A stretch of DNA of 64,000 nucleotides from Ricordea florida (lineage: Eukaryota > Cnidaria > Anthozoa > Corallimorpharia > Ricordeidae): NCBI GenBank assembly GCA_949710005.1, contig OX453281.1:20611561-20675560 (forward strand), read 5' to 3'. The position numbers and the translations under genes were made by a program. This document shows positions 1 to 64,000 of this stretch, piece after piece. The notes under the pieces were generated by a model that saw only the letters and a program-made list of their open reading frames with translations, was not told the DNA's origin and did not search any database. Each line of letters starts with the position of its first letter. Position 1 is the first letter of the stretch.

Positions 1-490
1 CATGACTTGTTGAAACAAATACAGTGCAAAACATAGTTTATTAAAATTAACAAAACACTGTATGACACGGAGTAGATCACCAGTGGAGTCTGCGTTTTAG
101 AAAGCCTTTTGTCTTATTGTTTGACCAGTAAACAATTATACACAGGAACAGAACTGAAAGGTTACTACAAAAAGTGTAATAAAGTTTTTGTATAATTTCA
201 GTACACTTCCCAGCTGTGCTCTGACACTTTGCAATGTTTGACCATCAACTATATCATTAGAGTTTGAGATAACAAGGGTTGATTTTGACCAAGGGAATCC
301 AAAAACAGTTTGAGGAAACGGCGAGTTCAAGAACACCGAGTTGAAGATAGCTGATGATAAATGACTGAAAAAAACAAGGGCAAATCCAAGGGAAATAGTT
401 TCAGTTCAAAACAGTGGAGAGTTCAAGATAGCTGAGTTTGAGATAGCAAAGTTCAGCCTTACAATGTTAACTACCACTTATTGGTTTTAC

Positions 491-3400
491 CTAAGCACTC
501 GTAAGCTCGACAGTGGTAATCTGGCAGAGTTTCCATAATCCACATAGAAAACCTGATGAGAGATTACACAATACATCTTTGAATGTGTTTATATTGTACA
601 ACAATGACAAAGACCATTAGAAACAGTACCATACTGTACCTCTATGCTATCTACAGACTGAATGCCCACAACCAGCCCACGATACCATGATCCATCTTCA
701 TAAAGTGCACAGCAAGCCTACCAATATAGAAGCAGTCAAGGACTTTCCAAAATGTTGAAAAATCACTACTATTGTCAGTATGTTGAATTAGAGTTGTCTG
801 GTAATTAACAGTTAGATTATGAGCTTGAGATTTCTCATAGAAATCAAGAGCAAACAATCTAATAGTTTAAACCTTTAAGCCCCGATAGTGTCTTTACAGA
901 TTTTACTTTGGCTAACGCCAGACGATTTTACTCGTCACAGGGAGACCCCTCGGGGCTTAAAGGGTTAAACAAAAAACATAATAAAATAAAAAAAAAAATT
1001 TACGACGAAATTTCATTTAAGTGCGAAGGTGTCATCATTTTCAACCAAGTGCTGCACTCTAATGGCTGATAGTGTGCCGTAAATCAGCCAATCAGATTGC
1101 GGTATTTGCATTCTATTACTAAAAACTATTAGATATCAGTGCAGTATATACCATCTCAGCAACCTTGGCATTTTGAATACTCTCACTGGCCCACTATCTC
1201 CGGATATTCAACAATTTCTCACCTGTTTAATTTTTACAGCTGCCTATTTTAATATTGTCAGCCACCTACTTCAGAACTTATTGAAACCCCTGAACATCTG
1301 TTCCATGTTATATTAAAAATGAAAGGCATCCAGCAAAAAGGAAAAATGAGAACTTGGTTTTAAAAGCTGCATATTATGTCTCAATTACAGCAAACTTTCC
1401 ATCACTGATATGTTGTCCTTTCACATTTATTTGGTGACTATTTACCTGACCAACAGAGATAAACCACTCTGGCATTTTGTATCTTGCACTATCACCGCTG
1501 GAATAGAACCGTCTGAGTTAGGACAAAAAGGCAAGAAAAAAAATTATAAGCGAGAAGAACAAAGGGAGTTTCTTTAGCAACCACATCAATATTATTATGA
1601 GAGACAGTGTGTTTGATCACCTCTCAGATGAGCTAAAAATATTGCATTCGTGATGCACATCATTTGAGCAGTTGAAAGTTCCAATAAAGGTATGTGTAAA
1701 GCACACACAAGCCTTAAAGCCAACACAGCCAAACCTTATCCCAGTTTCATTGGCATGAAGCATCTGGGAGCACTGTTACATAAATTGCCCCTTGGATGGG
1801 ATGCTACTACAGTGCAGGGTTACCTCCAGCATTATATCACTGGTATCCATTTAAACACTTGGTTGGTGTTAAACAGTGTTGATAGCTCAGTTGGTAGAGC
1901 ACTGCACCGGTATTGCAGAGGTCATGGGTTCGAATCCCATTCAGTCCTGAATTTTTTTCAGGCTTTAATTTCACAGCAAGTATATAACTATGATGATCAA
2001 TCAATGTCATTACATATTACTCTGCAGTTCAAATATATGGTCTTTCATACATATTCACTTGCAGTGTGGAGTTTCTTGTCAAAGGAAACAACACAGTGTT
2101 ATCAGAAGGTCTTTAACTCTGGATCTCCTACTTGGAAGTCCAACACATTAACCACTATGCTGCAGTGTCTCCCTGAAAGTTCCTATACATTTTGTTTAAT
2201 TGCTCAGCTTAAATTTTAAAATTGGAAAACTCAAAACTATAAATGATTGAATCAACAGTTGTCACCAACAAGTTGAAGCAAACCATTCCACCAAAAATTT
2301 TAACAACAATACTGCTAAAAATAGAAATCACTCAATAAAGCTACATGTGTTTACGCAGGAAATCCAACAATTGCCAAGGAGAACATGTAGGAGTACCTCA
2401 TGTTTTCTGTGAGTGCTTCCAGACTGGGCCAGTTTTCAATCATCATTACCCAGAAGCGAGTGGGATCAATAACATGGGTGACACAAACTTCAATGTAGCC
2501 ACACTCAGGCGGTTCGATTTTTGAGTAGTAAATTCCACGCCCAACACCATCAGGGAGATTCAGTGGATTGCCAGCTACAGGGCCAGATGTTGTGTCCTTA
2601 GATTTTTCTTCAGGTTTACACACTTCTCCATTACTCTTTGAATGGTTCTCTTCCTCTTTTTCTGAAACAAAAAAAAACATTCTACAGTGTCCAATTGAGT
2701 GTGGTAGATAATTTTATTACGAGTCAAACCTTCAGGAATTTAAAAAGCCGTAAACAATTACAGGGTGTTCATTAGCCATTGGAGATCACAGAATTCTCCG
2801 GCTACTATGAAGAATTCTCCAGTCAAATTTAGATGGCCTGAGCTAGTCTTAAATTCAGACATGGAGCGCTTTCAGAGTATTCTCTTGTTACTTTACACAA
2901 TGCTCCTGTTGCTACAATTCGTATTGAAAACCCTGAAATTAGGGCACAATATACTGGGTCTAAATGTATGTCAAATTGATATTTGGAACGAAAACTTCAG
3001 TCCACATGTATCTTGAATTGCTTTCCTAAATCTTTGCTGCAACAGTTTGCAATATTATTACTTACAATGCATAAGCAAACAAAATTAACCTGCAATAGAA
3101 CTCAACATACACCCTTAGTTTAAGGCCACCAGGTCTGCAATTGTAGAACTGCACAGATTTGAGCTTTCCTACTTATGATCAGTTGCGTACTTGTGCTTTA
3201 CTTCAGCATTATCACTGCACAGAGTTGCTGCTTACTGTAGCACTGGGAGCTGGTGAAATTTGCCAGCTGAATTCTGGCCATCATTTGACTTATGATGGCC
3301 ACCCAAGTTTATATGTACCAAAATCTACTTTCAGCAAGCTGAGTGGCTACCTCAACCAGTAGCCAATTTTTTTGGCAACAACCCTGACCAGGTACCCTGA

Positions 3401-6400
3401 AGAGTGTCTTTACTACCTACACAAACTCAAACATTCATAAGTGTTTCTGGTAAATTGGAACCTTAAAGAAAAAGGACTTTTAATCTAAAACAAAGTAGCT
3501 TAATTAATTACTAAACAGCCATCTTTCCAAATAATGTAACACTACAAATTCAATAGCAAAAATCAACAAGTAATAAAGTTTTCCTGATCAAATTATGAAT
3601 TTTGTACGGTTATTGATTGACACATCACGTGTTAAGGGATCATATTTACTATAAATGGAAACGCACGTGTATTGTACAACGACTCAGAGTCTTGATCAGT
3701 CAGTGAACAGAATAAAAACATTACATGGTGTCAGGAGTATCGGAAAACGACAAAAAACCCAGCCGATAGAATCAAAAATGGCATCATCTCAAATTCCTCT
3801 ACCAGAAAAATTAGATTCAAAGAAACCGGAGGAGTGAAAATGATGGATCGAATGCTTCGAATGCTATCGCATTGCTGCTGGTCTCAAAGAAAAAGACGAG
3901 AAAGTGCAGATCAACATGTTAGTCTACGCTATGGGTGGAAACACGAACAAAATCTTCAGAAGCTTTCAACTCGCTGAAGACGATCAAGTCTACGAGACCG
4001 TTAAAGGACGTTTCACAACTTTGACAACACACACAAATGTGATCTTCGAAAGAGCTTGATTTAACAAGCAACAGATTCTGTTTCAACTGAATGCCGTTCG
4101 GGATCAAGTCTGTGCCAGAACATTACCAAAAGATGATGAGCCAAATATTGGAGGGATCTGAGGGCTACATTTCCATTATTGATGACATGCTCATCCAGGA
4201 AAAAACCCAAGAGGAACATGACCGTTGACTCAAAGCGGTATAAAAGAAACTTGATGGCCCTGGAGCCACTCTAAATGCAGAAAAGTGTGAATTTTCAAAG
4301 AAAGAAGTCAAGTTTGCTGGATATGTTCTTAACAGAGATGGAATCAAGTCAGACCCAGAGAAAACAGAGTCAATACAGGACATGGACACACCCCAGAATG
4401 TGAGTGACAGTCCTTGCGCACTATGATCCTGCGAAGAAAACAATCTTGTCCGCAGGTGCCTCATCTTATGGACTTGATGCAGTCCTTAGCCTATGCGTCA
4501 AGATCCATGACTAGCACTGAGCAGCAGTATGCTCGAATCGAAAAAGAAGCGCTTGCGACAACACGGGCGTGCAAGAAGTTTAAAGACTACATCCTGGGAA
4601 AAGACATCCTCATCGAGACAGACCACAAACCGTTGGTGCCGCTGTTTGGCTCGAAAAACTTGGATGAACTTCCTCCTAGGATCCAGAGATTTAAAATGAG
4701 ATTAATGAAATACTCATTCATCATGTGTCACATTCCAGGAAAGGCTTTGGTCATTGCAGAAACACTCTGAGAAAGTCACCTATGAAAGCTGACATATGTC
4801 TCAATGAAGACCTCAATTTGTATGTGGCTAACATCCTCGAAGGCTTGCCAGCTACTGACCAAAGTAGAAGAGATACGACTTCACCAGCAAGACAATGAAG
4901 TGTGCCGAAAACTGCAGCAATTCTGCACTGAAGGATGGCCTGACAACTCAAAGCTGAACTCAGCAATTAATGCTTATTGGCCAGAAAGAGCTTCTATTAC
5001 GTTCCTGAGAGGTCTCCTGATGAAAGACTCAAGGCTCATCATTCCCTCGTCCCTTCGTTTGGACATGTTGGATAAAATCCATGCCGGCCACCAAGGAATC
5101 GCCAAATGTCGCGAAAGAGCCCGTGAGTCAGTTTGGTGGCCTGGTCTCAGCAAACAGATTGAAGACATGGTCACGACGTGTCTGACTTGTTGCAAACACC
5201 GAAAGAACCATGCAGAGCCTATGATACCAACTTCTCTGCCAGAGAGACCATGGCAAAAGGTAGCCACCAACCTGGGCTACCGCAATGGCAAGACATACAT
5301 CATTGTTATATACCTAGACTTTCATTCATCAAAACGAGCACTGTGATTGGTTGATTCTTGGTCACGTGCCATTGAACAAATTCAAATGTATCCCGACCGG
5401 GAGACAATTGCGCAGTTGTTGCCCGCGCGCCAGTTGTACCGTCTTTGTTTGCTTGTTTTTGCTAAGGGAAAGTCTAAATATATAACAAAGCACTTAATGT
5501 ATGGTCCCTTGGGAAACTAGTTAGTTTTGTTTTCCCTCGAGTCCTGATGTTTCCCTCGACTTCGTCTCGGGAAACATCAGGACTCTCGGGAAACAAAACT
5601 AACTGTTTCCCTTGGAACCATACATTAAGTGTATATTGTCATGGACTATTATTCGAGATTCTTTGAAATAGCTCCCCTTAAGAGTACAACAACTGAGAAC
5701 GCTATCAACCACTTAAAGTCGTTCTTCTGTCGCCATGGCATACCAGAAATTGTTGTCTCTGACAATGGACCTCAATTTGCGGCCGCCGCTTTTTCAAAAT
5801 TTGCCAAAGAATGGGGCTTCACACACCTCACAAGTAGCCCTCGCTACCCACAGAATAACGGTGAAGTGGAAAGAGCTGTCAAGACCACCAAAAACTTGAT
5901 CATTAAGACAGAAGATCTGTACTTGGCACTACTTTCATACAGATCCACCCCACTGGAGAATGGTTACACCCCAGCAGAGCTACTGATGAGAAGAAAGCTG
6001 CGCTCAACACTCCCACTGACACCTGAGAAACTAATTCTCCAGCTGCCTAACTACGAACAGCTGTGAAAGACTGAGAGAGCTTACAAACAGCGACAAGCTG
6101 AAAATTACAATAAACGCCATCAAGCATCAGTTCTTCCTGATCTAAATCCAGGTGACAAAGTTTGGATACCAGACAAGAGCTCCCCAGCAGTGGTGATTCA
6201 GAAATCCCCTCAGCCCAGGTCATATGTCGTCAAAACTGAGCAATCTCTTCTACACAGGAATAGATGACATCTTGTCTCAAACCCGAAGGAGGAGATCAAG
6301 GAAACTGTGACACCCTCTCCAACTGGAAATGACCACAGGAACAAGGATACAGGAACCCCACAAGACGTCAACACTCCCTGTGCTGTTGTTAAGACTAATT

Positions 6401-9400
6401 CAGGTAGAACTGCTGTTCCACCTACCCGACTCGATTTGTGAACTTGGTCTCATAGTGTAACTGTTTAGAGAGACCGATTTGTTTTGTTCCATTTATCTGT
6501 TTAACCGGACATTGACTTGATTTTCTTTAAGATATAAGACTTTTATCGTTTCACCAGATTTTCCATTTTAAGTCTCAGAACTTCAGCCTTTAAGTCTTAA
6601 CAAGGTTTCTGTCTTGAAAGGGGGATGTGCGGTTATTGATTAACACATCATGTGTTAAGGGATCATATTTACTATAAATGGATACGTACGTGTATTGTAC
6701 AATGACTTAGATTCTTTATCAGTCAGTGAACAGAATAAAAACATTACAAATTTCATCGGTACGCTTTCTTTTGTACTACACTGTTCATACTAAGAAGGTG
6801 TAGATCATAAGACAATTTTTAATCCAATCAATGGACCTTTACTCATTAATACCCATGAGATTTTCCATGACACGGTTTTCTTTATATGTTTATGGGTGCA
6901 AATGGAAAGCACGTTCGTGTTCACTTAATTATAAGCGGCACGGTGAGTAAGTAGTTTGAGGTCAAAAACCCTGAGATACATGTACTTGGTGTGTTTCTTA
7001 TTAAAAAGATAGCTAACAGTTTTTGTGAAAACATCCCTAAAATTCATGTTTACCTTCTTTGACTTCAAAGAGAAGCCAGTCTAATTTTGTTGGCCGTTCT
7101 ATGCGCACAACATCAGGCATAGCAGACATGAATTCCACCATGCTCATAAAACCCAACTGTTTTATGTTGAGCTCTTTGCCGTGGAGATTCTGAAACAAGA
7201 ACACATGAAGTTGTTCAAGTACTTAAACTGTAGCAAATAAATGTCAACTATTTTCAGACAACTTTGGTAAACTCTCACACAAAAGTCAAGGCCACAAATA
7301 AGTATGGAAGCCCCTCACAATATATATGTATAAGCTGATCATGTAAAAGGCGCTCACAAGCCAAAGGTCCACAAGGCCGGAGCCTATCCTGGTTTCATTA
7401 ACATGAAGCACCCGCGAGTATTACTACTCCCCCCTGGATGGGATGCTGGTCCATCCCAGGGTCACCCCCAGCATTATATCACCAGTACCCATTTATACAC
7501 CTGGGTGGAGAGAGAGAGAGAGTGTGGAGTAAAGTTTCTTGTCTAAGGAAACAACACAGTGGCAGCACCAGGGCTCGAACTCCAAACCTCCTGCTCAGAA
7601 GTCCAACACGCTAACCTCTAAACTACTGTACTGTGCCTTCATGTACGTAAATTAAAAAAGTTGCAACAATTGATGGCTTTATTGCGGCTTTAGATTGGAA
7701 AGGGACATTGAGCCACTGGTACGCTATGGATTTGACAACTTTGGTCAACAATGAAAACCACTACCAAATTTTGCAGCAACATAGTGATGCACCTTTGGCA
7801 ATTTTTTTAAGTAATTTGGCAATTAGAATTCAACTTTTGATTCCAGGCATTCTTACTGTATTATTGATATGACTGTCTGATTCCAGTTGTCTTTAGTTAG
7901 AAAACAAAACTACAGCCAACTTTCCGACTACAAATACACCATCACAACAAATTATTAGTGAAAAGGTTGATGTGATTTCTTTGCGTATTTCAGGCGAACA
8001 GAGGCGAAAACGAGGCGAGTGCGAAGACAAGTCGCTCGCGAGGGGAGGAGCGTGAAAAAATAACAGCATTGCTTTTTTAGCGCACCTCCCCTTACGCAAC
8101 TTGCCTTCATGCTCCCCTCGTTTTCACCTCTGTTCGCCTGAAATACGCAAAAAAAATTGTGCCTGTTGAAAAGGTTGACAGTTTTGCAATTTTTAGTTAC
8201 AAGACAAATTAAATTAATTCCTCACCTTGTATTCTATGCCAAAACGAGCAGCCCATACTCCGTTGGGTCTTCTAGTAAGCACCTTCAAAAGAAAGGCAAG
8301 TATTGTACTTAATAAAATGAAGGTCAACCAAAGCTATACACCATTACATTTATTTTGTGTGCAGAAAACAGCTATATGGTTGCATACCATTATTACTGTG
8401 TAAGTTTCAAAAAATGTGTAGACAAAAACAGAATGGCCGACACATAGCTAATGGATAGTAGAATCCTTCAAACAGTTCTAATGCTTTTCTGTGATATTCT
8501 AACAGTTACGGCAAACAACTATTTATCTTGGATTAAACATTCAGGACAATGTCCATGATTTCTATTAGAAAATCAGTATCTCTGATTTTCCCTCCTAGAG
8601 TTCTCCGTAAGTTCCTGCGACCAGCAAAATTCACCGTCTAGTTGTCCTTGGCGCGCAGGCTACTCAAAGTAAATAATAATATTAAAATTAATAATTTTTT
8701 TTTGTTGCAATGTGAGCCCATCCGTCAACAAAATTAAGCCCAAATACTATAGGTCTAATTTTCTTGTCAACAACTGCGTAGTGATTAAAAAATATAACTG
8801 TTATGGCTGCAAGATAAAAGAAATCTGAAATCAATCGGGTTGTGAGAATTGCCGCCAAAAACGTGACATGGGCAGCGTGCCATGACGGCAGTACTGAAAT
8901 ATTTTATGGCCGGGGTTAACTTCTTCCTCTGAAAATGAAGCGAAAAACCCAGCAATCGCTGCTCCACGTGTCTCGATAAAACCACACCACGTCTTTCTAT
9001 CAGCATTGTCCACCACCTACTCAAAGTTATTCTCCCTCTACTTCAAATTTTCAGGTGAACCCTGCCCCTCCCCCTTACCCACCCCCAAACAGTGTTGACA
9101 ACCAGAAGTCAAACACATGTGAAACATAATTGTAAAGATTCTGTGGTGCAACACTGTGTGAGGGGGAGGTGCAGGAAAAAATCTTTGCAACAAGTTTCTG
9201 TCAAAGAACAATATTGACTGTTTTCGAACAATTGCACAGAAAGAAAGGTGGTGCAGGTTAACTCTCCCATAAGGTTTTGTCCACAGTAATATTGTATGGT
9301 GACAGATGTAGAGTGACAGCTATTAAAAGTTAAGGACTTAACGCTGACAAAAACCTAATGAATGGCTGTTAAGTGCTCATTATCTTTTGCTAATGAGTGA

Positions 9401-12400
9401 CCAATTCGAATTAATCAAGTTACAGTACCTGCTTACACTCTTCCTGAAGTCGTTTACCTATGCCACTGTTTGAATCAAGTTTGGCTTTGATTGACATAAC
9501 AGATCCATTCTTTCTTGCTTCACTGCCTTTCCTGCTCACACTCTGAGAAGGTGCAAGGTTATGGCTTCTCTGGTCAACAGTGCTTTGAGAAAATGTAGGA
9601 CCACTCTGGGTTCTCACTGAAAAACTGTCACCTGGATCTGGGGCTTTACCTGTGCATAATATGCGCTTCTTCACTGAGTGGGAGGGCCGAACAGGAAAAT
9701 ATCTGGCTCAAGGTCATGACGTACAGACCAAGCACAGCGAGGTCTGTGCGTTATGAACCTGAGTCAAATATTTTCCAGTCTGGGCTGACCCAACTGAGTC
9801 AATAAACATTTTATCAATTGACCACTGACTAAGTTTTGAAAATTTTGTAAATTTTATCTCATTCTAAACACACATAGGAAACGATAGCATGCCAGTTAGT
9901 ATGCACGCTGTGATTGGTCAGTCTAGTGGGCCCTACTTCACTGTATGGCCCACTAAAATCAAAACTTTGTTTTGGTCACCAAAATGTCTACACAGATGTA
10001 ATAAATATCTTACAAACCTTGTTTTCTCAGTCCGTACTGTAAGTTATGGATCCTAGTTTTTTCCGCTTGGATTTATGGCACAGGCACTTCGAGCATGGGC
10101 CAATAAATCCCAGTAGAAAAAACTCTGTCTGTAACTTACAGTACAGACCAAGAACTCAGTTAGAAAGAGGTATTTCTTTTTCAGTGGGTTACAAGAAAAC
10201 AGTAAACACAAATACCTGTGTCACTTGGAGCTACTGAAACAAGTTCTTTGCTGTAGACTCTAAATCCCCCACCTCGCATTTGTTCAATTCGCACAATATC
10301 AGATACTGAATTCAGCAATGCGCTGAGTGACTTGAAACCTAGTTTGTCAAAACTAAGCTCTCGTCCAAACCTTCGCTTGAATGCTGTACAAAGCATGGAG
10401 CCCAGAACGCCAGAGGGGTATGCAGATAACAACTCTTTTAATTGTGTTCTTAGGAAGTGTGGCACAATAGGCTCAGGTTCAGGGTGGTAAGTTGTAATCC
10501 TTGTTTTTCGCTTAGATGAGCTTTTTCTCTGTCTTGCAACTAAGTTAGCGATGTGTCTAGTTGTGGCATCAGCAATACCTGAAATCAAATAGAAAATTGT
10601 ACATGTAGATTATGATACAAGATGAAATAAGAGTTGTGATAAGCTTTTAGAACAGCAAGGCAAATATTTTGAATGGTTCTAAAGTCAAACATCACTATCT
10701 TGAACTCAGTTATCTCAAACTTCCCACTATCTTGAACTCAAACTTATTTCCCGTGGATTGTTTTTTTCAATCATTTACCATAGGTTATCCTGAACATCAC
10801 TATTTCCAATTATTTTTTATATCCCTTGAGAGTTCAAGATAGCAAGGTTGGACTGTATTACTTTCTTACTGCTGTCTGAAAAAATCATAACAAATCCAAA
10901 AAACTTTGATGGAGCATTTTTTTTAATAACTGCCCAGCCTCAGGGCCACTCTAATAATAATTGTCTACTCTACAATTTGCACTTAAAAAGCAGTTAAAAA
11001 ACCTTTAACCTTTGTTGTTTCAAATGTATAGGTTGTCTATGTTTGTTTTACTGTTTCTAGACCATTTTACAAATATTGTACATGCATGTTACTGGTCATT
11101 TCAACACAAAACCTGTTCCAGCATAAGACCCTGGTACAGGTACACCAAACTCTAGGTCAATGTCAACATTGGCAAGTTACCCCGTAGCAAGCCAATCAAG
11201 GTGAAGCAAAAACTGTTTCCCTGCCTGAAATCTAAGAAGCAACTCTCCTTGGTGAGTTTACACATTCTTAAGAGTTAGTATGGAGAATTTCATTTAGGAA
11301 TCATTTGTTTAATTAAGAGTTGATGTCATGACCTGTTTACTTGACAATGTATTGATACAGTAAAGAGAAGTTGTGGAAAGATTTCCGCACAGGTCCCTAC
11401 TTCATTATGCATGCAGTAGCTGTCTTGTCTGCTGTAATGCACGTGCAAATATTTCTTATGTTCGAAGAAAGAAATAGTACAGATACAAAATGAATAATGA
11501 AGTAGGGACCTGTGCGGAAATCATTCCGAAGTAGCATATTGAACACAACTGGTTATGTTTATAGTGAAGAGCCAGGCATGCAAAATTAACTTAGAGGGCT
11601 GGTAGAAAACCTTGGGCAAGATTTCCGCACAGTTCCCTACTTCATTATGCATGCAGCAGATGAATTGTTTAGGGTAATGCACATGTAAACATTTCTTTTT
11701 ATTGCAGAATGAAACTGTATGGCTACAGCATGCATAATGAAGTAGGGACCTGTGCGGAAATCATTCCAAACCTTGGATGGGGCAATGATAAAATTCTACC
11801 TGCATGTTAACTTTTTAGCATCTGCAAGAGCCATTCTAATGCATGTGCATGCATACTATGAGTCACTTCAATAAGCATACTACAAAGCCACAGTAGCTAT
11901 GCATGCATTCTTCAAATTTATGCTGCAATCAAAGGTCCTCCCAAATACTTTTGCATAGTAGATGGGATGTCATCGAGAATGCGAAATTTGATCTTACTTA
12001 AGGCGGGAGAGAAGGTGAAATTTTACTTAAGTTTTAAGAAACGTTACTGCTACAGCATGCATGATAAAGAATGGCTTACTAAGGAAATCTAGCCCCGACC
12101 GTTGACAGCAAACTATATTCGAGCCTTACCTCTCAAAACCAATACACCATTTTCCCATGTTGGACGCGCAACATTCGGCAGGTCTTTCAGCAAGCTTATA
12201 GGCCTGTCGTATCCCAGTTCACGGAAAGGAAGAGGCTTTCCTACCATATTGTTATAGTCCCTTTGCATTTCAGCTTCGGACAAGCCATTCGGTGCCGAAA
12301 TGAGCAATGCTCGGATGTTTTTCGTAACTTCTTGTCGAAGGGCCTCGTGTCCACGTGAGGAGCCATCGTCGCCCGGCTTCAGGGAATTTCCTCCCACCAT
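491..12400 (-). CDS. TDRD5: TDRD5-like LOTUS/Tudor protein, 3' end beyond the window
   Basis: Nine exons join in phase on the minus strand: 12130-12400, 10216-10578, 9429-9649, 8226-8282, 7054-7189, 2397-2661, 1446-1512, 640-717 and 491-552, giving about 506 residues. The ATG at 12398-12400 sits in an ACCATGG context. LOTUS domains lie near residues 12-85 (RALLISAPNGLSEAEM), 125-200 (FGRELSFDKLGFKSLSALLN) and 274-349 (PNGVWAARFG then LGFMSMVEFM). A Tudor domain follows from about residue 400, with its core split over the last three exons (ALYEDGSWYRG, then FYVDYGNSARLPL). TDRD5 proteins act in germ granules, where LOTUS domains bind RNA or Vasa-type helicases and Tudor domains bind methylated Piwi proteins in the piRNA pathway; here that role is inferred from family. 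The first LOTUS domain resembles vertebrate TDRD5 more than TDRD7. The last exon ends in a donor at 490 and the rest of the Tudor domain and C-terminus lie off the left edge. Confidence 0.88.
868..968. mobile_element. 101-bp foldback element, AACCCTTTAA family
   Basis: The ends are imperfect inverted repeats (TAAACCTTTAAGCCCC and GGGGCTTAAAGGGTTTA-like). The centre ACGCCAGACGATTTTACTCG is identical to the elements at 55287-55384 and 55401-55499, so this is one dispersed family of very short nonautonomous elements. Confidence 0.6.
1690..2170 (-). mobile_element. SINE family A, copy 1, interrupted by a second SINE
   Basis: The parts at 1690-1863 and 2066-2170 match, in order, the uninterrupted copies at 7343-7640 and 52975-53270. 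Shared segments include the block ending in CCAGCATTATATCAC, the block GGAAACAACACAGTG, and a degenerate tRNA-like head at the right end read on the minus strand (GTTGGACTTC). The roughly 200-bp interruption carries its own tRNA-like head, so this is a SINE nested in a SINE. The open frame across it (1692-2219) is not a gene. Confidence 0.6.
1864..2065 (+). mobile_element. SINE family B with tRNA-Thr-like head
   Basis: The segment at 1876-1948 folds as a tRNA: D arm GCTCAGTTGGTAGAGC, anticodon stem CTGCA/TGCAG around a 7-nt loop with GGT at the anticodon position (Thr), and T arm ATGGG TTCGAAT CCCAT. The acceptor stem has one mismatch and two wobbles, and position 33 is C instead of T, so it is probably not a functional tRNA. 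It is followed by TTTTTTT and a unique body of about 110 bp, and it interrupts a family A SINE. Pol III promoter boxes A and B are visible within the head. Confidence 0.6.
3603..3725 (+). repeat. 5' LTR of the Gypsy element
   Basis: This copy is 123 bp, begins TGTACGGTTATTG and ends ACATTACA, and is about 93 percent identical to the 3' LTR by eye. It contains AGAATAAAAACA, a possible polyadenylation signal. The divergence suggests an old insertion. Confidence 0.88.
4414..4770 (+). pseudogene. Gypsy RNase H fragment
   Basis: The frame reads through a Ty3-type RNase H region: STEQQYARIEKEALA, then DYILGKDILIETDHKPLVPL and RFKMRLMKYSF. The catalytic TDHKPL motif is intact. The upstream reverse transcriptase is nearly all deleted, and the frame ends before the integrase, so this cannot encode a working polyprotein. 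Confidence 0.8.
4804..6066 (+). pseudogene. Gypsy integrase, split by a nested insertion
   Basis: The first part (to about 5312) shows the H2C2 zinc-binding region (IHAGHQGIAKCRERA, TCLTCCKHRK). The second part (from 5633) carries the catalytic core with the Asp of VMDYYSRF, the Asp of VVSDNGPQF and the Glu of YPQNNGEVERAV. Between them lies a foreign insertion of about 325 bp. The repeated ATTGT on both sides of the insertion looks like its target duplication. Confidence 0.78.
5306..5632. mobile_element. Nested element with 141-bp hairpin inside the integrase
   Basis: This insert interrupts the Gypsy integrase frame and is bounded by ATTGT on each side. Its right part, 5491-5631, is a long imperfect hairpin whose ends (CACTTAATGTATGG and CCATACATTAAGTG) pair perfectly. 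The left part is unique sequence with no inverted counterpart, so it is not a simple symmetric foldback. Confidence 0.65.
6626..6748 (+). repeat. 3' LTR of the Gypsy element
   Basis: This is the second LTR copy, beginning TGTGCGGTTATTG directly after the polypurine tract. About half or more of the differences from the 5' LTR are C/T or G/A transitions. Confidence 0.88.
7343..7640 (-). mobile_element. SINE family A, copy 2
   Basis: This uninterrupted copy lies in an intron of the TDRD5-like gene. The tRNA-derived head is at the right end on the minus strand (TTCGAGCC near 7570, GTGTTGGACTTCTGAGCAGG near 7600). A GA dinucleotide run at 7506-7522 sits in the body. It is collinear with 52975-53270. 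Confidence 0.6.
7981..8150. mobile_element. 170-bp foldback element
   Basis: The two ends are inverted repeats of about 35 bp starting TTGCGTATTTCAGGCGAACA. It lies in a TDRD5-like intron 76 bp from the 57-bp exon and has no coding capacity. Confidence 0.7.
9685..9790. repeat. Foldback of about 100 bp
   Basis: Two arms pair imperfectly: AGGAAAATATCTGGCTCAAG on the left against TGAGTCAAATATTTTCC on the right, around ACAGACC/GGTCTGT. It lies just upstream, in transcript order, of the TDRD5-like exon 9429-9649. Confidence 0.5.
9860..10180. mobile_element. Nonautonomous repeat, copy 1 (relative at 58310-58820)
   Basis: The left part (CAGTTAGTATGCACGCTG, then TGATTGGTCA) and the right part (AACTCAGTTAGAAAGAGGTA) recur in the same order at 58340 and 58795. 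An internal inverted pair at 10030-10150 (ACTGTAAGTTA / TAACTTACAGT) gives a hairpin. Confidence 0.5.
11380..11522. mobile_element. 143-bp MITE, copy 1
   Basis: The terminal inverted repeats begin GATTTCCGCACAGGTCCCTA and extend about 30 bp. A second copy of exactly the same length lies 97 bp to the right at 11620-11762. Both sit in the first intron of the TDRD5-like gene. Confidence 0.75.
11620..11762. mobile_element. 143-bp MITE, copy 2
   Basis: The ends are the same as at 11380-11522 with a diverged centre. The left end has a single change (CACAGTTCCC in place of CACAGGTCCC). Confidence 0.75.
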
Positions 12401-12796
12401 GGTTCTTTTGATCACTAGAACTCAACAGCTGATGTACGGGGCTGCATTGATATAAAGTCTAGGCCTTAAAAGCGACGGACAGGTGAAAAAAGGCCGCATA
12501 ACTTCTGCTGGTAGAGAATCAGCCGATTTTCTCTCCCGCGGGAAACAACTCAAACGACAACCTCGTCTTCACTCAAAACAAACCGCGCCAAAGCGTTTGA
12601 AAAGGAAGGAATGGATCCTAACAAACTCCAACTTACCCAGAAATCCCCAGTAAATTTCCAAGATGGTGGACGGACGCGATACATTGTGATTTACGATAAA
12701 CAAATGATCTAAATGGACTTCTGGTATTTGGTGGAAGCTTTTCCTCTTATAAATGAGAAATGCATTTATAGGAGAGGCGCCATTTGAGCGAATAGA
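12401..12796. promoter_or_regulatory. Shared divergent promoter region, TDRD5-like / SNRNP35
   Basis: The start codons of the minus-strand TDRD5-like gene and the plus-strand SNRNP35 gene are only 396 bp apart and point away from each other. The segment must therefore hold both 5' UTRs and the promoters. I see no clear TATA box. A bidirectional promoter is an inference from the spacing. Confidence 0.55.
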
Positions 12797-14544
12797 ATGG
12801 AATCGGGGAAAGATCAAGCCGTTGATGTGGGCTATGAGATTCCAACATGGAATAACTGGTCTCCACTAGCGAAATTCTACCATCCTTTACAAGCTGGTAG
12901 CATTGACGGAACGGACACGGTACCCCACGACAGAGCTGTCTCCCGCGCTACTCTATCAAAATGTGAGTGTCTTGACCCTTTCAATCCCAAGATCTTTATA
13001 GCAGTTCTTATCACTCCTGTGTAAATGCCAACTCTCACACATTACTATTATGCATGAGTCTCACGCACCAAAAGACCAATGCGAAAGACATCGATCTCAC
13101 GCATCGAGGACATTCTTACGCCCGACTCAGAAATCCAGACGAATCCTTTGGAGAATTTGGTGTCATCAATTTAATGTCCTTGAGTTGACTTCTTTCTCAA
13201 GAAACTATTGCTGCGTCTGTGGGGAATTGAAGCACAAGAAATTGTGACAACCAAACGAAGTGATAAAGTAAGTTATACCACCTCCGACGAAGGGCTAATG
13301 CTTGAAACGTCAGCACCTCCCTTTTACCTTATGGTGGTATAACTTACTTTGTCAATTTGTTTGATTATCCGAATTTCTTGTGCTTTCTCAAGAGCTTGCT
13401 TGATACTGTATTGAGGAGAAGTTGCGTGTTGATCACTTGTGGAAGTGAAGAGGGTTAATTGATTTACAAATGAAAACAGTCTTACTTTTCTATTTGCTTG
13501 AGTCTGAGAAAATGGGTAAAATCAAATTGTACTAATCATAACATTCCTTGTGAAGTACAGATGTTTTATGCACTATATCATTTCTTTCAGATAAGCCAAA
13601 CAAGAGAAGTACTGGTGATCCACACAAAACATTGTTTGTAGGGAAGCTAACCAAGGATACCACTGAAGGTATAAACGTGCTGCAGTATGTCATTTCCTCT
13701 GTGTCCTATGGTTGTTCTGTGGTATCACATGTTTGCCCTGGCTTCTGTGACATCAGTTCTCTGCTGGGGATAACCCTGGGGTGTACATGCACCATGTCCA
13801 AGGCAGGATTAAATATTATATAAGAGCCAGCAGCCAGCAAAGTTACTCTGCAGAGGAGACAAAGTTGATCGTTTTTTAAACTTACAGTATGCCTGAATAA
13901 AAAATAATTCCTAATGGTCACCTGGAGAGGTGGTTCCTTCGAACTCAGTACCATCTAATTTACAAAAACCTTCCCCTGAAAACCCTGTGTAAGCCCTGCC
14001 AAGGAGGCAGGAGAAGTGTAAGGGTTGCTTATTCGCTGGGCTTTCTTGACTCAGCAACCAGTAGTAAGCTCTGGTAGTGTAGAGGCAATTTAGCTCCTGT
14101 GTGGCATTACCTCTCTTCTCCTCCCCCCCCCCCCTTAGGACTTCTACCATCCATCCATGCCCTCCAGTCTCAAGGTTCCAAATACTAATAGTACTGTTCT
14201 TGCAGATACTGTGTACAAAGTATTTGCAAAACATGGAGAAGTGATAAAGTGCAGATTAGTGAGGGATGTAGGTAAGTGTTTGGCAATTTTTAGTTTGTTT
14301 ATTGGTATTAACTGGACTTCTATCAGAAATGATTGCAGTGGAACAAGAGACAGCAACTTGCACTCTTTGTCTGTCCACTTCATAGGAAGTTTCTGAGATG
14401 AATTTGCATGCTGTATTTTCTAACATGCTCAGGTTGTCATAGTTAAACCAGCATCAGCGGCTTCAGTTATCAACAAGTGATGAACAAAGAGGTAGCTCAT
14501 ACTGTAACTAGGTAAACTAATGTTATGGAACATATTATTATCAC

Positions 14545-14578
<34 letters not shown>

Positions 14579-17395
14579 GTTATTATTATTATTATTATCA
14601 CAAGGGATGATTGTAAACTAACCACCAAAAACTAAAGCTTTTTCCTGAACCTGGTAGACAAGTGCTGTGAATACATAAAAAAGCCATAACTGCAAAATGA
14701 CTCTAGTGTCAGCTTAAAAAAGTGAACTGGTTTAAAAACTTCTCTATCAGTTCAAAATATTTTGTACTAATTTAATACTTTTTGTGCTGGTACAAAAAAC
14801 AAATTGTACCAAAATAAAAATTGAACTACCACATGTACATTATAAAAATTATGTTGATTAGGTAAAATGATTGTCACAGATGTTTGTATTTTTCTGAATG
14901 TTTTTGGTTGTTTCTTCGTTTTGTCTTTTTTGGTTGAATCTTTACAGTGACAGGCTTTTCCAGGGGCTATGCATTTGTGGAATACAGGAGTGAAAGAGAA
15001 GCCACCACAGCCTGGAGAGTAAGTGTGACTTGGACAACATTTACAGTATCAAGCAAGCTCTTGAGGAAGCAGTCAACTTAGAGATAAAGGAAAAGTGCAC
15101 ATTGCAACCAGGCGGACAATCAAACATAGTTTGATGCTACACTGGATTGAAATAATAATTGTAACTTAAAAAGTTACAATTTACTGACCTAATGTTTTGA
15201 CACTCCTGTCTAGTGTCTTCTACAGGGGTGATTTGACAAGGCTGTAAAGCTCCTTTTATGCCTATGAATGGTGTTGCTTAATTACAAGGTGCAAATAAGC
15301 ATCGGATAATAACCAGGAATTGTCCCGGTTTCAATGGATTGTAGGCATATGCTATTGTTTTTCACAGTTCTTTTCATCTGTTTTCTTGACAAGGAATGAA
15401 TATTGTACTCTGTAGAGTGAATCATAATATTAAATTTGTACTACGCAGTTGAAGACTTTACCCTCACGGTATTTTGTCTCCAAAAAGAAATAGCAAAATA
15501 TAAAAAGAAATAACGGGTTGGAAGGAGAACGGCTGCAACCCAACATTTACCTTCTCCCTGTTTAGACCACTGACTTAGCACTGGTATTCTTACGAATCCC
15601 GTTCCAGCCTTTTTTTTTCTTCAGACTAAATTGTTATTGCTAGAAATTCTGTCAATACTGTAAGGGTCAAATTTTCATTTACATTGGTGTATTTTGTCTG
15701 GCCTTCTTAGGAACTGCATAAGGAGAAAATTGATGGAAACGTAATTTTGGTGGAGTATGAGGCAGCAAGAACACTGAAAGGCTGGATTCCACGAAGACTA
15801 GGTAAAACTGTAATAATCTATGAAACTGGAATAATCAAACAAATTGATAAAGTAAGTTATACCACCGTAAGGTAAAAGGAAGTGACATGATAGCACCTCC
15901 GTTTTGATTATCCCAGTTTCTTGTGCTTAAATTCCCCACCACCGCAGCACCAGTTTCTTTAGAAACTATCCCGACAATACTTGTAGGGGTGGCGAAAGGT
16001 CCTTCAAAAACTCTGGGTCTCGCAAAATGTTAATCAAATTTTACGGGTCTCGCAGTCTCGTCTTGAAGGGTTTTTGTCATCGTAGACTCCCGTCTTGGAG
16101 AAAACTTGAAATTCGCTTAACAGTATTTCGTGACCTTGTTTTTACGAAGGACAAAACTGTAGCCATCTTTAACTCAGCATTGCCAGCCAGGTTAAAGTTG
16201 AAAGAGGTTTGATTCTAAAGAACTTGTTGCTGCGTTGGTGGGAAATTAAAGCACATAAAAAGTTGGCGTATTAAGGGTGTCGAAAAATGTAAGTTGTACT
16301 GCCAAAAACTAAAATTCGTGGTTTATCTCTTCGTCAAAAGTTAAAGTTTAACTTCCTGGTTGTCTTTCTACAGGTGGTGGCTTTGGAGGGAAGAAGGAGT
16401 CTGGTCAACTTAGGTTTGGTGGAAGAGACCGACCTTTTAGGAGGCCCATGTGAGGAACTGTTTTGTTGGGAATGAAGCCATTGCCATTAACATAATCCTT
16501 AATCACTCGCGATAGTTTTTCACGGATTCACAATGTTCGCGTGCTCTTAAGTTAGTTTCTCTAACGTTGTTTCTATAATCCAGCACTCTTTCTACGGACA
16601 TTTATAAACCAACTATTAACTTGCTTCCAGCGTAGACGGGGCGTTTCAGCCCCTTCTTGTTTTCAGGTTAAATCGCAAGTGCGATAAATTGCGATAAATT
16701 GCGTTTATCCTAAACTGGGAGGGTCAAATCTCAAACTGTTGATATCATCCAGCACTCTTGTTCTCCACTCTTTCCCCGTTTCCATCTTTACATAGTTAAG
16801 AGTCAAGCATCTCGCTAACCACAAATGGTTAAAGCTAGAGATAGCGTTTGATGAGGAGAGAAAAACGGTAGTCATTTAAGTTGTCTTTTTCTTATATTTA
16901 AGACCGACGCAGGATACTGGAAATCGACACAAATATTTGCGAGGTTCCAGAGACCACGAGAATGCGCAAGCGGAACGTGAAAACCAACGTGAAAGTGAAC
17001 GAACTCGTGCAAAAGACGCAAGTAAATTTAGCGAAAATCACCGAGAGAGTTACGGCTATCGAGAGCGTGAAAGAGAACGAGATGGATCGCGTGAAAACCA
17101 CAGTCACCGTGACCGTGACAGGGAGAGTTCACGAAGTGGTTATGGCAATCGTGAACGTGAAGGAACTAACGACGGATCCCGTTACCGTGAACGTGAAAGT
17201 GAGAGATATCGTGATGGTGATCGTGAGCTTGGTGGAGAGCGTTATAGAAGTCGAGAACGTTACGGAGACGGCGAGGTTTCGCGAAGTAAAGGAGGCCATG
17301 GGCACCGAGAGAGAAGAAGGGAAGGATACGATTCTCACGATAAAAGAAAAGAAACTTTTTATAGAAGTGAAATGGAGATGGATGAGAGAACTTAG
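12797..17395 (+). CDS. SNRNP35: U11/U12 snRNP 35 kDa protein (minor spliceosome)
   Basis: Seven exons join in phase: 12797-12962, 13591-13668, 14206-14271, 14948-15018, 15711-15801, 16374-16449 and 16903-17395, giving 346 aa. The N-terminal block ([20 protein letters not shown], then PHDRAV) is a signature of this family. An RRM follows with RNP2 (LFVGKL) and RNP1 (RGYAFVEY), then the conserved stretch [29 protein letters not shown]. The last exon encodes a long tail of Arg-Glu, Arg-Ser and Arg-Asp repeats that is longer than the human one (the human protein is 246 aa). The protein belongs to the U11/U12 di-snRNP, which recognises U12-type introns in the nucleus; it is structurally analogous to U1-70K. 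The donor after exon 6 reads ATG TGA GG, so retaining the last intron would end the protein right after the RRM region. It faces the TDRD5-like gene head-to-head. Identification is firm; the boundary of the last exon is less so. Confidence 0.93.
13231..13385 (+). mobile_element. Foldback repeat with hammerhead-like core, copy A
   Basis: Inverted arms (AGCACAAGAAATT at the outside, AAGTAAGTTATACCACC at the inside) flank a conserved centre. The centre runs CCGACGA (13284-13290), a short GGGC-TAAT-GCTT hairpin, then GAAACGTC (13304-13311). This matches the layout of a hammerhead ribozyme core (CUGANGA, helix II, GAAA) except for one changed base. It lies in SNRNP35 intron 1. Confidence 0.6.
14530..14600 (+). 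repeat. (ATT)n microsatellite
   Basis: About 20 ATT triplets, briefly interrupted by GTT, lie in SNRNP35 intron 3. Confidence 0.9.
15825..15945 (-). mobile_element. Foldback repeat with hammerhead-like family ends, copy B (deleted)
   Basis: One arm (ATTGATAAAGTAAGTTATAC, CACCGTAAGGTAAAAGG) and the outer end (TTGATTATCCCAGTTTCTTG) are present. The second arm and the ribozyme-like centre are missing. It lies in SNRNP35 intron 5. Confidence 0.5.
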
Positions 17396-17632
17396 TGCTT
17401 ACCGTGGTTGTTTACCATTTACAAAGCATAGTGCATAACCGGAAAATCCGGTTGGGATGTAAATAGTTTGATTCACTAAAATATTCCTGCTCACCATTAG
17501 CACATCCGTCTGTGTGTGAACAGTGTTTTAGGTGTTGTTTAAATCCTTAATTTTTTGAGTTCCGCTCAGGTCTATGGTCAGTCCTGACTGGCTGATTTTT
17601 GCTAAATTCCATCCCATAATCCTTGATTTACA

Positions 17633-17638
17633 AATAAA
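17633..17638 (+). terminator. SNRNP35 polyadenylation signal
   Basis: A canonical AATAAA lies about 240 bp after the SNRNP35 stop codon and is followed by a T-rich, GT-containing stretch, the expected layout of a 3' end. Confidence 0.55.
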
Positions 17639-17937
17639 GTGTGCCATTGAAGCACCAATTCGCAATTAAAAGTCACTTTTCATTCTATTAGGTCTCGCCA
17701 GGTCTCTGTGATACAGCCCTTGAGCTTATGGGGTGCTGTGAAGACAAACATAAAAAGAAATGAAAAATGGTAGGGTTGTGGGATGTGGCTTGAAATGACA
17801 GCGTCAAAATGTAATAAGGGTAAGTTGAAGCCACACATATGCGCACTGAGGCGACAGTGGTAGAAGGGATCTATCAACCCTGTTGCTACCAAAAAAAGAG
17901 ATGAAAAAAAAATGATATGCTTTACAAAATGAAGGCG

Positions 17938-18010
17938 CGCCCGATATGGGACTTGAACCCATGACCCTCAGATTTAAAGTCTGATGCTCTACCGACTGAG
18001 CTAACCGGGC
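17938..18010 (-). tRNA. tRNA-Lys (TTT)
   Basis: This 73-nt sequence has a full cloverleaf: acceptor GCCCGGT/ATCGGGC, D arm GCTCAGTCGGTAGAGC, anticodon arm with loop CTTTAAA (anticodon TTT), and T arm ATGGGTTCAAGTCCCAT. There is one G-T wobble in the acceptor, no other mismatch, and no intron. Box A and box B promoter elements are internal. Confidence 0.92.
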
Positions 18011-18323
18011 TCACACAGACCTAAAAAAGTTAATAAAGGTTTAATACTAAGAGCAGGTAATCACGCCATGAGAGACAAGTAACAGGTTAAGTCTTTATGA
18101 TGGATCTAGGAGCGTAAATTCATTATTTCAAAAGGTTAGAAACACTAGTAACTACGTTCCCATGAGGCTATTCTTTGGTGTCATTCTCGCCGTCGTCGTC
18201 TTGTTTTCCCTAGTTCCATATTTTACTATTGGCATCTTCGTTTAACGTGGCCATGAATAAATAATGACAGGTAATTGCGCTTTTTAAATAACTATACCAA
18301 ATCCGGCTGCGTCTGTGGGGAAT

Positions 18324-18478
18324 CAAAGCACAAGAAATTGTGACAACCAAACGAAGTGATAGAGTAAGTTATACCACCTCCGACGAAGGGCTAACGCTCG
18401 AAACGTCAGTACCTCCCTTTTACCTTACGGTGGTATAACTTACTTAATCAACTCGTTTGATTTACCCATTTTCTTGTG
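18324..18478 (+). mobile_element. Foldback repeat with hammerhead-like core, copy C
   Basis: This is the cleanest copy. The arms are as in copy A, with CCGACGA at 18380-18386, helix II GGGC-TAAC-GCTC (G-C, G-U, G-C, C-G), and GAAACGTC at 18400-18407. The first core residue set reads CCGACGA where a hammerhead needs CTGANGA, so one substitution separates it from the consensus. Confidence 0.62.
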
Positions 18479-18932
18479 TTTCAATGTAGATAGCTTTGAT
18501 AAGTCGCTCTTATTCTCGATAAGTTTCACGATCAGGAAGATTCACTTTTAAGTGATCGCTCGTAAATTTGTCTCTCCAAATATTCATTTTTAGATTTTCG
18601 CTCATAAACTAGTGCATCGTAAAGGTTGGGGAACAAAAAGCTATAATCTTTCTCTTGACTGTCCTCCATGTCTCGTGATTTTCAAAATGGCGGATAAGAT
18701 TTCAATGAGCCAGCGAGCAAAGGTAACGAGCCAGCGATAAATCTCAGTCAGCGATATATCCCTAACAATGTAACTTTTAAAAAACGACAGAAACCGTCTG
18801 CACTTTATGACCGGTGCCAGCCTTCGGCTGGGCCCCGGTAATAATATTCCCCTGCACAAATCAGTTCGTCAGTAGTCACATGCACGCATTGCAAGCCTAT
18901 TTTGTTCCAAAAAGCGTTGCCAAAATGAGGCG

Positions 18933-19009
18933 CGCCCGATATGGGACTTGAACCCATGACCCTCAGATTAAAAGTCTGATGCTCTCTCTACTGACTGAGC
19001 TAACCAGGC
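18933..19009 (-). pseudogene. tRNA-Lys (TTT)-like pseudogene
   Basis: It is nearly identical to the gene at 17938-18010, including upstream flank GGCGCG, but the D arm carries a 4-nt expansion (GTAGAGAGAGC) and the acceptor has two wobble pairs. The shared flank suggests local duplication of the gene with its surroundings. The enlarged D loop makes function doubtful. Confidence 0.75.
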
Positions 19010-19020
19010 TCACGACATCA

Positions 19021-19493
19021 AATGAGGCCAGTTTGACCGTGAGATTATTGCGGGTTCAAACCCTGGCCGGACCAGCACTCAGAGTCTTAAAATAACTGAG
19101 GAGAAAAAGCTGACTTTGTAATTACATCTGTAAATGGTTAGACTTTCTAGTCTTTTCAGAAAAGGACGATAAAACGTAGGACCCGTCTCACAATACTTGC
19201 TCCTAATAATCTGTGGGACGTTAAAGAACCCACATGTACAAACTGTTCGAAAAGAATAGGGGACGTAGTTCCCAGTGTGGTGGTCTATCTCTACCTCTGG
19301 TTTCATCTGTCAATTCATGTATGGGTTGGGTGGGTGGGTGAGATCATCTATAGACTGATAGCGGCAGCCAGAGGCGCCTTTACATGCTGACGTCCGATCT
19401 CACCCAATGGAAGTGTAAAGCGCCTTTGAACATATTCATATGAAAAAGTGCGTTATATAATTTCAATTCTTTAATTCATTCATTCATTACTGG
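19021..19493 (+). mobile_element. tRNA-derived SINE family C, copy 1
   Basis: A truncated tRNA-like head with a box B-like GGGTTCAAACCC is followed by a body shared with 49908-50165 (CACTCAGAGTCTT, GGTTAGACTTT, AGTCTT). The 3' end has GTGCGTTATATAATTTC and a short ATTC repeat tail. It lies immediately after the tRNA-Lys pseudogene. Confidence 0.6.
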
Positions 19494-19519
19494 AAAATAT
19501 GTAAATGACACTAATGTTA

Positions 19520-20012
19520 TCTATAAACTAGGCTGGTTGCCCACAAAGCAACAAAGACAATTTAAGCACTTTTAAAAAACTTTTACATAAGGCAATATAT
19601 AATGCTGAGTGGCCTTCCTTCCTTTCTTTAGATGTAGTACAAAATGGTCAGATGTCTTAGATCTAGTAACACAATTAGACTGGCTACTCCTCTAGAAAAG
19701 GGAACTTTCCAAGATACGTCTGCAAAACTATTCAATGAATTACCTACTAGCATGAGAAGTGCAAAGAACTTTCAACCTTTGTCAGGTTACTGAAAAAACA
19801 CTTTGCCGTTTCAAGGGACACTTGAATTAGATGAACACTAGTTACTTATTATTACATATTATGTTATTACATATTATTATTATTATTATTATTACTATTA
19901 CTATTATGACTTCATCTTTTCTATTTAGTGCACGCGTAGAGTAGTATAGTTTTTACGGAGGAAGAGCCACTGAGTGGATTTCGTAATAAACCATTATTTA
20001 TCTATCTATCTA
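19520..20012 (+). mobile_element. Non-LTR retrotransposon (CR1-like) 3' end
   Basis: With frame breaks, the region from about 19680 reads LATPLEKGTFQDTSAKLFNE, then LPTSMRSAKNF. This resembles the extreme C-terminus of CR1/Jockey-type reverse transcriptase proteins (the usual LWNSLP...SI..FK ending). A TATT-rich stretch and a terminal (ATCT)n tail at 19998-20011 fit a 5'-truncated LINE. The clade call is tentative. Confidence 0.5.
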
Positions 20013-20187
20013 ATTACTAAAGGGTATTCGGAGTTAGGAGAGCCAATCACAACACACGTAAAGCACTATTCACTGATTTGGTAAATAATGAAAAATAACG
20101 TATTCAGCTGCTGTAATCAAGCTCTGTACTCGAGTTTGTTTATACTTAGGGTCGTGCTAAAACCGGCTTCAACATTATCGCGTCGTC

Positions 20188-22272
20188 TCAGTATTCGCTT
20201 ACGCCGTAGCATTTCAGTTTTCCCAAAGAATGATACCCTTTGTTTCTTGAGGAATATCCCGTATCTCCAAACCTTAGTTGCCTTACAGGAAGTTTGGACT
20301 TGTCTGTGAGAAGACCGCTGTCTTCACGTAAAACGCCGTCGTTTTTATCACAGTTGCAACCGTAGCGGACATTTGCACAGGAGTTGGTCATCCCGCATGC
20401 GCACTTACCACTACCAGGGGCGGCTCCTCCCCAGTATGTCATTTTAGTGGAATCACGTGCCACCCACCAGGCCATGGAGCCTCTAAACAACCTTGAATCA
20501 ATACACTCATACTTTATAAACTGTTCGCAGTGTGACGACACCCTGGTAAGACTCGCTAGCTGAAACAGACTCGCTCCTGTGTAATGGATGTCATGTGAGT
20601 AGCTACCAGCGGACTTATATCCATCCACTAATGTTCTGCTCTCACTGTCATGACCGATGACGGTCACGCCCACTCCATTCTTGTCAGTCATGTCACAGTA
20701 CACGGTAAATGGTGCCAGGCCTCCCTCGCCATCTGGGTCGATGGCGTAATTTCCGTTGGTACTGCTTGCGTGACCTTTTAACACAGAACAGGAAGGGGGA
20801 AAAACAGGCCTAGGAGAATTGATCTTAACTGTTGCTTCTATCGTCGTCAGAGCAATAGTCGCTTTACACGTGTAAAATCCTTCATGTGATTTCTTAACGT
20901 TGGGAATGAGCAGAGTTCCATCCAGTAAAACATGTGAGTCTGCCGGAAGTGAAGGCTTGCCATCCTTCATCCATGCGACTGAAGGTTTCAGATCACTCTC
21001 GGCCATACATGGCAAACGAACGCTGGATCCAAGGAATGGAGTCAATTGCTCAGGCGGACGAGATTTAAAGTGCAAAGTAGAAAAAATCATCAGTAGAATG
21101 GAAGATTTTGCTGTTCCTAAAGTATTCTTAGCTTCACAGACGTACGTCCCGCCATCCTTTCTTGTGACATTGTAAATCGTCATTTCTCCTTTCTTGATAA
21201 CAACTTTTTCTCTTGGTAATCTATCAACAGCCTTTGTCCACGTGACTACGGGGTGCGGCTGACCAAGAGCTGTGCAATTCAAAGTAACATTTTGTTGTTC
21301 TTCAGCGATCATTCGTTCTTTTGAGGAGACTATAGGCGCGAACTGAACTGTCAATTTAGCCGACGTGTTTATGTGTCCCAGAATATTTTCAGCTCTGCAA
21401 CTGTAAATCCCGTCATCCTTGAGCCTAATGTCACTCAAAATCAGAGTGCCACTGGACTCTACCACGTGACGTCCAACTGGAAGCGTTGAGTTGACCTTTG
21501 ACCACGTGACTTTGGGAGGTGGGTTTCCATCCACTGTACATTTCAAGACGGCCGTCTGACTTTGGTTGACTGTCATCCTAACAGAAGACTGTAACAGTGA
21601 TGGAGCCGAGATGGACTGGCCCGGCTCACCTTTAGCGCCCTTCATGCCTTGCGGTCCTGTCGGTCCCGTGGGACCTGAATCTCCTGGTAAACCAGGGTCC
21701 CCCTTTATTCCCACGGATCCTTCAGGTCCTATTGGGCCGTGTTTACCAGGGGGTCCTGTTGGCCCAATTTTACCCGGTTTTCCTCGGATACCCGGTCTTC
21801 CCTGTCTTCCTCTGTTTCCTTTGGGTCCTGGTTGGCAGAGCGTTTGATCCTTAGCACAGAATTTTTTCTGAAACAAACGAAGCTCTCGTTTGATTATCTC
21901 TTTTATTATCTCTTTCACTTGAGAAGCTTTTCTTTGTGGACCTTGCTGTGAATCGTCTGCAGACGAGCTGCGTTTTTGCCTGAGGCCACTTTCCACGCGA
22001 TCTCCATGTCCCGTCTTCGGCGTAAATTGTAATTGGCTGCGCGCCATAACTTTCCATCTTCCGTGATACTGCTGTACTTTGCGAAGGATTTCTTGTTCCA
22101 TCTCATCAAACGATGCCAATGAGTGAGAAATAAGTCGATGATGTTGTTCTAACTTAATTTCCACTTGTATCAGTGCCACACAACACACAACAGACAGTGC
22201 CAAACCTGAAGCTGAAAACAAATGGTATAATGTTTTTCTTTTACTTCTCTTCTGTCGATCTTGTTTCGTCAT
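20188..22272 (-). CDS. Type II membrane collagen/Ig/fibrinogen-like protein
   Basis: A single uninterrupted frame encodes 694 aa from the ATG at 22270-22272. The basic N-terminus is followed by one hydrophobic segment (residues 19-37), so the protein is probably type II with the rest outside the cell. A furin-type RQKR lies at 98-101, followed by an amphipathic stretch. About 24 Gly-X-Y triplets span 148-219. Three Ig-like domains follow, with Cys pairs at 245/292, 333/379 and 422/469. The Cys-rich C-terminal region (494-694) contains YCDMTD and [14 protein letters not shown]; it resembles the fibrinogen-like module of contactin-associated proteins. Membrane collagens with such a furin site can be shed into the matrix, which is likely but unproven here. 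The absence of introns in such a long multidomain gene is notable. I do not know a named orthologue. Confidence 0.85.
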
Positions 22273-22869
22273 GGTCAGAAACTTCGATGATCCTTCTCTC
22301 AATGAAAAAAAGGCTTTAGGTAGGTATCTATTGCACGAAAGATAGCTGTGTTTTAAGTCCCTAAGGAGCTTAAATTCCTAATGTTATGGCTAACAGCGTA
22401 ATGTTATTTACACTATGTGCGCGTATCAAAGTTTGAACTTCTGTGATCTGATACGGAATCTGACAAGACGCGTCACCTTGATTTATTTCCGTTTATCACG
22501 TGACAGGAAAACACTGGCATAAAAAAGACCAACTAGATTGTCTGTTTAGGAGTCATATGACACCATGCAGTTATCAAAGAAGACGGAAAACTTGTCAGAC
22601 TCTAAAATCCACAAGTTTTCCGGGGGTTATAAGGCTTTAATACGCTGGCGAGTTTCAAATGGTATCATAAATGCAAACAACGAAAAAAAAACCCTGAACG
22701 TAACAAAAATTAAACACAAAAAGTCTCAGGCTCGGAGAGGCAAACAACTACAATTCTAAACATAAGAGCCATAACTCAACAATTTCACGTGTATTATCTT
22801 TTCTTTTGTTTCAGATAATTCCAGGTCACTTTACCTGGCCACTTAATGCTTGGTTTGACTGTGTTGAGT

Positions 22870-24376
22870 CAAGAGAAAATGAGGAAAGAGAACATAACCC
22901 CGTCTGATGTGATAAGAGAAAATGAGGAAAGAGAACATAACCCCATCAGATATGATAAGAGAAAATGAGGAAAGAGAACATAACCCCGTCTGATGTGATA
23001 AGAGAAAATGAGGAAAGGGAACATAACCCCGTCTGATATGATAAGAGAAAATGAGGAAAGGGAACATAACCCCGTCTGATATGATAAGGGAAAATGAGGA
23101 AAGGGAACATAACCCCGTCTGATGTGATAAGAGAAAATGAGGAAAGAGAACATAACCCCGTCTGATATGATAAGAGAAAATGAGGAAAGGGAACATAACC
23201 CCGTCTGATGTGATAAGAGAAAATGAGGAAAGAGAACATAACCCCGTCTGATATGATAAGAGAAAATGAGGAAAGAGAACATAACCCTGTCTGATATGAT
23301 AAGAGAAAATGAGGAAAGAGAACATAACCCCGTCTGATGTGATAAGAGAAAATGAGGAAAGAGAACATAACCCCATCAGATATGATAAGAGAAAATGAGG
23401 AAAGAGAACATAACCCCGTCTGATGTGATAAGAGAAAATGAGGAAAGAGAACATAACCCCGTCTGATATGATAAGAGAAAATGAGGAAAGGGAACATAAC
23501 CCCGTCTGATATGATAAGGGAAAATGAGGAAAGGGAACATAACCCCGTCTGATGTGATAAGAGAAAATGAGGAAAGAGAACATAACCCCGTCTGATATGA
23601 TAAGAGAAAATGAGGAAAGAGAACATAACCCTGTCTGATATGATAAGAGAAAATGAGGAAAGAGAACATAACCCCGTCTGATGTGATAAGAGAAAATGAG
23701 GAAAGGGAACATAACCCCGTCTGATGTGATAAGAGAAAATGAGGAAAGGGAACATAACCCCGTCTGATATGATAAGGGAAAATGAGGAAAGGGAACATAA
23801 CCCCGTCTGATGTGATAAGAGAAAATGAGGAAAGAGAACATAACCCCGTCTGATATGATAAGAGAAAATGAGGAAAGAGAACATAACCCTGTCTGATATG
23901 ATAAGAGAAAATGAGGAAAGAGAACATAACCCCGTCTGATGTGATAAGAGAAAATGAGGAAAGGGAACATAACCCCGTCTGATATGATAAGGGAAAATGA
24001 GGAAAGGGAACATAACCCCGTCTGATGTGATAAGAGAAAATGAGGAAAGAGAACATAACCCCGTCTGATATGATAAGAGAAAATGAGGAAAGAGAACATA
24101 ACCCTGTCTGATATGATAAGAGAAAATGAGGAAAGAGAACATAACCCCGTCTGATGTGATAAGAGAAAATGAGCAAAGAGAACATAACCCCGTCTGGTAT
24201 GATAAGAGAAAATGAGGAAAGGGAACATAACCCTGTCTGATATGATAAGAGAAAATGAGGAAAGAGAACATAACCCTGTCTGATATGATAAGAGAAAATG
24301 AGGAAAGAGAACATAACCCCGTCTGGTATGATAAGAGAAAACGAGGAAAGGGAACATAACCCCGTCTGGTATGTTA
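22870..24376. repeat. 43-bp minisatellite, about 35 copies
   Basis: A unit such as GATAAGAGAAAATGAGGAAA followed by GAGAACATAACCCCGTCTGATGT repeats about 35 times. Variants (GAGAAC or GGGAAC, CCCC or CCCT, GATGT or GATAT, GATAAGAG or GATAAGGG) recur in blocks, giving a higher-order period of about five units (215 bp) in the middle. Because 43 is not a multiple of 3 and the unit lacks stops on the minus strand, all three minus frames stay open. The resulting 504-, 441- and 312-residue frames are artefacts of the repeat. Confidence 0.95.
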
Positions 24377-24600
24377 AGGAGACAGAATCTATTTTTTAAC
24401 GCGGAATCTATTTATATCTCGTTCCATGGCTGCGCGGTTTCCCCATGGCGCATTGAAATTACAACCACTTAATGAGAAGGACATCAGCCATTGCTCAGTT
24501 AAAATAATTTCCGGATCTAAAAATAGATTCTGTTTCCTTATCATAGTAAGAGAACCCAGTATGGAAGATACGTTCTCTTGTCTCATTTTCTCTTGGTTGT
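24377..24600. repeat. Inverted partner of the 43-bp minisatellite end
   Basis: AGACAGAATCTATTTTT at 24381-24397 pairs with AAAAATAGATTCTGTTTCC at 24519-24537. Just outside it, GTTCTCTTGTCTCATTTTCTC near 24572 is an inverted single copy of the minisatellite unit. The array is therefore one arm of a foldback whose other arm was never amplified. Confidence 0.65.
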
Positions 24601-24914
24601 GTCCTTTCGTGAGTGCTATTTTTTTGGCGTGTATATGTGTGTGTGAGTGTTTGTATCGGTTTGAATCGCTCATGTTGAACTACTCGTCTATTAGCATCGA
24701 TGCTTTTTATGGCGTGATTACTTGGTTTAAACATTAATTTTTTTGGCAACCGGTCGAATTATAGTGGCTTGGTGACTAGTTTATTTATTCTCAAAAAGTT
24801 CGTTTTGTTTCAAACATCAGAGGGACATTTGGTAGGGGGGAGTAGGCTTCAATTGCAAAAGCACAAACGAGTGAACAACAACCAAAGGAGGAATCCAGTA
24901 ATCTTCCAACGTTT

Positions 24915-25370
24915 GGTTCTAACTTTTTGATCTGTGGATCAATTCATGCAGTCTCTATTCGTTGGAAAGCTACTGAACAGTACTGTATTGGGATACTGTT
25001 TGTTTTACTGTGCAATGTGGTTCTAACTTTTTTTATCTGTGGATGATCTGTGGATCAAACCATGCTGCATGACCATTCTTTAGAGAGCTACGGAACAGTA
25101 CTGTACTGTGGTACTGTTTGTTTTACTGTACATGTGCAGAGTGGTTCTAGCTTTTTCATCTGTGGATCAAACCATGCAGTGTGACCATTCTTTGTAAAGC
25201 TACTGAACAGTACTGTACTGTATTGTTGTTCAGATCTGTTGGTTTTACACCACTGCGCAATGTAATCTTAACTTTTGCATCTTGTCGGCTGAGGAAACCA
25301 TGCCGTTTAACCATTTATTAGAAAGTAACTAAACATTTCAGGCCTATGGTAGTGGTTATTACGCAGTGTA
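24915..25370 (+). repeat. Satellite-like tandem repeat (about 115-130 bp), locus 1
   Basis: About four diverged units share GTGGTTCTAACTTTTT, CTGTGGATCAAACCATGC, GACCATTCTTT and GAACAGTACTGTACTG. The same unit recurs in two to three copies at 44520-44770. No coding potential is visible. Confidence 0.7.
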
Positions 25371-25525
25371 ATTGCAACTTTTTTATCCTTTTTTTATCTT
25401 TTTTATCATGAGGCGGAAATTGCTTGTCACAGGGATTGAAGATGAGCTGAAGTTCCTTGAACTAAGAACTTGTCTGTGGCTCAGGTTTGACATTCATCAT
25501 TGGCCCAACAAAGTGTAGCCTATTT

Positions 25526-25587
25526 GTAGCCGCACCTTCCACCCAAAGGAAAAAACGTTTTTTCCTTCGGGGGGAGGGTGCGGCTAC
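25526..25587. repeat. 62-bp near-perfect palindrome
   Basis: The left arm starting GTAGCCGCACCTTCCACCC pairs with a right arm ending GGGTGCGGCTAC, with almost no loop at ACGT. It would form a stable hairpin. Confidence 0.6.
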
Positions 25588-27124
25588 TCGCAGGTTAAAC
25601 AAAGTGTGACAAACTATCCTTCCCTGCGCCTACCCCGTAATTTGAGTCATTTCTTTTTTTTTTGGGGGGGGGGGGTGGGGTGGGGAATCGGGCCGGGGAG
25701 AGAGTTACTTTTAGTCTGGCCACGGCGAGACAATTCAATAACACCACCGATATATAATTTTCTATTAATTACTATTCAACTTGCTGCAAAGCCTTCTGCT
25801 ATTCTTGTGTCTGTTGTAAATTTTCGCTCATTTACTCTGCATTAAAACGAACTGCATCGGAAGACGGAAGGAGAAGGTCACAGTAAATTCCTTGGGATCC
25901 ATTTAAGGAAAATTCTCGTCGTAAATATTTCGATCGTAAAAAAATAGCGAAAGGATACCGAACCTTTCGAGAAACAGTTCCCAGTTTGTAGAGCGAGTCA
26001 TCTTTTTACGACAGGCCTTTCCGGGACTAACAAAGGTCTCGGATCTTTCGAGAAATGCACGCCAGGTGTTCCCATGCAATATCAGTTGCTGGCACTCGTA
26101 ATTTCAAAACGAGAAATATATATTCTGTGAAAACAGTTTCACTTTGATAAATACAGACAAGTAGAGGATAAAGATTTTAAAATTTATTGCCCTAGGTCTG
26201 GTCCCAACGTGTCTGTTTGTGAAGAACCTTAGTAAAGGGATAATATTATTTATATACATTTTCACGCCTTTTTGAAAAAAGAAATCTAGAGCAAAAAAAA
26301 AAAGATTAATTAAGAAAGAAATCCCGTGCCAGCAAGGAGATTTTTAATTATTTTTTCCCCGCTTTCTTTTCGTTATTCCATCGGTAAATCTGCCAAGCAA
26401 ATTATTCAAATTTCTCGGTTGTTTCGAAATCCAACATGCACGTTAAAAGCAGCATTATCCATAATCGACTTGTTAAATTCACGGCGCTTCCCTTCGCACC
26501 CCTTTTATCGTTCCTGTCTGGTAAATTACAAAAAAAAAAACGATCTTTTTACGCGACATGGTGGGAAAGACACCAAGGAATTAATGATGTTAAATAATAC
26601 AGGGAAATTTTCTGAAAAAATATGTTAAAGAAATACAACGACGTGATAATATCTTCGAGCACTCATACATGAATGAAGCATTTGTGGTGTGATAATCCAA
26701 TAAGCTTTTGTCTTTTGTGGAGCTTTAAATTTTTATGAATATGCGGGTAAAAAAAAAAATGGAAAAGATCCAACGAGACACAAGTTTTGTCCAATGGTCA
26801 CCCTGCCTGCTCTTGTTCCTGCTCACTATTTATGTATGCAGTGACATCACACCATATAATTCCCGTTCTTTGTCACAGTCGATTGAGCATGAGCGAAATT
26901 TTTGAAGGGTCGAGTTGCAAAACGAAGAATGTCTGCGTAACATTCTTCTTCGAGATTTTGACATCTCGTTTAGCTTTCTCTGTGGATTAGAAAATCTGTG
27001 TGGGAAGTTGCCGGCGATGGTGAAACCGAAAGAAGAAAATCCACTGAAGTTTAGACGAACAATACAAGCATTTGCTGGCTAAAGTGTGTTTGTTGTGATA
27101 TTTTCACTGCAGTCCTCTATCAAT
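25588..27124. other. No recognisable gene; upstream of the phostensin-like gene
   Basis: I see no convincing coding exon in this stretch. It holds a T/G homopolymer run at 25652-25680 and AT-rich sequence, and near its right end presumably contains the promoter and 5' UTR of the gene starting at 27125. A 5' noncoding exon cannot be excluded. Confidence 0.5.
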
Positions 27125-30100
27125 ATGACGGCGGTATTACCGGCATGGAAAGTAGAACTTATGGAAAAGAAAAAGAAAAAGGTGCAGGATCAGAAACAGC
27201 ACATCGAAAGTGAGAGCGTACGCAAAGTATCGATTCCAGAATGGAAACGATCTTTGCTAGAGAAGAGGAAAGATTCGCCGGAAGCTAGGGAACAGCCTTC
27301 GTGTGTCAACAGTATTTTTGGACCAAGAATCATGAAGAGATCGCCTCAAAGTTCCCTTTCGACATCAAGTGTGAGACAGGAGCCGTCTGACAAAGATGGT
27401 GACGAGATGGACAAAGCAAATATTCTGCGAGATGGTGCGCTTATAAACAACTCTTCCCCCGGTCTCGGGACGAGGTATACGAATAGTTCTGTTGCCAAAG
27501 CTGTCGAATTCACGTCCGAAATGGATCATAAAACAAACAAACATCACTCACAGAGAGAGAAAAAGATTTGCCGCGACAACACTCAACAGGTAGAAACCAC
27601 GGAAACGAGATCGGAAAGGAATGGAATCGGAGAAAGTCCGCAACCCGAGAGCAGTGTGAATTACGAACATGTCAAACGCCCGTCAGACCTGCGGCGATTA
27701 TTTGAAAAATCGCATTCACAGGTAGACAAGGGACTTAGCAGAACGCAGCCGGCGAAAAGAACAGAAAGTAATGATGAACAAATTAGTAAAACCGCTGTAG
27801 AAACAGCAAACGCTGTTGAAATTGTTCAGAACGAATCGCAAATCAACAAAAATGCCGAAGACAATGCACAGTCAATTCGCACAAAGAAGTTACAGGTCAG
27901 TTCGGGAGCGCCATCTGTTGGGTCCAAACGGAATTTCGCATCATCTCAGTTCATTCCGAAACCATACAAGTCTTTTGTTTCTACACCTCCCTGGCTGAAA
28001 AATACAACAAACAGGAATGTTTCATTCCAGGTCAACGGTACCAAGTCTGTCCAGGAAAATGATTTGGTAGGAACTGGAATTCAACAGAGTGGTGTTGACA
28101 GTGTCAGTGATGTGTGGCAAGGGGCTGAAAATGATACTGCACATTCCAGCAGCGTCAATGCAGACAGGATAACAAAATCTGTAGATTCAGTTGAACCTAT
28201 TACATCACAAAGAACTTACTGGCAGGAGACAAAGGGAGAACAGTATTCATTAATGAAAGAATCTGGCTCAAAAGAGCAAGAACCCCTCAGATATCAAAAT
28301 GAAAGCAACCGAGAGTTAAATAAATTTATTGAAAAGCCTCATGCTACAGAAAATGCTGCCCCAGTTCTTGAAAATGTGAATATAGGCCTTAGATCTGCTA
28401 GTGACACCAGTACACAGGATTGCATTGATGCATCTAAGTCTACTAAGCTACATAAATCTTCACATCCGGTGGATGAAAGTATATTGCATAGACTGAATTC
28501 GCAGGGAACTACACTACTGAGGTATTCTTTAGAAAAAGAATCAGAGGAGGAAGATCAGGAATCATTTAAACCTAGAAAAGAAAGTGAAAATATGAAGTAC
28601 ACTGTAATTGATAGAAAGAGTCGGCAGGAGAATGTTCTCAAAGATGGTGAAGAAATCCTCTTGCCATCTGTAAATTCAGTTGTTCATACAACCCCTGGTC
28701 CTCCACTGGAATTATTTTCAGAGCATAGTGGGATGGATACAACCAGTTCCACTTCAAAAAGCAGCATTGAATCACTTAGAAGCAAATTTGGACCTAGTGG
28801 TGGCTTCCAGAAGAGGTACTCATCAGAGGAAAACCTCCTTCATACAGAAAACAAGGCTACCCAAAGCTCTGCTGGCAGTACCACACTAAGGCAGGCTCAT
28901 GGCATAAGGCCTCCACCACCCATGAAAAGGTGGTCTGCTGATGTTATCAACTTAATGTCACGAGACCTTGATGATGACCTTGCAAATTTATCACCAACAA
29001 GTGACTCCAAAAAGTCTTCACCTGGTAGCAGTTTTAGCAGAGGCAGATCGTCGTCACTGTTTGATGTCCATGAGGAGTCTGGGATGGATTTCTTTCAGCA
29101 CAAAGCAGGTGTCTCTCAAGGGATTGAACATCGTATGAACAAACTGATATGGAAGGCATCAGTGTCAGAACTCCATCTCCATGCCGATGACAAAGAAGAC
29201 TCCGATTCTTTGAGTGATGATAATGAGATGCCACCTCCCACCAGTGATATCACTGCTGAGTCTGATGTTCCAGCAGGTAATGAAAGTGCAGGACTTGCAA
29301 AACGTTCCCTTGCACCTGCCCCAGAAGAACAAGAAATAAAAGAAGTGTTTGTGCATAAACGTAGCATTTCAAATGATATAGAGGAAAGAGTAAGTGAGCT
29401 GCTACATCGCCAAGTTTCGCATTCTGAGGGAGAAGGGACAGAAGAAGAAGTTATCTCGGAGACTGAATCTAAGGTGCATTCTGTCCATGAGGTAACAGGT
29501 GCAAGAGAGCAATCTGACAATTCAGAGGTGGTTGAAGTAAAGGAGAATTTAAAAAATGATTACACCAGATCAAGTGATGTTTTTTCCTCATCAAAAGATA
29601 CAAGAGAAGCAGATCAAAATTTGTCGGACAGTAAGCCTTTAAAGGGCTCAGTTCACAAACTTTCGGCCTTGTTTGGAGCAAGCATTGGTAGATCAAGCAA
29701 GAAGGACAAAACTGGTTCACAAATGAAAGTGAAAGATAACATCAAACTGCAGAAGGATTCAACAACTGAGAGAGAAGAAAGTAAAATTTCTAATCTGTTT
29801 ACACATAAGACAGACAAAAAATCCAGTTCCACAGAAAAACATTCATCCATTGGAAGCATTTTCCCTTGGCTAAAGAAAAATGAAATGGTAAAGGATGTCA
29901 CAAAAGAACAGAGAACCAGAAACACTGACAAAGCCAAAGATGACAACAGTAACTTAGACAATAGAGGGAATGAGAATCTGTTTCTTGCCGCTCAAAATTT
30001 GAGGCCAGTACGCAAGGAAAAAGTAGAACACAAGATAGTAGGAAATTTAGTTTTGATTAGTCAGGGAGGCACCAGCCAAGAGCATCTTCCTCCAAAGGGT

Positions 30101-33100
30101 GTGTACCATATGAACAAACCAAGCTCTCCAGCCTCGCAAGATGAGCAACACGTGAAGAAAGATGTTGCCACAAAAATTCAGAAGGAAAAGGTGCTTAATA
30201 AGCCATTGGATAAAGAGGTGGAGAAAAAAGACAAAGTGCAGATCCCAACAGTCATTGCACAGCAATGGAATGGAAAAGAGGAAAGGTATGAAGTCCATGG
30301 AGAAGGAACTGTGATTGATGAAGTCCCCATAACATCAATTGACGAGGTGCCAGTATCTGCTATTGACATTCCCGAGTCTGCTGATAGTGATGTTACTGTT
30401 TCAGTCATAGATGTTCCCGCTTCCCCAGATGTTCTTAACACTTTTTTTGACAGTAGCACCCCAGAGAAGAAGAAGTCTTTTAACAATGATGTCAATGTGT
30501 CGGTCATTGACATGCCTTTGCCATCTAGTGAGGAACCACCAAGCAGTTTTCAGGCAGGATACTTGGAATCAGATGAGTTGTCAGATGACAGTAATGAGGA
30601 TGAAATAGAGGGAAGCTATGATTTTACCACTGGAGAAAGCCAGCATCTTGTAAATGGATGTGGTGAAGACAGTTCTGATGGTGATGAAGAGGAGGGCAGT
30701 GAGGAGGAAGAGGGGGATGACGACGACGACGATGACGACTTTGAGGATGTTCCAATTTCATACATAGGTGCCGTTCCTCGTTACCCTATCCCTCAAGTTA
30801 TCTTTGATTCTGAGCCAGTTCAACTAAAGTCATGTTTGAGTCCCAAATCCACCAGGAAAAAGGTAAGAGTAAAATACTATATTAAAGCTCTTTATATGCC
30901 TTATATGTTCCTCTATGGGGGCACAGTAGAGTGGCTTGAGGGACAAGGTGGTACATTAATACAATCTCTTTCCTCTTACCCTTGTGCCCCAGATTTGGGT
31001 TTAAGGTTCTTGTCCATGCATCAAAAGATTTTCTTTTCTTACAAGTTTGATATTCTTCCTTTACAAAACTCAACCTTTTCGAATTACAGTTTCATCTGGA
31101 ATTTAGGCTTATCCTGGAAATCACCGTGTATTACTTTGTAAGGTTTGATTGTTTGTCATTTGTCTATGTATAGTGTGCTGTATTTAGTTTGTTTAAAAGA
31201 TTATGCCAATTATGAAAAAGAGCTGAAGCTCTCTCAGGTTTTGAATTCACTCATAACAACTGTAAACAGTTAAGATTTTTCTCAGGTCCTTAACTGGAAT
31301 TGAAGACCACTCAGTCAAATCTGTTTCGCCTGTTCTTTGTCACCTGTAAACTTATCCTTTTCCATTCATCCTTCTACAGCAAAAAGTTGTTCCCTTTAAA
31401 TTTCATGCCAAAATTAAAATAATTTTTCTTCCAGCAGAAATATAAAATAGTGCGTCAGAATACTATAAACATTTCTTCAATTCACCTTTATTTGTCTTAA
31501 TAACTTGTACTTAGTGAATTACAGACTAAAGGGTGATTATGTACTGATAATTTATGTTTGTATGAAATGCACCATTATTAAAGTAAAAGCATTTATTTTC
31601 TCTTTAAGAAGAAATTAATTTGCTTGTGATGTCTCCTGCTGATTCAAATAAGTGAATGGTCTTGTACAGAAGAATTGTTTGTAACTGGAGAGCTTAAATT
31701 TCTTAGTAAAATCAATGTGAAATCAGAAATGGATTGCTTTTCAAACTACTTTCATCTGATTTTCAAAACTGAAAAAAAGGTCTTGCATGACTGTTCCCTG
31801 CAAAGAAGCATATTACCTTGTGACAATTTGTTCGAATTATTAATTAATTAACCTCATGCAATTATTAACATTTGATGAATATACTGTAAATTATCATTTA
31901 TTGACCATGTGCACTCTTGGCAATATATTTACAAAAATTATTTCACTTGAAAATCTGATTGATTTACACTGTTTTTAAGCTTTATAGAACATGACTCAGG
32001 CTATCATAAAATAGTGACCAATTTAAAGCAATGTTCGTTCATATTTGTTGCCACTTTGCATGTATGTACAATGTAGAATAAAAATTCATGGTTTCCTATG
32101 AGCTGTCTGTATCACTAAACAGCCAATTTGTATTGTTTCGGAAAGAGTTTGGTCAAAGCTGCAGTCATGTACATAAATGTATGATAAATCAGAATGTCAA
32201 CAGAATTAAGCTAAAGTAAGATTAATTGAAATGAAATGCTACATGGGAAGACTGAAGAGCAAATTATTTTCTTGAAACTTTATAGACAGGGTTTTAAACA
32301 GTTGCATAAAGTAGCGGACAAATTTCTGAAAGCTTTTGGCGCTGCAAGACGCCTTGTGAGCACCCAAAAACCCTCAAATATTGGTCTCAAAGTACCAGAC
32401 ATTGAATTTGAAACGATCGGGTGAAACATCTGGCCTCCAGCCTCAAACGATTCAGATTCATGTGGACAGGAAGGAAAAATGCTCAACTTTTCCAATTCAA
32501 AACATTATTTTTGTATTTTGCATTCTTTTTATTTCAGTTGTACAGTGAAAGTAGGGACAATCATTGGCAATTTTATAAAGATTGATCCCATTATCTTTTT
32601 TTACAATAAAATGATTTTTTGTACTGTCTGATTTCATGCTAGCACATTGAGAATTTTGGGAAAGCTTAGGCCAAAGTGACATATTAAGCTCTGATATTAA
32701 GGTACCAATTTGACATTCTGCCCTTCTTACATTTATTACAGTCTCCCATATTCTTTCAGGATCTGTAACCATTTGATTTTTTGGAGTGACTTGTCTGGCC
32801 ATGAGTTCTTTTCAAGTATTTCCATGTGCTTGTTGTCAAATGAAGCTATCAGAACTCAGTACTTACTGCCAGCATCATTGGTCATTGCCATTCATATTGA
32901 ACATTCTTTCAACTACTAAATCTATACATGTAGAATAATAATAGTAATTATTACCTATTATTTGGATCAGGTAATACTAAAGAGTATTGTTTTCAATGAG
33001 ATGAAATGCTTTAAGTTCGTGTACTGTTCAACTGGACTGATAAGCTTACCTTCTCTTTGGATTTTGTCATGTTTGTCAGCATATTGTACAGTCAAATTGA

Positions 33101-33644
33101 TGTGTTCATGCAGTCTGCCCTGTAGTTTAATTGTTGCTAAACTGTTGGTTACCGACAATGGGTTGACAGTCTGTTAGGGGAGCTCTTCTTCTGAATCACT
33201 AGCCTTTTGAATAAGTGCAGAATGAAAGCAATCTTGAATATATTCTGGACAGCACACTGAGTACCATTCCATTAATATTTTGTAATCACTGTTACCTTTT
33301 TCCTTTCCTATCAGGTTAATTCTAAAGTGTCATTTAAGAGTACGCACACAGTTCATGATTATCCTTCAGAGGAGTCAGCTGCTGTGCTTCATGACGAACT
33401 GAAGGAGAAAACTGCAGAACTGAAAACTTTGCAGAATTACCAGCCAGCTGGACTGGCCAGTATGGAGATGATGATTGGTCAGCTTGGTAAGATAAACACT
33501 GTGAAGCCGCATGTTACCAATGGTACCGAGGAAGGTACAGTCAACAACAACAACAACAATACTAATAGTTCTGAGTTGAAGTATGCTGATGATGGACAAG
33601 CTTTCACTGATTCAACTCATCACGCTAGTGCTTTACTATTTTGA
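27125..33644 (+). CDS. Phostensin/taperin-like PP1 regulatory protein
   Basis: Two coding exons, 27125-30862 and 33315-33644, join in phase to give 1355 aa. The ATG at 27125 is chosen because the N-terminal motif LPAWKVELMEKKKKK follows directly; a second copy, IPEWKRSLLEKRK, lies near residue 40. Such P-x-W-K-x-x-L motifs start phostensin (PPP1R18) and taperin. The second exon carries KVSF, a match to the RVxF-type docking motif for protein phosphatase 1, followed by DYPSEESAAVLHDELKEK, which resembles the conserved vertebrate block around it. The middle is long, charged and probably disordered, with degenerate SVIDVP-type repeats, an Asp/Glu run (about residue 1200) and a short Asn run near the end. 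Vertebrate relatives target PP1 to actin structures. Length is roughly twice that of vertebrate members. Confidence 0.8.
30863..33314 (+). other. Intron of the phostensin-like gene
   Basis: The donor AAG|GTAAGAG and the acceptor TTTCCTATCAG bracket 2.45 kb of AT-rich DNA. Reading through the donor would extend the first-exon frame to 31141, but the sequence past the donor loses the gene's composition. I see no element with clear ends inside. Confidence 0.7.
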
Positions 33645-33679
33645 CCTACACTACATAGAATATGATATCATATATATCT

Positions 33680-33800
33680 TATTGACCAAGTGTGTGGGCC
33701 GTACTGGAAGACTATTGGCCGCAGGTCTTGGCAGTACAGACTGAGTGCTGTAGGGTCCATACAAAAGGACTGATATGGTCTTGAGCAAGCTTGGTCAATA
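33680..33800. mobile_element. 121-bp foldback element
   Basis: The ends TATTGACCAAG and CTTGGTCAATA are perfect 11-bp inverted repeats, with further weaker pairing inside. Confidence 0.55.
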
Positions 33801-34425
33801 TCAAGTTTATTAGTTTATACACTACTGGCTACTGATCACCATGCACTTAAAATTTGTGCACTGACAAAATACTATCCTAAAAATTCATCCACAATGTTCA
33901 GGGTTGTAGCTAAGAAAATGGGCTGCTGTTTGAGGTAGCTATTCAGCCAGCTGACAAAAGATTTTGGTAGACTTTGGTCGCTGCCATGAGTCAAGCAACG
34001 GCCAAAATTCAGCCAGCAATCGACTTTTTGTCACCCAGCGGCAGCCGGCACTTAGATTTAACCCTGATTGTTTGCATTTTGAGATTAAAATTGGTTATTT
34101 CTGTGTTAGCTATGCATTCAGGAGTTTGCATTGGTGTTGGCAGACAGAATCTAACTTTAAATTTGGGGGGATCATTTGGGACATTACCTAGTCGGATACT
34201 GAGAAAATATTGGCCCTCGCAATACCAGAAATGAAGGAATCCAATTGGCTGATTTAGGTATTGTCCCTCAGACTTCTGTAATTGTGTATTTGTTTTTGTT
34301 GCTGGTCAACCTTTCATACACTGTAATTATTTAACAAAGGCAAAGTGATTATCGGTGAATAGTCACTGAGACAAAGTTGAGGTGAATATTCAGCAATAAT
34401 CACTGAGCCTGAGGTGAATAATTGT

Positions 34426-34611
34426 TTTAGTATAAATTCACAGGTGATTATTTAAAAAAAAGAAAAGAAAAAGCATTTTATGACACGAAAACACACACAC
34501 ATTGTATGACTGGCAGCCATTTTGTTTGTTGAGGTGATTATTGGCTGGTAATCAGAGATAGCGAACCAACAGCGCGCGATTTTGTATAATCACCTGAGTA
34601 TTTATACTAAA
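34426..34611. mobile_element. 186-bp MITE
   Basis: The ends are inverted repeats of about 26 bp (TTTAGTATAAATTCACAGGT against ACCTGAGTATTTATACTAAA). A related half, AGGTGAATAATT, occurs just to the left. Confidence 0.6.
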
Positions 34612-35126
34612 TTGGCTTAGAGATTATTGTGGTGAAGACCAACACAATGACCCAACCCCCACTTCCACCAGCTGGGGTATGATGCAAGGGAGGGAGGGAG
34701 TAATTCAGAATGGTGTCTGGATCAATTCTTCAAGTGTATCAGGTTATACACTGTAGTATGTTTTGACTGTTTTGATTCTTGTTACCTAAGATTTTTCTCA
34801 TGATCACATTTCAAAGATTGTGCTGGAAGGAGGACAAAGAAGCATGAAAAAAGCAATTTAAAATAATGAATGGGTTTTTTTTGTTTTGTAATGAAAACCA
34901 TGGAGCTGAATTTTCTTTGCATTGATATCTTGAGAATCAGACAAGGCTAGTCCACATACAGAAACACTAACAATGCTGAAAGTACGGTATAATACATAAC
35001 TAGGTATGCTTTGACATGAATTAAGGTGTTGTTTGGAAGGTTGATAATAAAACAACAAACAATAATTTCAAGGAGAGATATTGTAATAATATTACAACAG
35101 TGATCAAGACAAAGTTGTATTAGAGT

Positions 35127-35190
35127 TGACCCTTTAACTCCTTTGATGAGTAAAATCTATAAAGTTACTCTTAGGAGGGTCAGGGTTAAT
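35127..35190. mobile_element. Short AACCCTTTAA-family remnant
   Basis: GACCCTTTAACTCCTTTGAT on the left and TTAGGAGGGTCAGGGTTAA on the right form imperfect inverted ends like those at 868-968, with a shortened centre (GAGTAAAATC). Confidence 0.45.
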
Positions 35191-37299
35191 GCAAGTTTCA
35201 TCAGTTAGTATAAATTGCCTCAAGAACTATAATGTAACCATGCCTGTAACTTAATGACAATGGTAGTTGTAGATTGAAAATTTCAAAGCATGTTCAAAGT
35301 AGAATTAATTATGTAGATAGAGTTGAGCACAAAATTTTGGAGTTGCATTATATTGACCACAAGGTTTCTTTTGGACAGTTCCTTGTCTCAAGCAAATTAT
35401 TTATTGCCCAATTTTGAAGAGGGCATTTAGAATTTCTTCACATTGTTATATTACTGGTTCAGTGAAGCAGACAGAATTTCTTAAGTGTATAGACTGATTT
35501 GTTAATGACAATAGTATGGTATTTATATAGTGTGTTTGTGGTTTGGGGGGCAAAACTCCCCACCCACCACATCCCAAATCTATCCCTTGAAAAATAGACA
35601 TTCTATTAATTTTAGCAGCGTGAGTAACCTTCCCTTCCCCCCTCCCCCCAGGAGAGGGCAGACACTTCTCAGAGATCATATGCCATCGAAACACTTAAGA
35701 CGGTGATAACTTTGTCTTGGTTCATACCATAACATCATGTTCCTGTTGTGGTGTGAAGACCACAGATGCATTACTTTGGTACGATTGTGATTGGAAATCA
35801 CTCACATTATCGTGTATCAAAGGAACTAATGAGTCCTTGTCCAGAGTGCATCTATCAGTTCTTTTGATGCTTTATAATCAGTGTGATCTTGAATTGCAAA
35901 TCCATCACATCAAAGGAATGCATCCTCAGGAATGCTCACAGGGATGATGTGTCTTTCTTGTAGGTTGTGCTAACCAAAATTTAGTTTGAGATTTTTCAAT
36001 AAATAGTAATATTTAAAATGAGTGAGAAGATATTAATACATTAAAATATCATGTGCTGCTTTTCTTTGTTGGTAAGAATTAATTATCACTTGTACAAAGG
36101 ACAATTTTCCAAGTTATTCTAATTTTGTAACAAAAACTGATAAATATTAGTCATTTGTTGGTCTCTGTGGTGTTTATTGTGTACACATTTTGACCCTTTT
36201 TGGAGGGTAATTTTTTTTCAAGGATCACCCTCACCATGAATTTGCAAATCAGGTGCAAAGTACTGTAGTATAGTCTAAAGGAGTGTCAAAGTTTGGGTTG
36301 GTGAATTGTAACTTTTTAAGTTCCATTCATTATTTCCAACCAGCATCAAACTATGTCTGATTATCATCTGGTTGCAACATGTAATTTTCCTTTTAATAAA
36401 TGTGGGATATTGGATAGTCCCGAGGATAACAAAGAAAACTTGGATGAGCCAAATGCCTAGGAACCCACAACAAAAGAAATGTTTCCTTTTTGTTGCTGCT
36501 TTGGGAGTGGTTGGCATGCTTTCATAGGTTTTATTTTGAATCAACCGCTTTTGTTTACATCTCGCCACCAAGAGGTTTTGTGGATACATATAATTCTAGT
36601 GGCAAGCCTGCAACTTTGCAAACTACTTTGTCAATTTGACAGAAAAGATACGGCAGTAATAACAAACTGCATAGAGATGTTACAGTAATAATATGACAAA
36701 TTACCAGTACTCATTAATTTTGGTGCAAAATTTCAGCATTAATTTATCATTTCACACATAAAATTACAATGTTGTTATGGCAACTTCTCCTACAGTGCCA
36801 AAATGGCGTCTAGGTATGAAAATGTTAAGGAGTAATTTGTCACCCATGATATTAGAAATATTGTATTAAGCAATAGAATTTGGACAAAACGCATGAAATT
36901 ATTCCCTAATTTCACTGGTCACCATTTGGTTACACATACGTATCAAATGAATGCTGTCCAAGTGTTTCCAGAAAGGTCATGGAGGTAGTGTTTTGTTCAT
37001 CCTTATGTGTAAAACCTTTTATGTCCATTGTTCCTGGACAAAGTTGTACCAAGACCACAACCTTTCAGTTATCTTTCTTTGTAAAAGCCATGACCTGCCC
37101 TGTCCATCCCAGTACAGTACAGTATGTGGAGCCTGTCTCATTTCCAGCCAAATTAAACTGTCTGGTCCCTCCAATCATGGATGGCATTTCTTGTTCACTA
37201 TCTAACCAGTGTCAACTGCCTTGACAATCTCTGCATATGGCGGCATCTTTTTATGTACTTTCCAGCCTATGCATGATGTTCAGTTTCTCTCTCCCTTAA

Positions 37300-37317
37300 G
37301 GTGGTACCGGAGGCTAA
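37300..37317 (+). repeat. Left terminal inverted repeat
   Basis: GGTGGTACCGGAGGCTAA is preceded directly by the TTAA target site. The match to the right end is perfect for 18 bp and then stops. Confidence 0.9.
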
Positions 37318-37588
37318 AGTGACCTTTTTTTTTGGCCGAGATTTTTTTTCAGCATGAAGATAATCTTGAAAGGTAAACATATGCCAAGTTTCAGGTCGGG
37401 GAATAAAATCCCGTCCGAGATATAGGCACGCGAAGTTTCGTTTCTACGGCCATTTTCGCGGCAAAAATACGAGCTCCATGCTGCATTCGATACAGTTGTG
37501 TCCCGCTGTGGAAGTCCCCAAGGATGGTCTTGCTGACAGCTCGATTCAATAAAACCTTGTAATCTGAAATGTAACACCCTCTTTGATC

Positions 37589-38464
37589 ATGGCAGCTGAA
37601 GAAGCAACACGCGCGCTTGACCGTCATTTCAAAGAGAACGGGTAAATATATCGCTTGTTGTAATGAAATTTCTTTTCTTCTTGTCACTTATTTGCTAAGT
37701 TAACAATGGCGTTCTTGTCATCCAGTTTGCAAGGAGCTCCTCCAGGCCTTCAGAGATTGCTTCGTGGGTTCAGCTTGAAAGCTGGCGAAACAAGCGAAGA
37801 AGGGAGGCGCCGTTTTTACCGCCGAATTTTTGGAATCTTGTGGGTAAGTACCTCCCATTTTTTGCTCTTGGTTCTCCCGGTGAGAACATTCGATGCTGTG
37901 CTTACCTTTCAACTGCCTTTTCTTCCTTTGTTCTTTTTGTTAGTTGATAATTTCAGCCAACACTCTCCTTGTTCTTCCACGTGGCACGTTCCCGCATATA
38001 GTAGCGTCTTGTTTTTACCACATCGCAATCTCAATTCTACCCATTAGCGCTTTCTCACTTGTTGAAGACGCACAAAACCTGGTTGTGTTGGAGTGTAATA
38101 TGTTTTTGCATTTTTATTGCCTCTACAGTATGGCAACAAAATCGGCGAGGGAAAGTACCGTGGGAAGGCCCTTCCCACCTATGTCTATCCGGATTGCTTG
38201 AAAGAAGCAATCCGATCAATCATCGATGAGGGACTCCGGGACTATCTGAATCCTGAAACTTCAGCAGTAAGATATCATGTTTTGTTGTTGTATTAGTTTT
38301 GCCTCATTGAAAAATTCACATTTATGTAAACATCGATAAACAAATTAGTGCTTCCCTTCAGCAAAATTTAAACATTAGTTATCTCATTCCTTCTATCTTG
38401 CCTTTAGGTATACAAGGTTACCCTGACAGACCTAAGGGGTGCAAAATGGCCAGGGGATGCCTGA
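37589..38464 (+). CDS. Transposon accessory protein, 121 aa, unknown function
   Basis: Four exons with GT-AG borders join in phase: 37589-37641, 37726-37843, 38129-38266 and 38408-38464. The ATG has the context GATCATGGCAG. The protein starts MAAEEATRALDRHF, has a basic centre (EEGRRRFYRRIFGILW), then KIGEGKYRGKALPTYVYPDC, a predicted helix (KEAIRSIIDEGLRDYL) and a short C-terminal end (DLRGAKWPGDA). There is no signal peptide, membrane segment or zinc motif. I do not recognise the family. Because it lies wholly inside the transposon and points toward the transposase, it is probably the element's second gene, perhaps helping DNA binding or transposase control; that is speculation. A possible poly(A) signal follows at 38503. 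Confidence 0.68.
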
Positions 38465-39911
38465 TTTTCTTCTTCGTTTGTAATGTTCTATATTTTTTTA
38501 GCAATAAAATGAATTGAAAAGAAATGCCTGTCATCATCTATTCTCATGAGTACGCTGAACCTGAAGTCCTTCCTTTCATTTTTACACACTCACGTTGTTT
38601 GATACAATAAATTATTACACCATACATGTATGGAAGAGCCAATTTTTATTACTTTATGTACAATCATGTCTCACCAAAAATTACATTTACCAGCAATATA
38701 TACCTAGGTACTCTTACTTTCAGAAAGTCAGATTGTGGAAGAATGTAAACTAGATTCAAAACTAGATCAAGTCTTACTGGCATTGTCCTAAAAATTATGG
38801 TAATAAAAGACAAGACTCCTAGAGGTATATCTTGTGTAAAAACTACAATATTCTTTTTTTTTTCTAATTTTTAACCATTTTGCAAATACATTTGAAATTT
38901 GATTTGAATCCCAATAACTCAACCCTTCAAGGGAAATCGAAAAACGTTCTAGTTTTTGAAGTTCCCAAATTATCAGGGGTAAGATCAATAGGAAGTATGA
39001 GTTATCTGGATTCAAATGTAAACACTTACATAGTGCTACAGCAAACTGATGTTAGTGCTAATCTAAAATTAAGATAATGACTGACAACACCAGTCCTTCA
39101 ACTTCAGTCCTCATAAGCACTTCCCAAGGGTTTGGCAAGACACCCTACCCACCCCCCAGCACACACACAAGGGAAAAGAAATACTATGCAATAGGACACA
39201 TTGCTTTCAGGCAAGATTTCATTTAGGAAACTGATTTAGAAAATCATAATCAATATTTGAAAGCATGAAAAAGCTAACAACTTCACAGCTCTAGTACAAA
39301 TTCACCACCCCTCGACAGCTCCCATGTAATGCTGTACTCAAACAAATGCACAAAATTTGGATTGAAATGTTGGCATTTGCAAATGCCATATTTACCTCGA
39401 TCAATACTACTTAGGACTGCTCCTGATTTTCAAGCACATCATAATTTTTTTAAACAGAATCCTCTCATTATTCATTTTCGAAACTGTTGATATGTGGTAA
39501 CTAAGGCTATGTCAATTATCAGCTAAGAAAAGACAAAATGTAATTGGACCTCACTTTTCCATTGCACAAATGTATGAAGTACTACACAAATTTTGTGCTG
39601 CAAGACATTAATATTTGTTTATACTCAATTATTTCCTGTTTTATAATTGTTCAATAAACTTTAGAATTCTGAGGTAATAGCAATGAACAAGAGCAGAACC
39701 CTAATAACACTAGACTACTCAAACTTCAAACAGAAACCAACTACAGGTCACAAAGAAATCTCTTCATATCCTTAGGAAGTAAACTTTCACATATCTTAGA
39801 AGTAAACCTCTTCACATTTTGTTTCATTTCTTGGTTCATGTTACATGGAACTTTCATTCAATAAGTGTTTCAAACTCTTTGCCAACATACATTTTAATCA
39901 GTTATTTGGCA
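38465..39911. other. Convergent region between the two transposon genes
   Basis: No coding exon was recognised here. It is AT-rich and should contain the 3' UTRs of the 121-aa gene (plus strand) and the transposase (minus strand). Confidence 0.5.
38503..38508 (+). terminator. Polyadenylation signal of the 121-aa gene
   Basis: AATAAA lies 39 bp after the stop codon, the expected distance for a compact transposon gene. Confidence 0.55.
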
Positions 39912-42900
39912 TTATTCTCTTTTATTAAAAGGACAGTCTCTGTGGCTTTTTCTCATGTGAGTTTTGCTACCACACCACTTACAGCTCTTTCCTCCTACTT
40001 CAAGACTTGCTCCTTCTGGGGCAGAAACTGGTTGCAGCACGGGAGGGGGTCGTGCACTTCCATCAGCAATTGCTGTTTCTGTCAGCATTACAGCTTCTTC
40101 CTCATTGCAGGGGTCATCTTCATCATCATCTCCATAAGTATGCCTGATACGGCAGCTCTTTACATACTTCTTTCTGAAGTAAAACAATAAACAATGCATG
40201 ATAAATACAGTGTATCTTTGTGTCAAATTTGTGATAATGTTCATCAGGTCAACTATTCCCTCCATCCTCAATTCTTCTTTTTTTCCCTTCTTACTTTACA
40301 AATCTAAAAATGATATTTTTTACCTCAGTGTCTGCTCCTCAGTTCTGTCAATTTTTGATTTTACACGCTTCTTTTTACCCTCCTCAGTCCTCTTGTTTTC
40401 CAACCTTCTCATTCTTTCCGCATTATCGACTGTACACTGCATGAGATAAAAGTGATAAATAAGGTTAATAGTTTTCATTGGGAAAAAATAAACAATAATG
40501 GAAACTTCTAATTCTCATAATTGTTTTGATCTCAATTCACACATTATATACATTTGAGATGCAAGGGAATATTGAAATTAGCTAGTAAACAACTTTAACT
40601 GCTCACTCCTTGAAAACATTCTAGAAATTAGAAAACATACCCTTTCTTGGACACCATAGAGCACTGGCAAGCCCATTCTGGAATACAGGTCCACAATCCA
40701 GTGGTAAGTGGGTCCCATCCTTGTGAAGCACCAAGTCATGTTTGCTTGGATTAAGCCGAGATTAGTTGATGCGTAGTAGTGCTTCTGGTGCAAGTTGATG
40801 TCCTTAGCCCTAAACTTAGTGAGGACACTAAAGGTTGACTCTGGCAGGTTCGAGTGCCCCTTACCCAAGCCTGGATCAATCACCTTCTCTGCACCAGCAG
40901 CCCTCTCTGCACATTCTATTTCGTAAGCCATAGCATGGAACTCACATTTTAAAACATGAGCAGAATGGTATTGCTCCCCGGGACATTTTAGTTCCTCATA
41001 AAACCCATCCTCATCACATTTACACCCTTTACAGCTGCATTTCTTTACCGGGTGGAATGAACAAGAACCCCCCTCCCACTCATGGATGTCACGTGCGTGA
41101 TATTTTCCCAAGCAAAGCATTGTTTGCCTGTATTTTTCGGGGTCTTTACCTGCATGCACCATTGCACAGTAATGATTCCGCTTTGCACCCTGGATGAAAC
41201 CTGGGCTCATACATCCACATGAAGGTTTGCTGCTTGTCGCAACATAAGTGTGCTTTTTCCCAGCACAACAACACTTCATTTCTTCCATACCGGGGTAATC
41301 CTTCTTGTGATTGTCAATAAATCCCTTGCTAAAAGAACTCTTTGTTTGGAGCTCTTGCAACTTCTTCCCGTGAGCCCTCCCAACGTGACCCCCACACAGC
41401 ATTATTTTGGACTCTTGTTCATCAGAAAAAGAGTACCTGAAACCCTTTGCAGAAGATGAATCCGCATCCTGCCAATTGACTTCCACTTTTAATCCCTCCT
41501 CTTTGGCTTTTCCCCACAAAACCTGGGCCAAGTGTCCCTCTGCAGCCTTTGAAGTACCCTGCCACAACTCTTCATTACAAATATTATCTGCCCCGCGCAT
41601 TGACAAGTGCCCATAATAGAGGAGACCCCCCGTCAAATAATTCTTTATAATAAAGGTACAGTTTTGGCTAAAATGCCCCCTTATTTGCCAGCACCCATCG
41701 CATGTTGTCACCCCCCTTGACCAACTCCCCAACTGACCATCTGGAAGGGCTTTCATATAATCTTTCTCCCTCTCGCACATTTCGTCGAGTATGCCCTTGA
41801 TGTGGGGATAAGCAAGGTCGATGATTTCTATAAATGGCTTGTCAGATAAAACACCCAAACCCAAACCCTTCCCCAAAGTTTTCCTATAAGAGGCATAGTT
41901 ATGCCCACTTATGAAAAAAGCTAAGGGTAGGGCTAAGGACACCAGATGACGGCGTGACTCTGCGGCTAGTTGGCTGCTTTGATAGCCTATTTCTGCTGTC
42001 CAGCATCCATTGCAGCGGAATAGAAATTTCATCGCACCACCTAATCCCCTCTTTTCATTTGCCACAAGCACTAGGTTACCTAAGGGGACATTTAGTTCAT
42101 TGTTTTTCACATTGTTATATGTATCTAAGAATATACAATAATAATTAAATAATAACATTACTAATGATTTCGAATGAAGGGGATACAGAAATTGAATCAA
42201 CAAAAACTATTTTCAGAGGGAAAAAATTAAGTATCATATATCAATCAATCAGAAAATTATATTTCTAGTTTGTCTAGTTTGCTAGGAATTCTTAGGCACT
42301 CTTTTACAATGCCCCAAAATACAAATTTACTCGTATGGTGGTGTAGCAGATGGGAACTACAGCTAAAGTTCACAGGTACATAAGCTTATGTATGCAGAAT
42401 TTGGCACCTTTATGGCAAAGCAGTTTTTATTTGAAGAATATTATTATCAGACTTTTTCAAAGGCATAAACTCAAACAAATGGATACGTACCTTTACACCT
42501 TCCCTCATTTGATGGACATTTGAAAAATTGATTGAATTGCCTCACAAAATTCACGATGCTTGAGGTCGTAGCAACAAACAGTCCTTCTGGAACTTCGATG
42601 CTGAAAACAAAAAGATTTGAACTCTTGTAAACAGGTGATCCACTCATTTGAGAAAACATGTATTAGCCATCTCATGTCGAATGGTAAACAAAAAGGAATA
42701 CACGAGACCAGGAGCCGAATACAGTATGAATTCTTGGCTCCTGGTGAGAATATACACTGCATTCAATATTCACAGAAACTTATCAGGAAAAATTACCCAC
42801 AAATGAATACATGTGATAGCTTGACAAGAACAAAAAATAACACTTCAAATAATCACAACTAATCCCGCCAACAACGGAAATCAGGATTTTTTTAAATAAA

Positions 42901-43365
42901 ATTCAGATGACTTACTGTAAGCTACTGATAGAAATACTATAAGATAAAAGCTCACCATTCGTCCTTGATTGCTTGAACACTTCGCTTCTCTGGCGGTTCG
43001 TAGTCGGTGTCATCATCTGAGGACAAAGCATCCGACGTCTTCGCTTTTGGATCACGCTCGATACGCTCATCACAATGTCGTACTGACTCACACACAAATG
43101 CGTCGAAATTCCCTTCTGCTTTAAGCTGTCTCTCGACCTCTTTGCTGCTTTTGACCGACTTTCCAGCAGGGTTTGTATATCTGTAGAAAACTTTCAGTCC
43201 TGTTGACGATGACTTCAATTTTCTTTTGTCTTCGATTACTTTCCAACCAGCTTGTCGCAACTTTTCAAAATCAAGGACAATTCTTGAGTGTGATCCCGAA
43301 CCTCGAGCTTCGTTAGCACGCGCAGACTTTTCCTTAGTCGCGTTGGAATGCTTTTTTGGAGGCAT
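39912..43365 (-). CDS. MBD-like / Kolobok-type DDE transposase / zinc knuckle protein
   Basis: Five exons join in phase: 42956-43365, 42491-42600, 40641-42124, 40324-40436 and 39912-40173, giving 792 aa with no internal stop. Exon 1 (ATG at 43363-43365, MPPKKHSNATKEKS) carries an MBD-like domain: GWKVIEDKRK, then VFYRYTNPAGKSVKSSKEVE. Exon 3 holds the catalytic core. Likely acidic residues are the Asp of TTCDGCWQIRG, the Asp of NWQDADSSSAKGF (followed by CGGHVGRAHGKKL) and the Glu of SNLPESTFSVLTKFRAKD, plus a Cys-rich insert. The last exon ends in a zinc knuckle (CKWCGSKTHMRKSHRDCPFN). The acidic residue assignment rests on family resemblance to Kolobok/Mutator-like transposases. Expected role: cut-and-paste transposition at TTAA in the nucleus. 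The MBD-like domain might read methylated DNA, but its call is moderate and its arginine fingers are not obvious. Confidence 0.82.
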
Positions 43366-44206
43366 TTATCGCTGTTCTTGTAATCTCTGCTCGCGTCCCG
43401 TTCGTTCCCTCGAAATGACTGCGTTTTGTCTAATTTCAACCTGTCAACGCTGACTGTTGGGGTGCCGTTGCTATGCAGAGGTGTCATTGTTTATAATGCC
43501 TTGCGCCTGATTGGTTTCGCGCGAAAAATAGCTCCCCGTAAAAGGATGGAGGGCCCAAAATAGGGCCATTTCAAGCGATTTACCGCTGTTAACTTTTATT
43601 GTAGACGTCAAAACAATATGGCTGCCATCGAAAAGAAGCTAATGTGAACTTTTGTGCCCGTTTTCTTCAGTTTAAGCTCGATTTTTGGCCAAAAAAGACA
43701 TGTTATTTTAAAGGTGGTAGTTTTTGAAATTATATTATTTTTTGTAGTTTTACTGGAAAGACACGAAACTTCGCAGAGATCGAATATATACGTGAACGAA
43801 CTATTATGTGGGAATACGTCAAATGCCTACAAATATAAGGCCCGTGGCAGGATGAAACATTTTTGAAAGTTACGAAACAATATTTCTTGACATATCTTTT
43901 ATTCTATTTCTTATTCTTTGACGTACTCCCACATAATTCTTGCTTTAAGTGATACAAATAAATTTACCAAAGCTTATTGAAGTCCAAGGAATTCTCTTTG
44001 AGTTATATCGAAAAAAGTAAAATGTAAAGGTTTCGACCACACCCATAAGAAGATCATATTACAGAAATTCTTTTTATTCTTTTGGAATAAAACTATTTTT
44101 GAGAAAATCAGCACAAATAAAAGATTCACCTGTGAAGATACGATTGCGATTGAACAATTATTTCTACAGATTTTATGTATGTAAATATGTGCTAAAAATG
44201 TTGAAA
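43366..44206. other. Transposon right subterminal region
   Basis: This should hold the transposase promoter just right of 43365, where the DNA is GC-richer, followed by about 600 bp of AT-rich subterminal sequence. TTTATT at 44073-44078 is an AATAAA on the minus strand and could serve transcripts entering from ANAPC2. There is no gene. Confidence 0.5.
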
Positions 44207-44224
44207 TTAGCCTCCGGTACCACC
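44207..44224 (-). repeat. Right terminal inverted repeat
   Basis: TTAGCCTCCGGTACCACC is the exact reverse complement of the left end and is followed directly by TTAA. Confidence 0.9.
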
Positions 44225-44264
44225 TTAACTAGTTCTATTTTGCATTGCAGCTGACTATGTTCTG

Positions 44265-47200
44265 CTATCTGCCTGCTTTTGGCAGTCTGTAAAATCCATT
44301 GACAAACTGCAACTCTTGGTCTTTGACTTTGCGGTCCAGAAACCGCCGCAAGTCATCAACACTGCACTGACTTGATGACAGTCCTTGCATGGCAAACATT
44401 CGTAGCATAGAATGGATTCTATCCAATGGTAGGCTTTCCAGATTGGTCAACATGCCCACAATATATGACCAGAACACCTTAAGAAGACAAATTAGGATGT
44501 AACACATTACTGTATTTTAAATTGTTGTGGTACTGTTCGTTTTACTATACAGTGTGGTTCTAACATTTCTTAAGGATCAAACCATCCCGTGTGTCCATTC
44601 TTTGGAAAAATACTAAACAATACTGTACTGTGGTACTGTGTTTCACTGTTATAGTGTGGTTCTACCCTATTTCTGAAGGATCAAACCATGCAGAGTAACC
44701 ATTTCTTGGGATGCTACTGGACAGTTCTGTACTATGGTACTGCTTGTTTTACTGTAAAAGTGTGAGCAGGTTTTAAATTACTGCATTTCACCATCCAGTG
44801 ATTAGTGTTCTGAAACAATTGTAACAATTCAAATACCTGTTAAATATCTTTTAAACTTTACTGTGAATTATTTTACCTGCAATTCCTCTTCTCTTTGATC
44901 CTCAGATGAAGCCATCACAGACTCCACTTCAGTATCCATGACAACCTCTGCAAAATATAATGAAAAATATACGACCATCCTACTGAAAAATGAGTGCAAC
45001 AATGGGAGAGTTCCTTCTACGTAGAATGGAAAACAGGGTGAGGGAGGGGGATGCTACATGTAGGGGAAAGCATTTAGACACAAAGAAAACATTTGTCATA
45101 CATGTACTGGTACCTATTTTAAGACCACACCCAAGATAAAATTATCACTAAAGGAGGTTAGCATTTTCAAATGCTTAACTATTTATATTCTTCCAAGTAG
45201 GAGTACACTGGGATCAATGGAAGTATATGGGGGGGGGGGGGGACTGTGCACCTACCCCTCCCCTAACCTAACATTGATGCTAACTTTTTAACTTTATTAT
45301 AACTTGTTGGGTTAGGGGAGGGGTAGGTGTACAGTTGCCCAGATACAGTACCGGACAGAAGTAACCTAACAGGGAACGCATTACTGGATGCTTAAGGAAT
45401 GCTAATTGGAACGCTAAGGGAATGCTAAGGGAACGCTACGGGAATGCTACGGGAACGCTAAGGGAATGCTAAGTAGAACACTAAGGGAATGCTAGGTAGA
45501 ACGCTAAGGGAATGCTAAGTAGAACGCTTAAAGATCGCGTTCTGCTTAGCGTTCTCTGTTAGGTTACTTCTGTCCGGTACTGTACTTCCATTGATCTGTA
45601 CACTGTACATTAGGCTCTGCCGTACATGTTGTCATGCAATTCAATCTTTGGTCTAAATTTTGTCCTTTCCTTATCACACATTAACATACCCAAAGGCAAA
45701 CATTGAAAGAAAAGATAATTTGAACCACCAGGATAAAATTGAACCATCACAAAGTACATCCAGGAGCTTTGTAAGTTAAGAGAGTGGGAAAAGTCTGGGG
45801 CATGCACGTTCTGTCTTAAGCTTTGTAAGTTAAGAGAGTGGGAAAAGTCTGGGGCATGCATGTTCTGTCTTAAGCTTTGTAAGTTAAGAGAGTGGGAAAA
45901 GTCTGGGGCATGCATGTTCTGTCTTAAGCTTTGTAACTTAAGAGAGTGGGAAAAGTCTGGGGCATGCATGTTCTGTCTTAAGCTTTGTAAGTTAAGAGAG
46001 TGGGAAAAGTCTGGGGCATGCACGTTCTGTCTTAAGCTTTGTAACTTAAGAGAGTGGGAAAAGTCTGGGGCATGCATGTTCTGTCTTAAGCTTTGTAACT
46101 TAAGAGAATGGGAAAAGTCTGGGGCATGCATGTTCTGTCTTAAGCTTTGTAAGTTAAGAGAGTGGGAAAAGTCTGGGGCATGCACGTTCTGTCTTAAGCT
46201 TTGTAACTTAAGAGAGTGGGAAAAGTCTGGGGCATGCATGTTCTGTCTTAAGCTTTGTAACTTAAGAGAGTGGGAAAAGTCTGGGGCATGCATGTTCTGT
46301 CTTAAGCTTTGTAACTTAAGAGAGTGGGAAAAGTCTGGGGCATGCATGTTCTGTCTTAAGCTTTGTAAGTTAAGAGAGTGGGAAAAGTCTGGGGCATGCA
46401 TGTTCTGTCTTAAGCTTTGTAAGTTAAGAGAGTGGGAAAAGTCTGGGGCGTGCATGTTCTGTCTTAAGCTTTGTACGTTAAGAGAGTGGGAAAAGTCTGG
46501 GGGGTGCATGTTCTGTCTTAAGCTTTGTAAGTTAAGAGAGTGGGAAAAGTCTGGGGGGTGCACGTTCTGTCTTAAGCTTTGTAAGTTAAGAGAGTGGGAA
46601 AAGTCTGGGGGGTGCACGTTCTGTCTTAAGCTTTGTAAGTTAAGAGAGTGGGAAAAGTCTGGGGCATGCATGTTCTGTCTTAAGCTTTGTAAGTTAAGAG
46701 AGTGGGAAAAGTCTGGGGCATGCACGTTCTGTCTTAAGCTTTGTAAGTTAAGAGAGTGGGAAAAGTCTGGGGCATGCACGTTTTGTCTTAAGCTTTGTAA
46801 CTTAAGAGAGTGGGAAAAGTCTGGGGCATGCACGTTCTGTCTTAAGATTTGGGAAAAGGCAATTTTGGGAAACTTTGAAAACACAAGTGAAATTAATCCT
46901 TAACCCTTTAACCCCTGAGATCAAAATCTTAATTCTTCTAACTGATCTGAATACATCTTTCATTACAACAGTGTGGAGATTTTGATGTTATATCAACAAA
47001 AACCTATACAAGTTTTCAGATTGCATATTCTCATGAGCTCTATGGTTGCCTTTGTAGTATTATGTTTAAGAGAAGATGCATGTTGGTCACTCTCAGGGAG
47101 TAAAGGGTTAACTGCACAAGGGCACATTGTGATTAAACTGAACTGTAAACGGTAACGTAAAGCACAAAATCATTGAGGGAAGTCCATCAGTGCCACAACA

Positions 47201-50200
47201 GTCAAAACTCAGTTTTAACTAACCGATCGGTTCAATGAACATTTTATTCCAAGAATCAGTTCCAAATCATTGAGCCAACACAAAGTCAACAATCACGCTT
47301 CATTTAATACTAAGCAACTGTTAACCAATTGGGATTGAGTACAATCACGTCCTTGTGATCAAGCATTCGGTAATTTTGCCATGTATGTGGTAACAGCTAG
47401 GGGAAATTAGCAGTTCCTCTTTGATATCAGCTGCTATTTTGAAAGAATTAACCACAGGTCTGCTTTTCCTACCTGTCACTCTCTGCTGCCCCTTTTGTTT
47501 TTCTACCACCACGTATGTATCTGGAGTCCCTTCCTTGAGGACCCCCTGACTAATCCAAAATCCTAACCGTCTTCTTAGCAAGCCAGGGGGGACATGCATG
47601 GCACCACTTAATTCCTCTAAAGTCCAACAATCTGGCAAGTATAAAAAACAGTGGTTATGGAATTACATGAGTAAGTTGGAAGGAAATTCCCCATTCAGAG
47701 AGAGCACTTTTTTGTGACTGGTCACACTGCGATATAATTATTGGGTTCACCTACAGTTAATATCAATTTAATAATATCAATTTAACACAAGCAATGCTAA
47801 CCTGTAAATAGCTAAAGCTAATCTAGGCGGGTAGCAAAAAGGACTGTTTACAGAGTAAATCTAATAGTGAGTGTTACATACATGTAAGTAAAAAGGTAAA
47901 ATAAATATATACGCACATCAAGTACTTAGTATTCAAGACAAATAATAAATAAATATAATAAGTAAATAAATTAATAAAGTAGCATAGAAATTGCAGTTAG
48001 ATAAGTCTACTTTGAGCATTTATTTTGAAATTTAATGATTGGGAAAGGTGTACCAACATAATCATTCTCTTCCATTAAAACTTGTAATAGTTGAAGTTGT
48101 CTATGTTTCTTAAATGCACACTTTGGTATGTACAGTACATTTCACTGCAGAGAGAGCAACTAATCTAACTAGTACATGAGAAAATTCAATAATACAATAC
48201 TCAGCAGGGAGGGGTAAGTAGTTTATGAGAGAATACTCTACAGTTGTTTTGAGAACTTATTTTCTGTAAGCCATGCATGCAAAAAAAACTATACTTATAA
48301 TTTTGTTTGTGATCAGTTAAGTACAGAAAAACTACACATTTGCTTAATGAACACTAAAGGAATTTTACTACATTTTCCTTCTGTATTTCTTTGGAATTGC
48401 TTCCTGTTTAGGATGCTTATAAAAGCAACTGACAAAGAATGCACAGAGGCAGTATCATAGTACAAGACATCCTGGCTGTTTAAAATAACAGCCATCGGAT
48501 CATGGGTACTAAAGGCATCTACAGTTAAGCGTCAATTGATATCCTCAATCAATACCATCGATTGACCCTCCATCAACACCTCGGTTGACACCATCGATCG
48601 ACCCTCCATCAACACCTCGGTTGACACTCCATTGTCATCTTTGCCGGCAGTCGGCTGACTATCAACCGACTGTTAATCAAGTGTCCATCGCGTGTCAATC
48701 AAGTATCAATTGGGATGTTGATCAAGTAATGATCCAAATGTCAATCGAGGGTATCAATCGACAGTCAATCCCAGATGCCATTAGTAGACAATGCCAGCCG
48801 TAGATTCACCTCTGACCCCATAATACAGTGTTTCCAATTTCATAAGGATCGTATTGATAAACAACAACCATCAAATGATAGAAGAAAAGAATTAGTAAGT
48901 TGTGTTCAGGGAAACTGTGTTTCGAAGTCTTGACACTGAATTATGACTTTTACAAAACATATTACAGCTATGACATAAGGTATTGTATCTGACCTTTTTC
49001 TTGAAAGTGCATGATGGCAGTAGCCTGTATTGGTGTAACAGACAGCGAGAGAGAGCGGTCTGCTAGCTCCAGTTCAAGTTCCACCAGACCCAAGTGTGCT
49101 TTCCACTGCAAGGTGCGCATGCCCTTCAAAGCTTCAAACCCACGAGTATATTCATCCATAGCCCTGTGACAGCAAGGTTTAGAGCAGAGGATTGATGAGA
49201 GAATAAACTTCAGAGCAGGCAGATGCAGGATGCTTCTTAGGAAGGGATGCATTTTAAGTAATGATGTAACTGATGGGTGACATAAATGTCCAGTGACATA
49301 AACAAATTTTGGAAATGAACAACAAAGAAGAAGGCTTACAATGCATGTTTTACCTTAACACCAAAAGAACGCCTAGTTTTTTCCTTTTCTTGTAGAACTT
49401 TACAGTATATTAGTAAGATGCAGGCCATCTTATGAGAGCACACCCCTTCCCTAGATCTCCTCCAGCAGAACATTTAACCCTTTGCTCACCTTTGAACCTC
49501 ATCAGTGACTTTGAGTTTTTCCTCTCTGAATGCAGGCCAGAACACAGCTGACAAAACCATTGCAGTCAAGGGAAAGGAACCAGACTGAAACAGCCAAAAA
49601 ACATAAAAGCAACTTGTACGCTTTGGGAGTTGTAGTATACATAAACAGGACTTAAATGGACTAGTCATGGGATTTTTTTAAAGGTATAGCTAGTACAATT
49701 GTGACTCTAAAGTCACAAAAGCCTGCAAAATCTGAAGCAGCAGTCTTAAACGAAAAAATAAAGACACATGCGAAACAACAATAATGATACATGTACTTCT
49801 GCAGCTTCAGTCTCTCCCCCTACATGTATCACGCCACTCTGAGCTATCACTATCATATAAGAAAAACGTGCATTGCTTGAATAAAAATGTGCATTTTGTA
49901 TGACCGCTGACGAGTTAGCTCAGTTGGTAGAGTATGGGACTATAGTGTGGGAGGTCGCGGGTTTAAACCTCAGCCAGACCAACACTCAGGGTCTTTAAAT
50001 TACTAAGGAGAAAGTGCTGCCTTTGCAATGACATCATTCTGTAAAAGGTTAGACTTTTCAGTCTTCTCTGCCAAGTGCTGTGGTCTTGCCCTTGTGCCTG
50101 TAAATCCATCTTGTAAGGCGCAGTTGAATATTGGCATATTAGAAACTCCACGGTATAAATTAATAATTGTCATTGTGACAATCAAAAACTTAACCCTTTA

Positions 50201-53200
50201 AGTCCCAGTATAGTGACCAGCATCCAATTTCTCATTACAATATTCACTGTTCATTAACCACTCAGGTTATGAGAATAGCAAAAATGATCACCAAAAAAGA
50301 GCTCTATTGAATGATATTATTTCAAACAAATCCTCCTTACTAGTACTATAACAAGTATATGAGAACAGTTTGTAACTTAAAAATAAATCATTGTAATGTA
50401 TGGGACAGAAACGAGCATGGCCATACCTCAATATCTGCACTAGTGTTCGTATTAGCATGGATATGGGAGTTAATTCTCTTAGAGTCTGCAATGTCCTTGA
50501 GCATGATCTCACAAAAGTGCAAGTGTGATTCACCAAATCGTAGCTTCAAAAGCTCCAGGTAACGCAGCTGTTGGTAACAAAAACAACAAGTGCGCAGAGA
50601 GTTCAGCTACAGCACTTTTACGTTTTAAAAGTGATATCAAGTTCAATTCTTGTCCCCAAAGAGAGCAATATTCTTGTTCAAAAGAATCCCAGCCTCTGGG
50701 AACAAGAATGATTCTGCTCCTGTCACTAACAAGCTATTGCAACTCCACCTCACATTAGGCCTAGTAACAAACCACCGGTATATTATATAAAATTTGTGGC
50801 AGCAAATTGATAAAAATGATTACACCAATGTGTAAAAATATTTCAACTGTTTTCTGTTTTGACTTAAAAAAATTAATATTCTACTGCCTGGTAGTTTTCT
50901 CTCTAATTTAACACTTATAATGTTACTATACACACTTACTTATTGCAACTCCATCTCACATACATTAGGCTTAGTAACAAACTATATTATGTAAAATTTT
51001 TTGTAGCAAATTGATAAAAATGATTGCACCCACGTCTAAAAATATTTCACTTGTTTTCTGTGCTCACTTAGGAAATATTCTCACACCTGGTAGCTTTTCT
51101 CTAATTTAACACATAACTGTGCATAATAAAAATGAATACTGTTTTTAGGCTGCAAAACATGCTGCAATTCTCATCATATACCAACACATTCTCTGAAATC
51201 CAATGAATGCCTTTGTACATTTTATAATTTTATTATTACGCGGGATGACGTAGTCAGCCAGCGTATAAAATTTGGTAGCGCATTCCTTTCGTCTCCTTGG
51301 GAGTAAAAAATTGCCTTGTTTTTTTAAACTTTCCCGTATCCCGAGCCCGTCCCAAGAAAATTGTGTGATTTATATTGGCTGTAACTTCGGATCACGTGCA
51401 AGTCAGGTTGGATTGCACCATGGATATCCATGATCGCGCAATCAGCAAGACAACATACTGCGTCAGCAATTTTAAACCAACACATCTCGCGTAAACGCCT
51501 TCAGGCGTCTTCTTGTTCAAGTACAATCTACCATGTACCTGAAAAGCAAATGTTACTTGCAGATCATTCACGGTAAGAGAGGTTTGTTCCAAATGCACCA
51601 TTACTGGCACCAACACTAAGATTATAGTTCCATGCTTCTTGTGAGAAGTGATTTATATAATTGATGGTTAAGACAATAATTATTCTGTTAGCAGTACAGC
51701 ATACCTCTTTCTCTGTGTCATAGTTAAACGACGATAGTATGCGATCAGCCAGAAGTGTGCGATACTCTGACACAAACAGGTCCTTGCTACCATAGATATT
51801 CACAAGCATACTGTCAACAAAGATAGAAAGTTAGAGATGTTAATTAAAGTCTACTATAAAGATACTGTACACTATAGTTACCAGTTTTGTTAAAAACCCT
51901 ATAAACAAGAACATGGGTGCATCAAAAAGACACACTGATGATGATGATGATGATGATGATGATAATGATAATGATGATGACAATTATAATAAAAATAGAT
52001 AGAATTAATTTTGGGTACAAAGCTCTTAAACCATGTGAACAGTACCAAAAATACATAACAACAACAACAACAACAACAACAATAATAATAATAATGGTTT
52101 ATTACCATTCCACTGGACATCCCTATTCTATGCTAAGACCTATATACAGTAATAAAGAAAATTGAATGTAGAATATTTACCAAAACCTATACATGCAGAA
52201 ACAATAGAACAATAATCTCTATAAACTCTACAGGTATGTCAAGTGAGGAAGCAGTGACACAGTTTACATGTATAACAGAGGCCAGTGAAAATTAATTTGG
52301 AAAAAAAAAATTACTACAGTATTAAGAGTAAACTAACCTGATAATATCTGGTGCTTTTCGACTTCTAGAAATTTTCTCTGCAAAAACAAAGTACAAAATG
52401 AACAAATATTAAGAGCACTTCTTACAAACATGTGTTGTAGGTTAAAATGAATCTGAGGTCAAAATGATTCCAAATTAGTTTGATTTTTTTTTTCCTTTGT
52501 TTCAGATTACTGGAGGATTATAGAAATTAATCTGAAACAAAGGAAAAAATAGATCAAACTAGTTTGGAACCATTTAAACTTAGGGCTGTTTCAAAATCAC
52601 ATATACAGCATATTACGAAAAACTACTGGGGGTGCCTCTAATAATTATTACCAATATTTGCAGTCTGAGAATCTTTAAAATTCTAGAATTCAAAAAGTAA
52701 ATTGAATCAATCCACTTCTGACTTCTTGATCTTAGATAAAATGCTTTATCCTGTGCTTAATAAAGAAGGGGTCAAGAGTTATACCTCAAGGTTACTATGA
52801 ACCATGTTTTGTGACACTACTCACGGTTTAAACTTTGGTTTGTGAATTAGTCGAGTGGAATAAAAAAGTCAACCTTCATGTATTAGCTATGTGACAGCAT
52901 TATTAGAAAACATTTGTAACATTTGTAACTAAATCACTGTAAGTAACCAGTCAAGACCTGAAATAAAAAATTGTAAAAAAGGCAAAGGCGCACATGGGCC
53001 TTAAGGTCCACAAAGCCAGAGCTTATTCTGGTTTCTGTCACATTCAGCACCTGGGAGTGTTTTTTTACTACCCCCCTGGATAGGATGCTAGTCCAACGCA
53101 GGGTTACACTCAGCATTATATCGCTGGTACCCATTTATACACCTGGGTGGAGAGAGACAGTGTGGAGTTAAGTTTCTTATCAAAGGAAACAACACAGTGC

Positions 53201-54320
53201 CATCACCAGGGCTTGAACTTTCTGCTCGGAAGTCCTACAAGCTAACCACTACACTACTGTGTCTCCACAATAAAAACAATTCAACTGTATTGTATTCACA
53301 TGAGCAACTGATCTGCTACCTATATCAGCATCACTTGGAGCTGGCATCCAATCATCGTCATCTTCCTCGCTGTCACTTGTGGTATGATCATCAATGGTTC
53401 GAGGATCGGCTGTCATCAGTTCCTATAAGATAAGCAATTTTGAGGCCTTGTGGTTGGTCTTAAGAAATTCATAAAATCATGCTGTGTGTATTCTGTACCA
53501 AAATACTACAAAGTTTTCTACCAAAAAGCCAAGTTCCAACAAAAGAACTAATTTGTTTAAAATATCAGATCACGTTATACCACATACTCAATATTAGAAA
53601 AATAAGAAAAATTGGATTAATGTCAGAATCTGGACAACTGTGCACCCACCCCTCCCCTAACCCAACATTAATGCTAACTTTTTGACTGATTATAACTTGT
53701 TGGGTTAGGGGAGGGGTAGGTGTACAGTTGCCTATTTACTGCCATTGATCCGAAAAATTTAATCCATTATTGAAATCAATGTTCATGCCATTTTAAATAT
53801 AAAAATGGATAATGGTAGAGTATGATCTTCCAATGCAAGAAACCTGAAGAATAACATTATTTCTCCATACCTCTGCCAGTTCTGTGCTATTCTCATCAGT
53901 TAAGCTTGTAACAATACAGCGCACAGTGTCATCGCGTGTTCTGTAGCAAGGAATGATAAATATTAAAACAAGAAGTACCAGAAGGATGACAGTGATGAGA
54001 TGGACCCAGAATCCAGAAACTGAAAAATTGTCGTTTTGTGTATTAAGTATAACTTTTCTTTTGGAACAGAAGAGGTTGAAAGTTATCCTTGTAGCCATGT
54101 TGGTTGTATGCCTCAACCTTTGACTCCAAGAGTCAAAGGGATCAAGGTTACAACCACACGCATTGTATGACTCATGGTTCATTCTGGACCTAAAACTGTT
54201 AAACTCTTCTTCCTTTCAAGTTTGAGATACAGCAATTCTCCTGTATACATGCAGTTGTTTGTGGAGTTCAATTGTATGCGTATAAGTAGTTCTGAAAAGA
54301 CTGTTGTTGATAATAATAAC

Positions 54321-54355
<35 letters not shown>

Positions 54356-55325
54356 CGATGATGATGGCTGTTGTTGATGACAACTGAGTCTACAATCATA
54401 GTCTATATATAAAGTCTATATCATTTTCATGTGACGTCATTATTTTCTAAAACTGAAAAATGAAGTGCATAAGAGGGGGGAAAAAATTTATATCTGTTTA
54501 TAATTTTACAGCTCAATAGTATGCTTTGTCTGGAAACCTGCATATTTTGAATTTCACAGTTATGGCGGTATGTGACACAGAGCTACGATCACATCTGTCA
54601 AAAAAGATATCACTATCTCACAATTTTTAGCTTTTCTAGAAAATAGATCATTAGGAAAAGTGCTTATGTAAATTTATGCTTGTTTATTCAGTACAGATTT
54701 AATAAGTTGCCTAGATGGCTAAAGTAAGTTCCAGATGTTGACGCTATTTTTCGGGTGCCATAATTATTGATGAGCATTTCAACGAATATCAACAGTTTGG
54801 GAAAATGCACAGACCTAAAACTTGGAGAAGTGCCTTCTTTATTTATCACAGTTTCTTGACTTTGATGACTGAACAGTTTTTTATTTATTTTTTATTATGT
54901 GACAGTGAAAACGATCTATAGCTGTTGTAGGTTAAAATGAATTTCAGGTCAAAATGGTTTTAAACTAGTTTGATTGGTTTTTTCCTTTGTTTCCGATTAT
55001 TGGGGGATTATGGAAATTAATCTGAAACAAAGGAAAAACAAATCAAACTAGTTTGGAACCATTTTGACCTGAAATTCATTTTAACCTACAAAATAGCCAA
55101 TAACGATCTATAGCTGTTGTAGGTTAAAATGAATTTCAGGTCAAAATGGTTTTAAACTAGTTTGATTTTTTTTTCCTTTGTTTCCGATTATTGGAGGATT
55201 ATGGAAATTAATCTGAAACAAAGAAAAAACAAATCAAACTAGTTTGGAACTATTTTGACCTGAAATTCATTAGAATTCAATTTAATAACCCTTTCACTCC
55301 CAAGAGTGACTTTACAGGTTTTACG

Positions 55326-55356
<31 letters not shown>

Positions 55357-55439
55357 ATGGAGACCCCTTGGGAGTGAAAGGGTTAAAAACTATCTCCCTT
55401 AACCCTTTCACTCCCAAGAGTGACTTTACAGGTTTTACG

Positions 55440-55470
<31 letters not shown>

Positions 55471-58400
55471 ATGGAGACCCCTTGGGAGTGAAAGGGTTAA
55501 CCTACAAAATAGCCAATAACACCATGGCATTACTGACAAACAGCCAATAACATCATGACCTATCACAAAAGTGAACTGAGACATAAATACCACCACCTGT
55601 CAAAATGTAAATCACTTGACTCTGATAAGGACTTCTGTTCAGGTTGTTAAAATTTTAGTCCATGTCATCAACAATTCTTCTCAGAACTACTAACGCCAGG
55701 ACAATCAAAGTCCACTAAACATTTACTGAGACTCTTGGGTTCAAACCATTCACAATTCTCTTTACGTTGATCCTAAACACTTTTTTGTATGTTAGTTTGG
55801 AGAATTTGGTGTTAGACATAGATGCAAGTGATTGGATACCTGTATCAATTTTCAGTAATTATTCTTCTGCTCTGCAATACCTTAATGATAATACAATCAC
55901 TTAGCGACTAGAAAACATTTTAAAAAAGCACTCTTTCAGTATTATTTTGCTCAATATTAATTAATTCATACTTCTTCCTCTCCTATGTCAAGTTTAACTT
56001 TTTTACCCTAATTTTTATTGTCAATTAAAGAAGGGCATCCAATCAGCTTGCTACATTTTTGCCCTTTTCCATTTCTACTCTTACTTGTGTACTTTATATT
56101 TATCTTTGTAATTCTGGAATAGAATAAATAAATAAAATGAAAAAATGAAAATGAAAATAGAAGGGTGCTACACAAAGAGCATTACATGTATATAGTAATG
56201 CAGGCTAAATATAACAGCCAATGGTAAGACATGACTGTGCACCCTACTCCACACTTTACATGGTTGTTCTACAGGTAGTTACCTGAGATATTGCCTCACA
56301 GGTGCACAAACATGCTCCAAGATGACACCAGCTGGGTCAAGGACATGGAGAGCTCTGATTGCTGATACATACTGCGTCAGGATATCAGATGTGTTAGCAC
56401 CAGGATGGAGAAGTCGTCTTTCAAACCTTAAAATGCCATTGATAGTAGATTGGAGAATGCAAAGTATTGAATCTAAGACACAGCATACAGTGTTTAAATT
56501 GACACTCAGTACTGAATAATTAATACCAAGATGGGGCACAGTAAAGGAGGCCATACGAGACCTTGTACAACTGTGAGTCTCTTATTAAGAATCTGAACTA
56601 AGCATTTATACCTGAGAAATTCAAGCTCAGGCATGATGCCCACTACCGACTACAGCTGCACCTCCCCACTGTGGGATGATTGTACACTTTTCTATGCCCC
56701 CACCAAAGAGCAATCAAGTTTAGATTCCTCTTCAACTCAATTATACATGTTGATCAAAATAACAAAGTGACCTGACTTATTGCTGCACAAACTAACAAAC
56801 TAACCATGACCAAAATCCATTCTGAAAAAGCCACAACCTTTAGAGACCAGAATATTACTTACGCAGATCTTAAAGATGTTATCAACTCTTTCCTTTGGTC
56901 TGTCACCTCTAAGCATTCCTAGAATGAAACAGAACCTCATGAATACTGTACAGTGACTATTGCCATACTCAGATAAGTACTAATTAATAAAATAAATTTT
57001 CCTTTTTAAATATACATTACCTACAGTAGTTGAGAGTAATCTACAGTAGGTGATGCAGTATTGATACCAGCTGGTTGGATGGAAAGCCACTGTCATACTG
57101 ACAGCCCCAAGATATGCCATGTAAACTCTGCTCCTTCAATCTGTATACTATTTTGGCATCTACTGTAATAATTACTGAAGTGTTCCAAGTTCTTTGTTAT
57201 AGGAATGAATTTTATTTAAATTACCTTTAGATCCTGGATAGCTGGAAGAGAGTCAGGGTATTCCACTATAATGGTGAACAGTTCACTGATCCTATTGCAA
57301 TAACACCAGACATAAGTCAGTCAAAGACGACGTATTCACTGTCATAAAACGATAATTGCCTTTTGTCCAAATATTAATTTATCTGCGCACAGGACTATGC
57401 ATGTACAACAATGCAAAGCTATCTACTCATAAAATTTAACAGTGTCATTAGATTAAACGATTATTATAGCTACTGCTTCACATTGTTTCATATTCCTGTT
57501 TAACATTCTCGTTTTTCTTCAGTATGCACTTTGTGTAATAAATTTATGTTGAGAAAAATAAAACGATGGTAATCCAAGTGGACGTTTTTGAAGTTATTTT
57601 TCCTAATGCTATCATTCTAGCAAAAACCTTTTTCAGAGATAAACAGAAACCATGCCATTAATGTAGAACGTGCTCTGCCATCACCTGAGGTCAGCAAAGG
57701 TCTTGTACATAAAGTAATACAGCTTAGGTTTCCACTCATCCAATATGTCTGAAGGAGCACTACTTGATTCTGTGGCATTGCTTTCACCTGAATTGTTCAA
57801 CAAGGCATCTTAAGTATATTGAAAAACACACCCATAAGAGATAAACACAGAAAGGATGAGGGGGGGGGGGGAGCTGTGCTTTTACACCCCAGTCTTAGCC
57901 CTCTTTCCCCAGTCTTGCTTTCTGCTGCCTTACACCTATGATACAGGATAACACATTTTTGTTGGTTACTCATTATTACCCATACAAGACACTGGGATAA
58001 TCAAACAAGGTGATTAAGTAAGTTATACCAACATAAGGTAAGAAAGGAGGAGGCTGATGTTTTGAGCATTTTGACCTCTGTCGTTTGCTCTGATGAACAG
58101 CTAATGGTCGAAACACCAGCACCCCTCTTTCTTTACCTTATGATGGTATAATTTACTTTATCAACTGTGCCATGGTGTGAGTCTCAGGCATTCTTTCTTG
58201 GAAAATTGTATCCACAGCCAATTCTTAACTCAGGTTTCAAGAATTAGAAAATGTAACACTTACTCAAAGTGAAATAGAATTACCGTCCTAAACATAATCT
58301 AGCTATGCTCGATAAAACTACTTACTATATTATCTCTCAGTTAGCATGCATGCTGCGACTGGTCAATTTTGCAGGCTGTATTCTCTAGTACACCCTGCTG

Positions 58401-61400
58401 AATTTGAAACTTCATTGTGAGATCAAAAATGAGGAAAGTGAGGAAATACAAAAGCTTGCCGAAAAAGCAGTAAATGAAAATACAGTCAAAAATTGAAGTC
58501 AAAACTATTAAGACGTGGATGAATGTTTGGAAGTCGTGGACAGAAAGCAATGGCCTCAACTCAACGACGCCATTGTCACATGCGAAGCAAAAATTTCTCA
58601 GCTTCTATTATAAACAAATAATAGCATGACCTGTACATGGTATTTGGCAATAATACCGGCTGGTAATATTTCATTAATATTTAATTAATTTGTTATATTT
58701 AAAAATGAAATAAAACACATTAATATCTTACTATTCTCGTTTTCCATGGTCTGTAATGTAAGTTACTAATCTTGGTCCATAAATGTGGACCTCGAACTCA
58801 GTTAGTAAGAGGTATATAATTATTTTACTTCTAATCAATAATATTTTGTTACTATCACTTAGCTAGCAGACGTTACATGTACCTTGAAAATGAAGAACCA
58901 AAAGCAACCAATTGCACAGTTCAGTGTCTATCCATTGCAGGAGGGAAGGAAGAAATGCAGATTCAAATTCTCCTTTGCACTTTTCTTCAATTCTTCGCTG
59001 CACCTATAATGTGTGACTTATTAATAGGGTTGTTGGCAAGAAATAAAACATTGAATACTTAAAAAAAAATTATTGATTTTGATACAACTAATAATTATGT
59101 CAATTTTAATTTACTTTGACAGATAAACTTACAGTAATGTTTACAGTGAGACATGAACTTTCATGCGATTGAGTTGACACAGTTTTGTTTGTTCGATCGA
59201 TTGCATGCTGTGTTAGATTATTTAGCGCAATGAATTTTGTCATATAAACAATTAATAACAATATCTTGGTGGTATTAGGCACTCGCCAGGCCTTTGCATT
59301 TTTAAGAACACATGAATTTTTTTTCAAGAAAATAAAATTATGGTCAAAACTCGGGGTGCAGCTTATACACAAGTGTGGCCTATACACGTGCGAATATGGT
59401 AGTTGGCAAAACTGTCTCAGACAAACAAATCACAATATTTTATTTTACTTGTCTTTAACTTTTCTTTCAAGATCACTCTGATCATGGCTAATCACCTGTT
59501 GTTGAAGTTATCAAAAAATGTCAAAGCTCCATACAGTTAACCTAACAACAAATCCAAGCAAATACTGTACGCTACAAAGTACTGCATGGCACTCATAACA
59601 AGAATAACTAGAGATCTACTTCTCAGAAAAAAATAAAAGACAATTTCAAATAACTGTTGTTATTGGATCCCATATTTGTATAGGTAATAGCATGGTTTGT
59701 AGTGACATTTGGTATAAATACCACGAGGGATATTTCAAAATTGTTGTACGTAATTTCAAGAGCCGTTAGGCGAGTGAAATTTGAGACAATTTTGAAATAT
59801 CTCAAGTGGTATTTATGCCAAATATCATGTACAAATCATGCTATTATTTGCAGTGTTGCATCCAGAGCGCGTCATTGCGTCCTGGGACGCAATATTTTGC
59901 ATTTGGACCCCCTAAAATAGTATGAAGGGGTCCTTGTGGACGCACAAATATCATGCTTGAAATATATGCACATTTCTAAATTGAAAGCATATAAACCATA
60001 CGCTTATTATATTTATCTTAACAATGCCACTATTTTTTCACATACTCGACGTTGATTGATCTAACAAGAAAATGCATAACAAAGATAGAATTCTGGTTGG
60101 TGTATTTTTATTTTTTGCATCAGCATAACTTGAAAGGAAAAACGTTTTCGCGTAATTTTCAAATCCTGATGTTGATGGAGTCAACGTTGTTCGGTAAACA
60201 AACTAGCGTAAAGCGAAAAGCCAGTGAAGTAAGTTCCGAATTGATCCCTGAAATCAAAGTCTGCAAGTCATTTTGACACCAATGGCTCAGCGATTTCAAA
60301 TGGCTCAAGGTAAAAGAAGGTAAAATGTTTCGTCCACTTGGATCGACGCAAAGAAAAACAATCCGCTTGGCACGTGCGGAACAACGAACTTCCGAAGATG
60401 AACACTAGAGCGTCATGCCTTCTGATACACAATTGCTACTGATGACGGATTTTTGCATTCATTCGCTCAATCTTTTTTGAGTTCTGACTTCTCATAAGAA
60501 AAACTTTTTAGTTTGAGGGAGCCGTAGCGTCGCGCGGAGGTAAAGGAAGAAACATTTACTTGGCCCAGTAATCGCAGTTTTCAAAATGGCGGACACCGAC
60601 AATGCTTGTTTCACTCGTCTTCATCATCAAATTACGAGGTGATTGAAATCAACATTCATGATAGGACCCCCAAAATTCTGGTCTGGACCCCCAAATATTT
60701 GTCCAAGGGGTCCAGAGGACCCCTACCCAGTAAAACCTGGATGCAACACTGTATTTGTTTATACTACTACTCGCAAAAGGTTTGTAATTTTCACATATAG
60801 GTATTTCAAATTAAGCAGAAATACCACTGCTCTTAGCCAATCAAATTACAGAAATTTCTCATGTAGTAGTATAAGATTTGTAATACAAGAAATGTACAAG
60901 GTGTACAAATTAAAATCAAGAGGAATTTAAACAACGATCTCTCCAACACAAATGACTTTGGTTGAGAGTTTTAGGTGTGCCCTAAAATGTTGGTATTACA
61001 CACCACTCTCAGTGGTCATTATAGATTTACACTTGTACACGTAGTACCTCACTATGGATAACAGACAAAAATGCCTCCTCTGTAACTTTCTTCATCAATC
61101 CAAGAGAATGAAGCTGAGAATTAAACTGGGAAAATCCTTCAACAATCTTTGCACAGTTACAACATTCCTTCTCTTTCACACAGCCACTGCATATCAGAGA
61201 CTCTGCGTCATCATCGTCATCATCATCTTAAAAAAAACACAGATAGCTGTAACTACAGTATATACATGTACATATATATGTTGTGGTTCAATTTTATCCT
61301 TGGTTCAAATTGGTTTTCTTTTGTTTTGGTTACAGTAATTTGATGATAATGAGTTTGAAACAAAGGGAAATAAAATTTGAACCAAGGATAAAATTGAACC

Positions 61401-62297
61401 ACAACAAAAAATTATAATATACCAAAGGGTTCAATTAAAGCAGCCATGGTAACAACATTACACTGTGTTTTGACTATTGTCTTAAGTGGATAGTATCAAA
61501 AAATGTTTGCATGAATTAAAAAAAATAAAACATCACAACTCAGTTTTACAGGGGTCTGTATAGTACACTTAGGTAATTCACATAAATGTACTGTCTCCAT
61601 TCATTTAAATCCGTATTTTATGTTATACAATAGTAGAAATTTGGACAACCATTTAATATTTCTATAGTAAAAGGCAGTGATCTTAACAATGCAAAATACA
61701 TTTAGCATTAATACATAAATCAATTCTATTTTCTCTTATTAAAAAGAATCAATTTACAAAAATAATAATATAACAGCTGTTTCTCCTTTCAATCAAGATT
61801 AGACAACATTGACCAATAGAACAGATGCCAAAATTCCATCACCTGATGGATGCAGGTGATGAAATTTCCAAACTAACATATCATGTGTCAGGGCTAAAAA
61901 TTGGCAGTTGCACGGTAGCCAGTGGTGAGTTAAAACTGACCAGGGCTACCAAAAGTTAAGGTTTGAATGCCCGATGTGCGACTATGCTACAGAATGTTGA
62001 AAAGTTGCAATGTAAGTTAATATGCGAAGTACAAAGTTAAAAATAAAACTCAATATGTAGTTTAATTGGACTACCTTTCTGTTCGACTTTATGACAATCC
62101 AATTTAGTGAATTTTTAGTTCTGGAGTGGAAATTCCGAGCCGTTTTAACAGTGATATCACAAGCGATCCACATTCACAACATATAGATGCCATTTTGATT
62201 TTGTGATTGTCAGGTGACTATCAAAAAAAAAAATTGAGAGCTACATGTACCTCATAACCCGGGTTTCTTTTCATTTTGTTAAAAAGCATAATTTTTC

Positions 62298-62333
<36 letters not shown>

Positions 62334-62455
62334 ACAATCGACCTCAAATCGCATCCGATCGCACAATTCACGAAAAATCGCATAATTCAAAAAATAACGC
62401 ACAACGTTCATAAAATAAAGCATGAATCAACAAGTTTCTTTGGAATTTCTGCAAC

Positions 62456-62491
<36 letters not shown>

Positions 62492-64000
62492 GGCTAACAA
62501 GAATCTTACACCTTCGATTTCGTATTCATTCGAAGCTTAAGCGTTACTGTGAATGTCAAGGACCTGGTACGAGTCTCATCCTTAAAAAGTCGCCTATTGG
62601 TGTAACACAAACACGCCCCTTGTTCAGATTAGCCAATCTGAATGGCTGTAATTTCCAGCATGGCGGACTACCCCTACGGAAGATTTTTGCCAAAAGAAAA
62701 ATGGGAATCGTCAGAACACGCACTTGCAGATAACCTGCACACAAAAACAAAAGAAAGTGATGCAAAATAGTTAGAGAACTCACAAAATTTGAAGCGATGG
62801 AGCGCTTTGAAAATTGCTCTGAGCCTTTCAGGCATTTTTTAATTGAACTCGTATTTCTCGCAATTGAGTCGTGGAAACACTTATCGTAAATAATACATGT
62901 TTTTAAAACTTATTGAGTCAGTTAGCCTTCTATAATTATTAGAATCGAAGAAAACTTTATTCCTTGGTTTTTGCTTAACAAAATACTTTTCAGCGTGCTA
63001 TTAGCAAGTTTTCAGAACCACTGAAAACTATTGAGAATTGAACAAACTTGTAAAATTCGGCTCGCAATTTCCTCAAGAAACAATATCTCGGGATCTTTCG
63101 GGTCTTAGAAATTGCTTGAAACGGGATGCATCGAGTATTTTGGTATTATTTCTGTCCTTGCAGGAGCCCATTACCCTGATCCTGGGCTCCTGATCCTTGT
63201 CAGTGTTTTGTTTACATGCTTGCCGACAATTATATTTTTATCGCCTTGAACTAATTATGCGGCGCCATGAATTGAACAGATCACTAAGACATTTATTTAT
63301 CTCAGGTTCTACTTGGTCTAAAAAATCACTTGAAACGGGAATATACTCCACAACGTAAGGCAGTGCTAGCTAGGAATATTTCGCTGATGCGTTGAGTATT
63401 CTTACATTACTTTTTTATCACAGACAATGTTAGGTTTGCACTGCATGTGTGCCAACAGATGTCAGCATCGTGTTTCAGTTTAGCTCCACCTCGTTCCCAG
63501 GGTCCTCTCCTACTCGGGGGCCGAGTAGGAGAGGACCCTGGGAACGAGGTTGAGTTTAGCTTTGTGTTTTACACAATAAAATTGTTTCATATAAAGCAGA
63601 AACGCATTCAAAATGTCTTAAGGGCAGCAAAAAAGTGTTTTTCTTATCCTGAAACCTTAGAAAACAAGCTTAAAATTGCTCAGAAAAAAATCGCATAATC
63701 TTCATTATTTATCGCATAATTGGCCTCTTTAATCGCATAATCTGCCCTGCAAATTTCGCACAATTTGCATTTTTTTATCGCACCCTATCAGAAGGCCTGT
63801 TTTTCTCCGATACCTTTCTCTATTATTTTTGTTCAGAGCACACAATCATCAAATTGTATTCAAAAAGAATTATACTGAACATGTGCTTTTTAATCTCTCA
63901 TATCTGCATTTCAATTTAAGTTATTTATTTAATATTATTTATTTACCATTAGTAGTATTCATCAGTTCATCCTCCTTGCTATGAAGAGACTGGTACGCCC
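44265..64000 (-). CDS. ANAPC2: Anaphase-promoting complex subunit 2, 5' end beyond the window
   Basis: Seventeen exons join in phase on the minus strand. From the 5' side they are 63947->64000, 61048-61226, 58883-59003, 57685-57787, 57225-57291, 56863-56918, 56283-56426, 53871-53940, 53320-53422, 52338-52377, 51705-51810, 50427-50567, 49490-49584, 48994-49163, 47473-47631, 44877-44947 and 44265-44477. About 629 residues are visible; the human protein has 822, so only the N-terminus is missing. Clear matches include VEYPDSLPAIQDLK, TRDDTVRCIV, DIISMLVNIYGSKDLFVSEY, ELLKLRFGESHLHFCEIMLK (cullin homology), KGMRTLQWKAHLG, and the C-terminal winged-helix region WSYIVGMLTNLESLPLDRI to YRLPKAGR. APC2 is the cullin-like scaffold that binds the RING subunit APC11 in the cell-cycle ubiquitin ligase. 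Stop codon TAG is at 44265-44267. Confidence 0.95.
44520..44770 (+). repeat. Satellite-like tandem repeat, locus 2
   Basis: Units related to 24915-25370 (GTGTGGTTCTAAC, GGATCAAACCAT, CCATTCTTTGG, CAATACTGTACTGTGGTACT) lie in the last ANAPC2 intron. Confidence 0.65.
45244..45334. mobile_element. 91-bp GC-rich MITE, copy 1
   Basis: The ends CTGTGCACCTACCCCTCCCC and GGGGAGGGGTAGGTGTACAG are near-perfect inverted repeats. A second copy is at 53638-53727. A 14-base G run precedes it. Confidence 0.68.
45345..45583. mobile_element. Foldback element containing an 11-bp repeat array
   Basis: The ends ACAGTACCGGACAGAAGTAA and TTACTTCTGTCCGGTACTGT are perfect inverted repeats that continue through CCTAACAG. 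The centre is a run of about ten 11-12-bp units such as GCTAAGGGAAT, GCTACGGGAAC and GCTAAGTAGAAC. Outside it, GGATCAATGGAAGTA (45220) and TACTTCCATTGATC (45583) form a further inverted pair, so several elements are nested here. Confidence 0.65.
45770..46845. repeat. 54-bp minisatellite, about 20 copies
   Basis: The unit (GCTTTGTAAGTTAAGAGAGT, then GGGAAAAGTCTGGGGCATGC, then ACGTTCTGTCTTAA) repeats about 20 times in the intron before the ANAPC2 exon at 44877-44947. Because 54 is a multiple of 3 and lacks stops, an 18-residue repeat stays open on both strands (424 codons minus, 347 codons plus). Unit variants are few, so amplification or homogenisation is recent. I regard it as intronic noncoding DNA. 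Confidence 0.93.
46901..47111. mobile_element. 211-bp element, AACCCTTTAA family
   Basis: The ends TAACCCTTTAACCCCTGAGA and GGGAGTAAAGGGTTA are inverted repeats resembling those of the 100-bp elements at 868 and 55287. The centre is different (ATCTTAATTCTTCTAACTGA). Confidence 0.5.
48540..48790. repeat. Degenerate repeat rich in ATCGA and TCAACC motifs
   Basis: A unit of about 36 bp (ACCATCGATTGACCCTCCAT, then CAACACCTCGGTTGAC) is present twice in tandem at 48555-48626. It is followed by many diverged TCAATCGA/TCAACCGA-type motifs. It lies in an ANAPC2 intron. Confidence 0.5.
49908..50165 (+). mobile_element. tRNA-derived SINE family C, copy 2
   Basis: The head is better preserved than in copy 1: TTAGCTCAGTTGGTAGAGTA (box A) and GCGGGTTTAAACCTC (box B), followed by AACACTCAGGGTCTTTAAAT. 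The anticodon arm is too degraded to name the parental tRNA. It lies in an ANAPC2 intron. Confidence 0.62.
51938..52095 (+). repeat. (GAT)n and (CAA/TAA)n microsatellites
   Basis: GAT repeats at 51938-51980 and ACA then ATA repeats at 52057-52095 lie in an ANAPC2 intron. The short open frames across them on both strands are repeat artefacts. Confidence 0.9.
52434..52580. mobile_element. MITE of the GTAGGTTAAAATGA family, copy 1
   Basis: GTAGGTTAAAATGAATCTGA at the left and an interior inverted pair (TTTCCTTTGTTTCAGATTA, AATCTGAAACAAAGGAAA) match 54927-55089. The right terminal repeat is diverged. Confidence 0.6.
52975..53270 (-). mobile_element. SINE family A, copy 3
   Basis: This copy is collinear with 7343-7640, including AAGTTTCTTATCAAAGGAAA and the degenerate tRNA-like head at 53209-53250. 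It lies in the ANAPC2 intron between the exons at 52338-52377 and 53320-53422, ending about 50 bp from the latter. Confidence 0.58.
53638..53727. mobile_element. 90-bp GC-rich MITE, copy 2
   Basis: It matches 45244-45334 over nearly its whole length (CTGTGCACCCACCCCTCCCC at the left, GGTAGGTGTACAG at the right). Both copies lie in ANAPC2 introns. Confidence 0.68.
54309..54366 (+). repeat. (AAT)n microsatellite followed by (GAT)n
   Basis: A run of AAT triplets passes into GACGATGATGATGG. It lies in an ANAPC2 intron. Confidence 0.88.
54927..55089. mobile_element. MITE of the GTAGGTTAAAATGA family, copy 2
   Basis: This is the best-preserved copy: terminal inverted repeats start GTAGGTTAAAATGAATTTCA and run about 60 bp, with a second inverted pair inside. 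It would fold into a hairpin over almost its whole 163 bp. Confidence 0.72.
55287..55384. mobile_element. 98-bp AACCCTTTCACTCCC foldback, first of a tandem pair
   Basis: The ends AACCCTTTCACTCCCAAGAG and CTTGGGAGTGAAAGGGTT are inverted repeats, and the centre is TCTAACGCCAGACGATTTTA. It is nearly identical to 55401-55499. Confidence 0.7.
55401..55499. mobile_element. 98-bp AACCCTTTCACTCCC foldback, second of a tandem pair
   Basis: It matches 55287-55384 essentially base for base, separated by AAAACTATCTCCCTT. The near-identity points to a very recent tandem duplication. Confidence 0.7.
55600..56160 (+). mobile_element. Possible non-LTR retrotransposon 3' end
   Basis: The stretch ends in TCTGGAATAGAATAAATAAA followed by A-rich repeats, a layout typical of a LINE tail. 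A broken reading (ASDWIPVSIFSNYSSALQYL) hints at coding origin. No clear reverse transcriptase motif is seen. Confidence 0.3.
57991..58165 (+). mobile_element. Foldback repeat with hammerhead-like core, copy D
   Basis: The arms AAGTAAGTTATACCA and TGGTATAATTTACTT flank a diverged centre. That centre has the exact hammerhead string CTGATGA at 58090-58096 and GAAAC at 58110-58114, but helix II between them pairs poorly. It lies in an ANAPC2 intron. Confidence 0.5.
58310..58820. mobile_element. Nonautonomous repeat, copy 2 (relative at 9860-10180)
   Basis: CAGTTAGCATGCATGCTGCG, GACTGGTCA and, at the right, AACTCAGTTAGTAAGAGGTA occur in the same order as in the 9.9-kb copy, but the centre is longer and different. 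It lies in an ANAPC2 intron. Confidence 0.48.
59685..59846. mobile_element. 160-bp palindromic element, interrupted at its right end
   Basis: TAATAGCATGGTTTGTA and GGTATAAATACCAC on the left pair with GTGGTATTTATGCC and TACAAATCATGCTATTA on the right. A larger element starts immediately after at 59851. Confidence 0.55.
59851..60751. mobile_element. 901-bp DNA transposon remnant with TIRs and 6-bp duplication
   Basis: The ends CAGTGTTGCATCCAG and CTGGATGCAACACTG are perfect inverted repeats. TATTTG flanks both sides (59845-59850 and 60752-60757). Inside, a short basic frame (MLMESTLFGKQTSVKRKASE) with a nuclear-signal-like KRK could be a residue of a transposase N-terminus. The CAGTG ends recall hAT elements, but those usually duplicate 8 bp. 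Confidence 0.62.
61280..61405. mobile_element. 126-bp MITE
   Basis: Terminal inverted repeats of about 33 bp begin GTTGTGGTTCAATTTTATCC. A half copy (CAGGATAAAATTGAACCATC) lies at 45729-45750 beside the 54-bp minisatellite. Confidence 0.7.
62298..63799. mobile_element. 1.5-kb DNA transposon with TIRs and 6-bp duplication
   Basis: The ends CAGGCCTTCTGATA and TATCAGAAGGCCTG are perfect inverted repeats. TTTTTC flanks both sides (62292-62297 and 63800-63805). Subterminal regions are crowded with ATCGCATAAT and TTCGCACAA motifs in both orientations, possible transposase binding sites. A small frame at 62660-62770 (MADYPYGRFLPKEKWESSEH, Kozak-like AGCATGGCGG) might be a leftover first exon; no transposase core is seen. 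It lies in the ANAPC2 intron between 61226 and 63947. Confidence 0.65.
63488..63550. repeat. Perfect 30-bp inverted repeat with 3-nt loop
   Basis: The arm beginning ACCTCGTTCCCAGGGTCCTC at 63488-63517 is exactly complementary to 63521-63550, separated only by GGG. It lies inside the 62298-63799 element. Confidence 0.85.

Follow-up and report, generated by a model that had tools for sequence, protein, structure and literature searches.

Transposons of the Kolobok superfamily are described as having 5′-RR and YY-3′ termini, TTAA target sites and a transposase with a DDD/E triad in which a C/DxxH motif lies between the second D and the E; a zinc-finger motif is located between C/DxxH and E in almost all of them, Kolobok1 excepted (PMC9587614). 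A THAP domain is "usually" present, that is, it is a usual rather than a defining feature of the superfamily (PMC6004289). Elements with two genes are already on record: Kol0 combines the transposase with KolX, a protein related to the P2X7 C-terminal domain that has shortened kin in a few piggyBac families (PMC9587614). In KolobokP, the termini bear long direct repeats (about 450 or 660 bp), and the first D is followed by an additional, CCHC-type zinc finger in KolobokP, KolobokE, KolobokD and Kolobok5 (PMC9587614).

Here, we analysed a 64-kb stretch of the genome of Ricordea florida (hereafter, the window) and describe an element of this animal genome that we consider, with a probability of roughly 0.83, to be a cut-and-paste DNA transposon belonging to the Kolobok superfamily, autonomous and intact in structure. 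Four Kolobok features were tested and found, namely, the TTAA duplication, 5′-GG...CC-3′ ends, a DDE core with CxxH, and a Cys/His insert; the element would fit this superfamily by its ends, target site and signature residues rather than by a profile or a tree. With Kol0, it shares the TTAA, the 5′-RR...YY-3′ ends, the DDE core with C/DxxH and zinc-finger insert, and the presence of two genes, but its transposase carries a predicted N-terminal MBD fold and no THAP domain detectable by Pfam at E ≤ 10, and its companion protein is not demonstrably KolX. KolobokP, KolobokE, KolobokD and KolobokH likewise unite Kolobok-type ends and core with an accessory protein (PMC9587614), whereas no nuclease or helicase domain is found in either protein of our element (Pfam, E ≤ 10). 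Identity with KolobokP is ruled out by the absence of long terminal direct repeats, the longest direct repeat reported between 37200 and 44300 being 28 nt. Between the first and second D, no Cys is nearly invariant across the relatives, so there is no conserved CCHC set; in the long relatives only, one Cys is nearly invariant there (C306 of the Exaiptasia diaphana protein P0034), and the window has Ser instead. The TTAA target also recalls piggyBac, a few families of which have KolX-like proteins (PMC9587614), but piggyBac identity was rejected on account of the 5′-GG termini, the CxxH core, which is the signature of the Mutator/hAT/P/Kolobok group, and the absence of a Pfam piggyBac match.

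Boundaries and gene structure

The TTAA-flanked transposon extends from 37300 to 44224 (6,925 bp) and carries two convergent, spliced, uninterrupted genes, one for a transposase of 792 aa (minus strand, five exons) and one for a companion protein of 121 aa (plus strand, four exons), with the splice junctions of both picked by the GT-AG motif and the reading frame. The features are as follows:

37296..37299, no strand: left TTAA target-site duplication, read in the sequence
37300..37317, plus strand: left 18-bp terminal inverted repeat (TIR), GGTGGTACCGGAGGCTAA, with one CpG
37300..37588, no strand: left subterminal region, CpG obs/exp 1.04 versus 0.09 just outside (37000-37249)
37430..37445, plus strand: left arm of a candidate subterminal inverted repeat (94% complementarity between the arms); weak and possibly due to chance
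37589..37641, plus strand: companion gene, predicted exon 1
37726..37843, plus strand: companion gene, predicted exon 2
38129..38266, plus strand: companion gene, predicted exon 3, present in most relatives
38408..38464, plus strand: companion gene, predicted exon 4 with stop, 121 aa in total
39912..40173, minus strand: transposase, predicted exon 5 with stop, CCHC-like zinc knuckle at residues 770-786
40324..40436, minus strand: transposase, predicted exon 4; gene model P0008 splices likewise
40641..42124, minus strand: transposase, predicted exon 3, DDE core with D316, D393, C417xxH420, Cys/His insert and E602
42491..42600, minus strand: transposase, predicted exon 2
42956..43365, minus strand: transposase, predicted exon 1, MBD-fold domain at about residues 28-86
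43701..44224, no strand: right subterminal region, CpG obs/exp 1.16 versus 0.33 and 0.24 in two 250-bp windows outside
43759..43774, minus strand: right arm of the candidate subterminal inverted repeat
44207..44224, minus strand: right 18-bp TIR, perfect
44225..44228, no strand: right TTAA target-site duplication, read in the sequence

The perfect 18-bp inverted termini with TTAA on both sides, which the initial annotation had claimed, proved exact to the base (37296-37317 and 44207-44228). The TTAA followed by the TIR GGTGGTACCGGAGGCTAA occurs twice in the 64-kb window when up to 3 mismatches are allowed, both times exactly, and never in 100 dinucleotide shuffles. Furthermore, the window contains 13 exact inverted pairs of 22-mers lying 0.5-12 kb apart, of which the element's pair alone begins with TTAA, and no exact 22-mer inverted pair at this spacing arose in any of 30 Markov simulations. 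Shuffles and simulations thus rule out a TIR produced by chance. The subterminal 16-bp inverted repeat gives too weak a signal to be claimed as a real feature. Beyond the element's own pair, no second copy with the 18-bp ends was detected in the 64-kb window, nor in IMG/VR, where records of the window's own genome are possibly omitted; no related DNA was confirmed among IMG/VR and GTDB contigs, and no paralogous empty site is present within the window.

That both genes are spliced and uninterrupted, as originally proposed, also held up: the frames of 792 and 121 aa are open, and the predicted junctions receive support from the sequences of relatives. Three relatives of the companion, namely, the ORF P0121, from a contig of 914 bases, and two NCBI gene models, P0122 and P0123, run without interruption across exons 2-3-4, or across part of exon 2 and exons 3-4, whereas in the intron-retaining ORFs P0124, P0125, P0127 and P0128, the last two nearly identical, similarity ends where exon 3 is predicted to begin and to end. 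For the transposase, the Montipora foliosa gene model P0008 has the junction between exons 3 and 4 as predicted.

The transposase core and its N-terminal domain

The catalytic residues D316, D393, C417GGH420 and E602 are each retained in 117-120 of the 120 relatives listed, and D395, an alternative second D of the triad, is almost as conserved as D393. Several sites between CxxH and E are occupied by nearly invariant Cys or His (C416 to H648 in P0034 numbering), and a CCHC-like zinc knuckle is found near the C-terminus, at residues 770-786. The relatives are many and diverged, with clusters reaching 305 member sequences (P0016); among the matches listed, the closest named one is from Montipora foliosa (74%). 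In a Pfam scan of the window transposase at E ≤ 10, no transposase family was retrieved and MBD alone matched. PF20700 is precomputed for 5 of the 120 relatives listed, and we set it aside as evidence after our own scan of one relative, P0073, gave no Pfam match at E ≤ 1. The DDE fold is shared with the ISCth4 and Hermes (hAT) transposases, the best structural matches of the predicted P0034 model, with no Foldseek match at E ≤ 0.001; the ends and target sites of these two elements are unlike those described here. Since the VIA-align rows for P0034 fell mostly within residues 236-725, the MBD is judged by sequence only.

Taken alone, the window transposase matches Pfam MBD at E 0.0075, with 16.3 bits against a curated cut-off of 21. 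P0052 matches MBD at E 0.0038, under the curated cut-off, P0037 matches DUF7028 under that family's own cut-off, and MBD is not called in P0034, P0084, P0118 or P0037 in a Pfam scan at E ≤ 1. When the window domain alone is compared with the PDB, MBD2 comes out best at E 1.1, followed by three unrelated designed proteins. A profile built from six N-termini (the window, P0034, P0118, P0084, P0052 and P0037) retrieves 12 PDB sequences at E ≤ 10, with a best E of 0.0012: 11 are named MBD2, MBD3, MBD5 or MBD6, and the twelfth is SETDB2, which we take to carry an MBD itself. Moreover, leave-one-out profiles recover every one of these domains in a set of 121 proteins, at values from 1.3e-6 (the window) to 4.5e-16. 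Judging from these profiles, the N-terminal domain of the transposase is an MBD fold, best read as a DNA-binding module. The three-part architecture proposed in the initial annotation, an MBD-like domain joined to a Kolobok/Mutator-type DDE core and a zinc knuckle, is therefore present in full, as indicated by the profiles and by residue conservation.

The MBD2 residues R188, D176 and Y178, which we take to be the methyl-CpG readers, are absent at the aligned positions in all six N-termini, within the alignable part; the second arginine finger of the MBD, located in an unalignable loop, lies outside this comparison. At the position of the MBD2 'FRS' arginine, the six sequences have K, Y, Y, K, T and N, and none has arginine. 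The best PDB match (E 0.0012) is a chain that itself has K at this position, and the next, with R, follows at E 0.0026. Because the 'FRS' arginine is missing in all six, methyl-CpG reading is not predicted for this MBD, and a canonical methyl-CpG reader is unsupported, the aligned key residues being gone throughout.

When 121 cores are arranged in a midpoint-rooted tree, the six MBD proteins all fall within a single clade of 54 (support 0.968). None of the 17 proteins for which PHD, Ulp1 (C48) or OTU domains are precomputed belongs to this clade; they are placed elsewhere in the tree under a poorly supported node (0.147). The lack of MBD, PHD, C48 or OTU domains in the other clade members says little, because just 14 of the 54 reach 560 residues or more; no MBD was found in P0044 and P0062, which extend well upstream of the core. 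The MBD-like N-terminus recurs, together with the same core, in uncharacterised proteins of the sea anemone Exaiptasia diaphana, AC249_AIPGENE6000 (P0034), AC249_AIPGENE25248 (P0118) and LOC110234965 (P0084), which are 46-51% identical to the window transposase over the aligned part, and P0034 additionally has the C-terminal knuckle, as in the window transposase. Thus, there appears to be a Kolobok lineage with an N-terminal MBD fold common to the window element and a sea anemone, which, as far as we have seen, has not been described: the combination was not found in the searchable full text or in the accessible parts of PMC9587614 and PMC6004289, with Repbase and most subscription journals outside the scope of the search. 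The suggestion in the initial annotation of an undescribed system was overstated, since the ends, target site, signature and two-gene layout are all known from Kolobok elements.

The companion gene

The companion protein has 8 relatives at E ≤ 10, the named ones from Porites only (68-72%; the Porites lobata relative is 72% identical over 84% of the query). No domain was identified by Pfam in the nine aligned members at E ≤ 10, comparison of the nine-member profile with the PDB returned nothing relevant, and the predicted structure, with a pLDDT of 44, is too poor for any structure search. Since the protein is conserved and the exon borders are kept, it is apparently under selection. The few relatives and the lack of a known domain are what one would expect of a passenger, either part of a host gene that was captured or a small, unrelated gene playing no role in transposition, but this explanation is rather unlikely given the conservation in Porites and other relatives and the preserved exon borders. 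Tentatively, the protein could instead be a KolX (the P2X7-C-like accessory protein found in Kol0) that has diverged, been reduced to the C-terminal half and lost most of the zinc cysteines, a possibility suggested by the resemblance of the two-gene layout to that of Kol0 elements and by the existence of shortened relatives in piggyBac (PMC9587614). We gathered 80 proteins of the P2X7-C/KolX type using an approximate probe. Profile comparison (hhalign) of the companion with this set gave P 0.26 for the full-length alignment (80 rows) and P 0.08 for the C-terminal part (60 of the 80 rows), neither of which is significant, the C-terminal cut having been chosen after the full-length result was seen. 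In the best C-terminal alignment, the YRRIFGILW helix lies opposite YRQLxRWCW and PDCLKEAIR opposite PSCAVxxIR, and the motifs keep their expected order, but an equally high score is reached in 29 of 300 column shuffles, and HMMER with the KolX-type profile gives the companion no score over zero. Together with the absence of Pfam and PDB matches and the unusable structure model, these results leave the kinship with KolX plausible by eye and not significant, that is, only a lead.

Proposed mode of transposition, alternatives and implications

In the mechanism we propose, the MBD-fold domain at the N-terminus of the transposase, standing where Kolobok elements usually have a THAP domain, would bind the ends of the element, possibly aided by the C-terminal zinc knuckle. 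The DDE site (D316, D393 or D395, and E602) would then excise the element at its TTAA borders, and the excised element would enter another TTAA, which would become duplicated, with the 121-aa companion as a putative accessory factor that would assist transposition or help to control it. We infer transposition activity from the intact genes and ends, and the element is probably autonomous.

How far the copy in the window is still mobile can be gauged from its residues and its CpG profile. At 160 columns invariant in the relatives P0002-P0016, it has 5 private changes, all of which are found in its nearest relative, P0001, as well, so that it has none of its own, as against 1 to 15 changes in other relatives. 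Window and P0001 differ at 10 residues in the compared stretch, including S471 and S472, where relatives have R (13) and N (12), respectively. Overall, we see no clear decay in the window copy. Over the whole element, the CpG obs/exp ratio is 0.62, compared with 0.54 elsewhere in the window; internally, it amounts to 0.21 between the genes, 0.37 in exon 3 and 0.78 in the companion gene. The jump in CpG at the borders, where both subterminal regions exceed 1, a value reached by about 12% of the 300-bp windows outside the element, fits, suggestively only, an insertion of young age or ends that are promoter-like and unmethylated. A recently immobilised or non-functional copy, the sequence of which looks intact although the element is silenced or can no longer move, would be consistent with the single copy in the 64-kb window, with the residues that set it apart from P0001, and with the depletion of CpG in the interior, which is as expected from past germline methylation. 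We nevertheless regard such an immobilised copy as unlikely, considering the perfect TIRs and TTAA, the two open frames, the zero changes of its own at the invariant columns, and the CpG-rich ends beside CpG-poor flanks. Far less probable still is a domesticated host gene, or gene pair, caught by accident between two TIR-like sequences. The long, conserved, intron-bearing reading frames might be taken to point in this direction, and Kolobok transposases have been domesticated in Xenopus (PMC6004289), but the exact TTAA and TIR at both borders are beyond chance, all catalytic residues are retained, and the diverged relatives are numerous. Nor does the location favour a domesticated gene: the right flank contains the last exon of ANAPC2 on the minus strand (Pfam ANAPC2, E 5.2e-25), the ORF of which, including the stop, ends at 44265, and the element sits 36 bp beyond this stop codon, as measured to the right TTAA. 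An autonomous, structurally intact Kolobok transposon thus remains the reading we prefer.

If active, the element would represent a TTAA transposon occurring naturally in an anthozoan, and the MBD at the place where THAP is usual would amount to a swap of DNA-binding modules within the Kolobok superfamily. One could go further and suppose that an anthozoan Kolobok lineage recruited the MBD as a sensor of CpG state at the lineage's own CpG-rich ends, although we consider such a methylation-aware transposon improbable. It is equally doubtful that, with hosts methylating young transposons most heavily, transposition would be coupled to host methylation or escape it. Attractive as methylation sensing is, it is at present disfavoured by the missing MBD2 residues. 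Still, methylation in cnidarians is highest in the youngest transposons (PMC8857917), and, given a transposase that appears to carry an MBD fold, whether transposons read the methylation of their host becomes a directly testable question.

Accessory domains among related transposases

We scanned 55 of the 59 transposase relatives with at least 640 residues for additional domains, and at E ≤ 0.01 matches to PHD were obtained in 18 of the 55, to C48 in 14 and to OTU in 2. PHD, Ulp1 (C48) or OTU domains are borne by P0061, P0083, P0087, P0088, P0116 and other relatives that fall outside the MBD clade, the 54-member group holding all six profiled MBD-fold N-termini.

Borders of the transposon

The right TTAA of the Kolobok-type element lies 36 bp from the stop codon of ANAPC2, the last exon of which is located as follows:

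44265-44507, minus strand, last exon of ANAPC2

In the regions 37000-37600 and 43000-44750, the CpG observed/expected ratio is about 1 at the two ends of the element and in the first transposase exon, dropping to 0.1-0.3 directly outside the terminal inverted repeats; the space between the two genes of the element likewise shows 0.1-0.3.

Other open reading frames and repeats in the window

4786-5346, plus strand, ORF encoding an integrase H2C2 zinc-binding domain
20188-22377, minus strand, long ORF encoding collagen and immunoglobulin domains
22871-24378, long tandem array, 35 copies of a 43-bp unit
45765-46851, long tandem array, 20 copies of a 54-bp unit

The integrase-domain ORF is probably a retroelement remnant. 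In the collagen and immunoglobulin ORF, a fibrillar-collagen C-terminal match fell under the cut-off. One or more reading frames remain open through both tandem arrays. Finally, several inverted and repeated copies of 50-60 bp occur around GGTGGTATAACTTACTT at 13226-18485, as well as at 57984-58041, and these copies possibly represent a family of small inverted-repeat elements.
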